From: Bacteroidales bacterium
GTDB taxonomy: Bacteria; Bacteroidota; Bacteroidia; Bacteroidales; GWA2-32-17
Assembly (NCBI GenBank): GCA_026417155.1
Contig: JAOADU010000037.1
Location: 1 to 46,762, forward strand
Length of the DNA: 46,762 bases
Direction of reading: 5' to 3'
The notes beneath the pieces are model-generated. The model was not told the DNA's origin and made no database searches. It saw nothing but the letters and a program-made list of their open reading frames with translations. The first letter of the stretch is position 1; every line of letters starts with the position of its first letter. Shown here one piece after another: positions 1 through 46,762 of this stretch. Both the position numbers and the translations under genes were made by a program.

Positions 1-218
1 TAATAATAGCGACCCGAAAATTCAGCGGCTATATGTTGAGCATCGGAAGCACTACCCCCGTTGCCACATAACCATAATTTTTTGCCATCACGAAAACATT
101 GACAGATTTTTTCGACAATATTTTCTATTGTAATTAAAACATGTGCATTATTGAGTAACGATTGTTTCAGTTCAATGCTTTGTTTAAATCGTAGTTTTAT
201 TAATTCATTATTATCCAT
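1..218 (-). CDS. gmhA: Phosphoheptose isomerase (partial, N-terminal 72 residues)
   Basis: This gene is missing from the ORF track; I found it by translating the minus strand from the ATG at 218 to the window edge. The protein begins [14 protein letters not shown] and contains [19 protein letters not shown], the phosphosugar-binding SIS signature typical of GmhA. The family converts sedoheptulose 7-phosphate to D-glycero-D-manno-heptose 7-phosphate in the cytoplasm, the first step towards LPS or S-layer heptose. Only the N-terminal third is present because the window ends. The start overlaps the stop of the upstream GT4 glycosyltransferase by 8 bp, so the two are probably one transcript for surface glycan assembly. 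A related SIS protein such as DiaA is possible but fits this context less well. Confidence 0.85.
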
Positions 219-1374
219 GGAATGTTTTCTTTTTGTAAAAGAGTTTACTATACAATATGTAAATGGTTTCTTCCATGCGCTTCCACGAGTATTTGTTTTT
301 TTCGATAGCTGCCATTGCCGAAAAATCTTTTTCTTTATTTTCCGTATAAAACTTTACCAATGCTTGGGCAATAGACGGAGGATTGGGCGATACAACATAA
401 CCCACTTTACCATGATGAACCATTTCGGGCAGCCCTCCTACATTTGTAACAATCATAGGCTTATTAAAATGATATGCGACCTGAGTTACTCCGCTTTGGG
501 TTGCATCTTTATATGGCTGAACTATAACATCTGCAGCACAAAAGAAATACGGAACAAGGTCGTCGGGAATAAATTGTCCAAAGACATGAAACCGATTCGA
601 TAATTTATATTTTTCAATTAAATTTTTGTATTTCTCTTCATCGCCATAAAATTCGCCTGCAACAATAACATCAAAGTTCGATACGGTATTTTCTGCTAAA
701 TGTACAGCTTCTATCAATAAATCCAATCCTTTGTAATCGCGTATTAACCCAAAAAATAGAATATAATTCTTATTTACATCGAGTTTAAGTGCTTTTTTGG
801 CTTCGTCTTTGGGTATAATTTTCCCAAAATGATCGAATAATGGATGTGGACAATATTCGATTGGTATTCTTGGAAAATCTTTTTCAATATCGGCTTTTAC
901 GCTATGCGACATAACAACACAACCATCAACTGCTGCCATAAAATACCTCGACAAAAACCTGTCGCCAATACGTTTTTCGTGAGGTTTGTAGTTATCGACC
1001 AAAGCTATAATTTTACTAAAACGATTGCGTTTTACAACGCGAATTATCCGACCTAGTGAAGGTGCAAGAAATGGTATCCAATAACGAACTAAAACTATGT
1101 CGGGCTTTTGTTTTTTTATTTCTTTTCCTACTAGAAGCCAATTGATTGGATTAATACTATTTATTCTTCTTACAATATTAATGGGCGGTTTTTTTTGGTT
1201 CTCAACAAACTGAGTTTTTCCTGGAAACAACAAAGAAGGATATTGTAATGTAAAAGTATAAATTGTAACCTTAACTCCCGAACGCTGAAATTCTTGTGCT
1301 AATCGTTCGTTTGTTGCCGCAATTCCACCTCTATAAGGATATGCAGGACCAATAATTACGATGTGCTTTATCAC
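211..1374 (-). CDS. GT4-type glycosyltransferase (GT-B fold)
   Basis: A 387-residue cytosolic glycosyltransferase. The N-terminus [22 protein letters not shown] is the acceptor-side Rossmann start with its glycine-rich loop. The C-terminal half has the family 1/4 pattern: [19 protein letters not shown], then [16 protein letters not shown] and [15 protein letters not shown], which form the nucleotide-sugar site. It should transfer a sugar from an NDP-sugar to a lipid- or glycan-linked acceptor; donor and acceptor cannot be read from the sequence. The start is GTG at 1374: no in-frame ATG is near and an in-frame stop lies only a few codons upstream. The last 8 bases overlap gmhA, which points to LPS core or another heptose-containing glycan. 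A TAATTTTG box 24 bp upstream may be its promoter. Confidence 0.85.
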
Positions 1375-1398
1375 ACTATAATATCATTTACCAAAAAA

Positions 1399-1406
1399 CA
1401 AAATTA
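1399..1406 (-). promoter_or_regulatory. Candidate -7 box (TAATTTTG) for the GT4-gmhA operon
   Basis: Read on the minus strand, TAATTTTG matches the Bacteroidota -7 consensus TAnnTTTG and ends 24 bp before the GTG start. The expected TTTG-like -33 element is poor, with only a TTTC about 23 bp further upstream. Such boxes arise easily by chance in AT-rich DNA. Confidence 0.35.
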
Positions 1407-1481
1407 GTGATTATTTTTTTAGTTTTTTAGAAAGGCTAAAAGAAAAAGAATTTTAAACAAATTATCAAAATAAAGATTGTG

Positions 1482-1515
1482 ATTGCATTTTTTGCATACA
1501 AAATATATAAATTTG
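1482..1515 (+). promoter_or_regulatory. Candidate Bacteroidota-type promoter for the metallopeptidase gene
   Basis: The sequence TAAATTTG (1508-1515) is a full match to the -7 consensus TAnnTTTG. An ATTG lies 22 bp upstream (1482-1485) in the position of the -33 TTTG. The -7 box ends 23 bp before the ATG at 1539, leaving room for a short leader. Its position before the first gene of the plus-strand pair supports a promoter. Confidence 0.45.
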
Positions 1516-1538
1516 AAAAATTTTTAACCTTTATAATT

Positions 1539-3584
1539 ATGAAATATAAATTTTTTCCTGCTTTAAGTTTGATACTTTTATTATTGTGGCAATGTACATC
1601 AAACAAAAACAATCTTGAAAAAACTTCAACAATTACTGAAAGTATGATTGTAAACATTATTGATACCCTTAAAACCATATCGAGTATTCCAGAGTCATTA
1701 ATCGAAAAAGGAGTAAAACAAGCTTCATTACTATGGGATTCGTCCGATGGTTCACCCGAAGAATTTAAACAATTTTGTATAGATCACATTGCACGCAACG
1801 AACAAGCCAAACAACAATTATTCGATATTCTCTCACAAAATTTCGAAATTCTTAATGGATATTTCAATAAAATAATGGTTGAATTAATGAAACCTTTGCA
1901 TCTTACAGGTCGAGACATATTACCTATTGATGAATTATTTGGTGGTTACAACCCTTCTGCTCATGTAATAGATGATTTTTTTGCCAATAAAATTGCTTTT
2001 ATCACTATATTAAACTTTCCCTCCTTTACCTTGAAAGAAAAAAGCGAACTAGGTAAAAACTGGACAAGACAAGAATGGGCATATGCACGTATAGGCGATA
2101 TTTTTACTTCTCGCGTACCCGCCAACCTTTTGCAAAATTTTAACCAAATTGTTACAAAAGCCGACACATACATTAGCGAATATAATATTTTCATGGGCAA
2201 CGTTCAAAGTAACAATCAACAATACTTATTTCCCAAAGATATGAAACTTATTACTCATTGGGGACTTCGCGATGAATTAAAATCAAATTATGCCAATAAA
2301 GAACAAGGGCTCATTAAGCAACAAACTATTTACCAAATTATGAAACACATTATTGCACAAGATATTCCAAAAGAAGTCATCAACAATCCTAACGTACAAT
2401 GGAATCCTTTTACTAACGAAGTTTATAGCAATAATAATAAAATTCAAACTACAGCCGAACCCAATACTCGCTATCAGCACATGCTCAATATTTTTAATGC
2501 CATTCGTTTAATAGACAAATACAATCCTCAATACCCTACCTATATTCAGCGAAAATTTGAAAGCGAAATGGAAATTCCGCAAGAAGAAGTTGAACGCATG
2601 TTTGTTGAATTTGTATCGTCGCCACAGATGAAAGCTATTGGCGAATTAATCAGCAAACGATTGGGACGTCCTTTAGAACCATTCGATATTTGGTACGATG
2701 GATTTAAACCCCGCAGCAACATTTCTGAAACAACACTCTCGGATAAAACAAGAAAATTATTCCCCAATACTCAAGCATTTCAGAATCATTTGCCAGTTAT
2801 TTTAACCAAGTTAGGTTTTGAAAAACAATCGGCTCAAGAGATTTCCTCCCGCATTACAGTCGATGCTTCACGCGGCGCAGGACATGCTTGGGGGAGTGAA
2901 ATGCGTGGCGACAATGCACGATTAAGAACTCGTATTAACGAAAATGGCATGGATTATAAAGGCTATAACATCGCTATGCATGAATTTGGACATAATGTAG
3001 AACAAACATTATCGTTATATAATGTAGATTATTACATGTTGCGAGGCGTTCCTAATACAGCATTTACCGAAGCCTTAGCTTTCATATTTCAAAAACGCGA
3101 CTTATTTATCTTAGACATGAAAGATGAAAATGCTTTAAGAGAACACTTTATGGCACTTGATAACGCATGGGCGACATACGAAATCATGGGAGTTTCATTA
3201 GTAGATATGCGTGTTTGGAAATGGCTATACCAAAACCCCAATGCTACTGCCGAAGAACTTAAGCAGCAAGTAATAAATACAGCCATTGATGTGTGGAACG
3301 AATACTATGCCCCTGTATTTGGCAAAAAAGACGAACCTATTTTAGCCATATATTCGCATATGATTGATGCACCCTTGTATTTATCGGCCTATCCTTTAGG
3401 ACATATTATTGAATTTCAAATTGAGCAACATTTAAAAAACAAATCTTTTGCATCTGAGGTTCAACGAATATACACGTTAGGAAGGCTTACTCCAAATATA
3501 TGGATGATAAATGCAGTTGGAACACCCATTTCTACAAAACCTATGTTAGATGCAGTTACAGAAGCACTAAAGGTTGTTAAGTAA
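1539..3584 (+). CDS. Exported zinc metallopeptidase, lipoprotein (gluzincin-like)
   Basis: I start this at the ATG at 1539 rather than the GTG at 1479 of the ORF track, because from 1539 the protein opens with a lipoprotein signal: a hydrophobic stretch ending in LLLLWQC, with Cys19 as the lipidation site. The mature protein is therefore probably membrane-anchored outside the cytoplasm. Residues 481-485 are HEFGH, the HExxH zinc motif, followed about 26 residues later by TEALAF, whose Glu511 is a plausible third zinc ligand as in gluzincins of the M2/M3 kind. The 681-residue length suits a large mostly helical peptidase. I cannot name the exact family or substrate. The MORN-like gene follows after 2 bp, so the two are likely cotranscribed. 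Confidence 0.75.
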   Translation: MKYKFFPALSLILLLLWQCTSNKNNLEKTSTITESMIVNIIDTLKTISSIPESLIEKGVKQASLLWDSSDGSPEEFKQFCIDHIARNEQAKQQLFDILSQNFEILNGYFNKIMVELMKPLHLTGRDILPIDELFGGYNPSAHVIDDFFANKIAFITILNFPSFTLKEKSELGKNWTRQEWAYARIGDIFTSRVPANLLQNFNQIVTKADTYISEYNIFMGNVQSNNQQYLFPKDMKLITHWGLRDELKSNYANKEQGLIKQQTIYQIMKHIIAQDIPKEVINNPNVQWNPFTNEVYSNNNKIQTTAEPNTRYQHMLNIFNAIRLIDKYNPQYPTYIQRKFESEMEIPQEEVERMFVEFVSSPQMKAIGELISKRLGRPLEPFDIWYDGFKPRSNISETTLSDKTRKLFPNTQAFQNHLPVILTKLGFEKQSAQEISSRITVDASRGAGHAWGSEMRGDNARLRTRINENGMDYKGYNIAMHEFGHNVEQTLSLYNVDYYMLRGVPNTAFTEALAFIFQKRDLFILDMKDENALREHFMALDNAWATYEIMGVSLVDMRVWKWLYQNPNATAEELKQQVINTAIDVWNEYYAPVFGKKDEPILAIYSHMIDAPLYLSAYPLGHIIEFQIEQHLKNKSFASEVQRIYTLGRLTPNIWMINAVGTPISTKPMLDAVTEALKVVK

Positions 3585-3586
3585 CG

Positions 3587-4132
3587 ATGAAATCTAGTAT
3601 TTTAATAACTATCGTCTTTTCAATAAGTATAATCTTGCAGGCACAAACTATTGAAGTAACTTTTGATGCCATTGAAACAAAGAATGGAATAGTATATTTA
3701 AAAGGTACAAATGAACCATTTACAGGAAAAGTTGTTACTTTTTTCAATAATGGTAAAAAATCCTCAGAAATAAGCTATACGAATGGTATAGAAACAGGAA
3801 TTAACCGCTTATGGTATTCCAATGGTAACATACGAAACGAAGCAGAAGTTAAAGAAGGAAAGTTGCATGGTAAATGGAAACAATATTACGAAAACGGACA
3901 ACTAGAAGTCGAAGTTACTTACGAAAACGATTATATGAATGGCTATTGCACCAGATATTATGAAAATGGCTCTATAAAAGAAGAAGGCAACTACGAACAT
4001 TGTCGAGAACACGGTTGGTGGATATATTATTATCCCAATGGAAAAAAGCAAGCCGAAGGCATGTATAATCATGGCATGGAGACAGGAGAATGGAAAAAAT
4101 ACGATGAAAATGGGAATGTAATTAAGCAATAG
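3587..4132 (+). CDS. Exported MORN_2/YwqK-like repeat protein
   Basis: A 181-residue protein with an N-terminal signal peptide ending around LQAQT. The rest consists of repeated units of about 23 residues with the pattern 'xYYENGxxxxExxYxxgxxxG', for example GKWKQYYENGQLEVEVTYEND and GWWIYYYPNGKKQAEGMYNHG. This is the MORN_2 repeat seen in proteins often labelled 'YwqK family antitoxin'. That label is an automatic name; no toxin gene lies nearby, so I do not infer an antitoxin role. A periplasmic or surface protein-interaction role is likelier. It starts 2 bp after the metallopeptidase stop and may act with it. Confidence 0.8.
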   Translation: MKSSILITIVFSISIILQAQTIEVTFDAIETKNGIVYLKGTNEPFTGKVVTFFNNGKKSSEISYTNGIETGINRLWYSNGNIRNEAEVKEGKLHGKWKQYYENGQLEVEVTYENDYMNGYCTRYYENGSIKEEGNYEHCREHGWWIYYYPNGKKQAEGMYNHGMETGEWKKYDENGNVIKQ

Positions 4133-4295
4133 TTTGCCTAAGTAAGAACGTATTTTTTATAAAAACTACATCATTTGGCAAACATGTTATTACTAACGAT
4201 AATCATCTAAAACGCCTAAAAATTGCGAAATTCGACCGAAGTTATTAACAAAACTGCCAATTTATCAACAAAATATCATTTTTTTTTCAAAAAGT

Positions 4296-4326
4296 ATTGC
4301 AAATCAAAAATTTGCAAATATATTTG
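4296..4326 (+). promoter_or_regulatory. Promoter of the HU gene (ATTG / TATATTTG)
   Basis: TATATTTG at 4319-4326 matches the -7 consensus TAnnTTTG exactly, and ATTG at 4296-4299 stands 19 bp upstream in the -33 position. This is the best promoter match in the window. About 48 bp lie between the box and the ATG of the HU gene, giving a normal leader. HU genes are usually strongly expressed, which fits. Confidence 0.6.
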
Positions 4327-4374
4327 CATAACCTTAAATAAAAATTATTCATTAACCCTAAAAATTAAAAGAGT

Positions 4375-4647
4375 ATGAACAAAGCACAATTAGTTGATGC
4401 AATTGCAAGTGAAGCAAAAATTACCAAAGCTGATGCAAAAAAAGCTTTAGATGCTTTTATTAATGCAACCACAAAAGCCTTAAAAAAAGGTGATCGTGTT
4501 GCTTTAGTAGGCTTTGGAACTTTCGGTGTTACCAAACGTAGCGCTCGCAAAGGCCGTAATCCTCAAACTGGTAAGGAAATTAACATTCCTGCCAAGAAAG
4601 TGGTACGTTTCAGACCCGGTAGCGAACTTGCAGGCTCAATTAAGTAA
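4375..4647 (+). CDS. hup: Histone-like DNA-binding protein HU
   Basis: A 90-residue protein of standard HU length. The N-terminal helical dimerisation region ([25 protein letters not shown]) is followed by the HU signature [21 protein letters not shown], including the Asn-Pro at the tip of the beta-arm that inserts into DNA, and by [15 protein letters not shown]. It should bind and bend DNA without sequence specificity as a dimer and help compact the nucleoid. It is a single-gene unit: its own promoter lies upstream and a clear intrinsic terminator immediately downstream. The small size and short alpha-1 favour HU over IHF. Confidence 0.95.
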
Positions 4648-4667
4648 AACACTTTGTGTGTTAAGGT

Positions 4668-4696
4668 AAAAGGGAGTAGCAATACTCCCTTTTTTA
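4668..4696 (+). terminator. Intrinsic terminator after hup
   Basis: The stem GGGAGTA (4672-4678) pairs with TACTCCC (4683-4689) around the loop GCAA. The flanking A-run and T-run extend it, and TTTTTTATTT follows at once. It sits about 25 bp after the HU stop codon. This is a textbook rho-independent terminator and isolates hup from trmH. Confidence 0.85.
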
Positions 4697-4698
4697 TT

Positions 4699-4706
4699 TA
4701 ATTTTG
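4699..4706 (+). promoter_or_regulatory. Candidate -7 box (TAATTTTG) for trmH
   Basis: TAATTTTG matches TAnnTTTG and ends only 8 bp before the trmH ATG, so transcription from it would give a nearly leaderless mRNA. The upstream position where a -33 TTTG would lie is taken by the hup terminator and shows no match. The call therefore rests on the -7 box and on the need for a promoter after a terminator. Confidence 0.35.
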
Positions 4707-4714
4707 CATACATC

Positions 4715-5389
4715 ATGGATAACCAAAAAATTATTTCCTTCTTAAAGGAATTTGTTAGCGAACAACGGTTTTCATTGTTTCAGGAAAAATTAAACGAACG
4801 AACACGTTATGCTTCCGTTCTAATCGAAAATGTTTATCAGTCGCATAATGCAAGTGCTATTATTCGAACCTGCGAAGCTTTAGGTTTTCAAGATGTTTAC
4901 GTATTTGAACGAAAGAACAACTTTGCCCCTAATGATGAAATAGCGTTAGGAGCCGAAAAATGGCTTAATATTCATAAATACCAAGCATCATCATTATCGT
5001 TAATACAGCTTATTGATAAATTAAAAAACAATGATTATCGTATTATTGCAACCACACTTCATCACAAATCTACTTCACTTTACGAATTCAATATAATGAA
5101 AGGAAAATGTATATTTATGTTTGGAACAGAAAAAGAAGGATTGAGCGATGAGGCTATATCATTAGCCGATGAATACATTAAAATTCCGGTATATGGTTTT
5201 ACGGAAAGCTTTAATGTGTCGGTTTCGGTTGGCATAATATTGAGCCACATTGCCCAAGAATTGCGAAAAAATTGTATTCATTATTCATTAAGCCCCAAAG
5301 AAAAAGAAGAAATACTGATTCAATGGCTCGTTCAGTCCATTCCATCGGGAAAAAAAATTTTAGAGCGTTTCCTTCAACAAACAATTTAA
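4715..5389 (+). CDS. trmH: tRNA (guanosine-18-2'-O)-methyltransferase (SPOUT family)
   Basis: A 224-residue SPOUT-class methyltransferase. Three family motifs are visible: motif 1 ENVYQSHNASAIIRTCEALG (Asn39, Asn45, catalytic Arg51), motif 2 FMFGTEKEGLS (135-144) and motif 3 IPVYGFTESFNVSVS (157-171), which together form the knotted S-adenosylmethionine site. The family methylates the ribose of G18 in the tRNA D-loop. The C-terminal tail after motif 3 is the length expected for TrmH. A SpoU-like 23S rRNA methyltransferase (RlmB) would usually carry an N-terminal substrate domain, which is absent here. The gene stands alone between the hup terminator and the GT2 gene. Confidence 0.88.
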   Translation: MDNQKIISFLKEFVSEQRFSLFQEKLNERTRYASVLIENVYQSHNASAIIRTCEALGFQDVYVFERKNNFAPNDEIALGAEKWLNIHKYQASSLSLIQLIDKLKNNDYRIIATTLHHKSTSLYEFNIMKGKCIFMFGTEKEGLSDEAISLADEYIKIPVYGFTESFNVSVSVGIILSHIAQELRKNCIHYSLSPKEKEEILIQWLVQSIPSGKKILERFLQQTI

Positions 5390-5484
5390 ACATTTCTCAT
5401 TGTCAAAAAAAATGTTAATTTCAGGTTTGAAAAATCTATCTTCTAAACAATATTAAATTGTAAACTTGCAAATATTTTGAGTTT

Positions 5485-6606
5485 ATGATAGATGATATTC
5501 ATTTTGGATTGCTGCTTTTAGGAAGTTTTTGGATTCTGTCGTGGGCAATACAACTTTTTTTCTATTTATTTTTTTTCCTTAGACTATCAAGAAAAAATCA
5601 ACTCATATCGCATCAATATAGCCCTCCCGTTTCTGTAATAATATGTGCACGTAATGAAGAAGAAAACTTAGAACGATTTTTACCTAAAATTTTAACCCAA
5701 GACTACCCCCATTATGAAGTAATAGTTGTAAACGACGCCTCGGAAGACAATAGTGACGTGGTCTTAAAACGTTTTTCGCACCAATACCCTCATTTAAAAA
5801 TTTCGACTATTAAGAAAGACGATAAATTTACTCATAATAAAAAATTAGCACTAACCATTGGAATCAAAGCTGCACAAAACGATATTTTATTACTTACAGA
5901 TGCCGATTGTTATCCCGAAAATGATCAATGGATACGTTCAATGGTAAGTTCCTATAACGAAAATACAGATATTGTACTAGGCTATGGAGGGTATCAAAAA
6001 ACGGGAGGTTTACTAAACAAGCTCATTCGTTTCGATAGTCTGTTTATAGCTACCCAATATTTTAGTTTTGCTTTAGCAGGAATACCTTATATGGGTGTAG
6101 GAAGAAATTTATCGTATAAAAAATCGCTTTTCTTCAAAAATAAAGGATTTGCATCTCATTTAGATTTAACTTCTGGCGATGACGACCTATTTATCAATGA
6201 AAACGCAACTGCAAAAAATACGGCTGTAAATATGATTGCTCATACACGTTCGGTACCTCGAAAAAGCCTTGTTGCCTGGATTCTTCAAAAAAAACGTCAT
6301 CAATCAACATTCTATCGTTACAAACTTAAACACAAAATTTTACTAACCTTAGAACCATTAAGCCGTTGGATGTTTTATTTGCTTATTCCTTTGATAATTC
6401 TAGCTAATAATAATTTATGGTTTCCTGTAATTATTTTATTTTTGGTTCGATTAATTATACAATATATCGTTTATTATTTTTCTACAAAAACTTTGAACGA
6501 AAAAGATTTATTATTATTTTCGCCTGTTTTTGATTTTATTCACTTATTGATCGACCTAATAATAAAAATGAGTAAAAACCCATATCGTAAAATCACATGG
6601 AAATAA
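5485..6606 (+). CDS. Membrane-bound GT2 glycosyltransferase
   Basis: A 373-residue GT-A fold glycosyltransferase anchored in the inner membrane. A hydrophobic segment (about residues 8-34) precedes the catalytic domain, which opens with VSVIICARNEEENLERFLP. The nucleotide-sugar motifs are VVNDASEDNS, the metal-binding LLTDADCYP, and GDDDLFINE followed by QKKRHQST, in the place of the GT2 'QxxRW' box. At least two more membrane helices follow (about 290-345). It probably adds sugars on the cytoplasmic face to lipid-linked glycans or polysaccharide; the substrate cannot be told. Its 3' end overlaps the sigma-factor gene by 10 bp, so the two are translationally coupled. Confidence 0.85.
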   Translation: MIDDIHFGLLLLGSFWILSWAIQLFFYLFFFLRLSRKNQLISHQYSPPVSVIICARNEEENLERFLPKILTQDYPHYEVIVVNDASEDNSDVVLKRFSHQYPHLKISTIKKDDKFTHNKKLALTIGIKAAQNDILLLTDADCYPENDQWIRSMVSSYNENTDIVLGYGGYQKTGGLLNKLIRFDSLFIATQYFSFALAGIPYMGVGRNLSYKKSLFFKNKGFASHLDLTSGDDDLFINENATAKNTAVNMIAHTRSVPRKSLVAWILQKKRHQSTFYRYKLKHKILLTLEPLSRWMFYLLIPLIILANNNLWFPVIILFLVRLIIQYIVYYFSTKTLNEKDLLLFSPVFDFIHLLIDLIIKMSKNPYRKITWK

Positions 6607-7199
6607 GTCCCAATTTAAGCAATAAAGCATTGCAAGACTATGTCCTTGTTCAGCAAGCTATTAAAGGCGACGAACGGGCATATGCCGAATTAATGGGACG
6701 GTATCGCGACTCTATTTACTTTATGCTCCTTAAAATGGTAAATAATAAAGTAGATGCTGAAGATTTAACTATTGAAGCCTTTACCAAAGCATTTAAAAAT
6801 TTATCGTTATATTCACCAAGTTTTGCTTTTAGTACTTGGCTCTTCAAAATAGCAACCAATAATTGTATTGATTTTCTCAGAAAAAAACGGAGTGATATTG
6901 TATCTATTGATGCTCCTTCGAACGACTCCGACCAAGACAGTGCCATCCCGCTAGCATCCAACGGATTAGATCCCGAAGAAGAACTTATTAAAGAGCAAAA
7001 ACTTATACTCATGCGTGATATTGTTGAAAAACTTAAACCACGCTACCGAATGCTAATTGAACTTAGATATTTCAAAGAATATTCGTACGAAGAAATCTCT
7101 GAAGAACTCGAAATTCCTGTAGGGACTGTAAAAGCACAACTCTTTAGGGCACGCGAACTTCTTTTTCTTATCATGAAAAAATCAAGAGATAAAATTTAA
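6597..7199 (+). CDS. ECF-type RNA polymerase sigma-70 factor
   Basis: A 200-residue sigma factor with only regions 2 and 4. Region 2 runs from AYAELMGRYRDSIYFMLLKM through DAEDLTIEAFTKAF to FSTWLFKIATNNCIDFLRKK. Region 4 is the helix-turn-helix YSYEEISEELEIPVGTVKAQLFRAREL. An acidic linker (about 105-130) joins them. The promoter set cannot be read from sequence. ECF factors in this phylum are commonly followed by a FecR-type anti-sigma gene, but here the next gene is rsmG, joined by TAATG, and no anti-sigma gene lies near. It may be constitutively active or controlled from elsewhere. Confidence 0.92.
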   Translation: MEISPNLSNKALQDYVLVQQAIKGDERAYAELMGRYRDSIYFMLLKMVNNKVDAEDLTIEAFTKAFKNLSLYSPSFAFSTWLFKIATNNCIDFLRKKRSDIVSIDAPSNDSDQDSAIPLASNGLDPEEELIKEQKLILMRDIVEKLKPRYRMLIELRYFKEYSYEEISEELEIPVGTVKAQLFRARELLFLIMKKSRDKI

Positions 7200-7804
7200 T
7201 GGACATTCTCCATAAGTATTTTCCCAATCTTACTCCTCTGCAAATTCATCAATATGGTCAATTATTTGAACTTTATCAGTTTTGGAACCAGCGAATAAAT
7301 TTAATTTCTCGAAAAGATATTGAATTTCTATATGAACGACATGTATTGCACTCATTAGCCATTGCTAAAGTTTTTACTTTTTCACAACATGACACAATAT
7401 TAGATGTTGGCACAGGTGGTGGATTTCCTGGAATACCCCTCGCTATTATGTTTCCTCAGGCACATTTTAGCTTAATAGACTCTATCGGTAAAAAAATTAT
7501 GGTAGTAAACGACATTGTTCATAAATTAAATTTAACTAACGTTAAAGCCGAACATATCAATGCTAAACAAAAACAAGGCGAATACACATATATTATCAGT
7601 CGAGCTGTTTGTGAAACAAAAGAATTCCTTAACCTTACAAAAAAAAACATCATACCAGGAACTAGTAAAATAATTTTGCTAAAAGGAGGCCATTTAAATC
7701 ATGAACTTGCTTCAATAAAACATAAAATAGTAATTATAGATATTGCAAAATACTTTGAAGAATCTTTTTTCGAAACAAAAAAAATTGTAATATTACACGG
7801 TTAA
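7199..7804 (+). CDS. rsmG: 16S rRNA (guanine-527-N7)-methyltransferase
   Basis: A 201-residue Rossmann-fold methyltransferase of usual RsmG (GidB) length. Family marks are the N-terminal WNQRINLISRKD and ERHVLHSLAIAK, the S-adenosylmethionine motif ILDVGTGGGFPGIPLAIMFP (about 67-86), LIDSIGKKIMVVND for ribose binding, and the late YIISRAV. It methylates N7 of G527 in the 530 loop of 16S rRNA. The ATG shares its first base with the last base of the sigma-factor stop (TAATG), so it is cotranslated with that gene. Loss-of-function alleles are known to give low-level streptomycin resistance in other bacteria. Confidence 0.93.
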   Translation: MDILHKYFPNLTPLQIHQYGQLFELYQFWNQRINLISRKDIEFLYERHVLHSLAIAKVFTFSQHDTILDVGTGGGFPGIPLAIMFPQAHFSLIDSIGKKIMVVNDIVHKLNLTNVKAEHINAKQKQGEYTYIISRAVCETKEFLNLTKKNIIPGTSKIILLKGGHLNHELASIKHKIVIIDIAKYFEESFFETKKIVILHG

Positions 7805-7831
7805 ATTAAACTTAACATTCACGAAACATTC

Positions 7832-8671
7832 ATGAAACAATTCTTTATTATAATGCCATTACTTTGTTATTGTTTTACGTTTTCTCAAACTTGTCAAGAT
7901 GTTATTAATCAATCATTGCAAAAAATTTCCGAATTGCAAACAGCTTCATTTTACATAATTGCCAAAGAACGTTTTGGTAACGATTTTAAATTAGAAAAAG
8001 CATTTTACAAAGTGCAAAACAATCCATTAGCCATTTATTATAAGCAATTATTTCCACCAACTCATGCTGAGGTACTAATCAATGAAAAATATCAAAAAAT
8101 GGCATTAGTAAATCCTAATGGGTTCCCTTATATAAGCTTAAAATTAAGTCCGTTTGGAGAAAAATTACGCGAAAAACAACATCACAATATATTTCAAGCA
8201 GGTTTTACATACATTAAGAGCGTACTAATATATTTAAAAAATAAATATAATGTTTCATGGACAGATGTTTGCCAATTATTCGAAACCGTCAAAATAAAAA
8301 ACACCGAATGTTATAAAATAACTCTTATCAACAAGTTTTACAAAATAACAGACTATACATTGCCAAAAGATATTTCATTACAAACATTGGCTTTGCAATT
8401 GTTTTTATGCGACTATAAAATTCTTGAGTTGAATCCTGAAATAAAAAACATTTTTTCCATTTTACCCAAAGGAACAAAAATAAAAATACCAAGCGATTAT
8501 GCTCAAAAAATAGTAATGTTCATTGATAAATCTACTCTATTACCCATTAAAATTGAAGTTTACGACGAAATAGGACTTTTTGAAGAATATATGTTTGAAG
8601 ACATTACAATTAATCCTAAATTTAGTCCATTAGATTTCGATGAAAATAATAAAGATTATGGTTTCAAATAA
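7832..8671 (+). CDS. Exported DUF1571-family protein with embedded LysM-like segment
   Basis: A 279-residue protein with a signal peptide (cleavage near FSQT). The pattern is that of Bacteroidota DUF1571 proteins: an early FYKVQNNPLAIYYKQ, then ALVNPNGFPYISLKLSPFG, KQHHNIFQAGF and the C-terminal TLLPIKIEVYDEIGLFEEYMF. The beta-rich fold resembles the LolA/LolB lipoprotein-carrier class, so an envelope role is likely, though no function is proven. Between about residues 177 and 226 a stretch (ISLQTLALQLFLCDYKILEL, then LPKGTKIKIPSDYA) reads like a LysM peptidoglycan-binding motif. It may tie the protein to the cell wall. It lies 27 bp after rsmG and overlaps the DUF2147 gene. Confidence 0.75.
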   Translation: MKQFFIIMPLLCYCFTFSQTCQDVINQSLQKISELQTASFYIIAKERFGNDFKLEKAFYKVQNNPLAIYYKQLFPPTHAEVLINEKYQKMALVNPNGFPYISLKLSPFGEKLREKQHHNIFQAGFTYIKSVLIYLKNKYNVSWTDVCQLFETVKIKNTECYKITLINKFYKITDYTLPKDISLQTLALQLFLCDYKILELNPEIKNIFSILPKGTKIKIPSDYAQKIVMFIDKSTLLPIKIEVYDEIGLFEEYMFEDITINPKFSPLDFDENNKDYGFK

Positions 8672-9113
8672 AGCACTTTTTATATTAACAATAGCTGTAA
8701 TATTTTTCAGTGTAACAAGTAAATCTCAAACTCACAGCGACGATATATTAGGGAAATGGCTTACCGAGAAAAACGAAGCTATTGTACAAATTTTCAAAAC
8801 AAGCGATGGAAAATATGCAGGTAAAATAATATGGCTTAAAGAGCCATTAAATGAACAAGGGAAACCCAAAACCGATATTCACAATCCCAACCCCGAACTC
8901 AGACAAAGACCTATTTTAAATCTTGTATTTATGGCAGGTTTTGTATACAACGATAACGAATGGGAAAATGGTATTATATACGACGCTAAAAGCGGCAATA
9001 CATACAAAGCTAAAATTACCATGACCGATAAAAATACACTCAACTTGAGAGGATATATTGGATCGCCAATGTTTGGAAGAACTACCGTATGGAAAAGAAA
9101 ATTTGATAAATAA
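8658..9113 (+). CDS. Exported DUF2147-family protein
   Basis: I prefer the ATG at 8658 over the one at 8640: it gives a clean signal peptide (MVSNKALFILTIAVIFFSV, cleavage near KSQT) and a smaller overlap, 14 bp, with the DUF1571 gene. The mature part of about 125 residues shows the DUF2147 pattern: ILGKWLTEKNEAIVQIFK, DGKYAGKIIWLKEP, WENGIIYDAKSGNTYKAKI and LRGYIGSPMFGRTTVWKR. These small periplasmic beta-barrel-like proteins are widespread in Proteobacteria and Bacteroidota; their molecular role is not established. The overlap implies coexpression with DUF1571. Confidence 0.8.
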   Translation: MVSNKALFILTIAVIFFSVTSKSQTHSDDILGKWLTEKNEAIVQIFKTSDGKYAGKIIWLKEPLNEQGKPKTDIHNPNPELRQRPILNLVFMAGFVYNDNEWENGIIYDAKSGNTYKAKITMTDKNTLNLRGYIGSPMFGRTTVWKRKFDK

Positions 9114-9162
9114 TTTTATATTGTAAAAAATACATTGTATTTTAGTAAATAAATATTGAACA

Positions 9163-11637
9163 ATGAAAACAAATCAACATCATAGCAGTGCCCACTACTT
9201 AGATATTTTAAATAAAATCTCGTATGAGCTTTCTTTCTCAATGCCTTTCGAAAAAGCATTTAATATTATTTTGCAACATCTAATTTTGCTCGAAGAAATT
9301 GATGCTGCAGCTTTTTATAACTTAAAATCCGATGGAACTCTCACTATTGACAAAACTATAAACTTCCCCGAATCATTATTAAAATCAAAACATCTATACA
9401 CACACGATTCCAAAGAAACCGAATTGTTACTCAAAGGAGAAACCATACTCATTGAATATCCTTCGCCCGACGATTTCTTTTCCATACAAAAACATATCTC
9501 GGATGCTCAATGGTCAATAATTTCACCTGCACGCCTTAATGGTGACGTTATTGGATGTTTAGTATTCATTGGGAAAAAAAACATCGGAAACTCTGCACTT
9601 CTGCTTAAAGTCATCGAAAACGTAAGTTACAAAATCGGCGGTGTTATTGGACGAATGGAATCGGACAAAGATATCAGCGAAAAACAAAGAAACCTTGAGC
9701 AACTGTTACAAAGTTTTCGCGATATTATTGTAATAACAAACAAAGAAGGAAAAATTATCTATTTCAATTCGTTACTTCCAGAAAAAACTGGCTTTCTCGA
9801 AGATGAGCTAAATGGACTTTACATATATCAACTTTTTCCTGACGAACTCGCTTTTGATGTAAAAAAAATTCTGCTCGAAAAAAATATTTCTTTTCATACA
9901 GGAGAAAACTTTCTGCTTTATCCATTATTGAGCGCCAATAAAGAAATAATTCCTGCCGAAACCATTGTTTCGAGGGTATTATGGTCAGGAAAAAATATGT
10001 TGCTTTGGAGTATTCGCGACTTAAAAGATAGAAAACTTGCCGAAGAAGAAATTGCCATTGCCCGAAAAAAAGCCGAAGAAGCCAATCAAGCAAAAACAGC
10101 ATTTTTAACAAACTTGAGCTTTGCCTTGCGTATTCCATTAAGTTCCATTTTGGGAATGAGCGAATTATTAATTAAAACCGACTTAAATAAAAATCAATTC
10201 AATTTTATTAATATAATCAATCGCTCAGCAGAACAATTAATGCTTATTGCCAATCAACTACTCGATATTTCCCACATTGAAAAAGGCGAATTACGATTAG
10301 AAGAAAAAGCATTTAGTTTAAAAGATGCCGTTATTCAGGTGCTCAATCAACAGTATTTTAAAGCATATAACAAAGGAATAGAAATCATTTGCGATTATGT
10401 TTCATACGGCGATGATATTATTTTAAAAGGCGATGCGCTTCGACTTTCTCAAATATTGCAAAATATCATAGATAATGCTATTAAATTTACCGACAGAGGG
10501 AAAATAGAAATCAATATACAACCCAAGCAATTACAAAACGATCAACAAATAGAAATTTTCTTTTCTATTAAAGATACTGGCAAAGGAATGAACCAAGAAA
10601 CTTTGCAGCAAATTTTATCCAACTGTAAACAAAAAAGCCCCATAAGCAATCCTTCTACAGGAGATTTTGGTTTAGGATTAATTATTGCGTATAATCTTAT
10701 TTCCATCATGGGTTCTACTCTTAATATTGAAAGCATACCAGAGATAGGAACCACCATGTCATTTACATTAACATTCAAAACAGGAAGCTTATCCGACATT
10801 TTACTACAAGAGCCCCAGAGCCCATTTGAAGTTAATGCCCCAACGAAAGACCACATATCTGTCCTTGTTGCCGAAGACCAACCTTTTAACCAGATTGTTA
10901 TTCAATCTATGCTTCAGGAGTGGGGATTTGAAGTAGATATTGCCGAAAATGGTAAACAAGTTATTGACAAACTATCGAATAAACATTACGATGTAATTCT
11001 TATGGATATCTTCATGCCCAAAATGAATGGAATAGAAACAGCTCAATATATTCGAACTCAAATGAACAAACCTATATGCCATATCCCTATTATTGCTATA
11101 ACTGCCAATGCTTACACCGAAGAACATAGAAAATTTTTAGAAGCTGGAATCAACGACACCATAACAAAACCTTTTAAATCATATTTACTTTTTAGTAAAA
11201 TCATCCATTTATTAGGAGTTTCGAAAGCAAGTTTTGCAAATAAACATCAACACGTTGCTAACGCTAATGATGTTGTTTCGTCGGCAGAGCAGAAATTTTA
11301 TGATTTGGAACTAATTAAAAACTTAGCCAAAAATCAAAAAGACTCCATTATTAAAATGCTAAATGTTTTTATTGAGAAAAGCACCTTAGAACTTCAACAA
11401 TTGCAAGAATATACATACTTACAAGATTGGGAAAAAGTAGCTTCTATTACTCATAAAATGAAGCCATCGTTTGCCTATCTTTCGATGAAACAACTCGAAA
11501 GTCTTGTCCAACAAATACATCATTTAGCAAAAAATAATGAACAATTAGATAAAATACCTAAACTTGTACAAAATACCAGGAGTTTACTTACTTTTGTGAT
11601 TGAAAAACTTCACGAAGAAATAAAAAATTTATCCTAA
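9163..11637 (+). CDS. Hybrid histidine-kinase-like protein lacking the H-box histidine (GAF-PAS-HisKA*-HATPase-REC-HPt)
   Basis: An 824-residue cytosolic multidomain signalling protein; no membrane helix is visible. Order: GAF-like sensor (about 25-165), PAS (175-290), a short coiled coil, dimerisation helices (310-375), HATPase_c (420-540; Asn438, DTGKG 471-475, GLGL 503-506), a receiver with phospho-acceptor Asp615 and Lys669, and a C-terminal HPt domain with His764 (ITHKMK). The H-box, normally S-H-E-L/I-R-T-P-L, here reads SFALRIPL: Phe320 replaces the phosphorylated His, Ala321 the catalytic Glu and Ile324 the Thr. Autophosphorylation at the usual site is therefore impossible, although ATP-binding, receiver and HPt residues are kept. 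It may act as an ATP-bound scaffold, or relay phosphate supplied by another kinase. gamma-CA follows after 2 bp. Confidence 0.88.
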   Translation: MKTNQHHSSAHYLDILNKISYELSFSMPFEKAFNIILQHLILLEEIDAAAFYNLKSDGTLTIDKTINFPESLLKSKHLYTHDSKETELLLKGETILIEYPSPDDFFSIQKHISDAQWSIISPARLNGDVIGCLVFIGKKNIGNSALLLKVIENVSYKIGGVIGRMESDKDISEKQRNLEQLLQSFRDIIVITNKEGKIIYFNSLLPEKTGFLEDELNGLYIYQLFPDELAFDVKKILLEKNISFHTGENFLLYPLLSANKEIIPAETIVSRVLWSGKNMLLWSIRDLKDRKLAEEEIAIARKKAEEANQAKTAFLTNLSFALRIPLSSILGMSELLIKTDLNKNQFNFINIINRSAEQLMLIANQLLDISHIEKGELRLEEKAFSLKDAVIQVLNQQYFKAYNKGIEIICDYVSYGDDIILKGDALRLSQILQNIIDNAIKFTDRGKIEINIQPKQLQNDQQIEIFFSIKDTGKGMNQETLQQILSNCKQKSPISNPSTGDFGLGLIIAYNLISIMGSTLNIESIPEIGTTMSFTLTFKTGSLSDILLQEPQSPFEVNAPTKDHISVLVAEDQPFNQIVIQSMLQEWGFEVDIAENGKQVIDKLSNKHYDVILMDIFMPKMNGIETAQYIRTQMNKPICHIPIIAITANAYTEEHRKFLEAGINDTITKPFKSYLLFSKIIHLLGVSKASFANKHQHVANANDVVSSAEQKFYDLELIKNLAKNQKDSIIKMLNVFIEKSTLELQQLQEYTYLQDWEKVASITHKMKPSFAYLSMKQLESLVQQIHHLAKNNEQLDKIPKLVQNTRSLLTFVIEKLHEEIKNLS

Positions 11638-11639
11638 CA

Positions 11640-12152
11640 ATGGCAATAATAATACCCGTCTTGGGCAAAGAACCTTCATTTGGCCATGATTGCTTTTTAG
11701 CACCCAATGCAACAGTTGTAGGCGATGTAATAATGGGCAATTATTGTAGTGTATGGTTTAATGCTGTTGTCAGAGGTGATGTGCATTATATTCGCATCGG
11801 CAATTACGTAAATATTCAAGATGGTGCAATTATTCACTGCACTTATCAAAAAGCACCTGTAAATATTGGCAATTATGTTTCCATAGCTCACAACGCTGTT
11901 ATACATGGTTGTACTATTCACGATAACGTATTAATAGGTATTGGAGCTATTATTTTAGATAATTGCATAATTCACAGCAATAGTTTAATTGCTGCTGGTT
12001 CGGTATTATTAGAAAATACCATCGTTGAAGCAGGTAGTGTATATGCTGGAATCCCTGCAAAAAAAGTAAAAGATATTGACCCAGAACTGCTTAAAGGACA
12101 AGTTGAGCGTATAGCTCATAGTTATCAAATGTATGCAAGCTGGTATAAATGA
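11640..12152 (+). CDS. Gamma-carbonic-anhydrase-like left-handed beta-helix protein
   Basis: A 170-residue protein built of hexapeptide repeats ([LIV]-G-x4) that form a left-handed beta-helix, with a C-terminal helix (LKGQVERIAHSYQMYASWY). Three histidines that usually bind the metal in the trimer are kept: His66 (IIHC), His84 and His89 (IAHNAVIHGC). This is the YrdA/PaaY/CaiE-like branch of gamma-carbonic anhydrases. Many members of that branch have weak or no proven CO2-hydrating activity, so carbonic anhydrase is a family name rather than a demonstrated function. It begins 2 bp after the kinase-like gene and overlaps the transglutaminase-like gene by ATGA. Confidence 0.88.
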   Translation: MAIIIPVLGKEPSFGHDCFLAPNATVVGDVIMGNYCSVWFNAVVRGDVHYIRIGNYVNIQDGAIIHCTYQKAPVNIGNYVSIAHNAVIHGCTIHDNVLIGIGAIILDNCIIHSNSLIAAGSVLLENTIVEAGSVYAGIPAKKVKDIDPELLKGQVERIAHSYQMYASWYK

Positions 12153-13582
12153 AAGCACTATTTTTTATTTTAATTAGTTTTTTGGTTTTGCTAAGCATAT
12201 TTTTTTCTGTAAAAAATAATAATGAACCGCCTTATTATTACAATTATTCCGTAACATTGAACGATACGGTTTCTACCACTCCTTTTTTTTATATATTAAA
12301 TTCTAATAATAAAGACGTTTTTTTAACATTTAATTTCAATAATCAATTTTTAACCTCTTATCAATTGCCAAGAATTACAGATACCACCTCTTTTGTAAAA
12401 AATTATTTTAATTTTTTTACCAATCGATTATCTCATTTAGATTATTTAAACCAACATCATATAGAACCTCTTGTTCGTTATAATTCTCTGGGTGTAGGCT
12501 TGTGCGGAAAACTTTCTAAAATCTTTTGTTTTACCATGACCTACAATGGAATTCCTTCACGATTGCTTTACTTAAACGGACATGTTGTTTGCGAACTATA
12601 CTATCAAAATCAATGGCATTTATTCGACATAGACAGAAAAACATTCTTCGAGCAGAATCAAAATATTCTATCATTCAAACAATTACTTTCTGACATGGAT
12701 AGCATAACATATTTATCTGCAAATGAATTTTTACTTTATTCCACTCAAATTAATTATTACAAAAATTTATACTCTACTACTCTCGACAATTTTTATGATT
12801 CTATTGCTAACGTCGTAAACGATAGCTTGATTATTCAACTTCCACCTAAAAGTACATTAGAAATTCCTGTTTACGACAACAATAGTATTGACCCTTTAGA
12901 TTCATATCATGCGTTTTTAAGAATCACTATTCATGATCTTAATAACAAGATATTTCTTCAAAATCCATTAGTTATCTCCAAAATTGAAGGTACAGGTCGA
13001 GTGTACTACAATCAACAAACTTATACTTTCCCTGATGATTCAATTCGTTTCAAATTCGATATTTTAACAAATTACAATTATCAAGAAGAAATTACTATAC
13101 TACAGATTAAAGATTCTTTATCTATTTATTATAGAATCAATCCGCTATTAGTAAAGCCATCTAAATTCAATGAATTTGATTGTTATTCTTCGTTACCACT
13201 AATTATAAAGCCTACTATTAAACAAATCACCCAACCATCAATTAAATTATTTGAACAAGCAATTATTGAAGATAATAATTTTTTATGGTTAAAGAAGCAA
13301 CTTCCCTTTTTACCTAAGCAACCTATCTTTTCCGTTTATTACTCATACATCAGCCCAAAACTTTCAAAACTTCAAATTGATTCAATAGGAACAAAAAATA
13401 GAATTGCTTTAATAAACGAGTTATTTTTAGATAATAATGTAATGTACGACGAAAATTCGTATTATACTATCTGGTATTGGATTTTATTTATGGATAATGA
13501 TGAATTTATGCGTTCGTATAACTTTTATTACAAATACTATTCTTTCTTAAAACTTATCCATGAATATCAATCGAAGTCATAA
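12149..13582 (+). CDS. Exported or membrane-anchored transglutaminase-like protein
   Basis: A 477-residue protein with an N-terminal hydrophobic segment (residues 3-21) that acts as signal or anchor. Residues 115-162 show the transglutaminase/cysteine-protease core: GVGLCGKLSKIFCF with Cys119, then GIPSRLLYLNGHVVCEL with His145, then WHLFDID with Asp160. Spacing and flanking residues (GIPSR before the His, W before the Asp) match bacterial transglutaminase-like enzymes, which may act as peptidases or cross-linkers. The regions on both sides match no family I know; the C-terminal 300 residues are rich in Tyr, Asn and Ile. It overlaps the gamma-CA gene by 4 bp and its end abuts the convergent envC-like gene. 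Confidence 0.7.
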   Translation: MKALFFILISFLVLLSIFFSVKNNNEPPYYYNYSVTLNDTVSTTPFFYILNSNNKDVFLTFNFNNQFLTSYQLPRITDTTSFVKNYFNFFTNRLSHLDYLNQHHIEPLVRYNSLGVGLCGKLSKIFCFTMTYNGIPSRLLYLNGHVVCELYYQNQWHLFDIDRKTFFEQNQNILSFKQLLSDMDSITYLSANEFLLYSTQINYYKNLYSTTLDNFYDSIANVVNDSLIIQLPPKSTLEIPVYDNNSIDPLDSYHAFLRITIHDLNNKIFLQNPLVISKIEGTGRVYYNQQTYTFPDDSIRFKFDILTNYNYQEEITILQIKDSLSIYYRINPLLVKPSKFNEFDCYSSLPLIIKPTIKQITQPSIKLFEQAIIEDNNFLWLKKQLPFLPKQPIFSVYYSYISPKLSKLQIDSIGTKNRIALINELFLDNNVMYDENSYYTIWYWILFMDNDEFMRSYNFYYKYYSFLKLIHEYQSKS

Positions 13583-13593
13583 TCTGCAATAAA

Positions 13594-14877
13594 TTAGTTC
13601 ATTCTCGAAATCCACAATTCGGGGTTAAGTTTAATATTTCCATTCCAAATTTGAAGTTCTACGAATGTTTTATCTTCGTCGGGGTCTGTACCTGCCGTCC
13701 CTATTGTTTGTTTTGTTTTAACTTTTTGTCCAGAAACAACCGATACTTCGCTTAAATTGGCATACACAGTAAAATAATTGCCATGACGAATAATAACTAC
13801 TTTATTTTTTCCTGGTATTGATAAAACTTTTGTAACCTCTCCATCGAAAATACTACGCACTCTGGCCGAAGGTAATGTTCCTATTTGCACTCCATCGTTT
13901 CTTACTTTTATGCCTTTTAATACGGGATGCTCATGTTCGCCATAAGTTGAAAGAATAACTCCCCTTTCGGTTGGCCAAGGTAGTAATCCTCTGTTCGATT
14001 CAAATTTATCATTTACCAATTGTTCTTCGGGAGTTAATAATGGTTCGGGTTTCTTGCTTTCTTCTTTTGCTGTGGTAGCTGGCTTATTTGTAATATTAGC
14101 CTTTGCTTTGTTTTCTTCTTTTGCTTTACGCGCAGCTTCTTCGCGTGCTTTTCTAAGTTCTTCGGCTATTAATTGTTTAATTGTTTCTTGAAGTTGTCGG
14201 TCGGCTTTTTTTTGTTCGGCAAGTTTTTTCAGCAATTCGCTTTCTTGTTTTTTCAAACTACCAAGAACTTTTGTTTGTTCTTCTTTATCTTGCGATAATA
14301 TTTTCTTTTCTTGTTCGCTCTCGTTACGCAATTGTTCTTTTTGAAGTTTCTTTTCGCGCAATTGCTCTAAAACGCTTTTTATTTCTTCTTTTGTAGAAAT
14401 AATCCGTTTAATTTGCTTTTGACGATATTCGCCATAATATTGTAGGTATTTTAACCGCCGATATGATTTATTAAAATCGTCGGCAGATAAAACAAAGATA
14501 ATTTTATCGTATGCCGAACGTGTTTTATATGCAAAAATTAACATGCGAGCATACGCATCTTTTAATTTTTTCAAATCACTTTCTAAAGTGTCGAGTTTAG
14601 CATACAATTGTTGCATGCGTTTGTCGAGTATGGCAATTTCTTGTTGTATGTTTTGTATTAACTCTTCGCGGGCTTTAATTTTTTTATTTAGTATTAATAA
14701 CTGATTCATTGAATTTTTCTTTTCCTGTCGAGTTTTTTTCAATAGCGAATTTGTATATTCTATTTCTTTTAACGTTTGTCGGCGTTTGGCTTCTAATTCT
14801 TTTCTATCTTGTGCTTTAATCGAAAAAAATATCATTAACAATATGAGCAAACTTATGAATCGAACAGATGAATTCAT
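13594..14877 (-). CDS. EnvC-like murein hydrolase activator (degenerate LytM/M23 domain)
   Basis: A 427-residue exported protein: signal peptide (cleavage near KAQD), a long coiled coil (about 25-260), a Lys/Glu/Ala-rich linker and a C-terminal LytM domain (300-425). In active M23 peptidases zinc is held by H-x-G-x-D and H-x-H. Here the first motif reads RNDGVQIG (Asn327, Gln331) and the second reads YANLS with LQIW, so the ligands are gone. This is the situation in E. coli EnvC, which does not cut peptidoglycan but activates amidases during cell separation. It is the last gene of the dut operon, 2 bp after the DUF4292 gene. The amidase partner is not in this window. Confidence 0.87.
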   Translation of the reverse strand: MNSSVRFISLLILLMIFFSIKAQDRKELEAKRRQTLKEIEYTNSLLKKTRQEKKNSMNQLLILNKKIKAREELIQNIQQEIAILDKRMQQLYAKLDTLESDLKKLKDAYARMLIFAYKTRSAYDKIIFVLSADDFNKSYRRLKYLQYYGEYRQKQIKRIISTKEEIKSVLEQLREKKLQKEQLRNESEQEKKILSQDKEEQTKVLGSLKKQESELLKKLAEQKKADRQLQETIKQLIAEELRKAREEAARKAKEENKAKANITNKPATTAKEESKKPEPLLTPEEQLVNDKFESNRGLLPWPTERGVILSTYGEHEHPVLKGIKVRNDGVQIGTLPSARVRSIFDGEVTKVLSIPGKNKVVIIRHGNYFTVYANLSEVSVVSGQKVKTKQTIGTAGTDPDEDKTFVELQIWNGNIKLNPELWISRMN

Positions 14878-14879
14878 GT

Positions 14880-15779
14880 TTAATAGAGCTTTTTATATGA
14901 TTCTGGAATGGTTATACTAAAATTAAAAGGCTGATTTAGAGTAATTTTCTGATATTGTAGCTTTAACACAACGGTTTGTGTTGAATCTTTAATATGAAAG
15001 TCGATAGATGTTGGAAAGTATGTTTGATGAATTCGTTCAAAATTACCATAGTTTACAAGTAAATACCTGTTTTCGATATAATCAAATACTTCTACCGTTT
15101 GAATTTTAAATAGTTTGGGAAGAATTTTTATATTTTCTACAATATAATTGTTTTCATCTTTCAATGGCTTTTTCATCATTCGTTTTATTTTGTGTTTGCG
15201 ATGAGTTTTTAACACGTAGTTTACTGAATCTTTATCTCGAAAGAATGTTTTTTTAATATAATCTCGTTCGCTGCTATTGGGATTCATGGCTAAATTACGC
15301 TCTTCGTCTGTTTCAGAAAACAAAAATATTTGATTTGTAAAGATAGATTGCAAATCGGTATAAGCTAATTCTACGTGCAATAAATTTTCGAAATAATTGT
15401 AAGGCTTAATTAAATATTCGCGTTTTAGCTTATTGAGAAAAATAACACTATCTTTAGATAATACAACGCGAGCTACTTCAATTCCTAATGGTGCTGTCAA
15501 ACTAATCCACATTAAACTATCCTTTTTTATCCGCAACACTCCCTCCAATTCGTGAGTTTCTTGCGAAAATTCGGCTTGAAGTTTGAATTTTATTGAAAGA
15601 TTTTCATACATCAAATATTTACTTGTAATAGAATCTAATAATTTACCTATTCCGTAATTTTTCAGTTTTGGTTGGTTAGCAGTAGCATCGCCCGATTGTT
15701 TTAAAGTAGGACGTTGAGTTTTGCACGAGTGCAACAAAATAAACACAAAAATAATCAACAGGCTTAGTGTTAGTCTCAT
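14880..15779 (-). CDS. DUF4292 lipoprotein (LolA/LolB-like)
   Basis: A 299-residue lipoprotein: the N-terminus MRLTLSLLIIFVFILLHSC ends in a lipobox with Cys19. The body shows the DUF4292 pattern of Bacteroidota: LSIKFKLQAEF early, then GVLRIKKDSLMWISLTAPLGIEVARVVLSKDSVIFLN in two short runs, LLHVELAYTDLQSIFTNQIFL, and a late YFPTSIDFHIKD. The pattern of short beta-strands is like LolA/LolB lipoprotein carriers, which suggests binding of an acyl chain or lipoprotein at the outer membrane; this is inference. Position between a TPR gene (TAATG overlap) and envC-like (2 bp) recurs in this phylum and suggests an envelope-biogenesis unit. Confidence 0.82.
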   Translation of the reverse strand: MRLTLSLLIIFVFILLHSCKTQRPTLKQSGDATANQPKLKNYGIGKLLDSITSKYLMYENLSIKFKLQAEFSQETHELEGVLRIKKDSLMWISLTAPLGIEVARVVLSKDSVIFLNKLKREYLIKPYNYFENLLHVELAYTDLQSIFTNQIFLFSETDEERNLAMNPNSSERDYIKKTFFRDKDSVNYVLKTHRKHKIKRMMKKPLKDENNYIVENIKILPKLFKIQTVEVFDYIENRYLLVNYGNFERIHQTYFPTSIDFHIKDSTQTVVLKLQYQKITLNQPFNFSITIPESYKKLY

Positions 15780-17473
15780 TACTCAATTAACTTTTTTTCT
15801 TGTATTTTTTGTTCTAGAAATGGAGAGCCCTTTCCTATTTTTAATGCTTCATTCCAACGCTCAAGTGCTTCATCATAACGCCCAAGTTTAAACAAAATAT
15901 CGCCATAATGCTCTATTATGATAGCGTTATTGTTTTGTAACCGATATGCCCTTTCGATATATTCCAAGGCTTTTTCGAGTTTATTTTGTTTATACAATAC
16001 CCACGCATACGTATCAAGAAAAGTTGGATTGTTCGGTTCTAATTCAACACATATAAGACTCATTCGTTCGGCTTTATCCAAACTGTCGGAACGAAGCGAT
16101 AAATAATAACTATAATTATTGAGTATTATTTTATTAGACTTATCTATTTCTAATGCTTTTTCGAGTTTACTGTCCGATTCGGCATTTTTACCCATAGCAT
16201 GCAATACTTCGCCATGCAAAGCATATACTTCTACCATAAAATCTTTATTCGATGAAGGTAGTGTTTGAATATACGATAAAGCTTCATCGGCAATTGAATA
16301 TTTTTTTAATTCATAAGCAGCTATTGCCTTAAAATAATACAAATTTGCGTTAAGTGGGAAAAGTTCAATGGCTTTTTCAGAATGAACCAATAATGAATCC
16401 CATTGTTGCAGGTCGTGTTCAATTAACAGTAGTTGTTCCCATATAATGTATTTGCTTGGATCTATTTGTATAATTTGTAATAAAACCTGATGCAATTCTT
16501 TTGTTTTGTTTTGTCGCAACAACAAATCGGCATGCAATGTTAATACTTTTGAGTTTTTGGGATAATATTCAAGCAATATTTGCAATAATCTGTCCACTTC
16601 CTGCGATAACTGATTATTTCGTTCGGCGTACCCCGACAGCGTTATCAACATCTTTAATTTTGTATCGATGTCTATTTCAGAACTTTTGAAAGCCATTTGC
16701 AAATGAAAAAACGATTTTTCTAAATCGCCTTTTATTCGATAATAATCGGCTAAAGATAAATTGACCAAACCATTTGTACTATCGAGTTGTAGCATTTTTT
16801 GATAAATTTCTTCGGCCTGATATAACTTGCGTTGTGCTATATACAACTCGGCAAGCATGCCCCAATAACGAATTTCGTTAGGATTCAATTGAATCAACTT
16901 TCGGATTTCTGATTCCGATTTATCATACTGTCGTTTGAAAGAATAAATTCGTTCTTTTTCTAAAATAATAGTTTCATCCAATCCAAATTTTTGCTCTATC
17001 TCATCAAATACTTTTAATGCTTTATGGAGTTTATTTGAATAAATATACATGTATGCTAATTCGTAAAGAAAATCAATTCGATTAGTATTTTGTTCAGAAA
17101 GTAATTGATATATTTTTATTGCTTTTTTGTATTGTTTGGTTTGTTTGTACAACACACCTAAGAGAGCTTTATACCAAATGTTTTGCGGTTCAAGTTTTGC
17201 GGCTCTTTCGGCATATTTGATGCTTGTTTCATATTGATTGATTTGCACATAATATGATGCTAGTTCGTAATAAACAACTGCACTATTGGGATTTATTTTC
17301 AAACATTTTTCGTATAAATCTTTTACAGCATCAAAATTTCCTAATATTTTTTGTCTATTGGCTTCTATTAAATTGTGAATAAATTCTGGGTTATGAAAAT
17401 TGGTTGCTCTGGGCTGTGATAATACATGCAACGTAAGAATAATAAATGTGCTATATGTAAAAAGTCTAATCAT
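15779..17473 (-). CDS. Exported TPR-repeat protein
   Basis: A 564-residue protein with a short signal peptide (cleavage near LSQPRA). The remainder is a chain of tetratricopeptide repeats of 34 residues, recognisable by A/G-8 and P-32 positions such as AVVYYELASYYVQINQYETS, LYIAQRKLYQAEEIYQKMLQ and TYAWVLYKQNKLEKALEYIE. Roughly a dozen repeats fit the length. TPR solenoids bind other proteins, so it probably acts as a periplasmic or outer-membrane scaffold for its operon partners. Both ends use TAATG junctions with the nucleotidyltransferase gene upstream and DUF4292 downstream, giving tight coupling. No enzyme motif is seen. Confidence 0.85.
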   Translation of the reverse strand: MIRLFTYSTFIILTLHVLSQPRATNFHNPEFIHNLIEANRQKILGNFDAVKDLYEKCLKINPNSAVVYYELASYYVQINQYETSIKYAERAAKLEPQNIWYKALLGVLYKQTKQYKKAIKIYQLLSEQNTNRIDFLYELAYMYIYSNKLHKALKVFDEIEQKFGLDETIILEKERIYSFKRQYDKSESEIRKLIQLNPNEIRYWGMLAELYIAQRKLYQAEEIYQKMLQLDSTNGLVNLSLADYYRIKGDLEKSFFHLQMAFKSSEIDIDTKLKMLITLSGYAERNNQLSQEVDRLLQILLEYYPKNSKVLTLHADLLLRQNKTKELHQVLLQIIQIDPSKYIIWEQLLLIEHDLQQWDSLLVHSEKAIELFPLNANLYYFKAIAAYELKKYSIADEALSYIQTLPSSNKDFMVEVYALHGEVLHAMGKNAESDSKLEKALEIDKSNKIILNNYSYYLSLRSDSLDKAERMSLICVELEPNNPTFLDTYAWVLYKQNKLEKALEYIERAYRLQNNNAIIIEHYGDILFKLGRYDEALERWNEALKIGKGSPFLEQKIQEKKLIE

Positions 17474-18477
17474 TACAGTGTTAATGTATTATAATCGCCC
17501 ACATTTAGATTTTTGAATTTTCCAAGAATATCAGAGTTATTTCCTACAATTGATTCGTTAAGCAAAAGATTTTCTATGGAAGAATAGCGTTGAATAATGC
17601 TATTTTGAACAATACAATTTTTTACTATGGTCCCTTTGCCTACGGAAACATATGGTCCTATAACTGAATTTTCTATTATTGTATCTATTCCAACAAAACA
17701 AGGTGGTATTATTACTGAATTAACAATTTTGGCTTGTGGCATTATAAGTTCATCAGGCGAACTTAATTCCAAAATCCGTTTGTTGGTTAGCAATGTGGCT
17801 TCTTTATTCCCGCAATCGAACCATTCGTCTATTGGGCTGGCTTTAAGCACGTAGCCTTTATTTTTCATGTTTTGCAGAGCATCGGTTAATTGATATTCGC
17901 CTTTTACTTTTATATCGTGTTGTATTAAATATTCCAATTCTTCTAATAAATGTTTGCCGTTCTTAAAGTAATAAATTCCTATAATTGCCAAATTGCTGAT
18001 AGGTACAGATGGTTTTTCGATAAAATCAGTGATAATCAATTGTTCTGTAACTTTTACCACACCAAATTGCGACGGATTATCAACAGTTTTTACCCAAATT
18101 ATCGAATCGGCATCGTTGATGGTAATTCTTTCCGTTTTAAATAATGTATCGGCAAATGCAACAACAACTTCTCCTTCGAGCGATGGCTTAGCACACCATA
18201 CGGCATGAGCTGTTCCTAATGGTTCGTTTTGATAATAAATACGACCATGAGTTTGTAGGCTTTCAGCTATCGACAAAAGAGAGTTTTCTACATCTTTCCC
18301 AAAATCGCCAATAATAAAAGCTATTTCATCAACAGGTTTAGCTATAACTTTAATCAAATCTTCTACAAGACGTTGTACTATGCTTTTGCCTGCAATGGGA
18401 ATTAATGGTTTAGGAATAGTAAGCGTATGAGGACGCATACGTTTGCCCATGCCTGCCATTGGAATGATAATCTTCAT
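17473..18477 (-). CDS. Sugar-phosphate nucleotidyltransferase (RmlA-like, with C-terminal beta-helix)
   Basis: A 334-residue enzyme. The N-terminus KIIIPMAGMGKRMRPHTL followed by PKPLIPIAGKS is the nucleotidyltransferase signature that binds NTP and sugar 1-phosphate. The chain continues with NEPLGTAHAVWCAK and a divalent-metal Asp in FADTLF. Residues from about 245 form hexapeptide repeats (IVNSVIIPPCFVGIDTIIEN and later), a left-handed beta-helix as in bifunctional members. It should make an NDP-sugar; whether dTDP-, UDP- or ADP-glucose cannot be decided by eye. It lies 11 bp after dut and overlaps the TPR gene (TAATG). The position suggests supply of an activated sugar for the envelope. 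Confidence 0.85.
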   Translation of the reverse strand: MKIIIPMAGMGKRMRPHTLTIPKPLIPIAGKSIVQRLVEDLIKVIAKPVDEIAFIIGDFGKDVENSLLSIAESLQTHGRIYYQNEPLGTAHAVWCAKPSLEGEVVVAFADTLFKTERITINDADSIIWVKTVDNPSQFGVVKVTEQLIITDFIEKPSVPISNLAIIGIYYFKNGKHLLEELEYLIQHDIKVKGEYQLTDALQNMKNKGYVLKASPIDEWFDCGNKEATLLTNKRILELSSPDELIMPQAKIVNSVIIPPCFVGIDTIIENSVIGPYVSVGKGTIVKNCIVQNSIIQRYSSIENLLLNESIVGNNSDILGKFKNLNVGDYNTLTL

Positions 18478-18488
18478 ACATCAATTTT

Positions 18489-18923
18489 TTAATGTTTGCC
18501 AGTATGTCCAAAACCGCCAGCACCTCTTTCCGTTTCTTGAAGTATTTCAACATTTTCCCAGCGAATGATTTCGTGTTTTGATATAATCATTTGACAAATG
18601 CGATCGCCATCGTTAATGACAAAATCTTCGTTCGATAAATTGATTAAAATTACCCCAATTTCACCTCTATAGTCGGCATCTATGGTTCCCGGTGTATTTA
18701 AAACTGTAATTCCTTTCTTTAAAGCTAAGCCGCTACGGGGACGAATTTGTGCTTCATAACCTTGTGGCAATTCAATATACAAACCAGTAGGAATAAGAGC
18801 CCTCTCTAAAGGTTTTAATATAACAGGTTTATCTAAATTTGCACGAATATCCATTCCTGCCGATAACGAAGTGCTATATTCAGGATTAGGATGTTTCGAC
18901 TTATTGACAATTCGCACAATCAT
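18489..18923 (-). CDS. dut: Deoxyuridine 5'-triphosphate nucleotidohydrolase (dUTPase)
   Basis: I start at the ATG at 18923 ([11 protein letters not shown]), giving 144 residues, the usual dUTPase length; the track start at 18962 adds 13 residues not seen in the family. All five trimeric dUTPase motifs are present in order: [36 protein letters not shown] with the catalytic Asp and the uracil-gating Tyr, GDRICQMII, and the C-terminal [12 protein letters not shown] that closes over the triphosphate. It hydrolyses dUTP to dUMP and pyrophosphate, keeping uracil out of DNA. It is the first gene of the operon that ends with envC-like. Confidence 0.95.
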
Positions 18924-19073
18924 GATTTTTATTTTTTTGACAGCGAAGTTAATGATTTTCACATAAAGAAACTAATTTATGAGATCTTGGCAACATGAAA
19001 ATCACTTTTCTATTGTATTTTTCTTTAAAAGTAAATAACAAAGTTGTTTGCTATTAATTTTATACTAACACCA

Positions 19074-19160
19074 CAAACTGTTTATTTTTCAAAGTAATCT
19101 GAAAAGCTGATCATTAAATTATAAGTCCCGCTCAACATCAAAGTGATTCATAACAGTTTG
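19074..19160. repeat. Spaced inverted repeat between dut and the A2M gene
   Basis: CAAACTGTT (19074-19082) and its reverse complement AACAGTTTG (19152-19160) flank 69 bp. Inside, TTTTCA and TGAAAA form a second short pair. The region lies between the 3' end of the A2M gene and the 5' end of dut, so it could be a transcript-end structure or a leader element. No T-run follows the outer arms, so it is not a standard terminator. Confidence 0.3.
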
Positions 19161-19188
19161 CCTATCAATGACAATATTCTTTAAAACT

Positions 19189-22100
19189 TTATCTTACCAC
19201 AATTGTCATACCTCGTGCGTGGGCATTGAATTCGGGTGCGTACATACATTGAATAGTTGCTATGCCTGTCGAAAATGTTCCTTTTTGCGAAACTCTGAGC
19301 GAATATTCCATAACATATTTTCCACGATTCATGCGATCTATGAAAATATTGTACGAAGCATCTTTTACTTCGCCATAATAACCTAAGCCATCTTTATAAA
19401 AATAGCCCGAAAGCACTTGCATAGGTTCGAACGACGAAGGACGCATGTCTTTAATATGAACAAATTCTAAATTTCTATCGCATTCTACTACCAAACGAAC
19501 AACAACCACATCACCAGTTTTGAGCAATGCGTTTTCGGAAATAGGCACTAAACGTTTCCCCGACGAAGTCATAGTTTCGAGGTAATATTCGCGTTTTATA
19601 GACATGTATTTACTGTCGTACTGGCTAATTTTATCTAAATTCTCGAAGTATTGCCAGTGAATAGCTCCCCACGATAAATCTTTTCCTTTATTTTTTATTT
19701 CAATTTTACTATGTTTTGGCTGGATCTCGTTTGCCGATATTGTGTTTTTTATGTAACCTGTAGCATATTCTATATTTTGGGTTGATATTTGCAACGGTTT
19801 ATCGCCCCATGTTATCTCTGCGTCGAAATTCGTATTTAGTTCTCTATTGCCAAAGAAAAGCAAAGCATAAATAGCATCGGCAGTTGCAATGGTAGTCTTC
19901 CAGTTTTGAGTTTGCTTTTGTAATAAAAGCCAAAGTTTTAATTCGTTAATCGTTGATACCTCGTACATAATTTCGTTAAATGCTTCCATTAACAGCGATT
20001 GTGCTTCAATAGGTGCTTCTGTCCATAATAATCCTCGACTTATGGTTTTCCAATACATCCCTTGTTCTTCGTTTACTACACAACGTTCTTTAAGCGATTT
20101 AACAATTTCTTTTGCCTTTTCTGTTTCATTGTTTCGATGAAGTACCAATGAGAGCATTCCTTGTATGTATTCATTGTATTCTGTCCAATTCTTTTTAGCT
20201 TGATTGTAGAAAAATAAATATGCTTCCGATTTTAAAAAGTTTTTGTGTTTATTTAAGTAAAAACTTCTTGCATACAAGTAATGCACTTGAAAGCTACTTG
20301 GTACATATTTTTGTTTATCTTCATTATTTCGTAAAATATCTTGATAATCTTTTAGTATTTGTTGATCTAAATATGCAATTGCTTTATCCATAGCCGAAGA
20401 AAGTTTTGTATCTATGTCGTAAGCCTTTTCTAACCTGCCATTCCGCGATACAATATATTGTGTAATATAGCGATTTTCGGGCATCCCTGCAAACCAACCC
20501 CATGCACCATTCGGATACTGATTTTTGATAAGTTTTGAAGCAGCTTCGTTGAGTTCTTTTTCTATGCGTTTCTCATCAAAATACTTTGCAACATTGCGTC
20601 GTTGTTCGGTTTCTGTTAAGCTTTCTTCTACCCAAGGGGTTTCGGTTATAGTTGCTTGTTTGAGTTCTTCGTTCTTCGATAATGGCGAAATCAACGTATT
20701 ATGCAAAGTGTCGGTTTGCCATTTTCCGAATATTTGTTTAAAATTAGGAATTGAACTAACGATATATTTCGATAAGACGTTGGAATAATAACGATTAAAC
20801 AATTGTTCGTTGCATTCGTATGGATACGAACGTAAATAAGGAATAGCCATTACAGCATACCAAATAGGATTAGCCGTATATTCGAGCTTTAGTGATTGAT
20901 GCGTAAGGGTTGTGCTTTTTATTATTTCGTTCATTCGATTAAAGTTTATTTGCTTGGATTGGTTTCCTCGTATATAAAATGGAAGCGACTCTGTAACGAG
21001 CATGCGATTGGGCAAAACAGGCAACATAACCTCTTCGCCATCACTAAATAACTTAGTTTCGGCAATACAAGTTACTTTAACTAAGGAAAGATTTTGAGGC
21101 ACTTTGTATTCGAACGATACGACCTGACTTTGATTAGGTTTTATTGAAATAGTAGTGCTTTTCGAAAATTTGTTATTAGCAGAGCCGTTTATAGCATCTT
21201 CTATTATTAAGGTCACTATGGGCTTTTGATCACTATTTGATATATTATCAACTTTAACAAAGAGAACCATATTATCGCCTTCGCGGAAAAATCTGGGCAA
21301 TTGAGGTGTTATCATCAACTCTTTCTGTGTTATACATTCCTGTTGTAATATGCCGTATTTAAGGTCTTTTGTATGTGCAAATGCCATAAATTTCCATGTA
21401 GTAAGAGCTTCGGGGCTATTAAACGAAAATTCCACTTCACCACGTTCGTTGGTTGTTAAATTGGGAAAGAAAAATGCTGTTTCTTTTAAATTAGTTCGAA
21501 TCGCAGGTTTTTCGCTTTTTGTTTCTGAGTCTTTATTTTCCAAATTTTTATCAGCTAAAGCTGTTGTTTTTTCTTCTACTACACCGGGAGTGGGAGGTGA
21601 AGCTTCGGCAGCCATAACAATTCCATTTGTAGATTCATTTCGGGCATTGGCAGTCTTTTTTCCCATTCCATTGCGATACCGATAGCCCCCATAATAATGA
21701 AACCCAAATAAGTTGAGCTTTGGATATATTATATTCGTGATTTTTATCGTGGAAGGTTCTCGGTTTGTATAACAATTACTATTTTTAAAGTGAAACATTT
21801 CGTGTGTAAAATATAAATTATTGTAATACCACGGAAATGGTGAAAATGACCAGTTATGCTGAATAAATGCATCGAGCGATTTATCATACATAGTTGCCAG
21901 TAGTTCTGCTGTTACTTTCTCGCCTTTAATTCCCGTAATACGCAACTTCCATGTTTCTTTTTGTCCTGGAGTAATTTTCGACCTAAAATTTTCTGTTTTA
22001 ATTGACAATTCTTTATTATCGTAAGGAACTTGTATGATTATATCTTTTTGATAATGACGATTATTTTTGATTAATAAGAAATTCAGAATAAGATTGCCTC

Positions 22101-25100
22101 TATGCGATTCTGTTATTGGTATTTCTATAACATTAACTTTTTGTTGTTGAGCACGCATCCATTGATAATTTATTGGGTTATTAAAATAGCTTGTATTCAT
22201 CAGAATAAATGCATCGTGAAAGGCACTTCCAATAATAATCTTCGCTTTTTCTCCGGGTATATAAGTTGTTTTTTCAGTAACAACAAAAAGTGCATCGTTC
22301 GAAGGCAAGGTTGAGTTTTGTTCGAAAGAATATAAGATAAAGAATTGTTTGTATTTAACTTCTTTGCCTTTGCTATCGTTAGATATAATTTCGAGCATAT
22401 AATTTCCGGGCAATAGCGTTTGTGCTATGGGTAAGTTTATAGCAGTATCCTTGGGTATTTCGAACGACGATGTGTATAATTTTTGTAAAGGTTTGAGTGT
22501 TTCTATGCTTTTAAATTCATTAAAAACATTTCCGGGATATATTTTATTCCACTCTGTTTCGGAATATAAGGTTGTATCGGGGCGTGTCCACAACCTATTT
22601 CGCAAAGGTGTTTTGTTGTCTTCGAGACGGTAAAGGTTAATTGTTCCTTTTGAAGCAATTTTTTTACCATTTGCATTTTCGGCAGTTATGGTAATCGATT
22701 TAAGTTCATTCGATGTAATAATATCCGATAATGAGGTTCTGAAAAATAGTCCTACTGCTCCAACCGAAATTATACATTGTGCCGACTGGGTTTCTTGATT
22801 TATATCGGTAGCATCCATTTCTACTTTATACTGATAAAAAGTAGATTCGTTAATAGGGTATTTATTATCGGGAATTGCCTTAAACCGAATAACAGCCTTT
22901 CCTTGTTCGTCCGTTGAAACCATTCCTTGAGCAATTTCTACGATAGGCATATTTCTATAAAAATAATGATAGTATCCTCGCCATTGGGGTATTCGGGTAA
23001 CACGATATTTTACAGGAATCTGTTGTAAAGCTACGCCTGCATAACTTTTTACGGATACTTGCACCGAAACAGAATCGTTTAAAAAATATTCGGTTCCGGT
23101 AGCTTCTGCCTCAACAAAAAATTTTGGACGCTTGTATTCTTCTACTCTAAAACTACAGGAACCATGTGGTGTTTGTATGCTAAATGTACCATTTAACAAA
23201 CCTTCGGGAATAATGAACGAACCATGAAAAGTGCCAAATTCATTAGATGTTTTAAGTTGTTCTTCAACAATTTGATAATTTGCGTCGCGTAATGTTACAT
23301 TTAAAGGAATTTGAGGTGCAATATTTTTATCTTCATTTTTTACTTCTAAAACTATGCCTTTGTAATAAACAGTTTGTCCGGGTCTGTATATGGCACGATC
23401 GGTAAATAATATTACGGAATAGTATTGAGAATTTGATTTTGAGTAATAAGGACTAAGATAATAATATTGATCTGAGAGCAAAGTTTCTTCAGTTGTTTTT
23501 ATTTCGAGATAAACATTACCGTAGCTTTTTTTTCTATATGGATGATTGGGTTCTAAAATATTGGCCATACCCAGTTGATTCGTCTGATATGTTTGACCTT
23601 TGATAAAGTTATGTTTTCGCTGACCATATTCGAGCCAATATTCCGTAATGGTTGCATTGATTATTGGGCTTCCCTCGTTGCGTTTGGTAAGTATTATTGT
23701 ATAAGACCCATCTTCGTTTCTTGTTGAAGTTACGGCAATATTGGTAACATAAAGTTTTTGAAAGCATCGAATAGCTTTTTTGTCTAAAAAATCATTGCTT
23801 GTTGAGCAAAAAATGATGTAAAAACCTTTAGGAATCCCATTATAAATAGCCTCTATGCTGTGAGTTAAATAATCGGTTGTTTTGGGGAAAGTAATAGTTT
23901 TTTCCTGAACTAAGATGGAATTATTGTATAACTGTTTTAGCAATTCGTGATCGTAGTAATTAAGCGATAAGTCGTCGAAAACTTTTTGATCTATGGATCT
24001 AATTTGCGTATAAACTTTTTCGATATTGGTATATGTATATTTAACCGCAAAAGGTTCGTTTGGAATCGCTGCATCTTCTATTTCAAAATATACAGATGGA
24101 GTTAGGCAGTCTTGAATAAAAGCTTTTAAATGTGGGGTATGAAATGCTGTTGGAAAGTTTTGAATAGCTTGTTGTGCAAGTTCTATCGCTTTGCTTTTAT
24201 AATAACGATAATTATACGTGGTAGAATCGTCGAATTGATATTTTTCTGACAAAGACAACATTAATGTTGATAATTGCAAAACAATAGCATTCGAAAATGG
24301 GTGTAGTTTATATTGCTCATGCAGATTTTTAAGGGCTCTTAAATAATAAAATTCTTTATTGGCTAATGTGCTGTTTCGATAAACAAATTCAAGTCGTTTT
24401 AAATTAGCATCGATCAATGCTTCGGGTTGTGCATACGTCTGATGAAACGCAAGTAAATCTTGTAATATTTTAATGCCATAATATTGAAGCGAAAAACTAT
24501 CGGTTGTAGTAGGTTTTAGCTTGATGAATGTTGCTATGTCTGAAAAATACAAACTATCGTTTAGTTCAAAAGTATCTGCGGGTTTTGATAATGTAATTTC
24601 TTTGCTTGAAAAAAAATCTATCGCACGAAAAGCAATAAAATCATATAATGTTGGACGAAATTTGGTAGCAAATTCCGTATTATAATCGAGCATAATGTAT
24701 TTATATTCTTCGATTGATGCTTTTTTTAATTCGTCAGCTGGCTCTAATGCTTTCAAATGGTGTTTTATAATAACATCAGCTAAGTGTTCTAAACTCCATG
24801 ATCGGATATCGTCTCCTTCATCGGGCGAATATGTTCGTGTATAAAAACGATAACGGTTGGCAAGATAATATTGCCAATAAAGTTCTGCGCTTAAAGTGTG
24901 ATACAACGAAGAGTATGGAAAAGACGCATTATTAGCTTCTTTGCTTATTTCAGAAAGCAACGTTTCAAAAGCATCTTCTTCTATTACGTTGCGATATTTA
25001 ATTTTGTAGATATATGATTTTACAACTATATTCGGAATGTTATCGGTTTTAGCTTGCTGATGAATTTGGTTAACAATTTCTAATGCCGATTTTATGAGGC

Positions 25101-25221
25101 CTTTTTTTTCAAGACTATCAACCTTTTGCCACATTTTCGAATATGGATATGGGCGATTATTTTGGCTCATCATTGAAAAATAACCAAATATTAACACAAA
25201 AAACAATACTACTGATCTCAT
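19189..25221 (-). CDS. Alpha-2-macroglobulin family protein with thioester motif
   Basis: A 2010-residue exported protein with an N-terminal signal peptide (cleavage near MMSQN) and no lipobox. After a helical N-terminal region of about 400 residues come beta-sandwich MG domains. MG2 shows YRPGQTVYYKG near residue 615. A low-complexity Ala/Glu/Lys/Ser-rich stretch (about 1185-1240) lies where the protease bait region is expected. The A2M domain (LKETAFFFPNLTTNERG, near 1242) and the thioester domain (YECNEQLFNRYY, Cys1470 in the CxEQ motif) follow. Such proteins are thought to trap proteases at the cell surface. The classic neighbour pbpC is absent; dut and Fe-ADH flank it. This is the second-largest gene of the window. 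Confidence 0.9.
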   Translation of the reverse strand: MRSVVLFFVLIFGYFSMMSQNNRPYPYSKMWQKVDSLEKKGLIKSALEIVNQIHQQAKTDNIPNIVVKSYIYKIKYRNVIEEDAFETLLSEISKEANNASFPYSSLYHTLSAELYWQYYLANRYRFYTRTYSPDEGDDIRSWSLEHLADVIIKHHLKALEPADELKKASIEEYKYIMLDYNTEFATKFRPTLYDFIAFRAIDFFSSKEITLSKPADTFELNDSLYFSDIATFIKLKPTTTDSFSLQYYGIKILQDLLAFHQTYAQPEALIDANLKRLEFVYRNSTLANKEFYYLRALKNLHEQYKLHPFSNAIVLQLSTLMLSLSEKYQFDDSTTYNYRYYKSKAIELAQQAIQNFPTAFHTPHLKAFIQDCLTPSVYFEIEDAAIPNEPFAVKYTYTNIEKVYTQIRSIDQKVFDDLSLNYYDHELLKQLYNNSILVQEKTITFPKTTDYLTHSIEAIYNGIPKGFYIIFCSTSNDFLDKKAIRCFQKLYVTNIAVTSTRNEDGSYTIILTKRNEGSPIINATITEYWLEYGQRKHNFIKGQTYQTNQLGMANILEPNHPYRKKSYGNVYLEIKTTEETLLSDQYYYLSPYYSKSNSQYYSVILFTDRAIYRPGQTVYYKGIVLEVKNEDKNIAPQIPLNVTLRDANYQIVEEQLKTSNEFGTFHGSFIIPEGLLNGTFSIQTPHGSCSFRVEEYKRPKFFVEAEATGTEYFLNDSVSVQVSVKSYAGVALQQIPVKYRVTRIPQWRGYYHYFYRNMPIVEIAQGMVSTDEQGKAVIRFKAIPDNKYPINESTFYQYKVEMDATDINQETQSAQCIISVGAVGLFFRTSLSDIITSNELKSITITAENANGKKIASKGTINLYRLEDNKTPLRNRLWTRPDTTLYSETEWNKIYPGNVFNEFKSIETLKPLQKLYTSSFEIPKDTAINLPIAQTLLPGNYMLEIISNDSKGKEVKYKQFFILYSFEQNSTLPSNDALFVVTEKTTYIPGEKAKIIIGSAFHDAFILMNTSYFNNPINYQWMRAQQQKVNVIEIPITESHRGNLILNFLLIKNNRHYQKDIIIQVPYDNKELSIKTENFRSKITPGQKETWKLRITGIKGEKVTAELLATMYDKSLDAFIQHNWSFSPFPWYYNNLYFTHEMFHFKNSNCYTNREPSTIKITNIIYPKLNLFGFHYYGGYRYRNGMGKKTANARNESTNGIVMAAEASPPTPGVVEEKTTALADKNLENKDSETKSEKPAIRTNLKETAFFFPNLTTNERGEVEFSFNSPEALTTWKFMAFAHTKDLKYGILQQECITQKELMITPQLPRFFREGDNMVLFVKVDNISNSDQKPIVTLIIEDAINGSANNKFSKSTTISIKPNQSQVVSFEYKVPQNLSLVKVTCIAETKLFSDGEEVMLPVLPNRMLVTESLPFYIRGNQSKQINFNRMNEIIKSTTLTHQSLKLEYTANPIWYAVMAIPYLRSYPYECNEQLFNRYYSNVLSKYIVSSIPNFKQIFGKWQTDTLHNTLISPLSKNEELKQATITETPWVEESLTETEQRRNVAKYFDEKRIEKELNEAASKLIKNQYPNGAWGWFAGMPENRYITQYIVSRNGRLEKAYDIDTKLSSAMDKAIAYLDQQILKDYQDILRNNEDKQKYVPSSFQVHYLYARSFYLNKHKNFLKSEAYLFFYNQAKKNWTEYNEYIQGMLSLVLHRNNETEKAKEIVKSLKERCVVNEEQGMYWKTISRGLLWTEAPIEAQSLLMEAFNEIMYEVSTINELKLWLLLQKQTQNWKTTIATADAIYALLFFGNRELNTNFDAEITWGDKPLQISTQNIEYATGYIKNTISANEIQPKHSKIEIKNKGKDLSWGAIHWQYFENLDKISQYDSKYMSIKREYYLETMTSSGKRLVPISENALLKTGDVVVVRLVVECDRNLEFVHIKDMRPSSFEPMQVLSGYFYKDGLGYYGEVKDASYNIFIDRMNRGKYVMEYSLRVSQKGTFSTGIATIQCMYAPEFNAHARGMTIVVR

Positions 25222-25517
25222 GAGGGCTAATTTTTAAAAAACATTGCAATTTAACATAAATTATGCCAGAATGCTTAAAATTAATAATAAATTTAGGTTT
25301 AAGGTTACAATTCTTTTCAGTTTCGTTTCAAATGGTTTGTGTTGGATTTTTTTTTGCATTGTTTGTATTGAGCATATAATTGCAAAGATTTTTTGATATG
25401 CTGTTAATAAGATAAAATATCTCCATGATTTTTTATGGAACCACATTTCACAAAGATAAACGCTTCGAAAATCATTGCATTAATCAATGCACAACTATAA
25501 CTATCAAATGAGGTTAA
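25222..25517. other. Intergenic region upstream of the A2M gene
   Basis: About 296 bp of very AT-rich sequence between the A2M start and the Fe-ADH stop. It should contain the A2M promoter, but I see no convincing TTTG/TAnnTTTG pair; a TAAATTGC close to the start is only a partial match. The 61-codon minus-strand ORF at 25261-25446 resembles nothing and is probably chance. A short inverted repeat TGCATT/AATGCA lies at 25476-25491 without a T-run. Confidence 0.5.
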
Positions 25518-26657
25518 TTATTTCATAAGCTCTACCAGCTCTACCAATTGCTCTTCAGTTATTGGCTGAATCATCCCTGTTGGTTTATGTTGCCTCAACA
25601 GTGCTATAAATTCATCTATTTGCTTAGGTTTTAATTGAAGCATCGACAAGTTAATCGGACAATTCCAAAACATAAATAATAATTCAAGCTTTTTAATTGT
25701 TGCATTGGCATTTTTCACTCCAAAAACTTCATTTCCTAACCAAGAAATTCGTTCGCTCAATGGTTTTTTAAATAATTTGAGCCAGGCAGGATAAACCACC
25801 GATAAGCTTGCTCCGTGTGGAATATCGAACAAAGCCGACAAGTGATGAGCAACATCATGCACACCCCAATCGCCCGATTTTCGCCCATGTAAAGTAATTC
25901 CATTCAATGCGCAAGTCGATGCCCACATCATACGTTCGCGTAATTCATAATTTTTCAAATCAATCAACAATTGATCGCCTATTTCGATAACCTCTTTTAA
26001 AATGCTCACCACAATTTTATCCGATAAGTAGGCTTGTCCATTGCCAAAATATGCTTCGAGGCAATGAGCTACAATATCAACTAGCCCCCATGCCGTATAT
26101 TCTTTCGAAACAGTTAATGTATATGTTGGGTCGCAAAATGACATCGTTGGAAATATAAGTGGCGAACCAAAACCCAATTTTTCGTGAGTTTCATCGTTTT
26201 GTAAAACAGCAAATTGGTTCATTTCTGTGCCTGTGGCTGCAAGAGTTAATACAGTTACTAAAGGTAAAGCTTTTACAGGTTTTTGTATGCCTTTCATTAC
26301 TTTCCATGGATGATGATTTTGTGGAATACACAATGCAATAATTTTTGCTGAATCAATAACACTTCCACCGCCGATAGCTATAACCATTTCTACATTCTCC
26401 GACCTGCCAAGTTCTATAGCCTTCTGAACATCATCTACAACAGGATTAGGCTTTATGCCCGAATATTCTACAAATGAAATATTTGCTTGCCGCAACTGAG
26501 ATATTACATCGTCAAAAACACCTATTTTCTTTGCCGAATGTTTTCCTGTAATAATTAAAGCTTTTGACCCTAACGAAGGCAAATATTTCGACATGGAAGA
26601 AACGCATTTACTACCAAAAAAAAGTTTTGTTGGATTGTAGGCCACAAATTTTTCCAT
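25518..26657 (-). CDS. Iron-type (group III) NAD(P)H-dependent alcohol dehydrogenase
   Basis: I favour the ATG at 26657 (MEKFVAYNPTKLFFG) since homologues start close to this motif; the track start adds five residues. Numbering here follows the track ORF. The N-terminal Rossmann part has GGGSVIDSAK (101-110), which binds NAD(P). Metal ligands are all present: Asp199 and His203 (VDIVAHCLEAYF), His272 (GVHDVAHHL) and His286 (IPHGASL), the pattern of FucO/YqhD-type enzymes. The closest style is butanol dehydrogenase/BdhA-like, which reduces aldehydes or oxidises alcohols. It is transcribed alone, divergently from the TM2 lipoprotein gene, from a promoter that mirrors the other one. Confidence 0.9.
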   Translation of the reverse strand: MEKFVAYNPTKLFFGSKCVSSMSKYLPSLGSKALIITGKHSAKKIGVFDDVISQLRQANISFVEYSGIKPNPVVDDVQKAIELGRSENVEMVIAIGGGSVIDSAKIIALCIPQNHHPWKVMKGIQKPVKALPLVTVLTLAATGTEMNQFAVLQNDETHEKLGFGSPLIFPTMSFCDPTYTLTVSKEYTAWGLVDIVAHCLEAYFGNGQAYLSDKIVVSILKEVIEIGDQLLIDLKNYELRERMMWASTCALNGITLHGRKSGDWGVHDVAHHLSALFDIPHGASLSVVYPAWLKLFKKPLSERISWLGNEVFGVKNANATIKKLELLFMFWNCPINLSMLQLKPKQIDEFIALLRQHKPTGMIQPITEEQLVELVELMK

Positions 26658-26669
26658 AATTTTTTTTAA

Positions 26670-26677
26670 CAAAGATA
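26670..26677 (-). promoter_or_regulatory. Candidate -7 box (TATCTTTG) for the Fe-ADH gene
   Basis: On the minus strand the bases read TATCTTTG, an exact TAnnTTTG match, ending 12 bp before the ATG at 26657. It is the mirror image of the box at 26714-26721 on the other strand. No clear -33 TTTG is seen at the expected distance. Confidence 0.4.
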
Positions 26678-26713
26678 TATTAGTTTGTTATTTTTTTCTT
26701 ATATTTCAGAAAA

Positions 26714-26721
26714 TATCTTTG
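26714..26721 (+). promoter_or_regulatory. Candidate -7 box (TATCTTTG) for the TM2 lipoprotein gene
   Basis: TATCTTTG matches TAnnTTTG exactly and ends 5 bp before the ATG at 26727, so the mRNA would be leaderless or nearly so. A TTTG at 26684-26687 is 26 bp upstream, somewhat further than usual for a -33 element. Confidence 0.4.
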
Positions 26722-26726
26722 TAATT

Positions 26727-27365
26727 ATGAAAAATTCTATTTTATTTATTGTCAGCGTAATAGCATTAGCTATTTTACATTCTTGTAGTATTGAAAAACG
26801 ATTGTACCGTCCGGGTTTTCATGTTGACGTGCAAACTCAACAGCCTAAAAAATTTGTAACAACTTCACATGATTCGCCTAAACAAAACACAACAGAACAC
26901 AAAGTTAACCACAATCAATATTTATCGGAAAAAACTGAGCTCTTCACAACATCAAATTCTGCTCCTTCTATTCATGAAACAACAACAGCTTTTACCGCTC
27001 AACCCCTTTTGGCTACTGCAAAAGATGAGAATCGAACTATTTTATCTACCGTTTCAAAAACTCAGCTTATTCAAAAAATATTAAAAGAAAATTCAACCGC
27101 ATGGACTCTTTACAAAGCAAAGCCTGCACGAGGAGGCGACAATCAGATTATTGCTATACTTTTATGCTTTTTTTTAGGCTTTTTAGGTATTCATAGTTTT
27201 TATCTTGGCAATAAAAAGAAAGGTATTATTCAATTGGTTATGTTTTTAGTGGGAATTCTAACTTTTATTGTAGTAATCGGATATCTTATTTTATCTGCCC
27301 TGGGCATTTGGATTTTAATTGACTTTATACGACTTATTATTGGCGATTTAGGACCTGGATGGTAA
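26727..27365 (+). CDS. TM2-domain lipoprotein
   Basis: From the ATG at 26727 the protein (212 residues) begins MKNSILFIVSVIALAILHSC, a lipoprotein signal with Cys20; the track start at 26685 would bury this signal. A polar, Thr/Gln/His-rich stretch follows (about 25-140). The C-terminus is a TM2 domain: ILLCFFLGFLGIHSFYLGNKKKG, a polar turn and a second membrane helix, ending with IDFIRLIIGDLGPGW. TM2 proteins have no settled function. The combination of N-terminal lipidation with a C-terminal two-helix domain implies both ends sit at the membrane. The porin-like gene follows after 78 bp. Confidence 0.78.
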   Translation: MKNSILFIVSVIALAILHSCSIEKRLYRPGFHVDVQTQQPKKFVTTSHDSPKQNTTEHKVNHNQYLSEKTELFTTSNSAPSIHETTTAFTAQPLLATAKDENRTILSTVSKTQLIQKILKENSTAWTLYKAKPARGGDNQIIAILLCFFLGFLGIHSFYLGNKKKGIIQLVMFLVGILTFIVVIGYLILSALGIWILIDFIRLIIGDLGPGW

Positions 27366-27443
27366 AGATTTTCTTTTCTTTCAATAATCAGAGGACTTTT
27401 ATCACGTCAACCAACCAATAAATTTTATTCGTATCTTCGTTGC

Positions 27444-29234
27444 ATGAAGAAGGCATTTCTTTTGTTGTTCCTACTTATTAGTGCTTCATCCTTTGCACAA
27501 GATACCCTACAAACAAAAACCATTTTTTTAAAAAAAAATTATAACTTTTCAATTGATACTGTTAACGATACAAGTTTTTTTCATATTCATCAATACGAAA
27601 TAGGTTTTAAATATTTTGGTTTAGATATTGGTAACGGTTTTAGTTCATTTTACAATTTTCAAACATCGCTTTTTATCCCCAACAAACCTTTTTGGCTAAT
27701 GCCATTTCAGGCATATTATTCGGAAATTGATGATCGATATATGCATACCCGTTACCCCTTTACCCGTTTAAGACTTATTGCAAATACTAACCGTACGCAT
27801 AATGAAGAAATCGTAAATGTATTACATAGCCAAAATATAAATAAACAATGGAACTTCATGATTGACGGTGTCTCCAATAAACGTATTAGTAAACTCCCGC
27901 ATCAAGATAATCGTTATCATTATTTATATGCCAGTACTAATTATTTAGGTAATCGTTATCAATGCTGGGCTAACTATTATTTCTCAAGATTAAAAACGAA
28001 AGAAAATGGCGGTGTTCAAAGTCCATCGTTTTTAACAGATTCTCTTTATCCATACGAAAACGCACTGGTATATTTAACCAAAGCAAGCAACAAATATACC
28101 ATTCAACAAGCAAATTTTGAGCAATTGTTTACTTTTTCGAAAAAAGATAGTATTTCATCAAACCATAAACTTTGGATACTTCAAAGGTTAAATTGGAATA
28201 AAGCCAAAAAAACGTATAATGATTTTGCTATCGACACCGTATATTATCACAATATTTTTCTTGATAGCACGAAAACTTACGATTCGTTATTTTTTCAGTA
28301 CACACAATTTGCAGTAGGGCTATCGTACAAGAATAACTCTGCAAAAACGAGTGGTATTAATGTGCTTTTTAATTATCATAATCAGGAAAGTTACTCATAT
28401 CAGTTACCCATTGTAAGGGACGGGACAAGTGCCGAATTTTACTTATGGAAAAAATGGAAATCACATTATCTTGCATTTCTTTCTTCTGTAGGGCTAAGTG
28501 GGTACCTTATTCAAAATTTTTCATTTCAACTGTATAGTTTTAGAACATTTTCTGTTGGACAAGATAAATTTCAATGGAAAACCCTTTTAAGCGTTGAACA
28601 AAAAGAACCTGATATTTTTTTACAACATTTTTCTTCAAATCATTTTCGTTGGTCTCATCAGTTTCCTTTCTCTCAATTTTATTTGATAGAAACTTCGATA
28701 CAAAATTCCTCAGCAAAAATGAAACTATTTTATAAATACGGACAGCAGCTAATCATTTTTGATACTAATGCCACACCCAAATTATTGACAAATGCCTCTT
28801 TTATGGGCTCAGAAATATCAAAACTTTTTAAAATCTCCCATTTATATTCTTATCATCGAATACAAGCTTTATGGGCAAGTACATCGCATATCCGTATTCC
28901 TCCATTATCGGCTTACCATTCGCTTTATCTTCAGTCAAAACTTTTTAAAAAAGTACTTACATTACAATTGGGCTTTGATGTATGGTATCACTCACCATTT
29001 AAAACTTTAGCTTACTCGCCTGTACTTAATACATTTTATTTATCGGACAAAAAAACAGACTGGTATCCTGTAATAGGTGCATTTTTAAATGCTCAATTAA
29101 AAAGAGCACAATTTTTCATTAAAATAGACCATATCAATCATCAATGGCAAAAGAGTAACTTCTTTTTATTAGAAAGCTATCCTTTGTCTCCTCGAATGGT
29201 TAAATTTGGTATTTTTTGGAATTTTTACGACTAA
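27444..29234 (+). CDS. Putative outer-membrane porin (Porin_10-like beta-barrel)
   Basis: A 596-residue exported protein with a signal peptide (cleavage near SFAQDT). The mature chain is rich in alternating polar and aromatic residues typical of beta-barrel strands and ends in KFGIFWNFYD, with an aromatic close to the C-terminus. The early section (HQYEIGFKYFGLDIGNGFSS, then NKPFWLMPFQAYY) resembles the Bacteroidota 'putative porin' family Porin_10. No TonB box or plug is visible, so it is not a TonB-dependent receptor. Substrate unknown. TATCTTCG, one base from TAnnTTTG, ends 4 bp before the ATG. Its 3' end overlaps the convergent atpG by 4 bp. Confidence 0.75.
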   Translation: MKKAFLLLFLLISASSFAQDTLQTKTIFLKKNYNFSIDTVNDTSFFHIHQYEIGFKYFGLDIGNGFSSFYNFQTSLFIPNKPFWLMPFQAYYSEIDDRYMHTRYPFTRLRLIANTNRTHNEEIVNVLHSQNINKQWNFMIDGVSNKRISKLPHQDNRYHYLYASTNYLGNRYQCWANYYFSRLKTKENGGVQSPSFLTDSLYPYENALVYLTKASNKYTIQQANFEQLFTFSKKDSISSNHKLWILQRLNWNKAKKTYNDFAIDTVYYHNIFLDSTKTYDSLFFQYTQFAVGLSYKNNSAKTSGINVLFNYHNQESYSYQLPIVRDGTSAEFYLWKKWKSHYLAFLSSVGLSGYLIQNFSFQLYSFRTFSVGQDKFQWKTLLSVEQKEPDIFLQHFSSNHFRWSHQFPFSQFYLIETSIQNSSAKMKLFYKYGQQLIIFDTNATPKLLTNASFMGSEISKLFKISHLYSYHRIQALWASTSHIRIPPLSAYHSLYLQSKLFKKVLTLQLGFDVWYHSPFKTLAYSPVLNTFYLSDKKTDWYPVIGAFLNAQLKRAQFFIKIDHINHQWQKSNFFLLESYPLSPRMVKFGIFWNFYD

Positions 29235-30121
29235 CCTTTTAAAGCATTAGCACCGCTAACTATTTCAAGTATTTCTTTAGTAATAGCTGCTTGACGTGCT
29301 TTGTTGTAATTTAACCGCAATTCGTATAGCATTTCAGTAGCATTGTCGGTTGCTTTGTGCATGGCTGTCATACGTGCTCCATGCTCGGCAGTAACACTAT
29401 CGAGCAATATTTTATATACCTGCGAACGCAAACTTGCTGGTAAAATCTCGGTTAGTATTTCAACTTCGTTAGGTTCAAATATATAATTCTTTAAATAGCC
29501 TTCGATTTTCTTTTTATTCGTATCGGCCGGAGGAGGAATAGGTAAAAATTGTTCCTGTGTAACTATCTGAACAGCAGCATTTTTAAATTTATTGTAGAAA
29601 AATTCTATATGGCTGTATGTTTCTTGTTCAAATAGTGTCATTAGCTCATTAGCAAGCTCTGTGGCTTGAGAATACGTTACATTTTCAATAATTTCAGTAT
29701 TGCTTTTAAATATTTTATACGGCTTATTTTTAAGGTAGTCGAAACCTTTTTTGCCTATGCAGTATATATGAATATTTCCTTGCTCGTATAAATAGTTATA
29801 CTTTTCTTTTACATATTGTTGCATTTGACGGATGAGATTAGAGTTAAAAGCTCCACAGAGTCCTCTATTGGAAGTAACTAATACTAATAAGACTTTTGTA
29901 TGTTCTCGGGGTTTAATAAATGGCACATCCACTTCGTCGTGCAATGTTGAAGTAACTTCCGACACGATTTCTTGCATTTTATTAACATATGGACGAAGCT
30001 TAATAATGGCATCTTGAGTTTTTCGAAGTTTTGCCGCCGACACCATTTTCATGGCGCTTGTAATTTGTCGGGTAGATACTACCGATTGTATTCGCAGTCG
30101 TATATCTTTTAAACTTGGCAT
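29231..30121 (-). CDS. atpG: ATP synthase F1 gamma subunit
   Basis: A 296-residue protein with the conserved N-terminal helix of the rotor shaft (SLKDIRLRIQSVVSTRQITSAMKMVSAAKL) and the matching C-terminal helix (MTAMHKATDNATEMLYELRLNYNKARQAAITKEILEIVSGA, in two runs), which together form the coiled coil turning inside the alpha3-beta3 ring. The middle Rossmann-like part has VLVTSNRGLCGAFNSNLIRQ. It couples proton flow to ATP synthesis. It is the last gene of the atpBEFHAG run, 6 bp after atpA. Its stop overlaps the 3' end of the convergent porin gene by 4 bp, leaving no room for a terminator. Confidence 0.97.
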   Translation of the reverse strand: MPSLKDIRLRIQSVVSTRQITSAMKMVSAAKLRKTQDAIIKLRPYVNKMQEIVSEVTSTLHDEVDVPFIKPREHTKVLLVLVTSNRGLCGAFNSNLIRQMQQYVKEKYNYLYEQGNIHIYCIGKKGFDYLKNKPYKIFKSNTEIIENVTYSQATELANELMTLFEQETYSHIEFFYNKFKNAAVQIVTQEQFLPIPPPADTNKKKIEGYLKNYIFEPNEVEILTEILPASLRSQVYKILLDSVTAEHGARMTAMHKATDNATEMLYELRLNYNKARQAAITKEILEIVSGANALKG

Positions 30122-30127
30122 AAACTA

Positions 30128-31711
30128 TTACGCTGTTTTAAATTTTGCAGCAACTTCTTTTGCGCATTGGTCTAAGATATTTGTAACATTATCGTCAATG
30201 ATTCCCTGACGCAAAGTATCGAGTACTTCGGGATGTTTCGTTTTTAAATATTCAATATAGTCAACTTCGAACTCTTTTACTTTCTTTAAAGGAACATCTT
30301 TTAATAATCCTTTTGTTCCACAATAAATAACGGCAATTTGTTCTTCGACAGGAACCGGCGAATATTGTTTTTGTTTTAAAAGTTCTACGTTTTTAGCTCC
30401 TTTATCAAGGATGGCTTTTGTAGCGGCATCAAGGTCGGAACCGAATTTTGCGAAAGCTTCAAGTTCTCTGTATTGTGCTTGGTCTATCTTAAGCGTACCT
30501 GCTACTTTTTTCATAGCTTTTATTTGTGCATTTCCTCCTACACGCGAAACAGAGATCCCAACGTTAATAGCAGGTCTAACTCCGGCATTAAACAAGTTAG
30601 ATTCGAGATATATTTGCCCGTCGGTAATAGAGATAACATTAGTTGGTATGTATGCCGATACGTCGCCAGCTTGAGTTTCTATAATGGGTAAAGCTGTCAA
30701 TGAGCCACCGCCTTTAACCATATGGCGAATAGATTCAGGAATATCGTTCATTTGACGAGCCACTTCGTCCGATTCTATAATTTTAGCTGCACGTTCGAGT
30801 AAGCGTGAATGTAAATAGAAAATATCGCCAGGATACGCTTCACGTCCGGGAGGGCGACGTAATAATAGCGAAACTTCTCGATAAGATACAGCTTGTTTCG
30901 ATAAATCATCGTAAATAATAAGCGCATGGCGTCCTGTATCGCGGAAAAACTCACCGATAGCACAACCCGCATACGGTGCATAGAATTGCATTGCTGCCGG
31001 GTCGCTCGCTGTGGCTTCTACAATAACCGTGTAATCCATAGCGCCGTATTTTTCCAAAGTCTTCGCAATGCTTGCTACGGTAGAGCCCTTTTGTCCTACT
31101 GCTACATATATGCAATATACGGGCTTCCCTTCTTCAAAATTTTTTCGTTGATTGATTATAGTATCAATGGCAATGGCAGTTTTCCCCGTTTGGCGGTCAC
31201 CGATAATCAATTCGCGCTGTCCCCTTCCAATGGGGATCATAGCATCAATAGCTTTTATACCTGTTTGCAATGGCTCTTTAACAGGTTGACGAAAAATAAC
31301 ACCCGGAGCTTTTCTTTCAAAAGGCATTTCGTACAATTCGCCTGTAATCGGACCTTTACCATCGAGTGGTTCGCCAATGGTATTAATAACTCGCCCTAAT
31401 AAACCCAAGCCTACCTTTATGGAAGCAATAGTATTAAGCCGTCGAACTTTGTTCCCTTCGCGAATACCTTCAGATGGGCCTAACAATACAATACCTACAT
31501 TGTCTTCTTCCAAATTCAGCGCAATACCTTTCACTCCGTTTTCAAATTCTACCATTTCGTTGGCTTGTACATTATTCAGCCCGTAGGCACGTACTATACC
31601 GTCTCCATCTTCTATAACGTAGCCAATTTCATTGTAATCTACATCGGTTTTTATACCTTGTAGCTGATTTTTTAACAGTTGTGATATTTCTCCAGGTTTT
31701 AATTCTGCCAT
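30128..31711 (-). CDS. atpA: ATP synthase F1 alpha subunit
   Basis: A 527-residue subunit. The N-terminal beta-barrel is followed by the nucleotide-binding domain with P-loop [10 protein letters not shown] (171-180). Later come [46 protein letters not shown] (read here as several conserved blocks) and the Arg-finger region [12 protein letters not shown]. The alpha subunit binds nucleotide at the non-catalytic sites and supplies the arginine finger to the beta subunit's catalytic site. The catalytic beta subunit gene atpD is not in this window. The gene lies between atpH and atpG with gaps of 15 and 6 bp. Confidence 0.98.
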
Positions 31712-31726
31712 AGCGATATTATTTAA

Positions 31727-32275
31727 TTACGATATTGATGTTCTTTCAATATAATTTTTTATTTTAACTAATTGATTTTTAATACTTGCATCATATTCCT
31801 TATCTTCAATCCTTAAAATAAATCCACCTATTATTTCATTATTTGTTTCGTTTTGAATATGTACTTTTTTATTTAGTGCTTGTTCCAATTTTTGTTTAAA
31901 GTCTTCTATTATTTGTTGGTCTAAGCTTATAGCGGTTATCAAGTGTGCATCTACTATTTGATGATGTTGTTTGTACAATGTTGTAAAATATCGAATAATG
32001 TCGAACAAACGATTTTCGCGACGATTATCAATGAGTAGGGTTAGAAAATTTATTGTAATTTCGTTTACGTAAGGCTTAAAGAAATTGATTATGAATTGTT
32101 TTTTTTCGGCAGGATTGTAAATGGGTGCACTTAATAAAAAGCGAAATTCCTTATTTTCCTTTGTTAATTGTTGAATAAATAGTAAATCCTTGTGTGCCTC
32201 CTCGATTTTATTAGCTTCGAGAGCAACCAGAAAAAAAGCTTTGGCGTATCGAACATTTACTTTACTGTAATTCAT
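31727..32275 (-). CDS. atpH: ATP synthase F1 delta subunit (OSCP)
   Basis: A 182-residue subunit that fits the delta/OSCP pattern: an N-terminal helical domain with VRYAKAFFLVALEANK, a middle INFLTLLIDNRRENRLFDIIRYF, and a C-terminal part with EQALNKKVHIQNETNNEIIGGFILRI, again in separate blocks. Delta sits at the top of F1 and ties it to the peripheral stalk made of b subunits. Sequence conservation in this family is low, but the position between atpF (4 bp) and atpA (15 bp) confirms it. Confidence 0.94.
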   Translation of the reverse strand: MNYSKVNVRYAKAFFLVALEANKIEEAHKDLLFIQQLTKENKEFRFLLSAPIYNPAEKKQFIINFFKPYVNEITINFLTLLIDNRRENRLFDIIRYFTTLYKQHHQIVDAHLITAISLDQQIIEDFKQKLEQALNKKVHIQNETNNEIIGGFILRIEDKEYDASIKNQLVKIKNYIERTSIS

Positions 32276-32279
32276 ACAA

Positions 32280-32771
32280 TTAGTTCAATTTAAGTTCGTC
32301 GAGCAGTGTTTTTATATATGTTTTTTGTTGTTCGTAGTCGAGTTCTTTTCGAATAATTTTTTCGGCAATAAGAACCGAAAACTCGGCAATTTGATGGCGA
32401 ATTTCGCTCATTGCTTGATTTTTTTCGTTTTCGATTGAAATTTTAGTAGTTGCAAATATTTTTTCGGCTTCGATAGATGCTTGTTGTTTCGCTTCGGCAA
32501 TAATTTTTTCTTTCATCTCACGAGCTTCTTTAATAATAGCATCGGCTTGCTTACGAGCTTCGGCAAGAATTTGTTCATTATTGGCTTGCAATTTTTGCAT
32601 TTCGAGTTTTGCTTCTTCGGCAGCCTTTAGAGCTTTTTCGATATTTTCTTCGCGTTCTTTCAATATTTTTAAAATGGGTTTCCACGCAAATTTTTTCAAA
32701 ATAAGAAAAACAATTGTAAAGGAAACCAACATCCAAAATACTAATCCTATACCTGGCGTTACAAGTGGCAT
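32280..32771 (-). CDS. atpF: ATP synthase Fo b subunit
   Basis: A 163-residue subunit with a single N-terminal membrane helix (FWMLVSFTIVFLILKKF) followed by KPILKILKEREENIEKALKAAEE, the start of a long Ala/Glu/Lys/Gln-rich coiled coil that forms the peripheral stalk. It dimerises and holds the alpha3-beta3 ring against rotation. It sits 88 bp after atpE and 4 bp before atpH. The 88-bp gap is the widest inside this operon and holds no clear signal. Confidence 0.95.
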   Translation of the reverse strand: MPLVTPGIGLVFWMLVSFTIVFLILKKFAWKPILKILKEREENIEKALKAAEEAKLEMQKLQANNEQILAEARKQADAIIKEAREMKEKIIAEAKQQASIEAEKIFATTKISIENEKNQAMSEIRHQIAEFSVLIAEKIIRKELDYEQQKTYIKTLLDELKLN

Positions 32772-32859
32772 AATGCTTATTTTATTTTAATTATTCATTT
32801 TTTCTTTTTAAAAAGAGACAGATTTAAGCCAACCGCTTACTTCTGTCTCTACCATAGAG

Positions 32860-33117
32860 TTAAATAAACAGTATGAGCAAACAAACAACGATAGCAAAGA
32901 AGGCAACACCTTCAATAAGAGCAGCGGCTACGATCATATTAGAACGAATATCGCCCGCAGCTTCGGGTTGACGTGCAATGGCTTGCATGGCATTTCCACC
33001 AATGTTGCCAATTCCTAATCCTGCACCAATAACTGCAATACCTGCACCTAGTCCTGCACCCATTTTTGCTAAAGCTACATTTGCTACTGCTTGTAAAATA
33101 ACGGTTAATGTAATCAT
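32860..33117 (-). CDS. atpE: ATP synthase Fo c subunit
   Basis: An 85-residue hairpin of two membrane helices. The polar loop AIARQPEAAGDIR joins them; the ion-binding carboxylate is Glu69 (AALIEGVAFFAIV). The first helix reads GAGLGIGNIGGNAMQ: at the position where sodium-type c subunits have a coordinating Gln (13 residues before the loop Arg) there is Ile, as in E. coli. This argues for proton rather than sodium coupling, by inference. The gene lies 12 bp after atpB. Confidence 0.96.
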   Translation of the reverse strand: MITLTVILQAVANVALAKMGAGLGAGIAVIGAGLGIGNIGGNAMQAIARQPEAAGDIRSNMIVAAALIEGVAFFAIVVCLLILFI

Positions 33118-33129
33118 AATATATTGATT

Positions 33130-34242
33130 TTAGTGAGTATTTTCATGATGATGCTCTTCGACTGCCATACCAAAGTATATAGCCGACAACAATGTAAATA
33201 CATATGCCTGAATAAAAGCAACCAGCAATTCAAGCAATGTCATAAAAATAGCAAAGCTAACAGAAAGAATTGATATTCCATATCCTCCTGCCCAATGCAT
33301 AGAGCCAAAGATAAATATTAAACTAAAAAAGCCAAGTGCAATAATATGTCCGGCGGCTATGTTTGCAAAAAGACGAACCATTAGCACAAAAGGCTTGGTA
33401 AAAACACCGATAAGCTCTATTATCGGCATAAGTGGAATAGGAATTTTTAACCACCATGGTACACCTGGTGCATTAACGATATGCATCCAATACGATTTGT
33501 TTCCGCTAAATGTTGTCATTGCAAATGTAAATAGAGCTAACACCATAGTTACGGCTATATTGCCAGTTACATTTGCACCACCAGGGAATACAGGAATTAA
33601 ACCTATGAGATTAGCAAAGAAAATAAAGAAAAATACCGTAAGCAAATAAGGCATAAACTTATATGCTTTATGTCCAATAGAGGGAAGAGCAATATCGTCG
33701 CGTATAAATAATACTAACGGTTCTACCCACGATGCTAAACGACGTGGAGGAGCACTTGGATTTTCTTTGTAATATTTTGCTACCGATAAAAACACCCACA
33801 ACAATAATCCAATAATTATAAATATTTGCAGTACATTCTTAGTAATGGATAAATCGAGTGGTAGCTGTGCATGAATATCAATATTTCCTAACTCATCTAC
33901 TTCTACAATCTTTCCTTTTAATTCGCCTTCGGTTATCAACGCAAGCCCATTGTAGCTTTGATGTCCATGATGAAATTTATTCGATAAAAAAACATGCCAT
34001 TGTTTTTGTTTATAGCTATAAACTATAATTGGTAAAGGGATGCTTATATGAGTATGACCTATGGTTGCAATGTGCCATTCGTGAGCATCGAGAATGTGAT
34101 CGATAATAAACTCTCCCGGATTAAATTTTTCTTCATTAACAGCATGTTGAGTTGTATCTTCACTTGCGGGGATCGAAACAGGTAAGGCAAATAACACAAC
34201 AAGTATCAAAAAAATACACAGCTGTTTATTAAATTCAATCAT
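33130..34242 (-). CDS. atpB: ATP synthase Fo a subunit with N-terminal signal peptide
   Basis: The track ORF starts at a TTG (34263); the ATG at 34242 (MIEFNKQLCIFLILVVLFALP) opens directly with a signal peptide and is the better start, giving 370 residues. This is longer than the ~270 residues of E. coli because of a periplasmic N-terminal domain of about 140 residues (FIIDHILDAHEWHIATIGHTH and on), a known trait of Bacteroidota a subunits. The membrane part has the essential arginine in PFVLMVRLFANIAAGHI and the late helix LLVAFIQAYVFTLLSAIY. It forms the proton half-channels beside the c-ring. It is the first gene of the operon; atpI is not seen upstream. Confidence 0.95.
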   Translation of the reverse strand: MIEFNKQLCIFLILVVLFALPVSIPASEDTTQHAVNEEKFNPGEFIIDHILDAHEWHIATIGHTHISIPLPIIVYSYKQKQWHVFLSNKFHHGHQSYNGLALITEGELKGKIVEVDELGNIDIHAQLPLDLSITKNVLQIFIIIGLLLWVFLSVAKYYKENPSAPPRRLASWVEPLVLFIRDDIALPSIGHKAYKFMPYLLTVFFFIFFANLIGLIPVFPGGANVTGNIAVTMVLALFTFAMTTFSGNKSYWMHIVNAPGVPWWLKIPIPLMPIIELIGVFTKPFVLMVRLFANIAAGHIIALGFFSLIFIFGSMHWAGGYGISILSVSFAIFMTLLELLVAFIQAYVFTLLSAIYFGMAVEEHHHENTH

Positions 34243-34386
34243 GCAAAAAAATTTAACCATCAAAAATAATTACAAATATCTTTAATTTCAAAAATTCACA
34301 TAAAAAGTTTTTATATATCCTTGAAATCAAAAAGTAAATTCAAATCTTTTTTAAATCAGAAAAATTTTGTATTTTTAAATAAAAAA

Positions 34387-36021
34387 ATGTTATTTGCATA
34401 TATTGAAACGAACGCAATTTCTATTTTACATGATCCGGAGCCTTGTGCAAAAGATTTTATCAAATATTCGTCGGGTAATATCTTTCAAACAAACTTTGAA
34501 CAAATAACTTTTTTAATTGACAAAGAATCGCCTTTTCAACTATTTGAAGATAGCTCTTTAAAAATTCTTGTTTACGGTAAAATATACAACACAACCATTG
34601 AAGAAATTGCCAATCTTTATCGTACCAACAGTTATTTTAATACTTTCGATTACGGAACATTTCGCGGACATTATAATTTGTTTATTTACGATAAAAAAGA
34701 AAGAAAATTATTATTAATTACCGATCAGTTTGGACTATTACCCTTATTCATGTATAAATATAGTAGTATTTTCATTCTCACAACTGAATATGAAAGTATC
34801 TTAGCTCATCCACTTCCTAATAGTAAAATAAACATTGAAGCTATTTTAGACTATATTTACACGGGATCGTTAGTTAATAATACCTTTTTTACTTATATTT
34901 ATATGCTCCCTTCGTTTTCGGTTCATATTATTGATTTAAAATATTATACCATTTCCCGACATCGTCATTTAAATTGTTTTTCTACATCAAAAAATGATTC
35001 CATATCGTATTGGGTAGAAAAAATGACCAATGATTTTCGCGAAGCGGTTTCTTTAATTGCCAATGATCAATCGGAATTAAACATAATGCTCACAGGCGGT
35101 TTAGATACACGACTTATATTAGCTAACCTTACCGAAGAACAAAGAAAAAAAGCAAATTTTATTACGTTTACCGTTAATGGTGTTGATGTAAATGCCGATA
35201 CAGACATTCGTATTGCCAAAGAACTTGCCAAACAATATCAGTTAAAACATCAGATTGTTTCTCTTAAAGAAGTAGACTTGTGGAATAATTTCTCGCTCGA
35301 CAAATTTATTGAATGGAAAAATTATTGGAGAAAACATAATAACAAAAAATACATTTCGGGCTTATATGGTACTGAATTCTTAGGAGCCAAAGGATTTTAT
35401 CATTTGAAAGACCATGCTCCCTTTTTATTTACGAATCACACAACGGTTCTTCGAACCTTTAATGCATTGTATAAAAATTACTATTTACCAAAGAAGAATT
35501 ATTTAAAAGGCAAAGAACTAAATTCTCCTAATGTTTACTACGATCGATTGTATCAAATTCATTATTATACTCGTTCTTTTCTTTCGAATATTTATGGCGG
35601 ATTAGTTGGAATGTGGTATCAACCATTTACATTTACCAAAAAATTATATACTCCCTTTCTCGATACTAAAATGCTTGAAAATTACATGTGCTTGCCAAAA
35701 GAAATTATCAAAAAGCCTTATTACTTATACAATGAAATATATAAAACATCATTTTCCTCTTTCACAAAAATTCCTGTCAACAATACAAATTGCTTAATTG
35801 AGAATAGTCCTTTTGTTCTGAACAACGAAGGCATTTCGCCAGTTGATTATAAAAGCTTTCCCATTGATGATGTGTTAAAACTTCTATCAACAAAAGTATC
35901 GTTTCCACTTTTTGACTTAAGAGAGATTAGAAGAAAAGAAAATGTTAGAATGAAAACTCTTGTTCTTAATTTTTACTTATGGTTGTATGGTACATTTTAT
36001 CCCGATAAAATTATAATTTAA
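34387..36021 (+). CDS. Asparagine-synthetase-like protein without glutaminase cysteine
   Basis: I start at the ATG at 34387 (544 residues); the track's TTG start adds 22 Lys/Phe-rich residues without support. The N-terminal part follows the class II glutamine amidotransferase fold (GTFRGHYNLFIYDKKERKLL, then ITDQFGLLPLF) but starts MLFAYIE, so the nucleophile Cys2 of AsnB is missing. The C-terminal synthetase part has the ATP-pyrophosphatase loop LTGGLDTRLIL (235-245), in place of SGGLDSS. It should adenylate a carboxylate and transfer an amine, perhaps free ammonia. Relatives occur in lasso-peptide, antibiotic and surface-glycan clusters. It converges on, and overlaps by 11 bp, the acyl-assembly operon. 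Confidence 0.8.
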   Translation: MLFAYIETNAISILHDPEPCAKDFIKYSSGNIFQTNFEQITFLIDKESPFQLFEDSSLKILVYGKIYNTTIEEIANLYRTNSYFNTFDYGTFRGHYNLFIYDKKERKLLLITDQFGLLPLFMYKYSSIFILTTEYESILAHPLPNSKINIEAILDYIYTGSLVNNTFFTYIYMLPSFSVHIIDLKYYTISRHRHLNCFSTSKNDSISYWVEKMTNDFREAVSLIANDQSELNIMLTGGLDTRLILANLTEEQRKKANFITFTVNGVDVNADTDIRIAKELAKQYQLKHQIVSLKEVDLWNNFSLDKFIEWKNYWRKHNNKKYISGLYGTEFLGAKGFYHLKDHAPFLFTNHTTVLRTFNALYKNYYLPKKNYLKGKELNSPNVYYDRLYQIHYYTRSFLSNIYGGLVGMWYQPFTFTKKLYTPFLDTKMLENYMCLPKEIIKKPYYLYNEIYKTSFSSFTKIPVNNTNCLIENSPFVLNNEGISPVDYKSFPIDDVLKLLSTKVSFPLFDLREIRRKENVRMKTLVLNFYLWLYGTFYPDKIII

Positions 36022-36946
36022 AAACCTTTTTCATTACCCTTAGCTTATACCACCAAACAGACCAAAACAAAGATTTTAACATATACCAATTCATTAAAAA
36101 ACCATTTTTTACAAATTTATACTGACACCCATACACAAGAATTTCATATTCGGCAGCTACTTGCTGATAAATTTTATGACGGTATTGTTTATAGAACGAA
36201 TCTTGCAACAACCATTTTAAAATTCGTATATTGTTCTCTATAAATTTTATGTTCGACACGCTTTTGCTTAATCCTTTTTCGTGGTCGTAATATACCGACC
36301 ATGGCTCATTCATGTAATAAAATTTGCTGTTTCTGATAATATACAACTGAAAAGCCCAACTAAATGAATATATCGGTAGAGTATAACGACGAAAAAAATC
36401 ATGAAATTCCATTTTTCTAAACACGAGCGATGCTGTAGGAATAATGTTTCTGGATATTAATTTGTTAGGTAAAAAAATAGCATCATAACGATTAAACTGG
36501 CTGTAATATTTCCATTGATGATGTGCTTGGTTTCTTGCTTGTTCGTCTTCTGATTTAACCGCATCAGAAATAATTAAAGCGTCGTGAAAACAGCCAACAA
36601 AGTCCGAATTTTTTTCTAAAAATTCTACTTGTCGTTGTAATTTATATTCGTAAACCCAATAATCATCGGCATCGAGCCAACAAAAATATCGTCCTTTTGC
36701 ACAATCTATTATTTGTTTTGCTCTTACAATAGGCCCTTTACATTCGGCATTTAATAATAGTCTTATTGTTTGAGGATGCTGTTTATAGTAATTTTCTAAA
36801 ATGATTGGCGTTTTGTCGGTACTATTATCATCGCATAAAATTAATTCATACCGATACGACGTTTGTTGAGAAAGAACTGATTCTATCGCTTTTTCAATAG
36901 TTTTTTCATGGTTGTAAGAAAGAATTGCAACCGTTATATCTATCAT
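36011..36946 (-). CDS. GT2 glycosyltransferase
   Basis: A 311-residue GT-A enzyme. The N-terminus DITVAILSYNHEKTIEKAIESVL and ELILCDDNSTDKTPIILE bind the nucleotide, and FCWLDADDYW carries the metal-binding DxD. The C-terminal part is rich in Trp, Tyr and Lys and may touch the membrane, but no clear transmembrane helix is seen. Donor sugar and acceptor are unknown. It is the last gene of the acyl-assembly operon and its start overlaps the acyl carrier protein stop by 4 bp (ATGA). That coupling suggests it glycosylates the product made by the upstream genes, or a sugar that then receives the acyl chain. Confidence 0.87.
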   Translation of the reverse strand: MIDITVAILSYNHEKTIEKAIESVLSQQTSYRYELILCDDNSTDKTPIILENYYKQHPQTIRLLLNAECKGPIVRAKQIIDCAKGRYFCWLDADDYWVYEYKLQRQVEFLEKNSDFVGCFHDALIISDAVKSEDEQARNQAHHQWKYYSQFNRYDAIFLPNKLISRNIIPTASLVFRKMEFHDFFRRYTLPIYSFSWAFQLYIIRNSKFYYMNEPWSVYYDHEKGLSKSVSNIKFIENNIRILKWLLQDSFYKQYRHKIYQQVAAEYEILVYGCQYKFVKNGFLMNWYMLKSLFWSVWWYKLRVMKKVFKL

Positions 36947-37188
36947 TTGTTTATTTTCGATTGTATTAAGTTAACTATATCGTTTAAATAAACAATTTGT
37001 TTTAATTGTTCGTTTTCTACTTCTATATTGAATTTTTCTTCTACATCAATAATAATATCTACCAATCGAGCAGAATTAATTTTCAAATCATTCGCAATAT
37101 GAGGATTGTCGGGCAAATTCTCGAATACCTTTTTATTTATTGCGTATTTTTTTAGTATAGTTAATATTTCTGTCTTCAGATTTTCCAT
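36943..37188 (-). CDS. Acyl carrier protein
   Basis: An 81-residue acidic, four-helix carrier protein. The phosphopantetheine serine lies in KINSARLVDIIIDVEEKFNIE, corresponding to the DSLD...ExxF.I motif of ACPs; here the Asp before Ser is Asn, and Leu is replaced by Ala-Arg-Leu. It therefore differs from a housekeeping AcpP and looks like a dedicated carrier. It should carry the growing acyl chain between the ketosynthase, dehydratase and reductase encoded upstream. It starts 1 bp after the ketosynthase stop and overlaps the GT2 gene. Confidence 0.88.
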   Translation of the reverse strand: MENLKTEILTILKKYAINKKVFENLPDNPHIANDLKINSARLVDIIIDVEEKFNIEVENEQLKQIVYLNDIVNLIQSKINK

Positions 37189-37189
37189 A

Positions 37190-38467
37190 TTATATTGATT
37201 TTAATATTATTACTGTGTTTGTATCGCCAAAACCGAAACTCGATTTAGCTATACAGTGCAAAGATAAATTTTTTTTGGTTTGTTGTACAATTTTTTCACA
37301 ATTAATTAAATTTTGTATTTCTGGATGCACATCTTCACAATTTAATGAAGGATGCAAGAACTGATGTTTTAGTTCCAAGACAGCAGCAATAGTTTCTATT
37401 GCTCCTGCGGCACCTATAGTATGGCCTATCATAGATTTTAATGAGTTAATAAAAGGGAAGTTGTTGTCATTGGAATTTAACGCTGCTTTCCAGTTTCTAA
37501 TTTCCAATACATCTGCCATTGTTGAACTTAAATGTCCTGAGATAGCTTGCACTTCCGTTTTTTCAACATTTGCATCTTTCAATGCTGCTTCAATACAACT
37601 TACAACACCTTCCGATGAAGGAGCAGTCATGGTCCCTCCATTTCTCTGACCTCCGCTATTTATCCAAGCACCTGCTATTTCGGCATATATGGGGGCGTTA
37701 CGATTCATAGCTGTCTCATACTCCTCTAATACCAATATTCCGCATCCTTCTGCAGGCACAAATCCCGATGCAGTTGCACTCATAGGCCTGCTTGCTTTTT
37801 GTGGTTCGTGATTGTGATTTCGGGTTGTTACTCTCATCGCATCAAAACCTGCCCATGCTGCAGGCGAAAAAATATCTACTCCGCCTACTATCATCCTTTT
37901 GGCATAACCGTGTTTTATATGTCTATAGCCCATTGCAATTGCCTCTGAGCCTGTCGAGCATGCCGAAGAATTAAAACCTATCCAATTGGCTAAACCCAAT
38001 ATTCCAGCCAAATTTGCTGAAGGGGCACTCAGCATGCTATGCTCTACAATGGTACTTCGCAGCCTACGCAAACTTTTCTGATGCACTGCTGGCAATATTT
38101 TTTGCTCGTATATATCGACTGTGCCAATAGCACTCCCAATAATTATTCCTGTTTCCGTATCGGGATTATTTTCGGGCGTTTCGGGTATAGGCAATCCTGC
38201 ATTTTCCCATGCTTCTAAGCTTGCTACAACCGCATATTTTACTACATTGCTTGCATCGGTAAGAAGAAATTGTTCTAAATACGAGTAATATGGCGATTGA
38301 TTGATATTTACTATTCCCCCTAACTGACAACCAAAGCCAATTTCTGCTAGCACCTGAATATGTTGTAAACCACAATTGCCTTCTTGTAAGCTCTTTAAAA
38401 ATTCAGATAATGAATTGCCGATGGGGCTTAAAATTCCCATTCCGGTTATTACAACTCTACGATTCAT
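37190..38467 (-). CDS. Beta-ketoacyl-ACP synthase (FabF-like)
   Basis: I start at the ATG at 38467 (MNRRVVITGMGILSPIG), the normal start of this family, not the GTG at 38482. In this 425-residue numbering the Cys-His-His catalytic set is complete: Cys170 in FNSSACSTGSEAIAMG, His312 in ISGHLSSTMADVLE and His349 in KSMIGHTIGAAGA. It should condense an acyl starter or chain with malonyl-ACP. The second motif GHLSST differs from the common HGT-T, so it is likely a specialised paralogue rather than the housekeeping FabF, as in aryl-polyene or polyketide-like clusters. It overlaps the dehydratase gene by 11 bp and precedes acp by 1 bp. Confidence 0.9.
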   Translation of the reverse strand: MNRRVVITGMGILSPIGNSLSEFLKSLQEGNCGLQHIQVLAEIGFGCQLGGIVNINQSPYYSYLEQFLLTDASNVVKYAVVASLEAWENAGLPIPETPENNPDTETGIIIGSAIGTVDIYEQKILPAVHQKSLRRLRSTIVEHSMLSAPSANLAGILGLANWIGFNSSACSTGSEAIAMGYRHIKHGYAKRMIVGGVDIFSPAAWAGFDAMRVTTRNHNHEPQKASRPMSATASGFVPAEGCGILVLEEYETAMNRNAPIYAEIAGAWINSGGQRNGGTMTAPSSEGVVSCIEAALKDANVEKTEVQAISGHLSSTMADVLEIRNWKAALNSNDNNFPFINSLKSMIGHTIGAAGAIETIAAVLELKHQFLHPSLNCEDVHPEIQNLINCEKIVQQTKKNLSLHCIAKSSFGFGDTNTVIILKSI

Positions 38468-38912
38468 AAATTGAAAAAGCACATTGAATTCGTGAAATAG
38501 CTACTAAATTGTTCATGTCGTCGTATAAATGATTGATGGAAGCAATGTTAGTTTTTTTTATATAATCTAGCTCCGACTCCACATATACGAGCGTATTAGG
38601 AAAAACAGGATAAAAATAGTTAGATTCTACTAATCCGAGGATCGGCTCAAATTTTTTCTTTGATTTATGCAAATTAAACAAATAAATACCATGCAACACG
38701 CATCCTACTTGCCCCATGCATTCCAATAAAATTGCTCCGGGAGTAAGAGGTTTGTGAGAAAAATGTCCCTTGTAAAAATCATGGTTTTCGTGAAAAAAAT
38801 ACGAAGCTTTAACCTTTTGTTCGTCTATATAAATAATTCTATCGATAAATAAAAATGGTTGTTTATATGGCAATGTTTCGAGTAATTCTTTATGTAAATT
38901 TTCAATAGACAT
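38457..38912 (-). CDS. FabZ-like 3-hydroxyacyl-ACP dehydratase (hotdog fold)
   Basis: I start at the ATG at 38912 (MSIENLHKELLETLP; 151 residues). Upstream of it the bases GGAGGAGAGGGAA form an unusually strong Shine-Dalgarno for this phylum, though they also encode the Gly-rich end of the reductase gene. The alternative ATG is 38927. The fold is FabZ/FabA-like: PFLFIDRI, then GHFSHKPLTPGAILLECMGQ, with catalytic His50 and Glu64. It should remove water from 3-hydroxyacyl-ACP. The motif is looser than housekeeping FabZ (HFPGxPVMPG), in line with a specialised role. It overlaps both neighbours in the operon. Confidence 0.83.
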   Translation of the reverse strand: MSIENLHKELLETLPYKQPFLFIDRIIYIDEQKVKASYFFHENHDFYKGHFSHKPLTPGAILLECMGQVGCVLHGIYLFNLHKSKKKFEPILGLVESNYFYPVFPNTLVYVESELDYIKKTNIASINHLYDDMNNLVAISRIQCAFSIYES

Positions 38913-39684
38913 TTCCCTCTCCTCCATCTATGGGAATAATTTGTCCGTTTAACCATGAAACATTGTCGTCGATAAGTTGCACAAGCAATTTAGCAACATC
39001 TTCAGAAGTTGTAAGCCGATGATAAGGATTTTTAATTTTTATCTCTTCTATAAACTTTTCTACTTCGGGAAAAACTCGAATCGCCTTTGTTTGTACCACA
39101 CCAGGACACAGCAAATTGACAGTGATTCCATAAGGAGCCAATTCGTAAGCCATATACCGGCATAAGGTTTCTAATACTGCTTTAGCTGCCCCCACTGCTG
39201 CATAATGAGGAATCGTACGATGGCTTCCCATGCTCGTAAACGAAAACACTTTCGCATTGGAGGCTAATAAATCTTCACGAAAAAGCCATTGTGTCCACGT
39301 AGCAAAACTTATACCCATTGAGTTTATGGTATATTGTAAATCTTCTTCGCTTAAAGTTTCGTTTTCTTTAGAGAATAATGGCTTTACGTGTCCATCGGCT
39401 ATGGAATGTATAAATATTTTTATACTTTTTTTGTCAAAACTTTGCAAAAATGATTTTAATTCTTCCTTTCCTTCTGTTGTATTGATGTTGATATTAAGCG
39501 TATGAATTTGAACAGAATATTCGGTTTTCCACGATAAAATTTGTTCATTAAAACTTTTGGTAGCTATTCGTCCGTCTCGATGAATAATAATTAAATGAAA
39601 ACCTTTTCGTGCAAGTTCATAAGCACAAGCATTTCCTATGCCACTCGATCCACCAAATATAAGAGCCCAATTTTTAGAACTCAT
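38902..39684 (-). CDS. Short-chain dehydrogenase, enoyl-ACP reductase type (FabL/FabI-like)
   Basis: A 260-residue SDR, first gene of the acyl-assembly operon. The N-terminus ALIFGGSSGIGNACAYELA binds NAD(P), and IFIHSIADGHVKPL forms the next strand. The active site reads HYAAVGAAKAVLETLCRYMA: Tyr161 and Lys168 are six residues apart (Y-x6-K), the signature of enoyl-ACP reductases (FabI, FabL), whereas ketoreductases such as FabG use Y-x3-K. The tail GVVQTKAIRVFP and DVAKLLVQLIDD, ending NGQIIPIDGG, also resembles FabL. So I call it an enoyl reductase, though a ketoreductase cannot be fully excluded. TAAGTTTG lies 10 bp upstream. Confidence 0.75.
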   Translation of the reverse strand: MSSKNWALIFGGSSGIGNACAYELARKGFHLIIIHRDGRIATKSFNEQILSWKTEYSVQIHTLNININTTEGKEELKSFLQSFDKKSIKIFIHSIADGHVKPLFSKENETLSEEDLQYTINSMGISFATWTQWLFREDLLASNAKVFSFTSMGSHRTIPHYAAVGAAKAVLETLCRYMAYELAPYGITVNLLCPGVVQTKAIRVFPEVEKFIEEIKIKNPYHRLTTSEDVAKLLVQLIDDNVSWLNGQIIPIDGGEGNVY

Positions 39685-39694
39685 GTTTTTTTTG

Positions 39695-39702
39695 CAAACT
39701 TA
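39695..39702 (-). promoter_or_regulatory. Candidate -7 box (TAAGTTTG) for the acyl-assembly operon
   Basis: On the minus strand TAAGTTTG matches TAnnTTTG and ends 10 bp before the start of the reductase gene. Just upstream is the terminator of the giant protein gene, so a promoter is needed here. No -33 TTTG is visible in the A/T runs behind it. Confidence 0.4.
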
Positions 39703-39723
39703 AATATTTTTTTTAAAAATAAA

Positions 39724-39755
39724 AAAAGAGGCTGTCTTTCAATACAGCCTCTTTT
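39724..39755 (-). terminator. Intrinsic terminator of the giant T9SS protein gene
   Basis: AAAAGAGGCTGT (39724-39735) pairs perfectly with ACAGCCTCTTTT (39744-39755) across an 8-base loop. Read on the minus strand, it lies 27 bp after the giant gene's stop and runs into a stretch of T residues. The perfect 12-bp stem makes it a strong intrinsic terminator. Confidence 0.85.
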
Positions 39756-39782
39756 AACATTATTCCGTCTAAAGATTTACAA

Positions 39783-39995
39783 CTATTCGACGATGAGCTT
39801 TTTATTTACAGTGCGTTCATTAGTTATAATACGAACATTGTAGATTCCGCTTGGCAATCCTTTGAGCGATAGTGTATATTTGCTGTTTGTTGCAAACGAC
39901 TCACTTACCACACGACCATCCATTGTAACGATTTGTATGGTTGCGTTATTTAACTTGCCCAAGGAAACTACAGTATAACTATGAGCTGGATTTGG
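39783..39995 (-). other. T9SS type A sorting (C-terminal) domain
   Basis: About 70 C-terminal residues of the giant protein. The opening VNPNPAHSYTVV, then IQIVTMDGRVV, then LPSGIYNVRI and the basic end NERTVNKKLIVE follow the type A sorting signal of the type IX secretion (Por) system. Presence of this domain implies that the organism has a T9SS encoded elsewhere. Confidence 0.9.
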
Positions 39996-42900
39996 ATTTA
40001 CTGTAATCATGTTGTTCCATTCTTGTTGTGCCAACGCAGTAGGAATTACATGTAATATATTAGACATTGCCGAGCATCCATTAACATCAGTTACAACAAC
40101 AAAGTAATCATCTTCAACTGCTACAACATAGTAATTGTTAGTTGCTCCTGCAATAGGTCCTTGCGAGTTATACCATTGATTTCCAGAAGGCGATGAAGAG
40201 AACAACGTATCACCATTTTGAGTAATAGCTGCTGTAGGCAACGAATGTATTGTTAATGTAGCAGCCGTTGGTGCACTTACGCAACCATTATTTATAGCAA
40301 CCACATAGTAGGTATAGGTGCCAGGATTGGTTTCTGTACTTTGGTAAGTTGAGCCTGTACCTATTTGATTGCTTAACTGTGCATCGCTATACCAATTAAA
40401 TTGATTATAATTAGATGTTGCTACGAAAGGATCTATGGTTTCGCCCATACAAGCATGAACATCATTAACTATAGGAGCATTGGGTGTTTGTATGGGAGCA
40501 GGATTTACTGTAGCAGCATTACTTGTACAGTTGCCCGAAGTATACGTTACCGTAACAGGATTTGCGTTGTTTACAATAATAGATGGAGTGGTTTCGCCAG
40601 TGCTCCAATTTAATGTTCCTGTATAATTCGAGGCTGTTAAAGTAGATTGATCACATGAATTGTTAACAGTAACAGTCGGAGCAGGTAAACTATTAACAGT
40701 AACCGTTATATTAGCCGTATTTGTACAACCTTGATATGAAGTAACGGTTACAGTGTATTGTGTTGTAGCCGAAGGAACATCGGTCGGGTTACTTAATGTT
40801 GAAGTAAAGCCAAGAGGTTGTGATGTCCAGCTAAATGTATTTGCTTTAAACAAATTCATTTTAGCATTATCAATTGCCCAATAATATCCCCAACTTGCAT
40901 CGTACACAAACCGTACTTTCAAATTAGGATTATTCAGATACGTATTAGGAACAGGAACAGTTGCATTAGCAAAATTATTGGCAGCACCTTGTGTTGTTGT
41001 CCAGGTTTGCAATGTTGTCCATTGTGTTCCATCAAATATCTCAACTTTGATGCTGCTACCCGTATAATGACGATAATAATGCTGGAACTGAATTGTCATG
41101 GTATCAACTCCTACACTGCTAAATACATCAGATATAAGTTCTGTGTGAGTTGTTCCACCATTACCTTGTTCATCAGAGTTAGATAAGATAAATTTGCTGT
41201 TATCTGGGCTTTGGAAAGTTGTTCCACCATAAACATATCCACTGGGGCGAACAGTCCATGCTGCAGCAGCTGCATTACCACCCGTCGAAGTATTCACGGT
41301 TGTGAAACTGTGAGTTGTTCCGTTGAAGCTTTCTAATAATACTTCGGGTGTATACATATTTCCAGCATTGAGCTGAACAGTTTGACCACAGGTAATAGTA
41401 TTAGGTGTTGCTGTAGCTGTAGCTACGGGAGCAGGATATATATTCAGATTAATGTCGTTAAATGCCACACAACCCGTTTGTGAATCGCTGGCTGTAACAG
41501 CATAATTAGATGTTGTTGATGGGGAAACAACAATTGAATTGCCTGTCTGATTGTTGCTCCATGTATAAGTATAATTCGAATTATTGCTTTGTGCCTGAAG
41601 GGTAATGCTTGTACCTGCACAAACATTATTTGCTGAGGCAACAATATTTACAGGATCAGGAGTTGCATAATTTACATTTACTGGTTCTCTTACACCGGTA
41701 CATAACGAAGTTACCTGCCAATTATAAAAGTACATTCTTGTACCACCGGTAATGTTATTTCCGTTTACTGTATTTCCTGTAATAGAGAAACCTTGATTTG
41801 TGTATGGGTAGCTATAAGTTCCTGCACCTCTGTATATGTTTAGATTATCGTAATATAGCATCCAACCGGTTGTATTTGCAGGAACAAAGAAATTCAATAC
41901 GAGTTGTTTCTTTGTAGTATTGCTTATATCGGCAGAAGTAATTGTAAAGGCACGTGCATCCACAACTTGGGTTAAATTATTTACTAAGTAAACATTTAAC
42001 GTTCCGGCAGTAGATGGATAAATTTCGACAGAATTAATGATAACAGCATTTGTTGTAGCAAAATACATACCATAACCTGTAAATGGAGTTAGTGCAGCTG
42101 ATGGATCATTTAATTTACCCACATTAAAGGTTGATAATACTTCGTAAGGTTCGGCATAATACGAAGCAGGTCCGGTTAAAACAGGTGTTGTATAATTTTG
42201 ACCCGAAGCAATAGGATAGCCACCTGTTGCTTGATTATACCACAATATGCTTGTTGTGGGATTGCTGGGTGTTGCACTTAAAACAACAGACCCCGAACCA
42301 CAAATATTACCATGAGTTACACCTGCTATTACAGGACTTGTTACTTCGATGGTAACAGTATTCTGTACACATGTATTTGCACCTATCGAAGCAGTAAACT
42401 TGTATTGAGTTGTACTATTAATTACTGGTGTTGTCAGTGAAATTCCATTGGCACCGGAAATTGCAGTCCAGTTAATGCCATCTGTCGATTCGTACCATTG
42501 TAACATTGCTGTTGACCACCCACTCGATGGGTTGACAGAAATGGTTGATGAGCCCGATAAGCATATTTTCGATGGTGTAGCGGTTAATGTTACAGATGAT
42601 GGAAGAACAGTAATCGTTACATTGTCGGTAGTAGCACATTCCGTTACAGTATTATAAGCATTGCAGATATAAGCATGATTTCCTGCTGTGGTGGTTTTGA
42701 AATATACCTGTGTTGCATGGGTTCCACTTGTATAAGGTACGGTACATGCAGCATCGGTAAAGAGATTTGCAGCAGGTGTCCAGGTAATCTGATCGTAATT
42801 GCTTGCACCACTTGTTACTTCTAACAATACTGTTTCGTTATTGCATACGGTAACATCGTCGGTAATAGTAATCGGTGTTGAACTTGTAATATTTGCAGTA

Positions 42901-45900
42901 ACTGGTACTCTGGGACCAGCACATATATTTACACCATTGATTAACATATTTGGCCTGTTCTGACTGACTGTTGCTGAAGTAGTAGTTGGGCATGCATCCG
43001 TATTATCTGCATACCTGAATGTTGTTGAATTGAAGCCTGTATTGGTAAATGTTGTAGAAGCATTATATGTATAAAATGTGCCACTTCCAGTTGGATCGTT
43101 GCTAAAGCATGTTTCAACAATAATATTCGATACGCCATCCCATACAAACGGAGTAGTAAATACATGCGTATTAGCGCCAACAACCGGTTGATAATCGACA
43201 GGTCCATATACTGAAACAAACCCGGTACTTTCAAATGTATTGGTTAAGGCAGTAATATTTGTCGGAGCAATACGAATAGTAAAGGCTTTATGTATTCCTG
43301 CACCATTCAAATTCGTTACATTGAATGTGATGGATTTGAGTAATCCGGCTTTAAATCCTGCTGCAGTCAATTCGGATGCTAAAATTAACATCTGGTGTTT
43401 GGAGCTTTCGTAATAATTGCCATATACAGCCGGATAACCTGTTGATGAATTTGCTGTTGTTCCAGTTCCAATCTGACCATTTACATTGGTTTGCAATTCA
43501 GCTGCAGCATAATAAGTAGTTGTTTGGTTTATAACAGGCGTTGTAAATGTTGTGCCTGTGCCCAATACATTAAAACCTGTTAGAGCATCGTACCAAACAA
43601 CCTGAGCATTAGTTGAAGCCGTTGCACCCAATTGTACTGTACCAGTACCACAGCGACTTCCATTCGTAGTTGTTAATATTGTTGGATTATTTACATTTAC
43701 TAAAACATTTTGTTGCAAACATACCGAAGATCCCGCATAAGCTGTAAACTGATAATACGTACTTTGATTAATTACAGGTGTATTGTAGGTTAAGCCTGTT
43801 GCACCTATGATGTCGGTATAATTTACTCCATCGGCCGATTGTGCCCACTGGAAGGTAGCTGTGCCCCACCCTGTATTAGGCGATACACTTAATAAAGAGC
43901 TTCCCGACTGACAAAAATCATTGGGCGATGCAGTAATACTTACCGTAGCAGGCAACGTGACAACTGTTGTGGTTGCTACGTTGCTACATTGAGTTGATGT
44001 GTTGTTGGCTGTACAAGTATATGTTACACTACCTGCAACATTCGTTTTGGCATATACTGTAGTAGCACTTGTTCCGGAAACATACGGAACGGTACATGCA
44101 GCATCGGTAAATAATCCGGTAGCAGGTGACCATAAATATTCATCAAAATCGGCTAAATTTGATGTTACTTGTATGGTTGCTACAGCATTATTGCATACAG
44201 TTTGATTTGGCGATATAGTAAGGGGTGCTGCTGCATTAACGGTAGCAACTACCGGAACGCGAGCACTTGGACATTGTTGCATTGTTGTTCCATAAAAACG
44301 TGTATTGATACGATTAACATTTACACCAAAATTTGTAGGAGTAGTCATCGCACATCCTGTACCATTATCTTGATATCCATAAATATGCGAATTGAAGGAT
44401 GTATTTGTATATTGAATATGAGTGGAAGTAGAAAATGTAGAATTATTTCCATAGCAAATTTGGATAACAATATTCGACACACCATCCCAATTAAACGGAG
44501 TGGTTAATGTAATAGTTTGCCAGCCTGTTGCAGAAAAAGTGAATGATGAATTTGAAAAAACTTCTGTCAATCCAGTTATATAAGATGTTGTTAGGGAATT
44601 ATTGGTTGTTTGCCCCATTAAAATTTTGAAGTTTGTCATCGCAGGCGAGCCAAGGCTAACAATATTAAATGCCAAGTCGGTAATATTGCCTGGCATAAGG
44701 TTCATTGCAGATAATTCACTGGCTAAGAATAAATATTGATGTTTGCCATCTTTCCAATTTGTACTGAATGGTGTTTGGGCTGCTGCTGTTGAAACGTTAG
44801 TTTGTGTTCCTGCCTGCACATAACCGGGCGATAATAAAATATTATTTGCTTGTGCATAGAACGTCGTAGTTGAACTTATCGAAGGTGTGTTAAAAGGAGA
44901 ACCTGTACCTAACAGAGTTCCTCCTGTGGGTGCATTAAACCATTGAATAGCATTGCCGGTACCAGTTGCTTGTAAGGTAACCGATCCTGTACCACAACGC
45001 ACACCGGGAGTTGTAGAGGTTATTTCGGTAGCAAAATTGATATACACCGGCGTAGAGTATGCTGTTTCGGGTCCATTCAAACAGGTAACCATGCAACGGT
45101 AATAAATAGGAGCATTAGGAGTTACGTTGTACGAGGAAGCTGTTGCACCCGAAATATTATTATAGGTTGTACCATCCGTTGAGCTTTGCCATTGATATTG
45201 CACACCCGTACCCGATGGAACATTTTGAATAGTAAGCGTTACACTTTGTCCAAAACATATTGGCGGAGTGATCGAACTTAATGTATTGCCCGGTGCTGGT
45301 GTAGTACACGTATAAGCAGCTGTACCTTCAAATTCGTCGGCGCCAATGTCGGTAGCTGTTCCCGAACCTGTGTATCCTGTTTCACCCCAACGTATATCAT
45401 TATCAATATCGGTAGTAATAGCAGGAGTAGTAATTTTTTGCCCCGAGCTTTCAATCATAGTTGGTACGGTGGTTTGAATATGCAAATCGAATGGTGGAGT
45501 AGTTATATTAACAAATGGAGGCATTACACTAAACGAAACATTATCTCGAGGAGCAACACGAGTTTGAAAAGCATTTATAGTTTGGTCGGCATTGGTACCA
45601 TCGTAAAATATTAAATTAGAAGGACCAGGTGTGCCTGCAAAAAAGTCATTGTTGTTTGAAGTATTAGCATAAGATGTTAAAGTAGTGGCATTTCGACGAT
45701 ACGCTACCGTAAATCCCGTTCCTTTAGCTTGTGAAGTATTTACCACAATATTGTTACGTAAGTCTAAGGTAGGAGTTGTTGAAGCACTTATACCAGAAGA
45801 GCCAAATAATGCTGCAGAACTTGTTGTATTGAGGTATATCGTATTGTAATATGCATTAACGGTTGTTCCACCAGTAATATTTAACCCTATAACAGCATTG

Positions 45901-46762
45901 GCAGCATTGGCTTGAGTGGCTTTTAAGTCGCTGATAAAGTTATTATATATGTTTACCGTAGTTCCGTTTGCTATATAAATTCCGCCTACTGTAGGATTAG
46001 AGCTTAAGGTCGATAAATTGTAAATATTGTTTCTGAAAATATTCACTAATGAAGGTGTAGCAATTGAAATATTTATTCCATAGACCGTTCCAGAAGTACC
46101 CCCTGTTGTTCCTGTGCTGTTTAAATTGTACACTTGATTATTTGAAATTTCAATTGTGCCAACAGAACAAAATATACCATTGAAGGTTGCACCGCCTGCA
46201 CCTCCCGTAGTTGTGTAAAAGTTATACACTTGATTGTTTTGTATAATTTTATTTCCAGCTACACCATATTCTCTAATTCCGTTGATTGTCCCCGTAGTGG
46301 GAATATATAAATTACGAATGGTGTTGTTAGTAACAGCCACATTTACAGCACTACTAAAACTGTAAAATGCATCTATGCTTCCTGTCGAAGATGTGTTTGT
46401 CCAACCAATGTTTTCAATTAAATTTCCATCAACAACCAAACTTTGCGGACTTGTTGTTTTAATAATTCTCCACGAACCACTCCCTCCATTTCTTGTTAAG
46501 TTTTGAATTACATTGTTCTTTGCGTTGGCATTGGTTGGCGATCCTGTTTCAATCATTACATGAGTTCCTGTCCCTCCTAAGTCCACTCCGGCAATTTTTG
46601 TAATCGTATTATTGTTAATGTTAACGGTAGCAGCTGTTGCTGAGTTGTTGATGGCAGTATAAATACCCGTTGTTGCAGTTTGATATCCGACATAAATAAC
46701 ATTGTTGTTGATATTAATAGTATTGGACGCAGCCGTTGAGCCAATTCCATTATCTATTGCAG
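39783..46762 (-). CDS. Giant T9SS-secreted surface protein (partial, N-terminus outside window)
   Basis: The track starts this at a GTG at 46586, but the frame stays open to the window edge (I translated 46587-46762 without a stop), so the true start lies outside; at least 2326 residues. From the N-terminal side: Asn-rich parallel beta-helix repeats (to about 45650), a link with DIDNDIRWGETGYTG, three tandem modules of about 450 residues made of Ig-like and jelly-roll domains, a MAM-like jelly roll (about 41350-40850), more Ig-like domains, and a T9SS type A sorting domain (VNPNPAHSYTVVSLGK to the end KLIVE). The last part is cleaved on export and links the protein to the cell surface. Probably an adhesin; ligand unknown. 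Confidence 0.9.
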   Translation of the reverse strand, partial: AIDNGIGSTAASNTININNNVIYVGYQTATTGIYTAINNSATAATVNINNNTITKIAGVDLGGTGTHVMIETGSPTNANAKNNVIQNLTRNGGSGSWRIIKTTSPQSLVVDGNLIENIGWTNTSSTGSIDAFYSFSSAVNVAVTNNTIRNLYIPTTGTINGIREYGVAGNKIIQNNQVYNFYTTTGGAGGATFNGIFCSVGTIEISNNQVYNLNSTGTTGGTSGTVYGINISIATPSLVNIFRNNIYNLSTLSSNPTVGGIYIANGTTVNIYNNFISDLKATQANAANAVIGLNITGGTTVNAYYNTIYLNTTSSAALFGSSGISASTTPTLDLRNNIVVNTSQAKGTGFTVAYRRNATTLTSYANTSNNNDFFAGTPGPSNLIFYDGTNADQTINAFQTRVAPRDNVSFSVMPPFVNITTPPFDLHIQTTVPTMIESSGQKITTPAITTDIDNDIRWGETGYTGSGTATDIGADEFEGTAAYTCTTPAPGNTLSSITPPICFGQSVTLTIQNVPSGTGVQYQWQSSTDGTTYNNISGATASSYNVTPNAPIYYRCMVTCLNGPETAYSTPVYINFATEITSTTPGVRCGTGSVTLQATGTGNAIQWFNAPTGGTLLGTGSPFNTPSISSTTTFYAQANNILLSPGYVQAGTQTNVSTAAAQTPFSTNWKDGKHQYLFLASELSAMNLMPGNITDLAFNIVSLGSPAMTNFKILMGQTTNNSLTTSYITGLTEVFSNSSFTFSATGWQTITLTTPFNWDGVSNIVIQICYGNNSTFSTSTHIQYTNTSFNSHIYGYQDNGTGCAMTTPTNFGVNVNRINTRFYGTTMQQCPSARVPVVATVNAAAPLTISPNQTVCNNAVATIQVTSNLADFDEYLWSPATGLFTDAACTVPYVSGTSATTVYAKTNVAGSVTYTCTANNTSTQCSNVATTTVVTLPATVSITASPNDFCQSGSSLLSVSPNTGWGTATFQWAQSADGVNYTDIIGATGLTYNTPVINQSTYYQFTAYAGSSVCLQQNVLVNVNNPTILTTTNGSRCGTGTVQLGATASTNAQVVWYDALTGFNVLGTGTTFTTPVINQTTTYYAAAELQTNVNGQIGTGTTANSSTGYPAVYGNYYESSKHQMLILASELTAAGFKAGLLKSITFNVTNLNGAGIHKAFTIRIAPTNITALTNTFESTGFVSVYGPVDYQPVVGANTHVFTTPFVWDGVSNIIVETCFSNDPTGSGTFYTYNASTTFTNTGFNSTTFRYADNTDACPTTTSATVSQNRPNMLINGVNICAGPRVPVTANITSSTPITITDDVTVCNNETVLLEVTSGASNYDQITWTPAANLFTDAACTVPYTSGTHATQVYFKTTTAGNHAYICNAYNTVTECATTDNVTITVLPSSVTLTATPSKICLSGSSTISVNPSSGWSTAMLQWYESTDGINWTAISGANGISLTTPVINSTTQYKFTASIGANTCVQNTVTIEVTSPVIAGVTHGNICGSGSVVLSATPSNPTTSILWYNQATGGYPIASGQNYTTPVLTGPASYYAEPYEVLSTFNVGKLNDPSAALTPFTGYGMYFATTNAVIINSVEIYPSTAGTLNVYLVNNLTQVVDARAFTITSADISNTTKKQLVLNFFVPANTTGWMLYYDNLNIYRGAGTYSYPYTNQGFSITGNTVNGNNITGGTRMYFYNWQVTSLCTGVREPVNVNYATPDPVNIVASANNVCAGTSITLQAQSNNSNYTYTWSNNQTGNSIVVSPSTTSNYAVTASDSQTGCVAFNDINLNIYPAPVATATATPNTITCGQTVQLNAGNMYTPEVLLESFNGTTHSFTTVNTSTGGNAAAAAWTVRPSGYVYGGTTFQSPDNSKFILSNSDEQGNGGTTHTELISDVFSSVGVDTMTIQFQHYYRHYTGSSIKVEIFDGTQWTTLQTWTTTQGAANNFANATVPVPNTYLNNPNLKVRFVYDASWGYYWAIDNAKMNLFKANTFSWTSQPLGFTSTLSNPTDVPSATTQYTVTVTSYQGCTNTANITVTVNSLPAPTVTVNNSCDQSTLTASNYTGTLNWSTGETTPSIIVNNANPVTVTYTSGNCTSNAATVNPAPIQTPNAPIVNDVHACMGETIDPFVATSNYNQFNWYSDAQLSNQIGTGSTYQSTETNPGTYTYYVVAINNGCVSAPTAATLTIHSLPTAAITQNGDTLFSSSPSGNQWYNSQGPIAGATNNYYVVAVEDDYFVVVTDVNGCSAMSNILHVIPTALAQQEWNNMITVNPNPAHSYTVVSLGKLNNATIQIVTMDGRVVSESFATNSKYTLSLKGLPSGIYNVRIITNERTVNKKLIVE
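41650..45270 (-). repeat. Three tandem ~1.35-kb modules inside the giant protein gene
   Basis: The anchor [RI]CG[TS]G occurs at about 44995, 43648 and 42300, a spacing of about 1347-1348 bp. Each module has an Ig-like domain opening FCxSGSS/ICFGQS, the CGxG Ig-like domain ending TTxYxA, a jelly roll with KHQ.L.LASEL and WDGVSNI, and a domain with VCNN...FTDAACTVPY. The FTDAACTVPY stretch is nearly identical at DNA level in modules 1 and 2 (around 44100 and 42745). In module 3 the jelly roll is replaced by an unrelated sequence and the FTDAACTVPY domain is not seen. Confidence 0.8.

Follow-up and report, generated by a model that had tools for sequence, protein, structure and literature searches.

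A predicted pseudo-histidine kinase of the Bacteroidales that lacks the phospho-acceptor histidine and retains its receiver and HPt phosphorylation sites

Gene and domain organization of the locus

The window, by which we mean the whole stretch of DNA analyzed here (46,762 nucleotides, contig JAOADU010000037.1 of the Bacteroidales assembly GCA_026417155.1), carries between positions 7199 and 13582 the genes rsmG, DUF1571, DUF2147, a hybrid histidine kinase-like gene and a gamma-carbonic-anhydrase-like gene, in this order. The features of the last two genes are as follows; the family orthologues named here are described below.

9163-11637 (+), hybrid pseudo-histidine kinase gene, 824 aa, in the order GAF-like, PAS, HisKA, HATPase_c, REC, HPt (open reading frame and Pfam)
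9196-9594 (+), N-terminal GAF-like sensor domain, about residues 12-144 (six-orthologue profile against PDB 3ci6, E 9e-5)
9694-10020 (+), PAS domain, residues 178-286 (Pfam PF00989, E 3.6e-8)
10090-10287 (+), HisKA (DHp) dimerization domain without phospho-acceptor, residues 310-375 (Pfam PF00512, 41 bits; cut-off 26.9 bits)
10120-10122 (+), Phe320, replacing the phospho-acceptor His, codon TTT (F, F, Y and F across the four genomes of the genus)
10123-10125 (+), Ala321, replacing the conserved Glu, the kinase general base (A or S in the window's genus g1, A in genus g3)
10132-10134 (+), Ile324, replacing the conserved Thr, the phosphatase residue (I in every family orthologue except that of G002)
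10429-10776 (+), HATPase_c domain with intact N, G1 and G2 motifs, residues 423-538 (Pfam PF02518, 71.9 bits)
10861-11199 (+), receiver domain (REC), residues 567-679 (Pfam PF00072 Response_reg, 93.4 bits)
11005-11007 (+), receiver Asp615
11167-11169 (+), receiver Lys669
11356-11598 (+), HPt domain, residues 732-812 (Pfam PF01627, 30.8 bits)
11452-11454 (+), HPt His764
11640-12152 (+), gamma-carbonic-anhydrase-like hexapeptide gene, directly downstream of the pseudokinase

As a single sequence, the N-terminus of the window protein gave weak Pfam matches to GAF_2 and SpoVT_C. The structure matched by the orthologue profile, 3ci6, belongs to a phosphoenolpyruvate-protein phosphotransferase and is a GAF domain. 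No transmembrane-like stretch was found in the protein, the highest 19-residue Kyte-Doolittle mean being 1.65, inside the ATPase domain, and the protein is predicted to be soluble. In the AlphaFold2 model (mean pLDDT 73.6), the DHp region forms two long helices, accompanied by the ATPase domain, the receiver and the HPt bundle, and the nearest solved structures in a Foldseek search were histidine kinase cores, among them those of ShkA, GacS, RetS and DivL. No other two-component gene occurs anywhere on the window contig, and no regulator adjoins the pseudokinase. The window also contains two very long open reading frames, 19189-25221 (2010 aa) and 39783-46586 on the minus strand (2267 aa).

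Substitutions in the H-box

The H-box of the window protein is FLTNLSFALRIPLSSILGM, i.e. SFALRIPL. The original prediction, made from this DNA alone, was that His, the adjacent Glu and Thr had been exchanged for Phe320, Ala and Ile while the ATP site, Asp615/Lys669 and His764 were kept, and the translated frame bears out both parts: the ATP-site motifs NIIDN (Asn434/Asn438), DTGKG and FGLGL are all intact, and the three downstream residues are present. An alignment of the HisKA region with homologues, as the prediction had called for, gave H, E and T at the three positions in 39 of the 39 relatives outside the orthologue group (49 kinases were aligned in total for the tree described below). 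The other kinases of the same genome that we inspected also retain His. No replacement histidine is conserved in the DHp helices, the window's His371 being Lys, Ile or Tyr in its congeners.

Compared with canonical HisKA hybrid kinases, the window protein thus has the HATPase_c domain with its N, G1 and G2 boxes and lacks the acceptor His with adjacent Glu/Asp. At His+4, where bifunctional HisKA phosphatases carry Thr or Asn, it has Ile324. The receiver Asp and Lys and the HPt His, which define a REC-HPt phosphorelay module, are all there. With a predicted HisKA/HATPase fold and no acceptor His in any of the genus's four genomes, the protein is a pseudo-histidine kinase in the broad sense.

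Orthologues in the genus and family

Our sample comprised four genomes of the window's genus (g1) and ten of its family (f1), several of them draft assemblies, and all ten were searched; L035 (CALGPK010000008.1, from a public collection) seems to be the same contig as that of G003 and was not counted separately. The congeneric orthologues have the H-boxes SFALRIPL (G003, 75% protein identity to the window), SYSLRIPL (G001, 60%) and SFSMRTPL (G002, 33%). The assembly behind the window is a draft in 90 contigs, which could raise the suspicion of an error in sequencing or assembly, or of a mutation that arose recently in this strain; since the same loss is found in the genomes of three other species at these distances, this explanation is refuted. 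The original prediction had argued against a sequencing slip from the three changes in the motif. The comparison of close genomes that it proposed for the Phe showed the His to be absent in four of four, with Tyr as the replacing residue in G001.

Outside the genus, the five genomes of genus g3 share the H-box SHAFRIPM, in which His is kept and Glu and Thr are replaced by Ala and Ile, together with an intact ATP site. The G004 orthologue (genus g2), incomplete because its contig ends within it, has SHEFRIPL, retaining His and Glu, and a damaged ATP site (NLTRF, DTSNG, GMDL). In G002 the ATP site is lost (NILEY, DSGII, EFEL), with a HATPase_c score of 37-42 bits vs 72-83 in the other three congeners; its HPt domain scores 16.8 bits, under the Pfam cut-off, and nevertheless keeps the His. 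The equivalents of Asp615, Lys669 and His764 are kept in each of the nine orthologues that extend this far, and the reading frame is open, without internal stop, in all ten. Another hybrid kinase of G002, L024 (C45:24281-25402), has its His (NHEIRNPL) and a HATPase_c score of only 35.8 bits; given this, kinase decay in G002 may extend beyond the pseudokinase gene.

G003 shares the whole gene order of 7199-13582, G001 and G002 share part of it, and genus g3 retains just the pseudokinase and the gamma-carbonic-anhydrase-like gene. Because the G002 gene lies, as in the other congeners, with DUF1571 upstream and the gamma-carbonic-anhydrase-like gene directly downstream, it is an orthologue despite 33% identity. 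The latter gene adjoins the pseudokinase in eight of the eight genomes of g1 and g3 with downstream sequence examined, and it appears to be a syntenic marker of the locus, a functional link being a candidate at most.

Phylogeny, selection and a proposed order of losses

In a kinase tree built without the H-box and ATP motif columns, the ten family members grouped together (100/98), followed by L063/L064 (100/99). The order in which g1, g2 and g3 branch was less certain (93/71), and the G002 orthologue sits on a very long branch (5.1 changes per column). The nearest relatives outside the family, L063-L066 from the same order, have an intact H-box and ATP site. Purifying selection acts on the gene as a whole: dN/dS is 0.05-0.08 within genus g3, and dN is 0.18 between the window and G003, where dS is near-saturated. 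In most comparisons conservation is highest in the DHp domain, with 91% identity between the window and G003 and 97-100% within g3.

The simplest reading of this distribution is that Thr->Ile came first, with a reversion or a separate history in G002, and that catalysis would have been lost afterwards by at least two routes, through Glu in g1 and g3 (with His as well in g1) and through the ATP site in g2. The loss of His, which the original prediction took as the main event, is real, and the family comparison suggests that Thr->Ile and impaired catalysis preceded it.

We also considered a relaxed constraint on the ATPase domain. The HATPase/REC change ratio was 1.51-2.41 for the focal group vs 0.58-1.10 in nine same-genus control pairs, but active REC-HPt kinases of the order score equally high (median 1.67 in 120 pairs; 1.8-2.0 in two g3 control pairs), and this idea was dropped.

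Other kinases and HPt proteins of the genome

Searches of the window's own genome detected two HPt domains, one of them in the pseudokinase and the other in a stand-alone 114-aa protein (L111:4049-4393, minus strand) directly beside the intact hybrid kinase L002 (C75). The genome also encodes at least five other hybrid kinases with an intact H-box, a terminal REC and no HPt (L003-L007). Given two HPt domains for at least five HPt-less hybrid kinases, it is plausible that an HPt is shared among them, and hybrid kinases that borrow the HPt of another protein are known (reviewed in PMC12471899). A mirror image of the pseudokinase is found in L008 of G000 (C50:75353-76795), a hybrid kinase with an intact H-box and a degenerate receiver (29.5 bits, just under the Pfam cut-off).

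Comparison with known systems

Natural kinase-dead histidine kinases have rarely been characterized, DivL and RcsD being the main examples. DivL acts on CckA and DivK and is not known to have a REC or HPt. DivL of Caulobacter has a PAS-linked HisKA/HATPase core with Tyr550 for His and is without kinase or phosphatase activity (PMC4211667). The window protein resembles it in carrying an aromatic residue in place of His (the orthologue L014 also has Tyr) and differs in its conserved REC and HPt, which set it outside the PAS-HisKA-HATPase family of DivL, and in the loss of Glu and Thr as well. RcsD of the Rcs phosphorelay of Enterobacteriaceae does not autophosphorylate and receives phosphate at its C-terminal HPt from the receiver of another protein (PMC5651002). 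Both have a kinase-like dead core and a retained C-terminal HPt; however, RcsD sits in the membrane, carries a periplasmic domain and is encoded together with RcsB, while the window protein, with no transmembrane stretch, a receiver of its own and no neighboring regulator, is predicted to be soluble and falls outside the RcsD family. It would work like a mixture of RcsD and DivL; we found no evidence of membership in either family.

The Pseudomonas proteins RetS and GacS share the hybrid-kinase core; GacS also has REC and HPt, and RetS regulates it through contacts between the DHp domains (complex 7n0e). The differences are that RetS sits in the membrane and still has its His, and that GacS has kinase activity. 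The nearest relatives in the tree, the REC-HPt hybrid kinases L063-L066, have the same HisKA-HATPase_c-REC-HPt arrangement and differ in their intact H-box (SHEFRTPM, SHELRTPM) and ATP site. Pseudo-histidine kinases as a kind are known, and what is new here is a probably kinase-dead variant with its own receiver and HPt; our literature search found no survey of His-less histidine kinases that covers the group of this protein.

Proposed function and alternative explanations

All that we say on function derives from sequence data and from mutant forms of other proteins. In four HisKA kinases, Glu->Ala after the His abolishes the kinase activity, and loss of Thr/Asn at +4 abolishes the phosphatase activity (Willett and Kirby 2012, PMC3510030); Glu249 of CpxA has been described as the general base (PMC3904827). 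By analogy, the window protein, without His, Glu and Thr, should be capable of neither the usual autophosphorylation nor the usual dephosphorylation, and both activities are probably gone. The original prediction had read the same loss of normal autophosphorylation from the window, and its genus-wide occurrence argues well for it. Of the roles suggested there, phosphatase as the main function was rejected because of Ile324, shared by all family orthologues except that of G002, and ATP sensing is not general, since key motifs of the ATP site are missing from the orthologues of G002 and G004. For a relay supplied by an outside source, the surviving receiver Asp and HPt His, together with the genus-wide loss, give good support.

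Since the receiver and the HPt survive and could carry phosphate, the likeliest role is that of a phosphorelay node, and we lean, with modest confidence, towards a dimeric scaffold that passes phosphate from REC to HPt and is fed in trans by other kinases. A cytoplasmic signal would be detected by the GAF-like and PAS domains, and dimerization and docking would fall to the dead HisKA/HATPase core. Asp615 would take up phosphate from the phospho-His of a different kinase, intact and either hybrid or simple; the phosphate would then pass to His764 and on to the receiver of a response regulator. We infer both the supply in trans and the direction from Asp615 to His764. In favor of the relay, the REC Asp/Lys and the HPt His have survived even in G002, whose ATP site has broken down. 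Against it, the window contig has no other two-component gene, the G002 HPt scores under the Pfam cut-off, three congeners have an apparently good ATP site, for which a pure scaffold has no need, and conservation of REC and HPt is in itself no proof of phosphate flow.

The main rival is allosteric modulation of the DivL/RetS type, which we regard as possible, clearly less probable, and able to coexist with a relay. Here the dead core would bind a phosphorylated regulator or heterodimerize with an active kinase and alter its activity, with REC and HPt as a switch or docking site and not a relay. The very conserved DHp helices would suit this role, and the closest folds include RetS, the RetS-GacS DHp complex 7n0e and DivL (4q20), which any HisKA kinase would match. 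There is also precedent in DivL, which functions with Tyr for His and neither activity (PMC4211667), and in a pseudokinase form of ChrS that acts via HrrS, with which ChrS heterodimerizes (PMC9491836). However, the full retention of Asp615, Lys669 and His764 exceeds the needs of docking. The same conserved residues would serve equally if phosphate ran backwards, from a regulator to His764, then to Asp615 and to hydrolysis, so that the protein damped another system as a phosphate sink, and an HPt-REC pair without its own kinase should be unable to push phosphate from ATP. The direction is a candidate only, and the classic drain among hybrid kinases, that of ArcB, belongs to a protein with kinase activity; we consider a sink unlikely.

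Two further explanations meet evidence already given. The intact ATP motifs of three of the four congeners and of the g3 orthologues would allow a half-active heterodimer, in which the ATP domain would act in trans to phosphorylate the His on an active partner kinase, but with the ATP site lost in G002 and damaged in G004, and thus dispensable in parts of the family, this is quite improbable. Motif decay by several routes and the very long G002 branch could point to a gene heading for loss without maintained function; the open frame in ten orthologues, purifying selection and the retained REC and HPt residues make such decay even less credible.

For the family as a whole, we tentatively propose, as one possibility short of the favored reading, a graded series from hybrid kinase to kinase-free relay hub, in which the phosphatase residue would have been lost first and catalysis by at least two routes, the loss of His would have become fixed in one genus, and receiver and HPt would have been selected as a shared entry for several HPt-less hybrid kinases. 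The window protein retains both downstream relay sites, and the five g3 orthologues with His and without Glu offer a ready-made series for testing the change from kinase to relay or scaffold. Counts of HisKA or HATPase_c domains overestimate the number of active kinases in genomes.

Follow-up and report, generated by a model that had tools for sequence, protein, structure and literature searches.

Gene Content of the Locus

The window, by which we mean the whole stretch of 46,762 nucleotides that was analyzed, comes from an uncultured Bacteroidales bacterium and carries a minus-strand operon of five ORFs: SDR, FabZ-like dehydratase (DH), ketosynthase (KS), acyl carrier protein (ACP), and GT2 glycosyltransferase. 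The preliminary description had claimed five compact genes. The ORF coordinates were confirmed, and the overlaps and the gap were reproduced upon recomputation. SDR and DH overlap by 26 bp (11 bp if DH starts at its second ATG), DH and KS by 26 bp (11 bp counted from the KS ATG at 38467), and ACP and GT2 by 4 bp, while a gap of 1 bp separates KS and ACP. The features considered are the following:

12149..13582, plus strand: weak transglutaminase-like protein (cluster c37), a probable distant partner; PF01841 below cut-off
34321..36021, plus strand: asparagine-synthase-like (AsnB-like) protein; PF13537 partial and PF00733; likely start ATG 34387
36011..36946, minus strand: GT2 glycosyltransferase; PF00535 5.6e-26; DADD motif, YSQFN.Y and IIPTA subfamily motifs
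36943..37188, minus strand: ACP with INSAR motif and phosphopantetheine Ser39; NCBIfam ACP subfamily 9e-10
37190..38482, minus strand: FabF-like KS of a distinct family; PF00109/PF02801; start GTG 38482 or, more likely, ATG 38467
38457..38927, minus strand: FabZ-like 3-hydroxyacyl-ACP dehydratase; start 38927 or 38912; PF07977 51.4 bits
38902..39684, minus strand: SDR, FabL-type enoyl-ACP reductase (Y161-x6-K168); FabL model, PDB match, Y/K conservation
39724..39755, minus strand: terminator-like hairpin; 12-bp stem, then T-rich tail

The hairpin (39755-39724) lies ahead of the five-gene run and belongs to the upstream T9SS-sorted protein. Being terminator-like, it would isolate the operon from that gene. 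A scan for sigma-70 promoters gave matches no more frequent than in shuffles. The operon is more than a chance arrangement, because orthologous operons (52-71% KS identity) were recovered from each of the four genomes sampled in the genus, and other families have them sporadically.

Pfam and NCBIfam backed the SDR/enoyl reductase, FabA/FabZ, KS, and GT2 assignments. For the ACP, no Pfam model was reached, and NCBIfam acyl carrier protein models matched. The catalytic residues, described earlier as kept, proved conserved across the homologue alignments: C175-H317-H354-K349 of KS (n = 92 sequences), H55 and E69 of DH (n = 80), and S39 of ACP (n = 63) are invariant. In the SDR, Y161 is kept in 53 of 54 sequences and K168 in all 54.

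The SDR combines a Tyr-x6-Lys active site with FabL as its best match. The NCBIfam FabL model scored 148.8 bits, and since its equivalog cut-off is 328, the protein is a relative of FabL and not FabL itself. B. subtilis FabL (3oic, E 1e-26) was the only PDB match under 1e-20. Thioesterase, malonyltransferase, and ketoreductase are indeed missing from the operon, as had been claimed, and no Tyr-x3-Lys reductase that could serve as a dedicated ketoreductase was found within it. FabG is encoded elsewhere in the genome. With the SDR being of the FabL type, ketoreduction for the operon's chain is therefore probably borrowed from FabG.

The AsnB-like gene is convergent with GT2, their stops overlapping by 11 bp. 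Its product lacks the glutaminase N-terminal MCG and is 27% identical to a protein of the orthologous locus L040. Homologues of the c37 protein sit in the orthologous loci L036, L046, L052, and L057, and c37 was found in 7 of 10 KS-positive and 0 of 50 KS-negative genomes. The AlphaFold model of this protein (four sequences) had a mean pLDDT of 40 and was left unused.

Separation from Housekeeping Fatty-Acid Synthesis

A housekeeping fatty-acid reading of the operon was tried and rejected. The genome has a separate set, with FabF on contig C44, LpxC-FabZ on C3, FabI on C5, and FabG on C57, so the five genes do not include the only fab genes of the genome, and the dedicated ACP and KS stand apart from the housekeeping enzymes. 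The other identity proposed for checking, a flexirubin or aryl polyene cluster, was likewise dismissed, because bona fide KS genes number just two in the genome, FabF and one more; a third match reached 21 bits and covered 48 positions. Inspection of the window's ORFs revealed no ammonia-lyase or aryl-CoA ligase. No PPTase was found near the operon, and the sole PF01648 match in the genome, a 200-aa Sfp-like gene, lies on C1 with no link to the operon.

A Ketosynthase Family with Several Contexts

Among 60 relatives, KS orthologues scored 436-685 bits, and other KS proteins 197 bits at most. The KS family consists of a type III PKS-linked clade (Flavobacteriia, Saprospiraceae), a KASIII/FabD-linked clade (Desulfobacterota, Spirochaetota), and the GT2-linked Bacteroidales clade of the window. 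SDR-DH-KS-ACP is thus a widespread cassette found in at least three contexts, having other end users in other phyla. Within the Bacteroidales clade, the gene order SDR-DH-KS-ACP-(PPTase)-GT2 is conserved, and the PPTase is locus-encoded in several relatives. The GT2 cluster (15 members) was confined to this clade among the loci compared. Distribution in the order is scattered, the module being present in 7 of 198 genomes. A blastn search against plasmids yielded no plasmid-borne relatives. One KS paralogue (L045/L060, same organism) stands alone, with no module genes nearby, and is not among the module loci counted.

Co-occurrence with Surface-Glycan Genes

In the Bacteroidales clade, the cassette is either embedded in a surface-polysaccharide locus or found in genomes that also have one; this locus encodes a radical SAM/SPASM protein, a PglD/NeuD-like acyltransferase (c23 in the loci of relatives), a DegT aminotransferase (c27), an epimerase (c47), Wzm/Wzt, and AsnB. 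In the surroundings of the 71 module loci of the other clades, an ABC ATPase was the only one of the PglD/NeuD, DegT, epimerase, Wzm/Wzt, and AsnB genes to appear. A sugar aminotransferase and a NeuD/PglD/VioB-family acyltransferase share one locus in L038, L040, L042, L046, L051, and L057, and a Wzm/Wzt pair lies in L040, L051, L057, L161, L164, L169, and L171. In the window's genome, the radical SAM, PglD, DegT, and epimerase orthologues stand together on contig C62, apart from the operon contig, and the candidate Wzm/Wzt pairs, found only on C44 and C19, are unlinked to the operon. The acyltransferase gene lies outside the operon, on another contig in three of the four genomes of the genus. 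Rather than a self-contained unit, the operon is best seen as a component of a larger surface-glycan system, the remaining genes of which lie on other contigs of the genome.

Among the 60 relatives, the radical SAM gene was present in 10 of 10 KS-positive and 2 of 50 KS-negative genomes (p 8.8e-10), and PglD in 10 of 10 and 3 of 50 (p 3.8e-9); these genome-level p-values are inflated because a single family accounts for eight of the ten KS-positive genomes. Collapsing the data to families gave p 1.9e-4. The hexapeptide acyltransferase of the KS-positive genomes has a PglD N-domain. Conservation across genera, named in the preliminary description as support for a system, was found. G175, from a further family, carries radical SAM, SDR, KS, and DH in one run. 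G004 was considered as a radical SAM-positive, KS-negative counterexample and rejected: its contig ends inside DH, with SDR-DH beside the radical SAM gene. PglD was seen in G056 and G009 along with no detected KS, both genomes being fragmented and G009 74% complete; PglD might therefore have a role in the absence of the module as well. Acetyl-CoA is a common acyl donor for PglD/NeuD enzymes, which weighs against the function proposed below.

Proposed Function and Alternatives

We propose, with a probability of about 0.58, that the operon supplies dedicated acyl-ACP with which an amino sugar of an ABC-exported surface glycan is N-acylated. Gene content, intact residues, orthology, neighborhood, and co-occurrence are observed; from these we infer the reactions, the acyl acceptor, the order of the steps, and the chain length. 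The PPTase, here presumably the Sfp-like protein, would charge the dedicated ACP. KS would extend a short starter, drawing its malonyl units from the housekeeping enzymes, FabG would reduce the ketone, DH would remove water, and the FabL-type SDR would saturate the double bond. The PglD/NeuD-like hexapeptide-repeat acyltransferase would then take the acyl group off ACP and attach it to a nucleotide sugar at its amino group; the DegT aminotransferase and the epimerase would have produced this sugar. GT2 and other transferases would build the acylated sugar into the glycan for export by the Wzm/Wzt ABC transporter, and the radical SAM/SPASM and AsnB-like proteins may act as modifying enzymes, either on the sugar or on the acyl group. 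As the acyltransferase is encoded outside the operon, support for the acyl-to-sugar step comes from co-occurrence and analogy. The chain most likely reaches the sugar by way of a PglD/NeuD-type enzyme. The original suggestion of a specialized chain that ends up on, or carries, a sugar holds as far as the non-housekeeping character and the link to sugars are concerned, but nothing shows GT2 acting on the acyl chain itself.

It is unlikely that the module makes a specialized lipid or lipid anchor (e.g., a glycolipid), with the acyl chain passing to a membrane acceptor, GT2 glycosylating the lipid, and the polysaccharide genes being separate neighbors. This would agree with the Desulfobacterota clade, where the same module is linked to a PlsC-like acyltransferase, and with the position of GT2 directly after ACP or PPTase in the loci reaching that far. 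However, the PlsC-like cluster was not seen in Bacteroidales-clade loci; all KS-positive genomes have the acyltransferase with the PglD N-domain, and the sugar aminotransferase, epimerase, and Wzm/Wzt of the same loci fit a polysaccharide.

We hold a diffusible small metabolite to be quite improbable. In that scenario, the radical SAM/SPASM protein would modify the ACP-bound acyl group, the AsnB-like enzyme would condense it with an amine, and glycosylation would follow. The radical SAM/SPASM protein is a constant partner, some loci include AsnB-like and carbamoyltransferase genes, and AsnB folds have beta-lactam-synthetase-like uses; yet the condensing, adenylating, and releasing enzymes typical of such pathways were not seen in the loci, whose main components are an ABC-2 type exporter and nucleotide-sugar enzymes. 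A dedicated ACP, the scattered distribution, and the tight co-occurrence with glycan genes are at odds with redundant or stress-specific fatty-acid genes lacking a dedicated product (e.g., an inhibitor-tolerant FabL/FabF back-up), and we give this very little weight, although reductases of the FabL type are known as alternative enoyl reductases and the housekeeping FabI is present.

For the acyl-ACP supply to a surface glycan, we searched the literature for the exact gene set and found no matching description. Several related families share the combination of the cassette and these glycan genes, an arrangement not described as far as the literature could be searched. A bolder extension, which we regard as speculative and rather doubtful, starts from a portable FabL-type ER-DH-KS-ACP cassette taken up by three or more end users, namely type III PKS, KASIII/acyltransferase lipid-type clusters, and the Bacteroidales surface glycan. 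In the last of these, the radical SAM/SPASM protein would act either on the acyl chain or on the sugar that bears it, giving an acyl-decorated polysaccharide of an undescribed kind. If the proposed function of the operon is right, one acyl-ACP cassette would serve polyketide, lipid-type, and glycan pathways, and the KS family together with the PglD/NeuD acyltransferase and radical SAM/SPASM would be a signature for custom-acylated surface polysaccharides in uncultured Bacteroidota. Such KS/ACP operons found in genome mining may be surface-antigen loci and not secondary-metabolite clusters.

Comparison with Known Systems

By analogy, our best reading is that the operon would work like the viosamine island of Pseudomonas syringae, for which gene deletions are published, and like wfpC-wfpG of Flavobacterium psychrophilum, where the function is proposed, with a different enzyme set. 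The viosamine island comprises vioA, vioB, vioS, vioR, acp, vioT, and vioM; the KASIII-type VioS and the ketoreductase VioR yield a 3-hydroxybutanoyl group on the flagellin glycan, and deletion of vioR leads to the loss of the acylated sugar (PMC3927599). The island and the window's system both combine a dedicated ACP, KS, and reductase with a sugar aminotransferase, an acyltransferase (VioB there), and a glycosyltransferase. In contrast to the island, the window has a FabF-type KS, DH, and a FabL-type reductase, predicting a saturated chain, and no counterpart of VioR in the operon; its system is spread across separate loci and additionally includes radical SAM and AsnB-like proteins.

The wfpC-wfpG genes are the R1-group genes of the O-polysaccharide, and they encode KS, ACP, and a PglD-homologous acyltransferase, the last of which is proposed to move the chain from ACP to UDP-Qui2NAc4N (PMC6519341). 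Two KS and a ketoreductase give a 3,5-dihydroxyhexanoyl group, a Wzx/Wzy pathway is used, and no DH or enoyl reductase is mentioned (PMC6519341). The likeness is one of gene content: same phylum, with KS, ACP, and a PglD-type acyltransferase at a surface-polysaccharide locus. The window's operon differs in having DH and the enoyl reductase, and the loci of its relatives have an ABC exporter instead of Wzx/Wzy.

Aryl polyene and flexirubin clusters share the type II FAS-like KS, DH, and ACP, but they need several KS genes, unlike the window's genome. The Flavobacteriia type III PKS clusters (L053, L064, L066, and others) lack the GT2 of the window's family, PglD, DegT, and the window-type radical SAM protein. 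They contain an orthologous SDR-DH-KS-ACP set (46-50% KS identity), often with a PPTase, and their end user is a type III PKS accompanied by an FAD-dependent oxidoreductase and a methyltransferase.

Operon architecture and the type of reductase

The preliminary description had proposed a specialised acyl-assembly operon tied to a sugar. Its five ORFs were all recovered in place on the minus strand, and recomputation reproduced the gene spacing.

Features of the operon and its flanks
38902-39684 (-): SDR (Pfam and NCBIfam)
38457-38927 (-): dehydratase, DH (Pfam and NCBIfam)
37190-38482 (-): ketosynthase, KS; the ATG at 38467 is the likelier start (Pfam and NCBIfam)
36943-37188 (-): ACP (NCBIfam models only)
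36011-36946 (-): GT2 (Pfam and NCBIfam)
34321-36021: asparagine-synthase-like gene, convergent to GT2, stops overlapping by 11 bp
39755-39724: terminator-like hairpin between the upstream T9SS-sorted protein and the operon

The gene immediately upstream (39783-46586, -) encodes a large surface protein that is Ig-like and T9SS-sorted and carries Ig_7 repeats as well as a Por secretion tail. TAnnTTTG, the Bacteroidota -7 consensus, lies just 5' of the SDR start (39695-39702, -); as the window contains roughly 0.8 copies of this motif per kb, it is weak evidence.

The catalytic residues were invariant for KS (Cys175, His317, His354, and Lys349; 92 aligned sequences), DH (His55 and Glu69; 80 sequences), and ACP (Ser39; 63 sequences). 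The SDR active site is Tyr-x6-Lys, with Lys kept in 54/54 and Tyr in 53/54 aligned sequences. Its top NCBIfam model was FabL (148.8 bits; best FabG model, 93), and Bacillus FabL was the sole match below 1e-20 among solved structures. These features make enoyl reductase the most likely identity of the SDR; the ketoreduction step would therefore have to come from outside the operon. A FabG with Tyr-x3-Lys is encoded in the same genome.

The genes could have been housekeeping, had they been the only fab genes of the genome, or part of a known family such as flexirubin or aryl polyene; the preliminary description raised both readings, and neither held. The genome (2.44 Mb in 90 contigs; completeness 94.5%) encodes a separate housekeeping FabF (contig C44), a 500-aa LpxC-FabZ-like ORF (C3), FabG (C57), and FabI (C5), which rules out housekeeping fatty acid synthesis. 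Aryl polyene and flexirubin pathways were excluded because only one KS exists besides FabF.

Distribution and partners of the ketosynthase

Among 60 relatives, KS orthologues scored 436-685 bits and all other KS at most 197. The KS was present in 4/4 sampled genomes of the genus and in only 7/198 drawn across the order. A GTDB genome scan yielded at least 561 confirmed KS relatives, and SDR, DH, KS, and ACP were grouped together in most of the best 80 loci retained from these. The KS tree, built by a quick method and with long branches flagged by the program, gave three supported clades: Bacteroidales with GT2 (19 rows including the window; SH-aLRT 97), Desulfobacterota/Spirochaetota with KASIII and FabD (99), and Flavobacteriia/Saprospiraceae with type III PKS (99). 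The SDR–DH–KS–ACP cassette is thus, judged by gene content, common to the clades, with a varying end user.

Recurrent around the window's clade were GT2, AsnB, a radical SAM/SPASM protein (cluster c21), NF033640-like twitch-domain radical SAM proteins, a DegT aminotransferase, a PglD/NeuD-type hexapeptide acyltransferase, an NAD-dependent epimerase, and an ABC-2 exporter pair, with a PPTase in several loci. Among the 71 loci compared outside this clade, none of these partners was detected save for the ABC ATPase and a PPTase cluster. Contig C62 of the window's genome carries the orthologues of radical SAM, PglD, DegT, and epimerase side by side; the twitch radical SAM genes map to C61 and C5, while C44 and C19 each contain a Wzm/Wzt-like pair. 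By its predicted genes, the glycan-linked system is present, yet dispersed over contigs.

Across 60 genomes, the radical SAM gene occurred in 10/10 KS-positive vs 2/50 KS-negative genomes (p = 8.8e-10), and PglD in 10/10 vs 3/50 (p = 3.8e-9). After collapsing to families, p was 1.9e-4, the fairer figure since one family holds most positives. G175, a genome of another family, carries radical SAM, SDR, KS, and DH in a single run; in one apparent exception, genome G004, SDR and DH stand at a contig end beside the radical SAM gene. The family of the window protein at 12149-13582 (+) was found in 7/10 KS-positive and 0/50 KS-negative genomes, and four of the orthologous loci contain a member of it. 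The protein has a weak, sub-threshold transglutaminase-core match, and the putative active-site Cys and His are not kept in every family member.

Proposed pathway

Two published systems pair a NeuD/PglD/VioB-type acyltransferase with a ketosynthase, a reductase, and an ACP of their own to N-acylate an amino sugar (PMC3927599, PMC6519341). The sugar of the Pseudomonas syringae viosamine island was lost on vioR deletion (PMC3927599), and for the Flavobacterium psychrophilum O-polysaccharide R-group genes, the authors propose that the PglD homologue WfpG transfers from the ACP WfpD (PMC6519341). By analogy, the window's operon would supply an acyl-ACP, expected to be fully reduced because DH and enoyl reductase are both in the operon, and the C62 acyltransferase would place the acyl group onto a DegT-made amino sugar, the putative acceptor. 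The general principle of a dedicated acyl supply for an amino sugar is already known. In openly licensed full texts, we found neither the enzyme set (FabF-type KS, DH, and FabL-type enoyl reductase, without ketoreductase), nor a radical SAM partner of such a system, nor one cassette reused by three kinds of end user.

Sister cassettes and tandem KS genes

The sister cassette adjoins a type III PKS in L053, L064, L066, L069, and more than 30 other Flavobacteriia/Saprospiraceae loci, beside an FAD-dependent oxidoreductase, a methyltransferase, and a PPTase. These loci represent a phenolic or pyrone-type lipid cluster that is conserved and apparently uncharacterised. Syntrophia, Smithella, and Spirochaeta loci (L058, L063, L089, L098, L109, and others) combine the cassette variously with KASIII, FabG, FabD, and a PlsC-like acyltransferase. 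L052 (8731-11278) and L057 (8734-11278) each hold a tandem pair of this KS family in one operon; both members keep the catalytic Cys and thus do not form a typical KS/chain-length-factor pair.
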